From an uncultured Granulosicoccus sp. (GTDB lineage: Bacteria; Pseudomonadota; Gammaproteobacteria; Granulosicoccales; Granulosicoccaceae), in the NCBI GenBank assembly GCA_937991945.1, contig CALKLO010000040.1, positions 1 through 33,856 on the forward strand: a stretch of 33,856 nucleotides of DNA. The letters run 5' to 3'. This document shows, in pieces, positions 1 to 33,856 of this stretch. The notes under the pieces were generated by a model. That model saw only the letters and a list, made by a program, of their open reading frames with translations, did not search any database and was not told where the DNA came from. The position numbers were made by a program, and so were the translations under genes. Each line of letters begins with the position of its first letter. Position 1 is the first letter of the stretch.

Positions 1-362
1 GTGTTGACAGAGTACTGGTAGTCGACAACAGAGGTGTCAATTGGGTCAAAGCGCGTAATAGAGTCGATACCAAATCGACCAATTTGATACAGGTCAGTAC
101 CATCAGTAGTAACCGCAATGTCAGAACCCGTTGCAGGGTAACTACCGTCAACAGTATTGCCGTTGGTTAGTGAAATACGGTCGATACGACCTGACGAGTA
201 ATCAGATGCACGCGCACCTGAAAATGCAAAGCTCGTTGTATTGTCTGAGCCCGTTGTTGCTGTCGAGTCATTTGAACTGCTGCATGCGCCGAGTGTGAGA
301 ACGCCTGCGATGAGCAGGGCGGTACGGCTAGCCTGAGAGTTAAGAGTCGGTAGGTTTATCAT
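1..362 (-). CDS. Lipoprotein, partial (C-terminus off the left edge)
   Basis: The reading frame starts at an ATG at 362 and is still open at base 1, so only about 120 N-terminal residues are visible. The N-terminus is a lipoprotein signal peptide: a short polar stretch, a hydrophobic run (TALLIAGVLTL), then a lipobox G-A-C with Cys27, followed by a Ser/Asn/Thr-rich linker typical of outer-membrane lipoproteins. After the linker come short strand-turn units (SGRIDRISLTNG, YQIGRFGIDSITRF) that look like beta-propeller blades; this fold is an inference. The gene starts 44 bases after the TonB receptor stop, so the two are probably cotranscribed under the cobalamin riboswitch. It may be a surface-exposed partner in corrinoid capture. 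It was too short to appear as an obvious ORF because it is truncated. Confidence 0.72.
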   Translation of the reverse strand, partial: MINLPTLNSQASRTALLIAGVLTLGACSSSNDSTATTGSDNTTSFAFSGARASDYSSGRIDRISLTNGNTVDGSYPATGSDIAVTTDGTDLYQIGRFGIDSITRFDPIDTSVVDYQYSVN

Positions 363-406
363 ATTGTCATTATCGTTTATTTGAAAAAATGCAGTAATAC
401 GGTTGG

Positions 407-2404
407 TTAAATATCGCGGGTTAGGTTGAGTGAAAATGTTCGCCCAGGTTTGGGAAAACCATTGAAGTCTTCCACGGTGTCATCACCTAAGTTATGGGCT
501 GATAAAGAAACACGCCAATGCTGTGGACGCCACATGATTCCCAGCGCGTGCTGCGTTGTATCAGCGGCCGGCAGAATGTTGGCTCTGTCGTAAAATTTAC
601 GTTGTTGAATATCAAGCTCGTACCAGACAGACCAGCGAGGCAATGCGTATTCGGCGCGGGTAAACCATGCTAGTTGCGCTTCTCCTGGCAAAAACTTATC
701 GTAAAAATCGGCGGTTCGATCTAGGTTCTTTGGGGACTGCCACGTTAAGTTGCTTGTTAGGGTGACTTGCTCAGATAGTTGCCATTGAGTGCTCAGTTCA
801 ATTCCGAGCACAAGCGCTTTACCAGAATTGATGGGTCGTCCTACGCCGCGAGAGTCGAAGGTAGTAACAATCAATTCATCACGATCACTGACAAATGCGC
901 CGGCTGAAAATTCATAGTCTGATTGGGTATAGACAACGCTTACATCAGCATTGAGTCCCTCTTCTGGTTGCAGATCAGGGTTACCGTTGATCAGTCCTAT
1001 AGAGCCGTATAGTTCGCCAAATGAGGGGCTGCGAAAATAACTGCCAACATTCGCTGTCACACTGATGGGGCCGTCGCTTTGGTAGGCTACGCCGAGTTGA
1101 GCGCCAGGTTCTTTGGCGCTACTCCTATCATTTGATGTGGTATTGCCTGTGCGTCGGTTGCCATAAAATTGATTACTTTGCCAATGTACTGAGGGGCTTA
1201 GTGTCCACTTATCAGAACTATCGAACCAAGTGTACTGACCTGTAAGCAGCCATTTATCACGATCGGCATCGTAGTCTGCGAAATCGGTCATTCTCTCGTC
1301 TGACACGAGTGACTCACGGCGAAAGTCCATGGATAAACCTAGGGTGCCAGAATCGCCTGGGTACTCCCAATAACTTTTCGCACCCAGTGTGCGCATGCGA
1401 TTAGTGGTGTCCTGAGCACCGAGTCCGATTTGACTCTCTGGGTCTTTAAATTGATTTTTATCGTTATGCCAATAAGCGTTTTGTCGTGAGTTCCATCCGC
1501 CTACATTATCGATAATATGAGACAGCTGCAGTTGAGCGGTGCGTGTGTCATACGTGGACTGGTTGTCCGGCAAGTTGCGCCATTCAGGTACTCCTAGTTC
1601 ACGTGCTGAGAACTGCAAAGTGATATCGGTACGGCTATCGTCGCGGTGCTTGTAGCCAGCTCGAAATAGCGCGGAGGAGCGCTTAGCATAGGCATTTTCA
1701 CGACGCTGAACTTCATCATCGTTTGGGTTAAGCGGTGTGCCGTTTTTGTTGAGGTACTGGAAATCATTCTCACTTTGCCGTCGGCTAGCGGCGGCGACTA
1801 CATCCCACTTACCCTGTTTGGACTGATGGGAGAGCTGAACGCCTTTTTGGGCGTGGCTGCCCACTTCTAAGCGAATACGATTTTTAGCATCTGAGTCTGC
1901 TGTGAGTTGTAGTGTGGTCAGATTAATTGCTCCACCGATACCACCGTGACCCAATTGTGAAGGGGTGCCACCGCGGTAGACATCAACGCCACCTAAATTG
2001 AGAATTTCTAATGTAGAGAGATCAATAACCGGATTGCCACCGGAATTGAGCAAAATTCCGTCTAAGTACACGCCTGTTTGAGCGGCGCTTGCGGCGCGTA
2101 TACTCACTGTTGAGTAACTTCCAAATCCGCCAGATTGACGATATTGAATGCCTGTTTCGCGGGCAATTACTTCGGCCAGGGCAGTAGGGGAACGAACCAA
2201 CGCCTCACGTCCGAGTCTTACGCGGCTTAGGGTCGCCTCTTCATCGACAACGTCGCCGGTTCTGTAATGACTAGTGCCGATGGCTTCTAGCGTTTCCAGG
2301 GAGTCACTCTGGAGTTGATCGTTATCGGTCGTTTGGGCATGCGCGACAAAACCTACCAGAGACATGGTAAGAAAAGCGGCAATTGTCGTTGGTGAGATAT
2401 TCAC
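407..2404 (-). CDS. btuB: TonB-dependent outer-membrane receptor, BtuB-like (vitamin B12)
   Basis: This is an outer-membrane beta-barrel receptor for TonB-energised uptake. The plug domain carries a typical run (LAEVIARETGIQYRQ, then VSIRAA, VYLDGILLN, VDVYRGGTPSQLGHGGIGGA). About 480 residues of alternating barrel strands follow, ending near GRTFSLNLTRDI. The substrate is inferred from the cobalamin riboswitch immediately upstream, not from barrel residues. The longest frame begins at a GTG at 2500, but that codon lies inside a hairpin just after the B12 box. The GTG at 2404 gives a compact signal peptide (N-I-S-P-T-T-I-A-A-F-L ... V-A-H-A-Q) with cleavage after AHA, so I prefer it, although no clear Shine-Dalgarno decides the matter. 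The downstream lipoprotein is probably in the same transcript. The gene symbol means BtuB-like, not proven orthology. Confidence 0.85.
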   Translation of the reverse strand: MNISPTTIAAFLTMSLVGFVAHAQTTDNDQLQSDSLETLEAIGTSHYRTGDVVDEEATLSRVRLGREALVRSPTALAEVIARETGIQYRQSGGFGSYSTVSIRAASAAQTGVYLDGILLNSGGNPVIDLSTLEILNLGGVDVYRGGTPSQLGHGGIGGAINLTTLQLTADSDAKNRIRLEVGSHAQKGVQLSHQSKQGKWDVVAAASRRQSENDFQYLNKNGTPLNPNDDEVQRRENAYAKRSSALFRAGYKHRDDSRTDITLQFSARELGVPEWRNLPDNQSTYDTRTAQLQLSHIIDNVGGWNSRQNAYWHNDKNQFKDPESQIGLGAQDTTNRMRTLGAKSYWEYPGDSGTLGLSMDFRRESLVSDERMTDFADYDADRDKWLLTGQYTWFDSSDKWTLSPSVHWQSNQFYGNRRTGNTTSNDRSSAKEPGAQLGVAYQSDGPISVTANVGSYFRSPSFGELYGSIGLINGNPDLQPEEGLNADVSVVYTQSDYEFSAGAFVSDRDELIVTTFDSRGVGRPINSGKALVLGIELSTQWQLSEQVTLTSNLTWQSPKNLDRTADFYDKFLPGEAQLAWFTRAEYALPRWSVWYELDIQQRKFYDRANILPAADTTQHALGIMWRPQHWRVSLSAHNLGDDTVEDFNGFPKPGRTFSLNLTRDI

Positions 2405-2491
2405 ACCTAAAAACCCCAAATTTCGTTCAAACAGGGCATAGGTGGCGGATGGAGATACGGAGTTGTCGTGTAGACATTTCGCGTTCTCCCC

Positions 2492-2521
2492 GACAACCAC
2501 CAGACACCCCGCCTGGTTGTG
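2492..2521 (-). promoter_or_regulatory. Hairpin in the riboswitch expression platform
   Basis: On the minus strand the stem ACAACCA / TGGTTGT, with an alternative inner pairing CCAG/CTGG, closes over a G-rich loop. It lies 16 bases after the B12 box and upstream of the preferred receptor start. There is no U-tract, so control at the level of translation is more likely than termination. It could be the alternative fold that responds to cobalamin. Confidence 0.45.
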
Positions 2522-2529
2522 GATACGGT

Positions 2530-2740
2530 ATCGAACGGCAGGTCTCCTGGCTTGTGATGGCGGGTATAACCCGTTGTTTTTACACCCTTCCCGAGTATCA
2601 AGACTCAGTGGGATATAGTAAAAACATCATCACGAACAGTTGCGGGGGCAGCCAAGGCATTGAACCTTGTTCCCTTTTCATCTTTGCAGAACCGTGCGAT
2701 GCGGGAAATCATACACGGTTTCTGACGCTAGACCCGTCTC
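2530..2740 (-). ncRNA. Cobalamin (AdoCbl) riboswitch
   Basis: Read on the minus strand, the region contains the conserved core GGGAA-N3-GGTTCAA-N2-CC, followed by GGCTGCCCCCGCAACTGT (2635-2653 region), then a CCACTG segment, and ends in the canonical B12 box AAGCCAGGAGACCTGCC at 2537-2553. An ACCGTG/CACGGT hairpin lies on the 5' side. These blocks, in this order and spacing, define the cobalamin riboswitch class. It sits directly ahead of the TonB receptor and should repress receptor synthesis when adenosylcobalamin is plentiful. The outer boundaries are approximate to within about 15 bases. Confidence 0.95.
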
Positions 2741-2828
2741 TAAATACGATGGATATGGTTCAAATTGCGCAAATAACCGCAGACACGATTATATTGGTGA
2801 GGTTACTTGTCTGGACATTGGGTGTAGC

Positions 2829-2858
2829 TACGGCACTCTACATGCACCTAATGCCGTA
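2829..2858 (+). repeat. Inverted repeat in the pseB upstream region
   Basis: A perfect 7-base inverted repeat TACGGCA / TGCCGTA is separated by 16 bases. On the plus strand it is followed by an A-tract, not a T-tract, so it is not an intrinsic terminator for that strand. It sits about 80 bases ahead of pseB and could be a leader hairpin or an operator. Nothing else in the 2746-2932 interval is recognisable. Confidence 0.35.
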
Positions 2859-2941
2859 TCCGCAAAAAAATGCCAACACCGTTGGGCCTGTCAGTAGAAT
2901 CTAGGTGGCTATAAGGCTCACGTGTTAGAGGAGTGAATCAG

Positions 2942-3937
2942 TTGTTTAAAAATTCGACCATTATGGTCACTGGTGGAACCGGCTCTTTTGGGCATGCTTT
3001 TGTTAAGCAGGCTCTGGATAACTGTAATCCCAAGAAAATCATCATTTATTCCCGTGATGAAATGAAACAGTGGGATATGGCGAAGGTTTTTGACAACGAT
3101 CCTCGCATCCGTTTCTTTATCGGCGATGTGCGCGATAAGGACCGGCTATATCGTGCAATGGATGGCGTTGACTATGTCGTACACGCAGCCGCTATGAAAA
3201 TAGTGCCTTCTGCTGAGTACAACCCGTTTGAATGTATAAAAACTAACATAGACGGTGCCATGCATGTCATTGATGCAGCCATTGATCGGAAGGTGAAGCG
3301 AGTAGTCGCGTTGTCAACCGATAAGGCGAGTAGCCCAGCTAACTTGTACGGTGCCACTAAATTAGCGTCAGATAAGCTGTTTGTTGCAGGCAATGCCTAC
3401 AGTGGCGATAAAACAACGAGTTTTTCGGTTGTGCGTTACGGTAACGTTATGTGTTCTCGAGGTTCTGTTATTCCGTTTTTCCAAGAACAAGCCAAAACGG
3501 GCGTACTACCGATAACCGATCCTAGAATGACGCGTTTCATGATTTCGCTCAATCAAAGCGTTGAAGCTGTTTGGACAGCGTTTAACGATATGGTGGGTGG
3601 CGAAATCTATATTCGTAAAATTCCGTCTATGACCATTGGCGATATTGCTAAAGCTGTAGCTCCCAATGCGAAACACAACATAATAGGAATTAGACCCGGT
3701 GAAAAGTTGCATGAGCAAATGATTAGTGTGGAGGATTCATACAGTACCTATGAGTATCCAAACTATTACAAAATTCTTCCTGCCATTCACAATTGGTCTG
3801 TTGATCCTGCTCGAATAAAAGAGGGTGTGAAAGTCGCCGAAGGTTTTGAATACAACAGCGCAACTAATAACGATTGGATGAATGCTGAGGCACTTCAATT
3901 TTGGCTTAAACGCTGTGCCCAACAAGATGCTGCCTAG
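2942..3937 (+). CDS. pseB: PseB, UDP-GlcNAc 4,6-dehydratase (5-inverting)
   Basis: First enzyme of the CMP-pseudaminic acid pathway. It converts UDP-GlcNAc to the 4-keto-6-deoxy-L-arabino sugar nucleotide in the cytoplasm. It is an extended short-chain dehydrogenase: the NAD(P)-binding loop TGGTGSFG is near residues 10-17. The IIIYSRDEMKQW segment is typical of PseB/FlaA1. The catalytic set STDK...Y-G-A-T-K is centred about residues 125-140. The frame opens at a GTG at 2933, but the AGAGGAG Shine-Dalgarno at 2927-2933 overlaps that codon. The TTG at 2942 lies 8 bases after it and gives MFKNSTIMVTGGTG, the usual length for PseB N-termini, so TTG is preferred. pseC follows 30 bases later on the same strand. 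Confidence 0.93.
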   Translation: MFKNSTIMVTGGTGSFGHAFVKQALDNCNPKKIIIYSRDEMKQWDMAKVFDNDPRIRFFIGDVRDKDRLYRAMDGVDYVVHAAAMKIVPSAEYNPFECIKTNIDGAMHVIDAAIDRKVKRVVALSTDKASSPANLYGATKLASDKLFVAGNAYSGDKTTSFSVVRYGNVMCSRGSVIPFFQEQAKTGVLPITDPRMTRFMISLNQSVEAVWTAFNDMVGGEIYIRKIPSMTIGDIAKAVAPNAKHNIIGIRPGEKLHEQMISVEDSYSTYEYPNYYKILPAIHNWSVDPARIKEGVKVAEGFEYNSATNNDWMNAEALQFWLKRCAQQDAA

Positions 3938-3967
3938 CAGTATCAGTACTTTTGCAAAGGTCCATCC

Positions 3968-5140
3968 GTGAACATACTCCCCTATGGTCGACAAGAGATT
4001 ACTCAGGCTGACAAAGAGTCGGTTGCTCGTGTTTTGCAATCAGACTTCATTACTCAGGGACCCGTAGTAGAACTATTTGAATCATCCATTGCCAGTTACT
4101 GCGGCTCTGCTCATGCGCTGGCTGTTAATAGCGCAACCTCTGCATTACATTTGGCTTGCCTTGCACTAGAGGTGGGGCCTGGCGATAACGTATGGACATC
4201 TCCTAACACGTTTGTGGCATCAGCTAATTGCGCGCGTTTGTGCGGTGCAGAGGTTGATTTTGTTGATATCGATCCTCGCACTTACAATTTGTGTGCTGAT
4301 GCCCTAGCCATAAAATTGAAAGCGGCTAGCGACTCTGGCGGCGTATTGCCTAAGGTGCTAATCGCCGTTCATTTTGCGGGACAGTCTTGTGACATGCTCC
4401 GAATTAGTCAACTCGCCGATGAATATAATTTTCGCGTCATTGAAGATGCGTCTCATGCCATCGGTGGACGCTATCTTGATAAGCCTATCGGTAATGGCGA
4501 GTACAGCGATATTTGTGTGTTTAGTCTGCATCCTGTAAAAATTATAACGACAGGCGAAGGCGGATTAGCACTGTGTAATGAGAGAGCTCTCCATGAGCGG
4601 ATGAAACTACTGCGTACTCATGGTGTCAATAAATCAAATAACGATACTGATGAGCCATGGCGTTACCAGCAAACAACACTAGGACTTAATTACCGATTGA
4701 CTGACATTCAAGCAGCGCTGGGTCTAAGTCAGCTTGAGCGATTAGATGCCTATGTGGCTCGAAGGCATGAGCTAGCAAGTCGTTATGATGCAGAGCTAAC
4801 AGGCATGGACTTGACACGGCCTTACCAGTCTAGTGATAGTTATTCAGCGTTGCATTTGTACCCGATTTTATCGTCTAGTAAAAATGGACAAGGTGACGAG
4901 CGCAGGCAGTTATATCACGCGATGATAAACCAAGGGATTGGTGTCAATGTGCACTACATACCTGTGCATTCTCAGCCCTATTATCAGGCTCTGGGTCATC
5001 GGTTGGGGGACTACCCACAGGCTGAGGCTTACTACAATAGAACCTTGTCTTTACCCATCTTTGGCTCCATGAAGAACCAAGAACAAGATCGGGTTATTGA
5101 AGCATTGCTAGCCTCGCAGCATCTTGCAAAAGCAGCCTAA
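3968..5140 (+). CDS. pseC: PseC, UDP-4-keto sugar aminotransferase
   Basis: Second pathway enzyme. It transfers an amino group to C4 of the PseB product, giving UDP-4-amino-4,6-dideoxy-N-acetyl-beta-L-altrosamine, with PLP as cofactor. The protein is 390 residues, the usual size for DegT/DnrJ/EryC1 sugar aminotransferases. It shows NSATSALHLA for phosphate binding, IEDASHAIGG (Asp160) for the pyridine nitrogen, and FSLHPVKIITTGEGG with the Schiff-base Lys191. The start is a GTG preceded by AAAGG at 3956-3960. It pairs with pseB in an operon. The stop codon abuts the stop of the convergent Maf gene with no gap, and a shared hairpin spans the junction. Confidence 0.94.
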   Translation: MNILPYGRQEITQADKESVARVLQSDFITQGPVVELFESSIASYCGSAHALAVNSATSALHLACLALEVGPGDNVWTSPNTFVASANCARLCGAEVDFVDIDPRTYNLCADALAIKLKAASDSGGVLPKVLIAVHFAGQSCDMLRISQLADEYNFRVIEDASHAIGGRYLDKPIGNGEYSDICVFSLHPVKIITTGEGGLALCNERALHERMKLLRTHGVNKSNNDTDEPWRYQQTTLGLNYRLTDIQAALGLSQLERLDAYVARRHELASRYDAELTGMDLTRPYQSSDSYSALHLYPILSSSKNGQGDERRQLYHAMINQGIGVNVHYIPVHSQPYYQALGHRLGDYPQAEAYYNRTLSLPIFGSMKNQEQDRVIEALLASQHLAKAA

Positions 5141-5155
5141 TTAGGCCGCTTTTTT
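5128..5155. terminator. Bidirectional intrinsic terminator between pseC and maf
   Basis: The stem AAAGC-A-GCCTAA / TTAGGC-C-GCTTT has one mismatch. It is followed on the plus strand by T6 and on the minus strand by T4. It overlaps both stop codons and therefore lies inside the last codons of both convergent genes. It probably ends both transcripts. Confidence 0.72.
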
Positions 5156-7678
5156 AGTTGTTGATACAGCGCTGTTATTTCGCATGCTCAGGCTAAGCGT
5201 CTTAGCTAAGTCAGCTTCATCTCGTCTATTTGCACCCGCTAAGATATCAGACATCAGTTGAGCTGCTTGCCAGTGTGTCGGAAAGTTCTCTATATAAACG
5301 CTTAGCAGTTCGACCGATGAATCGGTGTTGCCGCACAGGTTTAATAGCTTTGCGTATGACATGATGTATTGTGGGAGCATCTCACAAAGGGTGCCCAGTG
5401 CCGAGCATGCTTGATCTGGTTCATTCGTTGACAGATAGGCTTGAGTCATTCTCACCAGAGACTCCTCAATGATGCGTTGCATGGTGCCTAACGTTTCTGA
5501 TTGATCAGCCAATCGCCCGCTGCAGACATCAATAATTGATTGAAAATGAACAATTGAACTTTCGTGTTGTGCGTCTAACTCATCGATGAGTCCGAGTGCA
5601 AAACTGCGAAGTACGTCGCCAGGCCATGTGCTGCCTTTAAGGTTTTCACTCAAACTGAGCAAATCAGTGGTGTTCTTGATGTTGTACAGAAACGTAAGGG
5701 AGCGCATGCAATTGTCGATATCCAAATTATAGGATTTCAACTTTCTAGACAGTCTCGTATCCGTATCATTGACTGTTCCTATGAATGCATCCTGCGCTTT
5801 GTTGATGAGTGTCTGAGTGTCATCATCCCATCCAGTGTTGGAATAGGTCATGATTCGCCCTGGTGTTTGATCAGCGTCCCAGGCATTTAGTAGGTCTCTG
5901 ACTGATGTTTCACCAGAAAACTCATTAATGCGTAATCGAAGTCGGTACTCTACGTTTTCGATCATGCTCAAAAATATTTTTGCACCGTCTGAGTGAATTT
6001 TATAATAGTCGCTTATCCATGCCTCGAGTGCTGACTCATCCATTTCGTCAAACCCGCTAGGTCTTTGCAATGCCGTTAGATCCTTAGATTGGTAGTATTT
6101 TATGGAGTACATGTAATCGGCTGCACGTTTTTCAATACGCTGATCAATTTTGTCGAGCTTTGCGTTATAAAAACCTTTTTTATGTGCTTCTGAGGGTTTG
6201 TACATCCGAGCAATGATTTGTTGCGCTTGCTGACAAGATCTTATAATTAGATGGTATTGGGTCTTTGCATCAGTTACGTTCGTTTGTAGTGCGTGCAGAT
6301 CTTTTAGGAAATCAAAATTACGATATTGCTCAGTATGTTCTTCAAATGAAGGCTTTGATACTGGCAACAAAACGTCATCGGTAGATGTGTAAGGTATACA
6401 GTCAATTTTTGCAGCATGCTCGCTCAAATTAAACAATACACTAGTGTTTTGGTTTATAGATTTACCAAGGAATTCCAGGCTTTGCACACTGCGTTGCATG
6501 CGATATTGCGTACCTGCCATTTGTCCATTGTAAGTTTCCACTTGTGCGTCATACAAACTAGGCAAGCTTTGAAAGGCCGCTTCAGGAGAGTCTTTGCTGT
6601 GAGTATTTACTGATGAGTAGCAAAGATCCACACCCGTCATCAAAATCTGTTTGAAACCGAGGTTGGCAGCTACGACTATGGCTGTATGACTAACGGTGGG
6701 GCCGCCTGCAGCAACTGTATTGAGCGCTATTTCACTTTTTGTCGAGATCCAAGGCAGGCGAGTACCTAGGAAAAATTTTGGCCCGCGCCATTCTTGGACA
6801 AGCTGCGGCGAAGCATGGTACCCGCAAATCAATGGCACATCGTCCCACAACAAGCCGTGCTTGCTGACATCGTAGGAATAAAAGTACGGATCAATACTGA
6901 CTACAACGTCAGGCTTGATATTCAGTGACTGCAATTTTTCACAGAGTCTGGATATAGCCACGATAAAGAGCTTTTCACGGTTCTCAACAACCCACTCTAT
7001 GTGTAAATCTAAAGAAGGGCCACCGCCAAGTACAATGGCTGTGTGGTCTTGACCGAATGTCAAATCAGACAAGAGTGGCAACACGTTATCTGTAGCGTTG
7101 ATGATCTGTGTTCTGGCAAATGTTTGATTGCCAAGTTCGGCACTAACATCAAAGCGCCGCTTGTCGATAGCGCTACGAATTTCCTTATACAACGGCAAGT
7201 AAGATTGGGTGTAGTCGGTCAAGCAAGCCTGTGACTCTAGAAGCTCAATTTCACCACCCAAGAACCACGTGTGATCAGTGCCGTTGAAAACTTCGTTTTT
7301 CCAGTTACTTTGTGAGTGTAGTGTTATCGTCCCACCCGCATTATTCAAAAGTGTCCCATCACTGGATATGATATCTCCACAATCCTGTATTAAAGAATTG
7401 TAAATATCATCCGGCTCAATAAATACGATTCGTGTGCCAACCTTAGTGACGCGCTCGGCCATATAGCGTATGAATAAAGCGGAGTCTGAGCCTGTAACGA
7501 TATACATCACGTCAGGCCGGTCGAAATCAATGCTCGTATGATCGTCGAAATAACTGGCCGAAGGCGCCGGCACAAAAGCCTGGCGATTGAGGTTATCGAT
7601 ATAGCGCTCACCCCACGAATTTTCCGAAAATTGATAAGACAAAATTGCTTCCTCACGAAGAAAATGTAGAGTGGCCAT
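5141..7678 (-). CDS. maf: Maf-family motility accessory glycosyltransferase (DUF115/MptE-like)
   Basis: Maf proteins transfer activated nonulosonic acids, usually CMP-pseudaminic acid, to flagellin. The central DUF115 domain is clear at about residues 205-400: VLGGGPSLDLHIEWV, IKPDVVVSIDPY, the AAGGPTVSHTA loop and ILMTGVDLCYS. An N-terminal Maf flanking domain precedes it. About 250 C-terminal residues are helical and look TPR-like (DQACSALGTLCEMLPQYIM). At 845 residues it is somewhat long for the family. It lies inside the pse locus but on the opposite strand to pseB/C and divergent from pseF, so all three transcripts can be controlled separately. No flagellin gene is in the window. The start ATG at 7678 has only a weak upstream Shine-Dalgarno. 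Confidence 0.9.
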   Translation of the reverse strand: MATLHFLREEAILSYQFSENSWGERYIDNLNRQAFVPAPSASYFDDHTSIDFDRPDVMYIVTGSDSALFIRYMAERVTKVGTRIVFIEPDDIYNSLIQDCGDIISSDGTLLNNAGGTITLHSQSNWKNEVFNGTDHTWFLGGEIELLESQACLTDYTQSYLPLYKEIRSAIDKRRFDVSAELGNQTFARTQIINATDNVLPLLSDLTFGQDHTAIVLGGGPSLDLHIEWVVENREKLFIVAISRLCEKLQSLNIKPDVVVSIDPYFYSYDVSKHGLLWDDVPLICGYHASPQLVQEWRGPKFFLGTRLPWISTKSEIALNTVAAGGPTVSHTAIVVAANLGFKQILMTGVDLCYSSVNTHSKDSPEAAFQSLPSLYDAQVETYNGQMAGTQYRMQRSVQSLEFLGKSINQNTSVLFNLSEHAAKIDCIPYTSTDDVLLPVSKPSFEEHTEQYRNFDFLKDLHALQTNVTDAKTQYHLIIRSCQQAQQIIARMYKPSEAHKKGFYNAKLDKIDQRIEKRAADYMYSIKYYQSKDLTALQRPSGFDEMDESALEAWISDYYKIHSDGAKIFLSMIENVEYRLRLRINEFSGETSVRDLLNAWDADQTPGRIMTYSNTGWDDDTQTLINKAQDAFIGTVNDTDTRLSRKLKSYNLDIDNCMRSLTFLYNIKNTTDLLSLSENLKGSTWPGDVLRSFALGLIDELDAQHESSIVHFQSIIDVCSGRLADQSETLGTMQRIIEESLVRMTQAYLSTNEPDQACSALGTLCEMLPQYIMSYAKLLNLCGNTDSSVELLSVYIENFPTHWQAAQLMSDILAGANRRDEADLAKTLSLSMRNNSAVSTTKKAA

Positions 7679-7857
7679 TGAACCGTTACGCGGAAAACTA
7701 GACCAATACCGTTACCGTTAAGGTTCAATGTCTCTGCCAACACCTACATTTGTTGATATCCGATGGGTTACTTTTGCTAGAGCTTGTGAACACACGGCAT
7801 GCGTTTGGCAACGTCATGGTTACATCTGTTTCCAAATAGTGATTTTGGGTAAATTTC

Positions 7858-8562
7858 ATGACGCTCTGCATTATTCCAGCAAGGGGTGGATCTAAACGAA
7901 TCCCCAAAAAGAACATCCGCACCTTTGCGGGAAAACCGATGATTTTATGGTCAATCGAAGCTGCGCAAAAAACAGGCTGTTTTGAACAAATAATTGTGTC
8001 AACTGATTGTGAAGAAATTGCTCGTATCGCCGAAGAGGCGGGTGCCTTAGTTCCTTTCCGACGACCCGTAGACTTAGCGGATGATCATGCCTCTACCATG
8101 GCTGTGGTTACACACGCTATCGAATGGGCAAGCAGTCAATTTACTGAATTTAACGATGCGCAATTACCGGTGTGTTGCTTGTATGCAACCGCACCTTTCG
8201 TTCAAGCTGACGATATACGGCAAGGTTTGAGTCTTTTGACGAACAATGACTTCGTCATACCCGTGACAACGTTTGCACACCCGATACAACGGGCAGTCAA
8301 AGTAGGTGCTAACGGATGCTTGGAGATGTTTGATCCCGTGTTGTACGCATCGCGAAGCCAGGACTTAGAGGAAGCATGGCATGACTGTGGTCAGTTTTAC
8401 TGGGGCACGTCAGATGCTTGGAGCCAAGGTAGGTCGCCTTACGAAGGAACGAGTTGTCCGTTACCTATTCCCCGTTGGCGTGTGCAAGACATAGATACGG
8501 AGGAGGACTGGGTCGCTGCAGAATTACTGTTTGAGTCTCTGGCAATGCGCAGAGCTGCATAA
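7858..8562 (+). CDS. pseF: PseF, pseudaminic acid cytidylyltransferase
   Basis: Last step of activation: it transfers CMP from CTP to pseudaminic acid to give CMP-Pse, the Maf donor. The CMP-sialate-synthetase signature IPARGGSKRIPKKN is at residues 6-19, followed by PMILWSIEAAQ and IIVSTDCEEIA. The 234-residue length matches PseF. The acidic metal-binding C-terminal motif DIDTEEDW is present. It stands alone on the plus strand, with its stop directly abutting the stop of the convergent methyltransferase gene. The 179-base gap to maf must hold both divergent promoters; no confident -35/-10 pair stands out there. Confidence 0.94.
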   Translation: MTLCIIPARGGSKRIPKKNIRTFAGKPMILWSIEAAQKTGCFEQIIVSTDCEEIARIAEEAGALVPFRRPVDLADDHASTMAVVTHAIEWASSQFTEFNDAQLPVCCLYATAPFVQADDIRQGLSLLTNNDFVIPVTTFAHPIQRAVKVGANGCLEMFDPVLYASRSQDLEEAWHDCGQFYWGTSDAWSQGRSPYEGTSCPLPIPRWRVQDIDTEEDWVAAELLFESLAMRRAA

Positions 8563-9201
8563 TTATTGCTGAGGTTCTTTATAAACGTACATGGCAAATT
8601 CAAATGGGTAGCCATTTTCGCTTAGCGCATAGTCATGTCGTAGTACAGGATGGCCTCCTAGTTCATTTTTACAAAATGCAAAAACCTGCATAGGGTCCAC
8701 GTAGTATAGGTTTTCATCGTAGTAGTCGACATACGTTGACATTGCATTGAAAGAAATGCCCTTGTTAGCGGCGCTAAACATGCGCTGCAACGTTTCCTGC
8801 ATAAATGCTAAGTTGTTGTCCATGCGGTTGTTAAATACACCTGAGAGCAACGCGTAATCGGTTCCCGTTGGCAGAGGCTCGAGCCCGCTTGCTAGTGAAA
8901 TAGTGACGTTTTTATCATCTCGAAAACTGTTCGCAGCCATTTCTACAAACTCAGGAACGATATCAACACCGACGTATTTGCCTGAGAAACCGGCCGATTT
9001 CAGATAGTAATAAAGATGACCCAGGCCGCACCCTACATCGAGTACAGACGATAGCGGAGAGGCAACTTCACTAAGAACCTTGAATCGAGCAAATTGACTT
9101 TCTGCATCTCGATATTGGAGAGCTTGGGGGGAATCTCCGTGCTCGGCCAGCAACGATTGGTAGTGCTCGATGAGCTCAGTTTGTTCCTTCTCAAAAGTCA
9201 T
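8563..9201 (-). CDS. SAM-dependent class I methyltransferase
   Basis: The 212-residue protein has motif I VLDVGCGLGHLYYYLK (about residues 50-66) and the acidic strand-2 end YVGVDIVPEFV, both diagnostic of SAM-binding Rossmann methyltransferases. A later ALLSGVFNNRMDN segment resembles motif IV. The substrate is not evident. It is last in the pseG-pseI-wbqC-FAD-methyltransferase run and its start overlaps the stop of the FAD gene by 4 bases (ATGA), which implies translational coupling. An O- or N-methylation of the nonulosonic acid or of another surface sugar is a reasonable inference from position only. Confidence 0.85.
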   Translation of the reverse strand: MTFEKEQTELIEHYQSLLAEHGDSPQALQYRDAESQFARFKVLSEVASPLSSVLDVGCGLGHLYYYLKSAGFSGKYVGVDIVPEFVEMAANSFRDDKNVTISLASGLEPLPTGTDYALLSGVFNNRMDNNLAFMQETLQRMFSAANKGISFNAMSTYVDYYDENLYYVDPMQVFAFCKNELGGHPVLRHDYALSENGYPFEFAMYVYKEPQQ

Positions 9202-10571
9202 TGTAAAGTTACGCTAAGTTGTTCATTAAAATATTTGATAAATGCTGCACGTCCACGGCTACCGGCATCGATATGGGCAATGCGTGGATGCAAGGTTTCG
9301 CGTTGCTGTTTGATACGGGCGTGCTCTGTCGCCCATTCGCTCGTGGGCAGTGTAAAAGCGACTGGTATGTTCCAACAGCACGCATCCAGATATTCGCAAT
9401 CCGTTTGAATATACCCGGATGTTTTACAATCTTCCCAGACACGTTCAAGCATAGATGATTCCATCAATGATGCTTGGTCACTTGGTTGTGCAGGAACTTC
9501 TGCCATAACTACCGTCAAATTCTTGTTGGGCTGTTGTTGGCTGTAGACGCCAGGTCTGCTGTATCGGTAGGGGAGTCGCTGAGTCGAGTAATCATGTAAA
9601 TAATCAGGGCCTATAACAGCAGCCGAGGGGACCTCGAAAGCATAAATACAATATCCAACGGGTAAAAGTTTAGTCACGGTGGTGTCGGCAATGCCCGTTA
9701 TCTTGGATAGCAGGTGGTCTGGTAGCGTCCAGAGCAGCGAGTCGCCTGATACGTGTTCTTGGGCAGTCTTAACAGTGATAGAGGTGGAGTCGGATTCAAT
9801 GGCTTCAACCGCGCTATTAAACTGAAGGTCTACCCCCAACTCTTGTAAACGTACTGTTGCCCGATCACAAAACCCTCCTAGGCCATGTTGTGCTGGATAG
9901 GCGAACCGAGCGGCTGTGATGTCCCCTGCAAAACGAGTGTCGCCGCAATGCCGCGTGACACCTAGGCGGGCGTTAAGAAACTCAGAAGATTCCTTACAGC
10001 GAATCATGGTGCTATCGTCAGCGAGTTTGGGCCGTAGCAACATAGACAGTGTGTTTTTGCCAGCGGAGCTAATTTGATGGGTATGGCCCCCGGTGATTTT
10101 TTCTAATATCGGGTGTATTGCCGCACATAGGCTGGGGCCATATGAAGCTTCGTACCATTCTAGAAAGGTTTGATTGCACGTTTCAGACAGGTAGCTTGTT
10201 TGCTTTTTTAGATCTGAAATTTCGCTCAAAGCGGTGAGGGCTAGGGGCATGTTGTCGATGCTAAAGTCTGGCATCTCGAAGCCAAGGGTATAGGTAGTGT
10301 CAGTGGTGCTGGCCCAATCGTGATTGTTAAGTATGCTTAACTCATCTTGCAATATATCAGAGTAAAACTCATAGGCATCCTCACTCCTGATATCCAAGTT
10401 GTGTGTGCCGTTGTCCAGCCAGTAACCGTTCCACTGGCGTGACCTCATAACCCCACCCAGAGAATCGCTAGCCTCTAGCAAGCACACTTTTTTTCCAGAT
10501 TTTGCTAACCGCCACGCTGCGTAGATTCCGGGGAATCCGCCGCCTGCGATAATGCAATCAGTGTGCTTCAC
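9198..10571 (-). CDS. FAD-dependent NAD(P)-binding oxidoreductase, amine-oxidase/UGM-like
   Basis: The 457-residue protein starts with a dinucleotide-binding motif IIAGGGFPGIYAAWRLA, then VCLLEASDSLGGVMRS, the typical FAD-binding N-terminus of the amine oxidase/protoporphyrinogen oxidase/UDP-galactopyranose mutase superfamily. GLGGFCDRATVRLQELGVD matches the region that builds the active-site cavity in this superfamily. There is no signal peptide, so it is cytoplasmic. The reaction is unknown. Being between a WbqC-like gene and a methyltransferase, and coupled to the latter, suggests oxidation or isomerisation of a sugar intermediate. The start is GTG with AAGGG a few bases upstream. Confidence 0.8.
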   Translation of the reverse strand: MKHTDCIIAGGGFPGIYAAWRLAKSGKKVCLLEASDSLGGVMRSRQWNGYWLDNGTHNLDIRSEDAYEFYSDILQDELSILNNHDWASTTDTTYTLGFEMPDFSIDNMPLALTALSEISDLKKQTSYLSETCNQTFLEWYEASYGPSLCAAIHPILEKITGGHTHQISSAGKNTLSMLLRPKLADDSTMIRCKESSEFLNARLGVTRHCGDTRFAGDITAARFAYPAQHGLGGFCDRATVRLQELGVDLQFNSAVEAIESDSTSITVKTAQEHVSGDSLLWTLPDHLLSKITGIADTTVTKLLPVGYCIYAFEVPSAAVIGPDYLHDYSTQRLPYRYSRPGVYSQQQPNKNLTVVMAEVPAQPSDQASLMESSMLERVWEDCKTSGYIQTDCEYLDACCWNIPVAFTLPTSEWATEHARIKQQRETLHPRIAHIDAGSRGRAAFIKYFNEQLSVTLQ

Positions 10572-10583
10572 CTTGTTGTCCCT

Positions 10584-11321
10584 TTACGCCGCATTTGCTA
10601 AGGCGAGTTGTTCAATGGTTAGCGGGGCATCATTGCCTGATTGGATAACTTCAAGGAGCTTGTCTGGTCCAACCCAAGATAACGCATCCAAACACCCCAT
10701 ATGCGGCAGAAATGCGCCTGAGCCTTGACCATATTCAGGGTGTTTGTAGGTTTGAAAGGACAAGCTCACGCTACTATTCGCGAAGGGGTTGTTTTGTTTT
10801 AAATAATTAAACGAGCCCACGGGTGATAAGTAGTTTTCGGCATTGAGATGTTTGCAAAATGCCAGTAATCGTTCTGTTTTCTCTTGTGCTTCAACCTCAA
10901 GAGAGGACGCTAAAATTCGTTGCGTTTGAATTCCACATGCTCTGGCTACTCGATTAATGATGCCTGTGTTAAATCGGGCTAGGAAGTCTTCTGACTCACT
11001 GTAGGCATTTTCCACAATAGATTCGCAGAGTGAAAAATAGGGTGCTTTTCCTAAATTTCCCTCTAATGTTTTCATGAATTTTGTGTGGTTATGTGTTTCA
11101 GATATCTTCACATCTTTTATGCGGTTTGTCGTTGTTACTTTGTTGACAGGTAAAGACAACATCAACTCACCTTGCAGGGTTTTTATCCTATTTCGAGATT
11201 GCCAGCTTCGCTTAACGTACTGCACATCATCAAGATAGATAAAGGTATCAACGGAATCCATCAGTGCAAAGTAACCCAACCAAGGCATCAAGGTTGGCTG
11301 CATGATGGCAACTGTCTTCAT
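10584..11321 (-). CDS. WbqC-family protein
   Basis: The 245-residue protein opens with VAIMQPTLMPWLGYFALMDSVD, followed by YLDDVQYVKRSWQSRNRIK, the hallmark N-terminus of the WbqC family found in O-antigen and nonulosonic-acid loci. The biochemical function of the family is not established. The start overlaps the pseI stop by 4 bases (ATGA), so it is translationally coupled to pseudaminic acid synthase. With no PseH visible in the locus, an acyl-transfer or aminoacyl-modification role on the amino sugar is a testable guess, not a conclusion. Confidence 0.85.
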   Translation of the reverse strand: MKTVAIMQPTLMPWLGYFALMDSVDTFIYLDDVQYVKRSWQSRNRIKTLQGELMLSLPVNKVTTTNRIKDVKISETHNHTKFMKTLEGNLGKAPYFSLCESIVENAYSESEDFLARFNTGIINRVARACGIQTQRILASSLEVEAQEKTERLLAFCKHLNAENYLSPVGSFNYLKQNNPFANSSVSLSFQTYKHPEYGQGSGAFLPHMGCLDALSWVGPDKLLEVIQSGNDAPLTIEQLALANAA

Positions 11322-12364
11322 GATGCTATGTCCGAGTAGCGGATAGGGTGACCGGCCTCGACGTTTGTTGTCAATTTTTGCCCAACCAGAGGCAGGTCGG
11401 TATTCGCTGGAATACCAGCGTTAGGCCTAACAAATCGGAAGTCTTGTTCAGTGATAGTGTGGCCTGCTGACAGCGCGTGTAAGGCGAAGGCTGATCGGCG
11501 CCCCTTTTCTCGAGAGACTAGCTCGGCGTCAGTTGTCCGCTTTTCGCTACTCCCTTTTAGTTGGTGTATTTGCTCTATACCTTCGGCAATCTGACGCATG
11601 ATCTCAGGGGTTGCAGAGAATCGATGATCTGGACCTTGTCGTGTGGCATCGTTAGTAAAGTGTTTTTCAATAGCGACAGCGCCCATGGAGGCTGCGGTTA
11701 GTGCCGCAAGCGAGCCAACAGTATGATCTGAATAGCCAACTTCTCGCTTAAACGTATTACCTATGTTTAGCATGGCATTAAGATTTATCTGATCAATAGG
11801 AGCTGGGTAGGAAGAGCAGCAGTGCAGTAAAATAACGACTGAGGCATTGTTCTTGTCCAAGACTTCTAGCGCGTGTTCAATTTCGGGCAAAGTTGCCATT
11901 CCAGTAGACAGTATTATCGGCTTACCTGTTTGCGCAACCGTTGCTAACAACGCATCAAAGGTGAGTTCGAATGATGCAATTTTATAGAGGCTACAACCGA
12001 GCTCCTCAATAAAGTCTAGATCTCTAGGGTCGTAAATAGAGGTAAACGGGAGCAAGTTACGTTCTCGAGCTCGATCAAAAAGAGGCTTATGGAATTCCAT
12101 AGGCATGCAAGCACTCTGGTAGAGTTCGTGCAAATTCGTTTTGCCCCACACTGCATCGATTTGCATGGATGCGTGTTCGCTGCGTACCGTTAATGAGTCA
12201 GCGCTGTAAGTCTGAAGCTTTAAGCAGTCCCAACCGGTATCGGCTGCGATATCAACAAGTGCGAGTGCTTGCTCCAAGTCCTTATCATGATTAGCGCTGA
12301 CTTCAGCAATCAAAAGCGCTTTCTCGTCAGGGCCCAACACTTTGTTTTCTAGGTTGATTGGCAT
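11318..12364 (-). CDS. pseI: PseI, pseudaminic acid synthase
   Basis: It condenses 2,4-diacetamido-2,4,6-trideoxy-L-altrose with phosphoenolpyruvate to form pseudaminic acid. The NeuB-type TIM barrel begins LIAEVSANHDKDLEQAL and contains LKLQTYSADSLT, ILSTGMATL and VGYSDHTVG. An antifreeze-like SAF domain occupies about residues 288-348 (FRFVRPNAGIPAN). The length of 348 is normal. An AAGGAC Shine-Dalgarno precedes the ATG. It follows pseG by 20 bases and is coupled to the wbqC-like gene downstream. Confidence 0.94.
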   Translation of the reverse strand: MPINLENKVLGPDEKALLIAEVSANHDKDLEQALALVDIAADTGWDCLKLQTYSADSLTVRSEHASMQIDAVWGKTNLHELYQSACMPMEFHKPLFDRARERNLLPFTSIYDPRDLDFIEELGCSLYKIASFELTFDALLATVAQTGKPIILSTGMATLPEIEHALEVLDKNNASVVILLHCCSSYPAPIDQINLNAMLNIGNTFKREVGYSDHTVGSLAALTAASMGAVAIEKHFTNDATRQGPDHRFSATPEIMRQIAEGIEQIHQLKGSSEKRTTDAELVSREKGRRSAFALHALSAGHTITEQDFRFVRPNAGIPANTDLPLVGQKLTTNVEAGHPIRYSDIAS

Positions 12365-12384
12365 TGGTTTAATGTCCTTACAGC

Positions 12385-13419
12385 TTAATGTACCAGTGCG
12401 TCGACGAAACGCTGAGCACCGTTGGTATCGACAAGAGAGCTGGCGGTGTAGTTGTCTCTGCTGAACGTGTTGGCTTTGATACTGTTTGCCGCATTTTGAA
12501 TATAGGCCGAAAAGTCATTGATTCCTTGATTGTCCGTATCAAAGAAAATGGTAGCAATACCTGATTCGTTAAACCCACGATAATAGTCTCGGTAGGCGAA
12601 ACCCTTACCCAGATAAACAGCGGGTCGACCTAATGCTGCTGCTTCATAGCGTAGGAGCCCTGGACGACCAACGACAAGGCTAGTAGCGGCTATCAAAGGA
12701 GCCAAGCTGTTTGGTTTATGGTGTAGCGTAAGGTGTGAGTACTGTTGCGCAAGCTCTGTTAGCGCAGTCACTAGCTCAGGATCAAAAAGAGGCCCGACGA
12801 CAATATGCAAAGGTACGTCATGGTTAATTAAGCTGCGTACAATTTGTAGGGATAGTTGGTCGGTATCAGAGCCACCACAGCAAATAAGAATGGAAGCCTC
12901 TGAGGCTGACTCGCTGTGGTTTTTACAGACATCATACTCAGCGCCTAACAAGCTATACAGCGGGCTGTTCAACCATACTGTTTTTTTGGGTGGTGGCGGG
13001 CGATACTTCTGTGCATCTAAATACGGTGTTAGGAGTGCATGAACTTTACAGTTTGAGCATATGAAGTGATCAGGCGGCATACTATCGATAACCGTTACGC
13101 GAGCATCACTGTTCGTGTTGATCGTTATAACTTCTCGGTTAGTCGCCGTTGCATTGGTATGCCAAAGTGTATCTACGATAACGTCTGTTACCGTGCTCAT
13201 CTGTGTTTGCCATTGCTCGTTAGGTGCATCCACAGCAACGAACTGGACGCTGTCAGATAACCACGATTGAAGTAACGGTATTGCAGCCTGCTTCACGGCG
13301 TGAATGACTGGGATTTTCCGACGATCAAATTCGTTCGCAAGTATACGGGCACGCGAAGCGTGGCCCATTCCAATAGTGGGAGAGACGTCATACCTCAGCG
13401 CTATAAAGGGTTCAGACAC
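12385..13419 (-). CDS. pseG: PseG, UDP-sugar hydrolase of the Pse pathway
   Basis: It removes UDP from UDP-2,4-diacetamido-2,4,6-trideoxy-beta-L-altropyranose to give the PseI substrate. The protein has the GT-B-like fold of the family: the N-terminal motif RYDVSPTIGMGHASRA carries the catalytic His (His20 here, His17 in C. jejuni). ILICCGGSDTDQLSL and the nucleotide-binding ARPGLLRYEAAALGRPA-like segment (read here as VGRPGLLRYEAAALG) follow. At 344 residues it is slightly longer than C. jejuni PseG, which is about 274. It does not carry a PseH-type GNAT extension: the C-terminus reads as the end of the hydrolase. It is first in a five-gene minus-strand operon. Confidence 0.9.
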   Translation of the reverse strand: MSEPFIALRYDVSPTIGMGHASRARILANEFDRRKIPVIHAVKQAAIPLLQSWLSDSVQFVAVDAPNEQWQTQMSTVTDVIVDTLWHTNATATNREVITINTNSDARVTVIDSMPPDHFICSNCKVHALLTPYLDAQKYRPPPPKKTVWLNSPLYSLLGAEYDVCKNHSESASEASILICCGGSDTDQLSLQIVRSLINHDVPLHIVVGPLFDPELVTALTELAQQYSHLTLHHKPNSLAPLIAATSLVVGRPGLLRYEAAALGRPAVYLGKGFAYRDYYRGFNESGIATIFFDTDNQGINDFSAYIQNAANSIKANTFSRDNYTASSLVDTNGAQRFVDALVH

Positions 13420-13560
13420 GTGTAACCTGCTGCTTTGAAACTCTGCTTAGTCGTACACATCATGCTCAATGCACACTTAACCCCAGCCAAGTCCGTGCCT
13501 GTAAGCACGTATATAACCACCTCAAGCCGATTGAATAAAAATACCGTTAGCTTGACAAGA

Positions 13561-14028
13561 TTAGAGGAGTTTATTGGCGTTAGCCATTTTGATTATCAGA
13601 GGGTCTAAGCTGTTTGCAAAATTACGAGTGTCAGTTTGATTAAGGGCAGCTTGGCCGCCGGTATCGATACCGCTGCCTCTGAGCGTGTCCATGAAGTCGC
13701 GCATATTGAGGCGCTCGCGAATGTTATCTGCTGTGTACAGCTCGCCGCGGGGGTTGATGGCTGAGCAGCCTGTCTCTAGCACTTCTGCTGCGAGTGGTAT
13801 GTCGCCGGTAATGACTAGGTCGCCCGCGTTTGAATGTTGAACAATGTAATTGTCTGCGACATCAAACCCTTGCGAGACTTGAATAGCGTTAACAAAACGA
13901 TTCTTTGGCACTGGCACCGGTTGGTTAGCCACAAACGTAACGTGTAGCTCAAGGCGTTTGGCTGCTCTGAGTAAAATATCTTTAACCGTACGCGGGCAGG
14001 CATCGGCATCGACCCATATTTTGTTCAT
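13561..14028 (-). CDS. yaiI: YaiI/YqxD family protein (DUF188)
   Basis: The 155-residue protein opens [16 protein letters not shown] and contains [15 protein letters not shown] and [13 protein letters not shown], the standard signature of the YaiI/YqxD family. These are small cytoplasmic proteins with a PIN/NYN-like nuclease fold and no established substrate. The start codon overlaps the stop of the upstream class II aldolase gene by one base (TAATG), so the two are cotranscribed. Confidence 0.92.
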
Positions 14029-14834
14029 TATTGGTTAGAACACCAGTTGGGGTAGAGCCTATCCAGTAGCCGTAAATAGGCAGGCCATTCAGGTAGTAGT
14101 ACGTCCGCTCCACCTTGCGATGCGCCACTTTCGAATTGCTCTCGTGTCTTCAAGACAATCTCAGGTTTGGGTCGTTTGAGTGTGCCGCCGCCTGCAACTG
14201 CTGCCATGGCTTTCAGTTGTAGACCTGCGCAATCTTCAAAGTGATACAGCCTGGTGACTGCATGGGCAATACTTGGGCCGCTGACCACGAGCCCGTGGTT
14301 GTAGAGCAACAGGGTGTGGTTTGTGGGTCCTAAGTCGCTGACTAGGCTCTCTCGTTCTGCAAGATCCAATGCAATGCCCGCAAATTCATGAGTACCGATT
14401 CTGTCGTGGAACATACAACCCATTTGCGTCAGGGGTATGAAGCCTTCTTCAAGGCAGCAGATGGCTGTCGCATTTTGTGAATGGGTGTGCGCGATACATT
14501 GCAGATCTGGACGGGCTGAATGAATCGCAGAATGAATGGTGTAACCCGCCACATTGACAGGGTAGGGGCTGTTATCAATCTTGTTGCCGTCGATATCGAT
14601 TTTCACCAAATCGCTTGGCGTGATTTCGTCATAACTGTGCCCGAATGGGTTTATCAGTAAGTGCTCGGTTTCGGGGATTCGTGCAGTTATGTGGTTGTAT
14701 ACCTGAGACGTCCAGCCATGGTAATGGACAATCCTGTAGGCGGCGGCAAGATCAACACGCGTGCGCCATTCAACATCTGACATTCCGGCTGGCGGGGTTG
14801 CGTAGCGTTTTTCAGTTTCTGTTTGGGTCGACAT
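14028..14834 (-). CDS. Class II aldolase/adducin family protein
   Basis: The protein is about 268 residues. Zinc-site histidines are visible in [13 protein letters not shown] and in [11 protein letters not shown], with [19 protein letters not shown] upstream, matching the class II aldolase/adducin fold (fuculose-phosphate aldolase-like). Many members of this size act as hydroxy-acid or sugar-phosphate aldolases or decarboxylases; the substrate here is unknown. The frame can begin at a GTG at 14855, but the ATG at 14834 has an AAGGGG Shine-Dalgarno 6 bases upstream and is chosen. The oppositely oriented ketopantoate-reductase-like gene starts 120 bases away, so a shared divergent promoter region lies at 14835-14953. 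Confidence 0.88.
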
Positions 14835-14953
14835 GATGCCCCTTGTCAATGACACGAATATTGATTGTCACCAGAATACCAGCGCACAGCAACATTAACC
14901 GACGGGGTATGATTCAAATACCAATTGAGTGATGAAGCACGGGACAGTCATTG

Positions 14954-15889
14954 ATGAGAATTGCCATTCTTGGAGCGGGAGCCATGGGGTCATGGTTTGG
15001 TGGGCACCTAGCCATCAACGGCCAAAATGTTCAATTGCTAACGACCAATCGCTCCCATATTGACGCGGTACAACGGGATGGTCTTGAGCTGCGCTCAGGT
15101 CCGAGCAGCATGAGCGTACAACTCCCTATTGGCGAGCCTGCAAAATTTAATGGGCCAGTTGATCTCGTGATTGTTTTAACCAAAACGTTCCAATTAGAGG
15201 CGGCCCTCAGCAGTTTGGAAGGTGTCTTCGATCCAGACACCACGGTCCTTTCGTTTCAAAATGGCTTGGGTAACGCGGAAGTTATCGCCAAACATGTCGG
15301 GCAGGACAATACGTGGATCGGTATGACTATGTTGCCTGTTGATCGTATTGCGCCTGGTATTGTTGAGGGCAAAGGTTTGGGGGCGAGTTGGTTTGGCCAC
15401 GCCTACAAAAACAGGCCAGAAAAAGCAGCTCGTTTGGAAGGTCTGTTTACTGATGCCGGAATGGACGTCAGGTTCGATGCCAACATCAAAAGCCGTGTGT
15501 GGGAGAAAGTGGCGTTCAATGCTGGGATGAATGCGCTCTGCGCGTTAACGCACGCAACCCCCGGTATAATCAACCGCTCTGCTGAGGTTAAACAGTTAGT
15601 GAAAAATACTGCAGCTGAGGCGGTTGCTGTGGCGAGTTCAATGGGTGTTGACGTCAGTTTATCGGCCGTGTTCGACACCATTGACTACGCCTGTGCACAT
15701 CATCCCGAGCACATCCCGTCAATGCTGCAAGACTTACTGTCTGGCAAACGCACTGAAATTGACGCGATAAATGGTGCAATAGCGGGTTACGCCGAGATCG
15801 AAGGCGTCCCTAGCCCATTGAATTCCCAGTGGGCAGCGCTGATACGCCTTGCGGAGCAAGGCCATAGCGCTAGTCGGCCACCAGTTTGA
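14954..15889 (+). CDS. 2-dehydropantoate 2-reductase family (PanE/ApbA-like)
   Basis: The 311-residue protein starts with the NADP-binding motif ILGAGAMGSWFGGHL. LVKTFQ-like LTKTFQLEAAL follows, then VLSFQNGLGN, and WEKVAFNAGMNALCALTHATPG, the conserved helix with the catalytic Lys. This is the ketopantoate reductase family. Many genomes carry several paralogues that reduce other 2-keto acids, so the pantothenate role is not certain and I leave the symbol empty. The frame opens at a TTG at 14951, but the ATG three bases later is the natural start. It is divergent from the class II aldolase gene, which suggests a shared catabolic role. Confidence 0.87.
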   Translation: MRIAILGAGAMGSWFGGHLAINGQNVQLLTTNRSHIDAVQRDGLELRSGPSSMSVQLPIGEPAKFNGPVDLVIVLTKTFQLEAALSSLEGVFDPDTTVLSFQNGLGNAEVIAKHVGQDNTWIGMTMLPVDRIAPGIVEGKGLGASWFGHAYKNRPEKAARLEGLFTDAGMDVRFDANIKSRVWEKVAFNAGMNALCALTHATPGIINRSAEVKQLVKNTAAEAVAVASSMGVDVSLSAVFDTIDYACAHHPEHIPSMLQDLLSGKRTEIDAINGAIAGYAEIEGVPSPLNSQWAALIRLAEQGHSASRPPV

Positions 15890-16056
15890 TGACATGAAAG
15901 GCGAGCCATTTTGGGTCATTCATGAAAACATGATCATTTTAGGCGGTGGCGCATTATTCTGATCTGTTCACATGTAAAATGTACCCATACATTTTAGGAT
16001 GCTGCACAGTTTCGCCGTTAGTTGGCGGTAGCATCCCCACTTTTGAGGACATACTT

Positions 16057-16266
16057 TTGGATCTAATAAAAACTTTTCTCGCCGAAGCCTTGGTAATCAT
16101 TAAAACCCTTTTCGCTGAGTCGCTAGAAAACACGTTAGTTGCAGGCAGCTGTTTGTTTCTTATTATTGCTTTCGTCGCTGCCATCGTAGAACCTAAAGCA
16201 GCGTTGGTTCCGTTGGTGCTTGGTGTGGTTTTTTACGGGTTTGCGCGGCTTCAGGATAATAGTTAG
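16057..16266 (+). CDS. Small hydrophobic membrane protein, unknown
   Basis: The longest frame begins at 15946, but a GAGGA Shine-Dalgarno at 16045-16049 sits 7-8 bases ahead of a TTG at 16057. This gives a 69-residue protein. It has an amphipathic N-terminal stretch (DLIKTFLAEALVIIKTLFAESL) and two hydrophobic segments, LVAGSCLFLIIAFVAAIV and ALVPLVLGVVFYGFA, separated by a Pro/Lys turn. This is a plausible two-helix inner-membrane hairpin. No family is recognised. It stands between a dehydrogenase and a convergent racemase. Confidence 0.5.
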   Translation: MDLIKTFLAEALVIIKTLFAESLENTLVAGSCLFLIIAFVAAIVEPKAALVPLVLGVVFYGFARLQDNS

Positions 16267-16285
16267 TCAGTTCAAAGCTATGTCA

Positions 16286-16309
16286 TGGTCTGATGGGGTG
16301 GTCAGGCCA
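16286..16309. terminator. Hairpin at the 3' end of the racemase gene
   Basis: The stem TGGTCTGA / TCAGGCCA (one G-T pair) has an 8-base G-rich loop and covers the racemase stop codon. It lies between two convergent genes. Neither side has a T-tract, so it may stabilise or weakly terminate rather than act as a strong intrinsic terminator. Confidence 0.3.
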
Positions 16310-16982
16310 AGTTATTGAAATCTTGATTTTGTTGCAACGCAGCCAAAGCACAGGCCATCCCGGTCGAGGCGGCAACACCATCAATGACGGGGATACCAAA
16401 CTTACGAGACAGTTTGTTGGGCAAGTCAGCCATCCCTGCACATCCAAGAACAATTGCACCACAGCCGTCTTCTTTTATAGCAACCTCTATTTCAGATGAT
16501 ATGCGTTGCTCGGCATCGCTGTTTGCAAGTTCGAGGTCCAATACAGGTACTTCACTAGCCCGAACATTCTTACAATAAGAACTCAAACCATAGCGGTTAA
16601 TGTTATCGCTTATGACGGGCACAGAAACTGACAGTGTAGTCACTACCGTAAAGGTATGACCTAGCATCATACTGGCATGGAATGCGGCTTCGCCAATACC
16701 TACCACGGGTTTGTCGGTTAAATGACGAGCCTCATAGATACCCGTGTCATCAAAGCAGGCCACTATGTACGCATCATAGTCTTGCCGTTGAGCTTTTTTG
16801 ATTTCATCTAACAGCGCCGGTAGGGCGGCCAGACCATCTTCGGGTCCTTGAATAGATGCAGGGCCAGACATAGATGTAATCCCAGTAAGCATGACAGAAT
16901 TAGGTGCGACGCTCCTAGCCACATTGAGCACTTTGTGTGTCATGGAGGCAGTGCTGTTTGGGTTGATAATCGCGATATTCAA
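16302..16982 (-). CDS. Asp/Glu/hydantoin racemase family protein
   Basis: The 226-residue protein starts IAIINPNSTASMTHKV and has the paired catalytic cysteines of the family in YIVACFDDTGIYEA and IVLGCAGMADLP, with VVGIGEAAFHASMML between them. This is the hydantoin racemase (HyuA/DCG1-like) branch of the aspartate/glutamate racemase superfamily. It is the last gene of the ABC transporter operon, 58 bases after the second permease. That suggests the imported compound is an amino-acid-like or hydantoin-like molecule that needs epimerisation. The start is TTG with a weak Shine-Dalgarno, so the exact N-terminus is less certain. Confidence 0.85.
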   Translation of the reverse strand: MNIAIINPNSTASMTHKVLNVARSVAPNSVMLTGITSMSGPASIQGPEDGLAALPALLDEIKKAQRQDYDAYIVACFDDTGIYEARHLTDKPVVGIGEAAFHASMMLGHTFTVVTTLSVSVPVISDNINRYGLSSYCKNVRASEVPVLDLELANSDAEQRISSEIEVAIKEDGCGAIVLGCAGMADLPNKLSRKFGIPVIDGVAASTGMACALAALQQNQDFNNLA

Positions 16983-17040
16983 AAGAGAGTCTCAAATGGT
17001 GTTGATAGTGAATTTGTGTTGTTTTGGTTTAAAGTAGCGA

Positions 17041-17856
17041 TTAGCTTGACGCACGTTTATTACTGATTATTTTGTAAATTACTGCGAATAGTGCAATCAC
17101 AATAAATGAGAAGACTGTAGTAAAAGTGCCTAAAGCAAAGAGGACGGGAGTAGTCACACTTGTGGTCATGCCGTAGATTTCTAATGGCAGCGTGTTGTAC
17201 GTTCCCGCTGTCAACAGCGTTCTCGCAAATTCATCGTACGAAAGAGTGAAACCGAAGAGAGCAACACCAATTAGACTTGGCCCGATTATAGGGAGCACGA
17301 CGTAGCGTAATGTTTGCCATGAAGAGGCACCAAGATCGCGTGCAGCCTCCTCGTATGCGCTGTCAAATCGGTTAAACACCGCGAACATAATCAGTAATCC
17401 AAACGGCAACGTCCAAGTTAGCTGCGATCCAAATCCTGAGCTTGCCCAATGTACATCCCAGTCAAGAATATTGAACAAAATACCCACACCGAGGGATATC
17501 AGAATAGAGGGAATGATCAGGCTTGTGATGGCTAGGTAGAAAATAATGGCAGAGCCTCTAAAGTGTTTTCTAAATGCCAACCCCCCCATAAGTGAGACGA
17601 TGGTGGTGGTGACCATGACAAGTAGGCCCAGCATGAACGAGCGTCGGAAGGAGCCCCATATGTCTCCTACCGCCTGTTGTTTGAATAGTTCGCCAAACCA
17701 ATGTAGAGAGACTCCGTTCATTGGGAAGGTTAGACCTCCTCGAGGTCCTTGGAACGATAAGATGGCAATGGTTATCGTTGGACCGTAGAGGAAGAGTACG
17801 AATACAGAAAAAAACGCTGTTAGTACGTAAAAGCTGAATGGGCGTTTGGAGTTCAT
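17041..17856 (-). CDS. ABC transporter permease, PotC-like
   Basis: An inner-membrane permease of 271 residues with about six hydrophobic segments and the EAA loop EEAARDLGASSWQTLRYVVLPIIGP, where the ATPase docks. The family is the spermidine/putrescine-type PotC group of MetI-like permeases. An AAGGAG Shine-Dalgarno 8 bases ahead of the ATG lies across the end of the upstream permease gene, and the intergenic gap is only 2 bases. The N-terminus FYVLTAFFSVFVLFLYGP is a typical first helix. Confidence 0.9.
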   Translation of the reverse strand: MNSKRPFSFYVLTAFFSVFVLFLYGPTITIAILSFQGPRGGLTFPMNGVSLHWFGELFKQQAVGDIWGSFRRSFMLGLLVMVTTTIVSLMGGLAFRKHFRGSAIIFYLAITSLIIPSILISLGVGILFNILDWDVHWASSGFGSQLTWTLPFGLLIMFAVFNRFDSAYEEAARDLGASSWQTLRYVVLPIIGPSLIGVALFGFTLSYDEFARTLLTAGTYNTLPLEIYGMTTSVTTPVLFALGTFTTVFSFIVIALFAVIYKIISNKRASS

Positions 17857-17858
17857 GG

Positions 17859-18722
17859 TTACAGCTCCTTTCTGATATCGACGAAACGCAGTAGGGTGCC
17901 AATCATAATAAGTACTGTGAGTAGTAATATAACGGCGCTTGCAGAGGCAGCTGGGTATTGCAAGAGGGATATCTCGTTGGATATGACCCTACCGACAGAA
18001 GCACTTTGACCACCGCTCATAAATCTCACGGTTATAAAGTCTCCCATGACGAGTGTAATGACAAAAATCGAACCGATCATGATGCCTGGCTTGGTCAAGG
18101 GAATGATGACGTTGCTAAGTACTTGCCATCCGGTTGCGCCCGCATCCACCGCGGCTTCGATTAATGATCGATCCAACCGCATCATTGAGTTGAAGATAGG
18201 AACAATCATAAAGAGCGTGAATAAGTGGACAAAAGCGAGGATTACGGCGAAGTCTGAAAATAGAAGCCACTCGAGCGGCTCATCTATTAGGCCTAGATCC
18301 TGAAGGGCATTATTAGCGATACCATTTCTACCTAAAAACGGTATCCAAGAAATCATGCGAATAATGTTCGATGTCCAAAATGGAACTGTACACAATAAAA
18401 ATAAACCAATTTGTACTGGCAATGAACGCACATGGAAAGCGAGAAAATAGGCGACGGTAAACCCAATGAGTAAACAACAGAGCCATGTGATGCCTGTGAA
18501 CATTAATGTTTTTAAATAGACGGACAACGTCACTGGCGACGTTAGCAAGAATTCATAGTTTTCAAATATAAACGCAGGTGAATAGCTGTATGCCGTTGAT
18601 TGCCAGAAACTCACAACAACTATTGCGAGTACTGGCAGCAAAAGAAAGAAGATGAGTATCAACGTCATTGGTGCGGCCAATAGCCACCCTAAGAGTGTGT
18701 TTTTAATTGATGTGGATGCCAC
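17859..18722 (-). CDS. ABC transporter permease, PotB-like
   Basis: An inner-membrane permease of 287 residues. The first helix is LLAAPMTLILIFFLLLPVLAIVVVS. The EAA motif EAAVDAGATGWQVLSNVIIPLTKPG is near residue 188, as in PotB-type permeases of polyamine, opine and related uptake systems. The start is GTG. It pairs with the PotC-like permease 2 bases downstream and follows the binding-protein gene after a 109-base gap that holds a strong hairpin. Confidence 0.9.
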   Translation of the reverse strand: MASTSIKNTLLGWLLAAPMTLILIFFLLLPVLAIVVVSFWQSTAYSYSPAFIFENYEFLLTSPVTLSVYLKTLMFTGITWLCCLLIGFTVAYFLAFHVRSLPVQIGLFLLCTVPFWTSNIIRMISWIPFLGRNGIANNALQDLGLIDEPLEWLLFSDFAVILAFVHLFTLFMIVPIFNSMMRLDRSLIEAAVDAGATGWQVLSNVIIPLTKPGIMIGSIFVITLVMGDFITVRFMSGGQSASVGRVISNEISLLQYPAASASAVILLLTVLIMIGTLLRFVDIRKEL

Positions 18723-18771
18723 GTTAGTTTCAGCGTTAGGTAATTAGGAGTACAAAGTTGGCGATGCACTA

Positions 18772-18813
18772 AAATTACAGCCAGTGTTATGAAAAACACA
18801 CTGACTGTAATTT
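18772..18813 (-). terminator. Strong hairpin between binding-protein and permease genes
   Basis: The 16-base arms AAATTACAG-C-CAGTGT and ACACTG-A-CTGTAATTT pair with a single mismatch around a 10-base loop. It starts 19 bases after the binding-protein stop. Such hairpins after solute-binding-protein genes (as in malE-malF) protect the upstream mRNA or partly terminate, giving an excess of binding protein over permease. The short T-run within the stem end would fit partial termination. Confidence 0.72.
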
Positions 18814-18831
18814 CCCTTATGAATTCATATC

Positions 18832-20136
18832 TTATGCAGCGATGAATTCGTTCCACTTACGAACCATATACTGGTTTTCATCCATGACTGAATTCCAGCA
18901 GGCAACCTTGCCCATACGCTCATCAAATGAACCACCATCTCGAACTGCACCAGCTTGTTCCATAACAACACCTTGAGGATTAACAATCTCTCCCTCAGCT
19001 GGTTTTCCTTCAAACCAGTATCCCCATTCGTCGGTGGACATGAAGTTCTTAGATGTCTCGGGTACTGCTGAATAGTAGCCTTGTCGCATGAGGTAGCCTC
19101 CAACCCATCCGGATAGATACCAGTTAATGTATTCGTATGCTGCATCGAGCTCCAAGCCAGATAAGTTCTTGGATAATCCAAGACCACCACCCCATGAGCG
19201 ATAGCCTTCTTCGAGTGGCTGGTAAACGCATGGGATACCTTTGGATCGCACTGCAGAGATAGCGGGTGACCACATAGATTGTATAACCACTTCCCCAGAT
19301 GACATCAGGTTGACTGACTCATCAAAAGATTTCCAGAAGGCACGGAATTGACCGTTCTTTTTGGCTTCAGTGAAAATAGCCATCGTTTGGTCTATTTCAT
19401 CGCGTGTCATGTTGCCCTTGTCACCGTAAGTGACTTCGCCCATCGCTTCGCATACCATTGCGGCGTCCATGATCCCGATAGAGGAGATGTCGAGAATAGA
19501 GGCTTTTCCTTTAAATTCTGGATTTAAAAGTTCTGCCCAACTCGTAATATCACGACCGATTAGATCAGGGCGTATGCCTAGAGTGTCGGCATTGTAGATA
19601 GTGGGAATAAGAGTCATCCAGCCTGACTCTTCATTGACGAAAGATTTCCCGTCGGGTCCATCCACAAATCCAACACTGTGCGGTGCAGTACCTTGGGCAA
19701 TAACACTATCAGGATTTAATTTTCCACTCCTAAATGTGCCAACAATTTTGTCGTAGTTGTCGATTCGAGAAGTGTCCATTGCTTGCAGATTTCCTGCAGG
19801 CCATACCTTTTTGCATATCCAGTATTCGATGTCCGCTATATCAAACGATTTTGGTTGTGTGGCGGCTCGTTGAGTGACGGAGTCAGAATCAAGAGAGGTC
19901 ATTTCAAGGGTAAAACCAAGGTCCTCTTTTACTTTGTCTGCTACGTCATTCAGATTCGACACACCAGTACCAAATTGTCTTAAGGTGATGTCCTTAATAT
20001 TCTGCGCCCAAATCATAGGAGCGCCACTGATGGTTCCAGCAGCAACTGTGGCTGCAGCACCTTTCATGAGTAAGCGGCGCTGCTTTCCAGTTTTTGTTAG
20101 ATTTGAGCGATGTGTTTTTTTGTTTAGTTCTCGCAT
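18832..20136 (-). CDS. ABC transporter solute-binding protein, Tat-type signal
   Basis: A periplasmic binding protein of 434 residues in the extracellular solute-binding family 1/PotD-like group. The N-terminus carries a twin-arginine motif Q-R-R-L-L-M-K at about residues 19-25, a hydrophobic stretch GAAATVAAGTISGAP and cleavage near IWA-QN, so export by Tat is likely. Conserved features include GWMTLIPTIYNADTLGI, SWAELLNPEFKGKASILD and WSPAISAVRSKGIP. A strong AAGGAG Shine-Dalgarno lies 6 bases before the ATG. It sits 81 bases after the ATPase gene. The substrate is unknown; acidic polyamine-site residues cannot be assigned by eye, and the racemase at the operon end argues against assuming spermidine. 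Confidence 0.88.
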   Translation of the reverse strand: MRELNKKTHRSNLTKTGKQRRLLMKGAAATVAAGTISGAPMIWAQNIKDITLRQFGTGVSNLNDVADKVKEDLGFTLEMTSLDSDSVTQRAATQPKSFDIADIEYWICKKVWPAGNLQAMDTSRIDNYDKIVGTFRSGKLNPDSVIAQGTAPHSVGFVDGPDGKSFVNEESGWMTLIPTIYNADTLGIRPDLIGRDITSWAELLNPEFKGKASILDISSIGIMDAAMVCEAMGEVTYGDKGNMTRDEIDQTMAIFTEAKKNGQFRAFWKSFDESVNLMSSGEVVIQSMWSPAISAVRSKGIPCVYQPLEEGYRSWGGGLGLSKNLSGLELDAAYEYINWYLSGWVGGYLMRQGYYSAVPETSKNFMSTDEWGYWFEGKPAEGEIVNPQGVVMEQAGAVRDGGSFDERMGKVACWNSVMDENQYMVRKWNEFIAA

Positions 20137-20217
20137 AGTTTTCTCCTTGCTTAAATTTTATGGCGTTAAAAATAGTCGTAAAAGTATTACTAATGGGTTT
20201 AGGTATATAAAAAAGAT

Positions 20218-21192
20218 TTACTCAAGCTTATGTAAATCCTGATGTGCCCATGTCACACCAATAGCATCACCAGCAGCTAGAGGCTGCTGCCTGAATTCTT
20301 TATCTGATATCGACAAAGTGATATCGGCTTGATCTGGATTTGTCACTGTTATTTCAACTTTAGCGCCTAGATACTCAACGAAACCAACGCATGCCTGTAG
20401 CAGGGCATTAGTCCGGCACAATCGTGTGTGGTCGGTCCGTAGAGCAAAACGCTCACCATGCATTTCAATGATGTTGTGCCCTCCCATAAAACGCGCTACA
20501 AATTCTGTTTTAGGGCGGTTGAATATCTCTTCTGGTGCGCCTGCTTGTTCAATAACAGCATTGTTCATAAGCACTACATGATCTGCCAACGCGAGTGCTT
20601 CTTCCTGGCTGTGCGTGACATGAACAAACGTAATGCCGAGTTCTTTTTGGAGTTTCGATAACTCGCTGCGCATGCGTACACGTAGGAACGGGTCTAGTGC
20701 GGATAAGGGTTCGTCTAGTAACAATACTGACGGCATAGAAATAAGTGCGCGAGCAAGAGCAACTCGCTGTTGTTGGCCGCCTGAAAGTTGTTCTGGAAAG
20801 CGTTTAGCGTAGGGTGTCATATCCACTAAGCTCAACAGTTCGTTCGCCCGTTTGATACGTTCTGCCTTCGGTAACCCACGCATCTTTAAGCTAAAAGCGG
20901 TATTTTCCTCAACCGTTAAATGTGGGAAGAGTGCGTAGTTTTGAAACATCATTGCAGTACCGCGTTTGGCAGGTGCTAACGAGGCAATATCCTTCCCATC
21001 AATCTGAATACTCCCTTTACTGACAGATTCATGTCCGGCAATCATTCGAAGAGTGGTTGTTTTTCCGCAACCTGACGGTCCAAGCAAGCACACATAGCTG
21101 CCGGGGGCGAAAGCCTGAGAGAAATCATCTACGGCAACAATATTTTTACCGTAGTGTTTTGTCACATTGCTTAATGTCAGCGAAATTGTCAT
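20218..21192 (-). CDS. ABC transporter ATPase, PotA-like
   Basis: The energising subunit of the importer, about 324 residues from the preferred start. Walker A GPSGCGKTT, Q-loop MMFQNYALFPHLTVEENTAF, signature LSGGQQQR, Walker B VLLLDEPLSALD and switch His in THSQEEA are all intact. A C-terminal TOBE-like regulatory region contains VGFVEYLGAKVEITVTNP. The longest frame begins at 21264, but the ATG at 21192 follows CGGGGAT and gives the normal start MTISLTLSNVTKHYG. The upstream 24 residues of the longer frame lie within repeats and look like leader DNA. It is first in the operon. Confidence 0.93.
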   Translation of the reverse strand: MTISLTLSNVTKHYGKNIVAVDDFSQAFAPGSYVCLLGPSGCGKTTTLRMIAGHESVSKGSIQIDGKDIASLAPAKRGTAMMFQNYALFPHLTVEENTAFSLKMRGLPKAERIKRANELLSLVDMTPYAKRFPEQLSGGQQQRVALARALISMPSVLLLDEPLSALDPFLRVRMRSELSKLQKELGITFVHVTHSQEEALALADHVVLMNNAVIEQAGAPEEIFNRPKTEFVARFMGGHNIIEMHGERFALRTDHTRLCRTNALLQACVGFVEYLGAKVEITVTNPDQADITLSISDKEFRQQPLAAGDAIGVTWAHQDLHKLE

Positions 21193-21203
21193 CGATCCCC
21201 GTG

Positions 21204-21227
21204 TTTGGTGCGTGCTTTTGGTGCGTG
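21204..21227 (-). repeat. Tandem direct repeat in the transporter operon leader
   Basis: Read on the plus strand, the 11-base unit TTTGGTGCGTG occurs twice with a 13-base period. It lies 12 bases or more upstream of the ATPase start codon, between the palindromes and the Shine-Dalgarno. It could affect leader structure or bind a regulator. Confidence 0.4.
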
Positions 21228-21250
21228 AATTTAGTGCTGTGCTTTTACTC

Positions 21251-21287
21251 AGTGCAAAAAACACTGTTTTTTAGGCGTTTTTGCACT
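21251..21287 (-). promoter_or_regulatory. Nested palindromes upstream of the transporter operon
   Basis: A perfect 10-base inverted repeat AGTGCAAAAA (21251-21260) and TTTTTGCACT (21278-21287) surrounds a second perfect palindrome, AAAAAACA-C-TGTTTTTT (21256-21272). They sit 60-95 bases upstream of the ATPase start, where an operator would be expected. The symmetry suggests dimeric transcription-factor sites. Alternatively it forms mutually exclusive RNA hairpins in the leader. Confidence 0.5.
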
Positions 21288-21576
21288 TTCATATGAGTAA
21301 ATGACAAACTCCGTGCCATGTTGTTTAGTGAGGGGCCATAGACGTGAAGATGCACAAGTTGTAGACGAAGCCGGACGTGCTTTTAGCAAGAAAATAGTCT
21401 TCACAGCGACAAGGAACTATGAAAAGTCACTTGATATTTGGTCTTGTTATCAGGGGGGCATGAGCCACCGCAAACGCCCCATGCTTGTTACACTGTCGTC
21501 AGAAAATGCGCGCAAAAAGAATCATGATGAGCTGTGTGCAAAGCCTATAAAATGACCAGAATCTATCGGAACAAAC

Positions 21577-22011
21577 ATGACACCTAATAAATATGCTTTC
21601 GTCAAAGCTAGCTGGCACGCCGATATCGTTGATCAAGCACTGGTTGGGTTTTACGACGTCATTCCAGAAGAGAATGTCGAGGTGTTTGCTGTCCCTGGCG
21701 CCTTTGAGATGCCATTGTTTGCCAAAGAGCTAGCAAAAACGGGGAAATATTCTGCGGTTGTTGCAGCGGCCCTTGTGGTAGATGGCGGCATATATCGCCA
21801 TGATTTTGTAGCGCAAGCAGTTTTAACGGGCTTGATGCAAGCTGGGCTAGAAACGGGGGTGCCGATTCTGTCGGTATCGCTCACTCCACATCATTTTCAA
21901 GAGACCGAGCACCACACTAGAATCTACAGCGATCATTTCGTCCTAAAAGGACGTGAAGCGGCAAATGCAGCTTTAGCTATATCTACATTGAGAGCATCCA
22001 TAGACAGCTAG
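21577..22011 (+). CDS. ribH2: 6,7-dimethyl-8-ribityllumazine synthase, RibH2 type
   Basis: It catalyses the penultimate step of riboflavin synthesis, condensing ribitylamino-pyrimidinedione with dihydroxybutanone phosphate. The 144-residue protein has the RibH2 features KASWHADIVDQ at the N-terminus, VPGAFEMPLFAKELA, and DGGIYRHDFVA (residues 69-79) in place of the GxTxHF motif of RibH1 enzymes, then SVSLTPHHFQE. RibH2 proteins, known from Brucella and relatives, are usually decameric and are secondary to a housekeeping RibH. No other rib gene is in the window, so this copy stands outside the usual rib operon. The ATG has a weak CGGAAC upstream. Confidence 0.88.
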   Translation: MTPNKYAFVKASWHADIVDQALVGFYDVIPEENVEVFAVPGAFEMPLFAKELAKTGKYSAVVAAALVVDGGIYRHDFVAQAVLTGLMQAGLETGVPILSVSLTPHHFQETEHHTRIYSDHFVLKGREAANAALAISTLRASIDS

Positions 22012-22548
22012 GTTCTCGGCTTCACTGATACGTGAAAGGGCTATGAATATCAGTGCGCAAAAAAGGTTGATGTTGTATTAATCGTATACAGCTCATCACA
22101 GTTGCCTAACTTCGTAGTTTTGACAACATACTTCCGGTACTTAACAGGTAAAGCGTATAGCGGGTGGTTCCTTGATGCTCCGATAGAGTGATTGCTCTAT
22201 ACGTTTAAGTACAATTTGCGGCTAAATCCTGCTGCAAAGCGCTAATCAGTTCCAACGCGGTTGAATATAATTAGACAAAAGGCTAGCTTGGGTGCGGGTG
22301 TTTCTTGAGATTCTGCTGGGCATCGGGTTTCCCATAGCGTTCGACAGTTTCGAAGTGCCCTCCGATTGTGTGCATTATATTTATGTAACCGACAGAATGA
22401 ACAGCTGCTGCCGCTAGTTAATAATGGGGGCATGTTCGCTTCCGTGGTGTGGCTAGATAATGATTAGACAGCTTTAGTGAGAGCGAGTTTTTCTTATCAT
22501 CCGTTATCTGTGACCGTCCGCGCCATGTTTACTATGGAGCGCATTGCT
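22012..22548. other. Long intergenic region upstream of the polyamine-sensor pair
   Basis: No coding sequence is supported in this 537-base gap; short frames on either strand lack start signals and motifs. A hairpin ATAGAG-TGATTG-CTCTAT lies at 22183-22200. A TTGACA hexamer stands at about 22119, but no good -10 is at a proper distance. The end of the region carries the GGAG Shine-Dalgarno for the following gene. The length is consistent with a regulated promoter. Confidence 0.4.
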
Positions 22549-23631
22549 ATGTGTGGACTGTTTGGTAACAAGCAAAAAAGTCGCCTAGGTCGACTATCGT
22601 TTATTGTTGGCGCATTCTTCATCTGCGTGGGGATGGCTGCTTCGGCGCACGCGCAGCAGCCTTTAAAAATATACACATGGTCAGAATACATAGACCCTGA
22701 GATAGTCGAAGAATTTGAACAAGAGTTTAATGCCGAACTGATCTTTAACTATTTTGAGTCTGATCAGGCGCGTGATGAAGAGCTGGCTGCAGTTGATGGA
22801 CGCGGCTACGACTTACTCATGATCAACAGTACACAAGTGGAACGCTACGGCAAGAGAGGCTGGTTGGAGCCCATTGATTGGGAGGCGATTCCTAACTCAC
22901 AGCATTTGGATCCGAAGTGGACAAATGCGTTTGCAAAAGTGAGTACCTATGCGGTGCCGTATTTCTGGGGCACGATGGGAATAGCGTATCGCAAAGATCT
23001 TGTTCCAGGCGGTTTTGATAGTTGGATCGATTTATTTAATCCTGACGAGGCGCTGCGCGATAAAATTGTCATGATCAGTGACTCAAGAGAACTCACTGCT
23101 CTTGCATTGAAAGCAAAAGGTCATTCGGCTAACTCAAGTAAGAGTAAAGATTTGAGTGATGCTCGCGAATTGCTGATGATACAAAAACCTTTTGTACAAC
23201 AATACGCCTACCCGAATATCAGTGAAGACTCCTCAATGCTTAGTGGCGACGTTTGGGTTGCTAGTATGTACAACGGTGATGCCATGGTTCTCCAAGATCA
23301 GGATGAAAATATTGCCTTTACGTTACCAACGGAAGGCGGGCTTATTTGGGTTGATTACTTTGCGGTGGCCAAAGCTTCTGAAAAAAAGGTGTTAGCACAC
23401 GCTTTTTTGGACTTCATCAATCGACCTAGCGTGGCGGCTCGACTGGCTGAATGGGTGTTTTATGCGTCACCGAATTTAGCGGCGGCTGAGTTAATGTCGG
23501 CAGAGTACATGGAAAACATGGTAATAAATCCTAATGAGGATGTACTGAAAAATTCAGAATTTGTTCAACCGCTACCACCACGTGCTCGAAAGAAAGTAAA
23601 CACGATAGGTGCGGAGCTATTCCGCGATTAG
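22549..23631 (+). CDS. Periplasmic polyamine-binding protein, PotD/NspS-like
   Basis: The mature protein begins QQPLKIYTWSEYIDPEIVEEFE, the classic PotD-family opening. It continues with YDLLMINSTQVERYGKRGWLEPID, VPYFWGTMGIAYRKD and ASMYNGDAMVLQDQ, all regions that line the polyamine cleft in this family. The longest frame begins with GTG at 22477. The ATG at 22549 is preceded by GGAG at 9 bases and gives a standard Sec signal peptide (LSFIVGAFFICVGMAASAHA), so it is preferred. No permease or ATPase gene is adjacent on this strand. Instead a GGDEF-EAL membrane protein follows 48 bases later, which suggests that it is a sensor subunit like V. cholerae NspS rather than a transport component. 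Confidence 0.88.
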   Translation: MCGLFGNKQKSRLGRLSFIVGAFFICVGMAASAHAQQPLKIYTWSEYIDPEIVEEFEQEFNAELIFNYFESDQARDEELAAVDGRGYDLLMINSTQVERYGKRGWLEPIDWEAIPNSQHLDPKWTNAFAKVSTYAVPYFWGTMGIAYRKDLVPGGFDSWIDLFNPDEALRDKIVMISDSRELTALALKAKGHSANSSKSKDLSDARELLMIQKPFVQQYAYPNISEDSSMLSGDVWVASMYNGDAMVLQDQDENIAFTLPTEGGLIWVDYFAVAKASEKKVLAHAFLDFINRPSVAARLAEWVFYASPNLAAAELMSAEYMENMVINPNEDVLKNSEFVQPLPPRARKKVNTIGAELFRD

Positions 23632-23679
23632 CGTTGGGTGACTGAGAAAAATGACGTTAAATAGGGTGTTAACTCTAGC

Positions 23680-26220
23680 GTGAAACTACAAGGCAAACTT
23701 GTTGTTGTTATTGGTATGGCTATCGTGGCTTCCATGCTGCTATTGGCTTCAGTAGTTTTTGCACAATTACGCCAGCAATCTGAACTCGACCTGATAAGTC
23801 AGATGACGTTGTTACTAGATCAAACACAACAACAAACTCAGTCATTCATCGCCAACACATCTGCGAATGCTCAGCTGTTCTCTAGTTCCAATTTGATGGA
23901 CCGTTATGTCCTAGTTGAGGACGAGGCAGAGCGATACGATCTCATGCAGCCTGCATTACTCAGACTTTTTACAAAGTACCAACAGGCCTACCCAGAGTAT
24001 CGTGAGCTTCGCTTAGTGTTGCCCGACGGCTATGAAGATACCCGTATAGCGCAATCTGGATTAGTCAATATAACCGAGGAAGAATACGACACCCCATACT
24101 TTCAAGAGCTACTCAATAGTGGGGATCAAAGGGTGACCACTATTCTTGAAAATCCAGATGATGGTCAAACAACATTGCTCGCGTCGGCTCCGATCTATCG
24201 TAAAGATATGAGCTCAACGGCCATTAGCGCTAAGCCAGTTTTGCGCGGATTCATGATAGTAACAGCAAGACTAAACTTGCTAGAGGGGCTGATTAAGAGC
24301 CAGAGAATAGGTAAGGCAGGGTATCTAGTAGCTGTGGATAGGCAGCAGCGTATTGTGTTCCATCCAAATGATTCAATGATTGGTAAGGATGCCAGCAGCC
24401 TGTTGACTCCGGTTGTTAATCTGGGGGCCTTATCATCTGATGCTGACAGTAGACAGGGAACAGTGCTTACCTATTTTGAAGAAGACCCAGTCTACGTACG
24501 TAAACGCTGGTTACACCAAGATTTATTGTTATTAAGTGTCATTCCAAGTACTGAATTCGAGGCGCTGAGCCAGAAGATTGCAATTTCTGTGGCCATAGTG
24601 TCTGTAGGTGCGATCGCCGTTATTTCAGTGATTCTCCTATTGTTATTGAGAACGCTGGTGGTGGCACCTGTACGTCAACTGCGAGAGCTTGCCATAGCAA
24701 TAGGGGAGGGGCGTGATGCTGACGTCTCTGATCGTAACCTGCAGCGCAACGATGAAATTGGTGATCTTGCTCGATCATTCCATGATATGCACACCATGCT
24801 AGGTCGCTCTATGGATGAGCTGCAACAGTCGCATGCGGAGATCGAACAGCTTGCCTATCGGGATAGCTTGACAGGTTTACCAAACCGCAGATTATTTCTC
24901 GAGATGCTGGAGCGAGCTATTCGTCGACCGAGTAGTTTGCACCCCTACAGTGCCATATTGTTTTTAGACCTCGATGACTTTAAGAAGGTTAACGATACGT
25001 TGGGTCATGAGGCTGGTGATATATTGTTGAGAAACGTAGCTCATCGACTCAGTGAGTGTGTGCGGGTACACGATATCATGACGCATGAATCGGCTGGTAG
25101 TGAAGATGTGAGTAATGATGGTGTAGTCGCTCGTTTGGGTGGTGATGAATTCATCATCCTGATTAATGATCTTCGAGAGCCCTCTGATGCCAGACTGGTC
25201 GCCGAACGCATACTTACAGCGATTAGAGAGCCTTTTATAGTATTGGAACAAGAGTTCGTAATAGGCACCAGTATTGGTATTGCGTCGAGCCCGGACAACG
25301 GGACAGATGTGGAAGCGCTTATTAAGTTTGCCGATACGGCTATGTATGAAGCCAAACGGCAAGACAAAAATACGTATCGGTTTTATGACGATGCAATGCA
25401 GTTGAGTCTTGTCGAGCGAGTGAGTCTTGAGCGCGATCTTCGTGTAGCTGTTAATGAAAATGCCTTAACGCTACATTTTCAGCCTCAGGTTGATACACGT
25501 ACAAAGGTTATTACCGGTGCGGAAGTATTAATTCGCTGGCAACACCCGGAGCGCGGTAACGTACCGCCAGATCAATTTATACCCATTGCAGAGGACATGG
25601 GGTTGATAGGGCCCTTAGGTGAATGGATAATCAACGAGACGTGTCGACAATGGTCTGAGTGGGAGCACATTGGCATAGAGCCCCCACGCTTGGCGTTAAA
25701 TGTATCGCAGCGGCAGTTCAAGCTTAGCAACCTGGTTGAGGTCATCAGTGATTCGTTGGAAAGAAATCAGGTTAGGGCTGATGCGCTTGAAATAGAAATT
25801 ACCGAATCGTGCATGATGGAAGCACCCACAGAAGTTATCGAGACGCTCAATACCATTCGTAATATGGGAGTTCGTATCGCTATGGACGATTTTGGTACAG
25901 GCTACTCATCACTGGGTGCGCTATCGTCATTACCCATCGATACGCTGAAAATAGATCGCTGTTTTATTACGGATGTTGGAATGGGCAAGTCCAACGAGAA
26001 AATCGTATCTGCCATTGTGTCACTGGCGCATAATCTGAATTTGGAAGTAGTCGCCGAGGGCGTAGAAACGCGTAACGAATATGAGTTTCTACTTAAAAAG
26101 GAATGCGAGACCTGTCAGGGATACTTGTTTAGTAAACCACTGCCTGTCGATGCAATGACGCAATTACTGGTGCGAGAAAAAGATCGTCTGACCCAGCTAT
26201 CGCATAAGCGAGCCAGTTAA
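23680..26220 (+). CDS. dCache-HAMP-GGDEF-EAL c-di-GMP enzyme, MbaA-like
   Basis: Inner-membrane protein of 846 residues. TM1 is at about residues 7-28. A periplasmic dCache-like sensor domain covers about 30-295, TM2 about 300-324 and HAMP about 325-378. A GGDEF domain has DLDDFKKVNDTLGH and LGGDEF (487-491), and an EAL domain follows to the end. The GGDEF motif is intact, with no RxxD inhibitory site in the expected place and a roughly 12-residue insertion (THESAGSEDVSND) just before it. In the EAL domain the signature reads E-V-L-I-R-W, keeping the metal-binding Glu. NVSQRQF, EITESCMM, MDDFGTGYSSL, DTLKIDRCFI and EGVET are all present, so both activities are plausible. The start is GTG. The upstream binding protein is its likely ligand-carrying partner. 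Confidence 0.92.
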   Translation: MKLQGKLVVVIGMAIVASMLLLASVVFAQLRQQSELDLISQMTLLLDQTQQQTQSFIANTSANAQLFSSSNLMDRYVLVEDEAERYDLMQPALLRLFTKYQQAYPEYRELRLVLPDGYEDTRIAQSGLVNITEEEYDTPYFQELLNSGDQRVTTILENPDDGQTTLLASAPIYRKDMSSTAISAKPVLRGFMIVTARLNLLEGLIKSQRIGKAGYLVAVDRQQRIVFHPNDSMIGKDASSLLTPVVNLGALSSDADSRQGTVLTYFEEDPVYVRKRWLHQDLLLLSVIPSTEFEALSQKIAISVAIVSVGAIAVISVILLLLLRTLVVAPVRQLRELAIAIGEGRDADVSDRNLQRNDEIGDLARSFHDMHTMLGRSMDELQQSHAEIEQLAYRDSLTGLPNRRLFLEMLERAIRRPSSLHPYSAILFLDLDDFKKVNDTLGHEAGDILLRNVAHRLSECVRVHDIMTHESAGSEDVSNDGVVARLGGDEFIILINDLREPSDARLVAERILTAIREPFIVLEQEFVIGTSIGIASSPDNGTDVEALIKFADTAMYEAKRQDKNTYRFYDDAMQLSLVERVSLERDLRVAVNENALTLHFQPQVDTRTKVITGAEVLIRWQHPERGNVPPDQFIPIAEDMGLIGPLGEWIINETCRQWSEWEHIGIEPPRLALNVSQRQFKLSNLVEVISDSLERNQVRADALEIEITESCMMEAPTEVIETLNTIRNMGVRIAMDDFGTGYSSLGALSSLPIDTLKIDRCFITDVGMGKSNEKIVSAIVSLAHNLNLEVVAEGVETRNEYEFLLKKECETCQGYLFSKPLPVDAMTQLLVREKDRLTQLSHKRAS

Positions 26221-26244
26221 GCTCTACAGTAAATCGTAGCTGTA

Positions 26245-27198
26245 TCATTGACCGCCATGCTCGCCATAGTCATGTAAACGCCCCGTATGGCCAATGACTT
26301 TTCCTATGGCCTTATGAACCAACAGCGAAGAGTGTATTCGGTGTTCGTGATGCCAGAACATGATCAACCAATACAGACTGCTTAGGCAGAGTAGGCCAGT
26401 GGTTTTTAACAGCCTACTGTATGTCGCGAAAAAGCCGGTATCGAACATTTTTTGAACTAATACGTTGGTGTTACCTATTCGGACATGTCTACGTTTTAAC
26501 CATGAAATATTTGTTCTATGGGGTGCAACGGTCTCTTTGACGAAGGCCTTCGCTGCCCAGTGCATTGTGTACCCTCTTTTATCAAGGTGACGAAAAAACA
26601 CCATGTCATCAGCACCCGACTTAGTCATAACCGTATCAAACGGTTTGGGTAGCATTGGTTGAAGGCAACTGGCTTTTAGTAAAAAATTTCCCGATGAGTA
26701 CAAAACAGTTTGTGTTCCATCGGGTAGCTGTTGATCTGTTCCGTAATACTGCGACAAGTTTGACCATGTATTGGAGGTATCAACAAACACCGGTAGCACT
26801 GGGCCACCCACTGCATCGGCATCATGCATGGCTTGGATACGCATTAGTTCTGATAGCCAGTGAGTCGATGGCCACTCATCATCATCGAGCATCGCAATGA
26901 ACCGTGGATTCTGCTGCAATGCCGCATTAACAGCGGTATTTCTGGCAAAAGCGATACCCGTCTGTTTTTCTGTGTCACAGGTTATTGGCCAACGATAGTC
27001 GTGCAGCGACTGACAAACATCGATGCCCTGCTTGTTAACGTCGTTGTCTATAACGACTACCGAAACAGATCCGTCGAATTCAAGCATCTCCAAATGATGC
27101 AATAGGTTTAACAGCCCGTCAGGTCTTCTACACGTGCAAATGGCAATGACGACATCTAGCGCAGGTAATTGTCTTTCAGCGCTCATAACATGTTTCAT
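26245..27198 (-). CDS. Glycosyltransferase family 2
   Basis: The 317-residue protein has a GT-A fold start VVIAICTCRRPDGLLNLL, FARNTAVNAAL and the metal-binding LDDDEWPS (DxD-type), with GADDMVFFRHLDKRGY further on. C-terminal hydrophobic residues (LLCLSSLYWLIMFW) near 275-290 suggest membrane association. It lies convergent to the GGDEF-EAL gene and divergent from a second GT2 gene, so the two glycosyltransferases may serve one surface polysaccharide. The acceptor is unknown. An alternative start is the Met at residue 5. Confidence 0.85.
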   Translation of the reverse strand: MKHVMSAERQLPALDVVIAICTCRRPDGLLNLLHHLEMLEFDGSVSVVVIDNDVNKQGIDVCQSLHDYRWPITCDTEKQTGIAFARNTAVNAALQQNPRFIAMLDDDEWPSTHWLSELMRIQAMHDADAVGGPVLPVFVDTSNTWSNLSQYYGTDQQLPDGTQTVLYSSGNFLLKASCLQPMLPKPFDTVMTKSGADDMVFFRHLDKRGYTMHWAAKAFVKETVAPHRTNISWLKRRHVRIGNTNVLVQKMFDTGFFATYSRLLKTTGLLCLSSLYWLIMFWHHEHRIHSSLLVHKAIGKVIGHTGRLHDYGEHGGQ

Positions 27199-27300
27199 AG
27201 CGATGCTATTTTGCGAGTTGGCAGGATGGGTGCAATCATCAGGAACGTATCAGCCGTTTCTGTAGAAAATAGGGCCGCACTAGAGGGCGGATTAAGATAA

Positions 27301-28263
27301 GTGAGTAAACCTTGTTTCAGCGTCATTATTCCTAGCTTAAACCGTGCCCATGTCATCGGTCTGGCGATAGAGTCGTGCCTAAAACAAACATGCCAAGACT
27401 TTGAAATTATTGTTATTGATGACGAGCGATCGACCGATGATATGTCGAAAGCTGTGAGCCCCTACCTAACTCACTGCGTAATAACCCTGATAACTGATCA
27501 TGTTGGTAGCGCGGCTGCGGCAAGAAACACTGGAGTACGTTACGCAGCAGGAGAGTACATAGCGTTCCTCGATGCTGATGATACGTATATGCCAACAAAG
27601 CTTGCAACGGTGGCGGAGTCTATCAGTGGCGAATCAAAGACACTTTTTTATAGTCAAAACTATGTTAACCGAGGCGTTGGCAAGTGGTGGGTTAAGCCTC
27701 ATCGAGGGTTGCAAGAGGAAGAAAATATTTTCACCTATCTATTCCTCAATAAAGGGTGGATCCATCCAAGTAGCATTGTTGTGGCAACCGAGCTTGCTCG
27801 ACAAAACCCGTTTGATACCACATTATCGTTTGGAGACGACACTCAATTTGTCGCATCGTTGTGGATGAAAGGCATCGCTATAAAAATGATTGATTTGCCT
27901 TTAACCGTATACGATGACCCCTTCGAAGCTAATCGACTTTCACAAAGCCCCATCTTTAGTTCGGGTGAGAGTGATGAGCATCGCAGCTTCATGGCCTGGG
28001 TGGAGTCACATAAACATGAGATGCCTGAAAGTGCCTACCGCGCCTACCGCGCTTCATTTCGGTCTCGTTTTTTTGCTCGTAGTGCACCCGCTAAAGCCTT
28101 GGAAGATATATGGCAGGCATGGCGTTATGACGTCTTTAGTCTTGGTCAGTGCCTGAACCAAACGTTACAAACCTTTTCTCCGCATGCCTACAGATTGGCT
28201 GCTGATTTTGTGGTGCGATTTCGAGGTATTGATCCGTTGAAAAATTCTATCGACACTCAGTAA
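27301..28263 (+). CDS. Glycosyltransferase family 2
   Basis: The 320-residue protein opens FSVIIPSLNRAHVIGLAIES, then FEIIVIDDERSTDDMS, AARNTGVRYAAGEYIAFLDADD, which are the nucleotide-sugar and DxD motifs of inverting GT2 enzymes. SFGDDTQFVASLWMKG probably carries the catalytic acidic pair. No membrane helix is evident. The start is GTG at 27301 with a weak Shine-Dalgarno. It is divergent from the other GT2 gene with a 102-base gap. Sugar donor and acceptor cannot be told from the sequence. Confidence 0.87.
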   Translation: MSKPCFSVIIPSLNRAHVIGLAIESCLKQTCQDFEIIVIDDERSTDDMSKAVSPYLTHCVITLITDHVGSAAAARNTGVRYAAGEYIAFLDADDTYMPTKLATVAESISGESKTLFYSQNYVNRGVGKWWVKPHRGLQEEENIFTYLFLNKGWIHPSSIVVATELARQNPFDTTLSFGDDTQFVASLWMKGIAIKMIDLPLTVYDDPFEANRLSQSPIFSSGESDEHRSFMAWVESHKHEMPESAYRAYRASFRSRFFARSAPAKALEDIWQAWRYDVFSLGQCLNQTLQTFSPHAYRLAADFVVRFRGIDPLKNSIDTQ

Positions 28264-28275
28264 AAAGAGCGACAG

Positions 28276-28740
28276 TTACGATACGTCGACAGGCAATGCT
28301 CCAGATACTTTCATCTGTCTCAAAATAAATAAGGTTGTCGTCGTTCTGACAATGCCCAGTCTAAGAAGCTTGTGCATAATAAATTGCTCCAAAGCCTCTG
28401 GGTCACTAGCCGCAACCTTCAAAATAAAATCGAAGTCGCCGGTAATGGATGCGCACTCAAGTACTTGCTCGTTCTCATCGACAAAGGCTTGAAACAAGGC
28501 AACTGAAGGCTCGGTGTGATCGAGCAACGACACTTGAACATGCGCCAGTGCGTGTAAGCCTAATTTTTTGCCGTCAAGGATTGCCGAGTACCGGGTGATG
28601 TAGCCATCTTCCTCTAGCCTCTTGACTCGTCGCCAGCACGGGGATTGAGACAAGCCAACAGCATCCGATAACTCTTGCGTGCTGGCGCGTCCATTTCGTT
28701 GCAATGCTCTCAAAATTAGCTTTTCAAACTTGTCGAGCAT
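28276..28740 (-). CDS. Lrp/AsnC family transcriptional regulator
   Basis: The 154-residue protein has an N-terminal winged helix-turn-helix (LRALQRNGRASTQELSDAVG, then LSQSPCWRRVKRLEEDGYI) and a C-terminal RAM ligand-binding domain (VQVSLLDH, CASITGDFDFILKVAA). The longest frame extends to 28893, but the ATG at 28740 begins the family-typical MLDKFEKLILRAL and has AAAGG 8 bases upstream. It is transcribed divergently from the ThDP-enzyme gene, a common arrangement in which Lrp-type regulators control the neighbour in response to an amino acid. Two inverted repeats lie between them. Confidence 0.92.
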   Translation of the reverse strand: MLDKFEKLILRALQRNGRASTQELSDAVGLSQSPCWRRVKRLEEDGYITRYSAILDGKKLGLHALAHVQVSLLDHTEPSVALFQAFVDENEQVLECASITGDFDFILKVAASDPEALEQFIMHKLLRLGIVRTTTTLFILRQMKVSGALPVDVS

Positions 28741-28780
28741 AAATATACCTTTAATAAGTAAATATAAGGTGAGAATTGTC

Positions 28781-28824
28781 TCATAGCGGCCTATGAAGAC
28801 CAATATGGGAAGAATATACCCATA
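28781..28824. promoter_or_regulatory. Two inverted repeats in the divergent Lrp/ThDP-enzyme promoter region
   Basis: The first is TCATAG-CGGC-CTATGA (28781-28796), the second TATGGG-N9-CCCATA (28804-28824). They share the CATAG/CCATA element and are spaced about 25 bases centre to centre, as expected for cooperative sites of an octameric Lrp-type regulator on one DNA face. The interval between the divergent start codons is 180 bases. They are probable operators of the adjacent regulator. Confidence 0.5.
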
Positions 28825-28920
28825 GGTGAACTTTATCGTACTTCTAATATCTTCATAGCTACAGAACCCGTGCTTCTGCGCCTTTCTGTTCAAGCTGAAA
28901 CAGCTAAAGAGGTCCTATCT

Positions 28921-30543
28921 ATGAGTCAGGAAAATCACGTCTATCAGTCTATTTCGCACGCAATTAAGGACCACGGAGTAACGACGATATTCGGACTCAT
29001 GGGAGATGCGAATCTATTTATGGTGGACAGCTTCGTTCGCGATTATCAGGGGCGTTTTATTCCTGCAGCGCATGAAGGAAGCACTATTCTGATGGCTGCA
29101 GCTTATGCGCACGTTTCAGGCAAAGTGGGTGTTGCCACGATCACGCATGGGCCAGCCTTGACCAATTGTGCAACCGCGCTAACAGAAGCCGCGAGAGGGC
29201 ATGTGCCGTTAGTCATCTTGGCAGGGGACACACCGGTAGATAACCCACGCCACCTGCAAAGCATTGATCAACGTGGTTTTGTAAAAGTCACAGGCGCAGG
29301 CTTTGAGCAACTGCGCACGCCAGCAACGGCTTGCGAGGATGTTGCTAGGGCTTTCTACCGCGCCCAGGTTGAACGTCGGCCTATCGTACTGAACATGCCC
29401 GCTGATTTCATGTGGGAGAAGGCCGACTATGACAGCCAAGTGCTTGATGTGTTTACCTCCCCAGGTGGCGTGGTTGAAGGGGATATTCTCGATGACGCCA
29501 TTGGAATGATTGCTGCGGCAAAACGCCCTTTAATTTTGGCCGGTGGTGGGGCAGTTGGTGCTCGCGATCAACTGGTGCAGTTGGCAGATCGGTTAGAAGC
29601 GCCACTGGCAACCACACTAAGAGCCAAAGGTCTTTTCAACGACCATCCGTACAATATTGATATCTTTGGCACCTTGTCCACACCTGCAGCCTATGAGTTG
29701 ATTGCACAATCCGATTGCATCATTTGCTTTGGCACTGCATTGCACGACTTCACGACGGACCGTGGCAAGTTAATGAAAGACAAGCGGGTCGTACAAATTG
29801 ATGTTGACCCTGCATCGATAGGGGGTGGCTTGCATCCTGACATTGCAATCGTTGCAGACGCAGGACTCGCTGCTGACACGATTGTGTACTGGATGAATGA
29901 GGCTGACATTCCAGCAAGTGGCTTTACGCGTGAATTGGATGTTGACACATTAACCGCACACCCAGCCGGATTAACGACCGCCAATGATGGTTTTGTAAAC
30001 TTTGTGTATGCCCTTGAGCGGATGGAAGAAGCCTTGCCCAAAGATCGTGTGTTAGTCACCGATGGTGGGCGATTCATGACCGAGGTTTGGTGCCGTCTAT
30101 CGGTTCCGAACCCGCAGAGCTTTGTTAGCACCGTCAATTTTGGAGCCATTGGGTTGGGACTTCAAGAAGCTATTGGTGCAGGACTTGGGGCACCGGGCCG
30201 ACCAGTTGTCCTTTTTAGTGGCGACGGAGGGTTTATGATGGGTGGCATCAATGAATTCAATACAGCCGTGCGACTTGGGCTTGATCTGATTGTGATTATT
30301 GCAAATGACTCTGCCTATGGTGCAGAGCACATTCAGTTCGTTGATCGTAAGATGGATCCCAGTCTTACGGAATTCCATTGGCCTTCATTCGTTGATGTTG
30401 CTAAGTCTCTTGGTGGCGATGGATTCGAGGTGCGTTCGAAGGAGCAACTTGAAGAGGCGCTTGCCGCACTTCAAAATCGTAAGGGGCCGTATTTGATTGA
30501 ATTGCGGTTAGACCCGTTGGATGTTCCGCGCATGCGTATTTGA
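28921..30543 (+). CDS. Thiamine-diphosphate-dependent enzyme, acetolactate-synthase-like
   Basis: The 540-residue cytoplasmic protein has the N-terminal PYR domain with the activating Glu in HEGS (Glu52). A central domain (about 190-330) includes GGGAVGARDQLVQLA. The C-terminal PP domain has the ThDP-metal motif SGDGGFMMGG ... ANDSAYG (433-467). This is the large-subunit acetolactate synthase/benzoylformate decarboxylase superfamily. No small regulatory subunit is nearby, so a catabolic 2-keto-acid role is more likely than branched-chain synthesis. The frame opens at 28870, but ATG 28921 with AGAGG upstream is the proper start. It is divergent from an Lrp-type gene. The stop TGA is followed in the same frame by another ORF. 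Confidence 0.88.
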   Translation: MSQENHVYQSISHAIKDHGVTTIFGLMGDANLFMVDSFVRDYQGRFIPAAHEGSTILMAAAYAHVSGKVGVATITHGPALTNCATALTEAARGHVPLVILAGDTPVDNPRHLQSIDQRGFVKVTGAGFEQLRTPATACEDVARAFYRAQVERRPIVLNMPADFMWEKADYDSQVLDVFTSPGGVVEGDILDDAIGMIAAAKRPLILAGGGAVGARDQLVQLADRLEAPLATTLRAKGLFNDHPYNIDIFGTLSTPAAYELIAQSDCIICFGTALHDFTTDRGKLMKDKRVVQIDVDPASIGGGLHPDIAIVADAGLAADTIVYWMNEADIPASGFTRELDVDTLTAHPAGLTTANDGFVNFVYALERMEEALPKDRVLVTDGGRFMTEVWCRLSVPNPQSFVSTVNFGAIGLGLQEAIGAGLGAPGRPVVLFSGDGGFMMGGINEFNTAVRLGLDLIVIIANDSAYGAEHIQFVDRKMDPSLTEFHWPSFVDVAKSLGGDGFEVRSKEQLEEALAALQNRKGPYLIELRLDPLDVPRMRI

Positions 30544-30549
30544 CGGGAC

Positions 30550-30819
30550 TTGCTAATCGACGCCGGGCGTGAACCTGATTTAACGGTGATATCGGTTGAA
30601 GGTGAATCAGAGTTGTCCGCGCTTTTAGTGGAGTTTGACGTTGAGGCAGCCTTAGTGCGTCCTGATCATTACCTCTTAGGTACGGCGAACAATTTGTCGG
30701 AACTCATACTACTGGTTGATACCGCCACAGTTTTTATTCAACTGCCGATTGGGTCAAGACAAGCTGGTCTACTGCCTGGAATCGTGGGCGCTGGAAAAAC
30801 ACCATTTGGAATAAGCTGA
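30550..30819 (+). pseudogene. ORF resembling a flavin-monooxygenase C-terminal domain
   Basis: An 89-codon frame begins with TTG 6 bases after the ThDP-enzyme stop and in the same reading frame. Its sequence (LIDAGREPDLTVISVEG, then VEAALVRPDHYLLG) resembles the thioredoxin-like C-terminal domain of MhpA/phenol-hydroxylase-type FAD monooxygenases, where VLVRPDGY-like motifs are usual. No FAD domain precedes it, so it may be a remnant of a lost monooxygenase gene, or a free-standing small domain. A GGGAC lies directly ahead of the TTG, too close to be a good Shine-Dalgarno. The family match is from memory and moderate. Confidence 0.45.
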
Positions 30820-30905
30820 TTCCAAAAAATTCTTTGTCGGAAGGGACTGAAAGAGATAAGTTAGGGTTCAAAATTTTCTAATTAGATCATCCAGGGTTGC
30901 CCATC

Positions 30906-31859
30906 ATGAATTTGTTCGCATCTGTATCCTCCGCCGCTCTTCTCGTCGTGGGTGTTGCGCTACCCGCAAGCGTATTGGCCTCTACTGCCTCTTTTGGCCC
31001 TCTAGTGACACCTGAAGATCTCTCTGCACGTCTGGGTGAAGTCGCTCCAATCATCTTGGACATCCGCGGCGATGCTTATGCCCAAGGACATATCGAAGGT
31101 GCTATCTCTGCCCCCTATGGCTTGTTTCGAGGGCCTGCCAACAATCCTGGCCAGCTGCTCGATCCAGATACGCTAGAAGAACGTTACGAAGCGCTTGGCC
31201 TAACTCCGGAAAAAGCAGTCGTAATCGCACCTGTCGGTAAAACCGACACCGACTTCGGTGCCGCGGCTCGGGTCTACTGGACATTAAAATCATCCGGGTT
31301 CACCGATCTGTCTATTCTCAATGGCGGCGTAGTCGCATGGGAAAGCGCTGGCTTACCCCTGAGCACTGAAGCAGTTACGCCTCAACCCACTGAACTTGAC
31401 ATCGTATTTTCTGATCAGTGGACAGCCACTACCGATGCAGTAGCTGCCGTCACTAGAGGTGAGGTTGATGCATTGCTGCTCGATGCCCGCACACCCGCTT
31501 TTTACGATGGGGAAAAAAGCCACAAAGCTGCCGCTCGCCCTGGAACGTTGCCGGGTGCCGAGAATCACTCGTATACCTCATTCTTCGATAACGGTTCACC
31601 GCTGATGTCTGGCATCGAGAGTAAGTCCAGCCTACAAGAGCTGCTTGGCGTAGAGAACGGGCAAGAGATTGTTTCATTCTGCAACACAGGTCATTGGGCC
31701 GCGACCAACTGGTTTGCTATGTCAGAGGTGGCCGAGCTTGAAAACGTTAAGTTGTACCCTGGTTCAATGGTGGAGTATTCTCACGCTGACGGTGATCTTG
31801 CAATGGCAAACACACCTGGACTTTTGAAGAACCTCTTAAACAAAACAAAAGGTAATTAA
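30906..31859 (+). CDS. Periplasmic sulfurtransferase with two rhodanese domains
   Basis: A Sec signal peptide (LFASVSSAALLVVGVALPASVLA) precedes two rhodanese-like domains, about residues 30-155 and 175-310. The first domain reads VVIAPVGKTDTDFGAA where the active Cys loop should be, and so lacks the nucleophile. The second has IVSFCNTGHWAATNWF with the catalytic Cys at residue 259. Tandem rhodaneses with one inactive domain are usual in this family. The frame can begin at TTG 30897, but AGGG at 30893-30896 suits the ATG at 30906. The stop overlaps the next start (TAATG). The likely job is handling thiosulfate or persulfide sulfur next to the transporter. Confidence 0.9.
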   Translation: MNLFASVSSAALLVVGVALPASVLASTASFGPLVTPEDLSARLGEVAPIILDIRGDAYAQGHIEGAISAPYGLFRGPANNPGQLLDPDTLEERYEALGLTPEKAVVIAPVGKTDTDFGAAARVYWTLKSSGFTDLSILNGGVVAWESAGLPLSTEAVTPQPTELDIVFSDQWTATTDAVAAVTRGEVDALLLDARTPAFYDGEKSHKAAARPGTLPGAENHSYTSFFDNGSPLMSGIESKSSLQELLGVENGQEIVSFCNTGHWAATNWFAMSEVAELENVKLYPGSMVEYSHADGDLAMANTPGLLKNLLNKTKGN

Positions 31860-33001
31860 TGACGGCTGTTGCTGATCAATCGGATTTTCAGGCCAGCACT
31901 AAACGGCCGTATCTAAAACGAACCGGCCTCATACTGGCCGCTCTGGCCACGGTGTTTGTCGTGGCCCTCTTAGTCGGCATTCGTTATGCGCTAATGCTGT
32001 CTGTTGGACTCGGGTTCGGCCTGGTGCTTGAGGGGTTGAGATTCGGATTCGCGGGCCCTTGGCGTGCCATGATTCTCAGGCGAGATCCATCTGGGATCTT
32101 CGCGCAGCTATTCGCTATAGCCATCGTCACTGTCGTAGCCCTACCTCTCATCCAAGCCAGTGGCGGCGAACTGATCGGCGCGCAAGCACCGGTTGGTTTT
32201 GCCATGGTAGCTGGTGCGTTTGTTTTTGGAATAGCCATGCAAGTGGTTTTAGGGTGTGGGTCCGGCACCTTGGTTAATGCCGGTTCAGGCAACCCGATTG
32301 GCCTCCTTGCGTTACCGTTTTTCGCATTAGGTAGTTTTGCCGGTGCGTGGAATCTAATCTGGTGGACTGACTTGGGTTCCTTACCGATCATTACATTCGA
32401 TGGTTGGAGTGGCGTGGCCATAACGTTAAGTTTGCTCGCAGCCGTTGCAGCCGTGTTATGGCGACTAGCACCAACAGGCCAATGGTCAGTACCCGGCCGG
32501 TATTGGATTGCTGCACTGATTATCGCAGCGCTAGCGCTCGCCAATCTGGTCATTGCTGGGCAACCTTGGGGAGTGGTTTACGGGCTGGGCTTGTGGGCTG
32601 CCAAGGGCGCCACACTTGTCGGTGCCGACCTTTCAGGTTCCGCTTTTTGGGCCGCAAGTGAGAGTGCTGAACGGGTTCAATCCAGCTTATTAAACGACTA
32701 CACATCACTCACCAACATTGGCATCATGGCCGGCGCTTTTCTCGTTGCCTCTTGGCGCCTCAATGGGTTCTCACAAAAGCTGCCCAAATTACCCATGCGA
32801 GCTTGGGTGGCCACAATAATTGCCGGTTTTCTATTGGGGTACTCGTCAAGGCTTGCATTCGGCTGCAACGTGGGTGCTTTTTTCTCAGGCATTTCAACAG
32901 GCAGCCTTCATGGCTGGGTTTGGTTTGCAGCAGCCTTTGCAGGATCGATTTATGGCGTCCGCCTGCGACCACTGCTTGGTTTGGAGGCGCGCCAACCATG
33001 A
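31859..33001 (+). CDS. YeeE/YedE-family (TsuA-like) sulfur-compound transporter
   Basis: The 380-residue inner-membrane protein has about nine to ten hydrophobic segments. Two repeat units each carry the family Cys motif: VLGCGSGTLVNAGSGNP (Cys133) and RLAFGCNVGAFFSGISTG (Cys336). These match two of the three cysteines shown in TsuA to carry thiosulfate through the membrane. The position of the first TsuA cysteine seems to be occupied by FGFAG (about residues 62-66), with no Cys. Overlaps by one base with the rhodanese stop and by four bases with the next small gene, so the three are translationally coupled. Confidence 0.9.
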   Translation: MTAVADQSDFQASTKRPYLKRTGLILAALATVFVVALLVGIRYALMLSVGLGFGLVLEGLRFGFAGPWRAMILRRDPSGIFAQLFAIAIVTVVALPLIQASGGELIGAQAPVGFAMVAGAFVFGIAMQVVLGCGSGTLVNAGSGNPIGLLALPFFALGSFAGAWNLIWWTDLGSLPIITFDGWSGVAITLSLLAAVAAVLWRLAPTGQWSVPGRYWIAALIIAALALANLVIAGQPWGVVYGLGLWAAKGATLVGADLSGSAFWAASESAERVQSSLLNDYTSLTNIGIMAGAFLVASWRLNGFSQKLPKLPMRAWVATIIAGFLLGYSSRLAFGCNVGAFFSGISTGSLHGWVWFAAAFAGSIYGVRLRPLLGLEARQP

Positions 33002-33162
33002 CGCGCAAACTCACCGCTAGCATTGCGATGCTGCTCATTGCCGGGCTTATTGTCACGGACTATATCGTCTCACCACCTAACCCTTATCAAACACCATCCA
33101 TTGTGGCTTTAGGTTCTGGTGCTGCCAGTGCAGGTGGTTTTTGTGGTGCTTTGCCCGATTGA
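32998..33162 (+). CDS. Small (54-residue) protein coupled to the sulfur transporter
   Basis: The ATG overlaps the transporter stop as ATGA. The product starts with two basic residues and a hydrophobic helix (LTASIAMLLIAGLIVTDYIV). A short tail follows: PPNPYQTPSIVALGSGA and GGFCGALPD with one Cys near the C-terminus. This is either a single-pass membrane protein or a secreted peptide. No database family is known to me with certainty, but the coupling, the clean start and the Pro/Gly-rich tail argue for a real gene. Its Cys faces the periplasm in the N-in orientation expected from the basic N-terminus. Confidence 0.65.
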   Translation: MTRKLTASIAMLLIAGLIVTDYIVSPPNPYQTPSIVALGSGAASAGGFCGALPD

Positions 33163-33234
33163 CCACTTTACAAATAGTCTTGGTTGCGCGTGCAGGAACA
33201 TCGGAAAAACAACAACAAATCAGTCCACACAACG

Positions 33235-33263
33235 AAAAAAGCCCCAATCAAATGATCGGGGCT
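33235..33263 (-). terminator. Intrinsic terminator (minus strand)
   Basis: The stem GCCCC-A-ATC / GAT-C-GGGGC has a 4-base loop. On the minus strand it is followed by T6, so it terminates leftward transcription strongly. On the plus strand it may also help end the sulfur operon, though no T-tract follows on that side. Confidence 0.8.
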
Positions 33264-33270
33264 TCGGTAT

Positions 33271-33286
33271 TGGTGGAGCTGGGGTC
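33271..33286 (-). other. tmRNA (ssrA) 3'-end-like sequence, possible attachment-site remnant
   Basis: On the minus strand the sequence GACCCCAGCTCCACCA, ending in encoded CCA, is followed after 8 bases by the terminator stem. CAGCTCCACCA is the usual 3' acceptor end of bacterial tmRNA (tRNA-Ala ends TAGCTCCACCA). Upstream of it there is no T-loop, no tag-peptide codons and no matching 5' acceptor strand, so no complete tmRNA or tRNA is here. A 3' end with its terminator but without the body is what remains when an element integrates into ssrA. Confidence 0.45.
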
Positions 33287-33464
33287 CACACAACTACAGG
33301 CTGCAGGCCATATATTTGTTGGGATTCGGGATTTTAAGCGATGCCATTACCCTGCTGTATTACCCAAACAATTTTAGGTGTGTTCTATGTTAGGTAGTAT
33401 TTCTTTGGTCGAATCCTTGTGCTTCTGGACTACAGTATCGTTGGTATTTTGACCAGCAAGCCTT

Positions 33465-33856
33465 TTAAGCACTCTCAGCTAGTGTTGTGTACATATCTCC
33501 AGAGCAGGCAACGAAATCCTTAGGCCATGCGCTACTCAATCTACACCTAACTCTATACTGTAGCGGAGCATCTTTGTTTACTTGCTCCACCTTAACCACG
33601 ACACCGTTTGAGCCCAGCTGATCTAAAACGCGGGAGAAGTCATTTGATAAATATCTTGGCGTGTAGCCCATGAGTGTAATCGGATCAGTTGTACGGAGTA
33701 GAAGCGCAGCTCTGTCCTTCTCATTCTGACTGTCATTCATTAGATACAATCGCTCGCCACTCTCGAGCGTAGCGGATCTTTCGACATTCTCTGTATGTAG
33801 ATGCTGCATTCCCCTGCAGAAGAACGTTACTTCGTATTTCCCTTCTTTGCTGGGCT
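33465..33856 (-). CDS. HIRAN-domain-like protein, partial (5' end off the right edge)
   Basis: The frame starts visibly at a Met at 33809 but stays open upstream to the window edge (coding EVTFFCRG just before that Met), so the true start is beyond 33856. About 130 residues are visible. RLYLMNDSQNEKDRAALLL, then MGYTPRYLSNDFSRVL, match the HIRAN pattern of N-x-x-D-x-A and GYVPRYLA-like motifs, found in DNA-repair helicases and in small stand-alone bacterial proteins. The C-terminal RVRCRLSSAWPKDFVACSG resembles small stand-alone versions. Function unknown. The minus-strand terminator about 200 bases downstream may serve it. Confidence 0.65.
   Translation of the reverse strand, partial: PSKEGKYEVTFFCRGMQHLHTENVERSATLESGERLYLMNDSQNEKDRAALLLRTTDPITLMGYTPRYLSNDFSRVLDQLGSNGVVVKVEQVNKDAPLQYRVRCRLSSAWPKDFVACSGDMYTTLAESA

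Follow-up and report, generated by a model that had tools for sequence, protein, structure and literature searches.

A polyamine-type binding protein paired with a dCache-HAMP-GGDEF-EAL receptor in an uncultured Granulosicoccus: a probable NspS/MbaA-like c-di-GMP sensor pair

Introduction

In ScrB-ScrC of V. parahaemolyticus a binding protein is coupled to a GGDEF-EAL protein, and in LuxP-LuxQ a binding protein docks on a two-subdomain periplasmic receptor with kinase output; both use binding-protein families other than the one considered here, and the ScrB-ScrC architecture is alike in principle. The closest described system is NspS-MbaA of V. cholerae and S. meliloti, in which a PotD-like gene lies directly upstream of a gene for a membrane HAMP-GGDEF-EAL protein. 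NspS-MbaA has been described as a c-di-GMP device and as rare, with 222 of 16,076 complete proteobacterial genomes (PMC9993111). The purified cytoplasmic domain of V. cholerae MbaA had phosphodiesterase activity only (PMC8079147), and binding-protein-activated diguanylate cyclases and phosphodiesterases are cited in PMC9602780.

Here we analyse a two-gene locus in DNA from an uncultured Granulosicoccus sp. (GCA_937991945.1, contig CALKLO010000040.1; the whole 33,856-nt stretch is referred to as the window). The gene order is that of NspS-MbaA, and our comparison uses S. meliloti, Shinella and Vibrio-type sequences rather than those of V. cholerae itself. We consider it likely that the locus encodes a two-gene, binding-protein-dependent c-di-GMP receptor in which a PotD-fold protein binds a polyamine-like cation, docks on a dCache domain and shifts the balance between GGDEF and EAL activities.

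Results

The locus had been described in preliminary form as a PotD-family gene followed 48 bases later by a dCache-HAMP-GGDEF-EAL gene, and the coordinates confirm this layout. The binding-protein gene (22549..23631, plus strand, 360 aa) is separated by a gap of 48 bp (23632..23679), with no terminator-like site listed in it, from the receptor gene (23680..26220, plus strand, 846 aa, GTG start). The binding-protein reading frame spans 22477-23631, with ATG 22549 as the likely start and GGAG upstream by eye. An AxA-type signal peptide was recognised by eye at residues 1-35 (22549..22653, plus strand; AHA before Q36), and the model places a helix at residues 10-29. The V. cholerae and S. meliloti nspS/mbaA genes overlap, whereas the window genes are 48 bp apart; overlap is not universal in the family, as the Desulfuromonas, Moritella and Shewanella pairs are spaced by 3-13 nt (PMC9993111) and one of the two Vibrio-type loci examined here also shows.

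The binding protein matches Pfam SBP_bac_8 (1.7e-25), and its predicted structure (pLDDT 93.5) adopts the PotD/PotF fold. Its best NCBIfam models are PotD (168.9 bits) and PotF (150.4 bits), whose cut-offs of 582 and 636 lie far above these scores. Structure alignments with PotD/PotF transport proteins give about 24-30% identity within this common fold; those proteins come with permease and ATPase genes, whereas the window gene stands without them.

Several observations support assignment of the protein to a sensor-type rather than a transport-type group, at the level of sequence. In a quick, unrooted tree with 101 rows, a single branch (SH-aLRT 99.1) separates 16 transport-linked proteins from 82 sensor partners. 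The sensor-partner side holds the window protein together with the S. meliloti, Shinella and two Vibrio-type NspS sequences; in the best tree these four MbaA-type NspS are nested among rows of the window type, and a single clade of window-type rows is not rejected (p-AU 0.586). Eleven signature positions were first read off (75, 105, 119, 124, 221, 228, 241, 277, 291, 326 and 345), and a held-out check covered 75, 105, 119, 124, 221, 241 and 345, plus 72. R75 and an acidic residue at 72 were each found in 26/26 held-out sensor partners and 0/7 transport-linked proteins, with 119, 241 and 345 performing less well. Both residues are missing in all 16 transport-linked proteins, where N72 occurs in 15, R75 in 0 and W241 in 13; the window protein has D, R and Y at these positions. 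The NSpd contact positions predicted for NspS, as listed and found conserved in S. meliloti from a homology model (PMC9993111), are identical between the window protein and S. meliloti NspS at 8/8 sites when mapped via the latter by order and spacing, although transport proteins, too, often share those at 44, 88, 267 and 269.

These data bear on the nature of the ligand. The same receptor mechanism might operate with a non-polyamine ligand such as GABA, 5-aminovalerate or another amine, a possibility that we regard as unlikely. In PMC11113362, three SBP_bac_8 relatives predicted to bind spermidine/putrescine bound GABA and/or 5-aminovalerate instead, with weak spermidine binding in one case; the three proteins showed no interaction with neighbouring sensor kinases. 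The genome also has no nspC match, and its sole speE match is far under cut-off, which is silent on polyamines from outside. Against this stand the eight conserved contact positions and the sequence matches to solved proteins: the polyamine binders PotD, PotF, SpuD and SpuE match the window protein at E ~1e-33 to 4e-47, whereas the solved GABA receptor 4eq7 (Atu4243) does so only at 2.4e-5.

All four receptor domains (dCache_1, HAMP, GGDEF and EAL) score above Pfam cut-offs. The first transmembrane segment, periplasmic dCache sensor and second transmembrane segment occupy residues 1-318 (23680..24633), and the model of this region (pLDDT 90.8) finds mostly dCache domains among its PDB matches. 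The HAMP domain (residues 323-374; 24646..24801), the GGDEF domain (24853..25380) and the EAL domain (residues 585-820; 25432..26139) follow, all on the plus strand. The catalytic motifs of both enzymatic domains are intact, as had been proposed, with the catalytic residues judged by eye: GGDEF stands at residues 487-491 (25138..25152), EVL, a form of the EAL signature, at 615-617 (25522..25530), and NVS, ITES, DDFGTG, AEGVE and QGY were recognised by eye. The sequence bears out GGDEF in place of the SGDEF of NspS-MbaA, which we find in the S. meliloti, Shinella and two Vibrio-type MbaA proteins. EVL is present as the preliminary description held, and is no peculiarity, since V. cholerae MbaA likewise has EVL (PMC8079147).

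An insertion before GGDEF, also remarked upon earlier, is real, because the stretch from ND..GH..GD.LL to RLGGDEF measures 34 residues, whereas the same pattern gives 18 for each of seven other GGDEF proteins, which leaves 16 extra residues over the common length. It is not, however, a special feature. The stretch spans 28-35 residues in every pattern-matched member of the sensor branch discussed below, 25-26 in the three of four MbaA-type proteins that the pattern picked up, and 28-31 in GGDEF proteins that do not carry the branch signature (the first at locus L091, and those at L107, L108, L113 and L114). The longer stretch is thus the family norm, found elsewhere too and common to window receptor and MbaA-type proteins.

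The sensor domain sets the receptor apart from MbaA. No BLAST similarity was found between it and the S. meliloti MbaA sensor, and when its profile was compared by hhalign with four MbaA-type sensors, only 86 N-terminal columns aligned (probability 95.1, E 3.3e-8), so that a plain MbaA orthologue is not supported. By profile comparison, the domain is remotely related to the MbaA-type sensors examined and belongs to a separate, wider branch. It is larger than MbaA-type sensors and carries PxGxEDxR as PDGYEDTR (residues 115-122; 24022..24045, plus strand), an instance of the PxGxE[D/E]xR motif that usually marks the branch; the P, G, E, D and R are invariant in alignment A8, for which that very motif had served to retrieve the other rows. 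Unlike NspS-MbaA, the branch also joins PotD-like/dCache input to histidine kinases, SpoIIE-type phosphatases and nucleotide cyclases. Nine duplicate loci were left out of the sensor tree, and the Pfam counts left out 4 truncated proteins from a 50-locus set and 2 from a 34-locus set. The likeness to V. cholerae nspS-mbaA put forward initially therefore holds for gene order and architecture and gives way at the sensor, which is only remotely MbaA-like and lies in a distinct, mixed-output branch.

Searches from the MbaA side gave few counterparts. A two-row profile of the S. meliloti and Shinella MbaA sensors had no match in 370 genomes, which says little because that set contained no known positive. 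At E up to 1e-80, full-length S. meliloti MbaA found matches in 19 of 384 genomes; just two of these matches, the Vibrio-type loci of a single genus, were near full length. The window sensor had no match when searched against plasmids.

The conserved co-occurrence expected of a functional pair was found. The binding-protein and receptor genes form an adjacent, same-strand pair in 6/6 further genomes of the genus in which the binding protein occurs (E up to 1e-60); at this cut-off the protein is absent from 20/26 other genomes of the genus, 9/9 of the same family and 21/21 of the same class, and is therefore accessory. Scans of 370 and of 398 genomes with sensor profiles gave 47 loci, of which L153 and L185 were left out as contig-edge; a PotD-like neighbour stands at 36/45 assessable loci, in one case divergently. 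The sample is clustered: a single family supplies 15 of the 24 genomes that matched in one scan. Among 50 loci fetched by the sensor motif, a PotD-like neighbour occurs at 47 of 48 assessable loci (L046 and L051 left out). The adjacency recurs across classes, and chance adjacency is rejected by the co-occurrence. P.G.E[DE].R is present in 33/36 sensors with a PotD-like neighbour and 3/9 without (Fisher p 0.0007), an association that we treat as a lead only because the loci are related.

The 9/45 sensors with no PotD-like neighbour, together with the small ligands held in many of the matched dCache structures, would fit a dCache domain that binds its own ligand directly, with the binding protein merely modulating or buffering. 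Pairing at most loci, across differing output types, speaks against this reading, which we judge improbable.

The binding protein might instead serve a transporter, its place beside the receptor having no signalling meaning. Its PotD fold and a PotABC-like ABC transporter on the minus strand (17041-21264), which starts 1.3 kb off beyond a lumazine-synthase gene, invite this reading, as do ABC ATPase genes within the fetched stretch of the related loci L010, L011, L073, L074 and L185, which in L011 share the strand of the binding-protein gene and lie 0.4 kb upstream of it. The original observation that the window gene has no same-strand transporter partner is borne out. The minus-strand transporter, however, has its own binding protein, and at E 1e-3 its permeases gave only self and mutual matches among 102 loci, the window included. 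The L011 ATPases are nearest urea/branched-chain amino acid types and the L010 ATPase nearest oligopeptide types. The genome's two other PotD-like proteins adjoin permease and ATPase genes and have higher PotD-model scores than the window protein. With R75 and acidic 72 absent from every transport-linked protein and the receptor adjacency recurring across classes, a transporter role is very improbable.

Discussion

At the locus described here, the polyamine-type binding protein, once secreted, very probably signals to a membrane enzyme able to make and destroy c-di-GMP. Fold models and intact catalytic motifs define the parts, and sequence gives good support to the view that the pair acts in the manner of NspS/MbaA because pairing, sensor-type grouping, signature residues and contact positions are conserved. 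In the proposed mechanism, the PotD-fold protein would be exported to the periplasm, where it would bind a polyamine-like cation and dock on the receptor dCache domain. Docking would move the transmembrane/HAMP segment, and this movement may in turn shift the relative weight of c-di-GMP synthesis by GGDEF and its breakdown by EAL, with the receptor presumably bifunctional in vivo.

The mixed outputs of the sensor branch suggest that the mode of sensing seen in NspS-MbaA serves more generally as an input cassette. On balance we favour a model in which a sensor-type PotD-fold protein and a dedicated dCache domain form a portable amine input cassette serving, according to lineage, c-di-GMP turnover, phosphorelays, SpoIIE-type phosphatases and class III nucleotide cyclases, with NspS-MbaA as one diverged offshoot and not the type case, and with R75 and PxGxE[D/E]xR as docking candidates. 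If such a cassette is general, a single binding-protein/receptor interface could be investigated in, and swapped between, several output chemistries. In the Granulosicoccus from which the window derives, the pair would couple the c-di-GMP pool to surrounding amines.

A polyamine-type binding protein and the adjacent receptor

The window comprises the entire contig C40 of a 3.83 Mb assembly with 97% completeness and carries a PotD-fold binding protein of 360 aa (22549-23631), followed after 48 bp, on the same strand, by a dCache-HAMP-GGDEF-EAL receptor of 846 aa (23680-26220). Confident structural models were predicted for the binding protein (mean pLDDT 93.5), whose top PDB matches are polyamine-binding proteins from Listeria, E. 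coli, Streptococcus, V. cholerae and Pseudomonas, and for the receptor's sensor part (mean pLDDT 90.8), which matches mostly dCache domains, including those of chemoreceptors, the histidine kinase vpHK1S-Z8 and a Vibrio GGDEF-family protein (2p7j). Elsewhere in the window, a PotABC-like ABC transporter lies on the minus strand (16302-21264) beside an Asp/Glu racemase-family gene, with its own weakly PotD-like binding protein of 434 aa. Genes for a NeuB-family sugar acid synthase, a cytidylyltransferase, a Polysacc_synt_2 protein and an MptE-like protein lie within 2933-12364, which suggests a nonulosonic-acid locus, perhaps for flagellin glycosylation.

Conservation of the pair

Six of 26 other same-genus genomes encode the binding protein at E values up to 1e-60, and in all six the receptor gene adjoins it on the same strand (truncated by the contig end in one); at this threshold it was found in 0 of 9 same-family and 0 of 21 same-class genomes. 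Within these six loci there was no match to the window's transporter permeases and their binding protein, to lumazine synthase, or to the two family-2 glycosyltransferases and TPP enzyme near the pair, and general ABC ATPases gave matches in two, of oligopeptide type in L010 and of urea/branched-chain amino acid type in L011. Scanning 370 gammaproteobacterial genomes with a sensor profile located 13 places in 12 genomes, eight with a PotD-like neighbour (one internally shortened). A second such scan, covering 398 genomes from the phylum, located 35 places, of which 34 were new, distributed over 24 genomes, with a PotD-like neighbour at 28 of the 32 places away from contig edges (one divergent). 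Together these give 36 of 45, from loci that are far from independent since 15 of the 24 matching genomes in the second scan belong to one family. Among 50 loci fetched by sensor motif, the neighbour was present in 47 of the 48 with sufficient upstream sequence; of these 47 neighbours, two are fragments truncated at the edge of a contig and a third is shortened internally. Several loci are common to two or more sets. The search for the pair in related genomes that the preliminary description had proposed thus reveals conserved co-occurrence.

Nine receptors of this branch have no PotD-like neighbour (L031, 4309-6822; L036, 6416-8884; L038, L039, L040, L155, L179, L180 and L184), and in six of these the P.G.E[DE].R signature is missing as well. 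NspS-like genes stand in tandem just upstream of a single receptor in L053 (1369-4985), L058 (1569-4985), L052 (2774-4986) and L062 (2824-4997), three genes in each of two Halomonas loci and two in each of two Marinobacter loci, as if several binding proteins fed one receptor. In L065 (4500-4985, Halomonas sp. M20) and L024 (708-1154), a receptor gene with an open frame is immediately preceded by an NspS-like gene reduced to a short open frame, in which about 110 N-terminal residues and the C-terminal tail remain and the middle of the protein is missing.

Sensing-type and transport-type binding proteins

The source genome encodes two more PotD-like proteins, each with permease and ATPase genes alongside. 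In a first tree, one branch separates 54 sensor partners from nine transport-linked proteins. Signature positions derived from this set and two Vibrio-type sequences were then examined in a new set of 26 sensor partners and seven transport-linked proteins. R75, D or E at position 72, and W105 each occur in 26/26 sensor partners versus 0/7 transport-linked proteins, and W124 and Y221 in 26/26 versus 1/7 and 2/7, respectively; weaker positions are Y241 (10/26, with F in 16, versus 2/7), H119 (13/26 versus 1/7) and R345 (16/26 versus 0/7). A quick tree of 101 rows places 16 transport-linked proteins opposite 82 sensor partners (SH-aLRT 99.1). The transport proteins are joined by three PotD-like proteins from plasmids, none of which has a transporter or receptor annotated alongside; one pairs with E. 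coli PotD, and all three lack the sensor residues at 72, 75, 105, 124, 221 and 241. The MbaA-type NspS proteins have R75 in 4/4, D72 in 3/4 and W105 in 0/4.

Relation to NspS-MbaA

The binding protein shares 32% identity with S. meliloti NspS over 342 columns, and the receptor aligns with S. meliloti MbaA from TM2 through HAMP-GGDEF-EAL (30%, 540 columns), whereas BLAST returned nothing meaningful between their periplasmic domains. A sensor profile comparison, after addition of two Vibrio-type receptors, gave a match of 86 columns (probability 95.1, E 3.3e-8) covering TM1 and the first long helix, and because of this match a remote common origin of the two sensor types is likely. The remainder of the domain has likely diverged or been rebuilt; in the alignment, much of the membrane-proximal half is absent from MbaA-type sensors. 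The Vibrio-type label follows a pattern given in PMC9993111 and is based on SGDEF (two loci), EVL (one of two), overlapping genes (one of two) and a pheA-like neighbour recognized by eye. The proposal of an NspS/MbaA-like pair holds for the presence and kind of the pair and is too narrow in detail.

Outputs of the receptor branch

Among 47 motif-fetched receptors (window included, those cut by contig ends excluded), EAL occurs in 34, GGDEF in 35, HisKA with HATPase_c in 12 and a class III nucleotide cyclase in one; the additional GGDEF belongs to L085, a kinase-receiver-GGDEF protein. The 32 phylum-scan receptors comprise 26 histidine kinases, five SpoIIE proteins and one cyclase. Output type requires at least 11 changes on the sensor-domain tree (n=93), although the starred branches force no more than 1 to 3 per class. 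The SpoIIE-type phosphatase outputs joined to the same sensor are those of L152, L157, L159, L170 and L175. Among the papers listed by literature searches of a partial library, none describes in its title or abstract opening a receptor branch with PotD-like/dCache input and mixed outputs, and no paper was listed on Granulosicoccus with c-di-GMP or on a solute-binding protein with a sensor histidine kinase, polyamine and SpoIIE. Binding proteins able to activate several receptor types are already known (PMC9602780).

Proposed ligand and mechanism

The identity of the ligand as a polyamine is the weakest step of the proposed mechanism. Eight contact positions predicted from a homology model are conserved in the binding protein (W44, D72, D88, F139, Y241, D244, W267 and D269), and four of the eight are also common among transport proteins. 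For SBP_bac_8 relatives with predicted polyamine binding, PMC11113362 reports GABA or 5-aminovalerate as the bound ligands and no contact with nearby sensor kinases. Because the source genome, a 97% complete assembly, has no match to nspC and only a weak match to speE (27.5 bits against a cut-off of 249.55), norspermidine, and perhaps spermidine, would tentatively be of outside origin.

For V. cholerae, PMC8079147 presents evidence that MbaA synthesizes c-di-GMP in response to norspermidine and breaks it down in response to spermidine, acting through an NspS-MbaA circuit that requires both catalytic domains; the purified MbaA cytoplasmic domain shows phosphodiesterase activity only. Both catalytic motifs, GGDEF and EAL (as EVL), are intact in the window receptor, as the preliminary description had indicated. 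With both motifs intact and a conserved input pair, the best reading by analogy is that the pair of this probable Granulosicoccus would follow the same logic, with the ligand setting c-di-GMP synthesis versus degradation.
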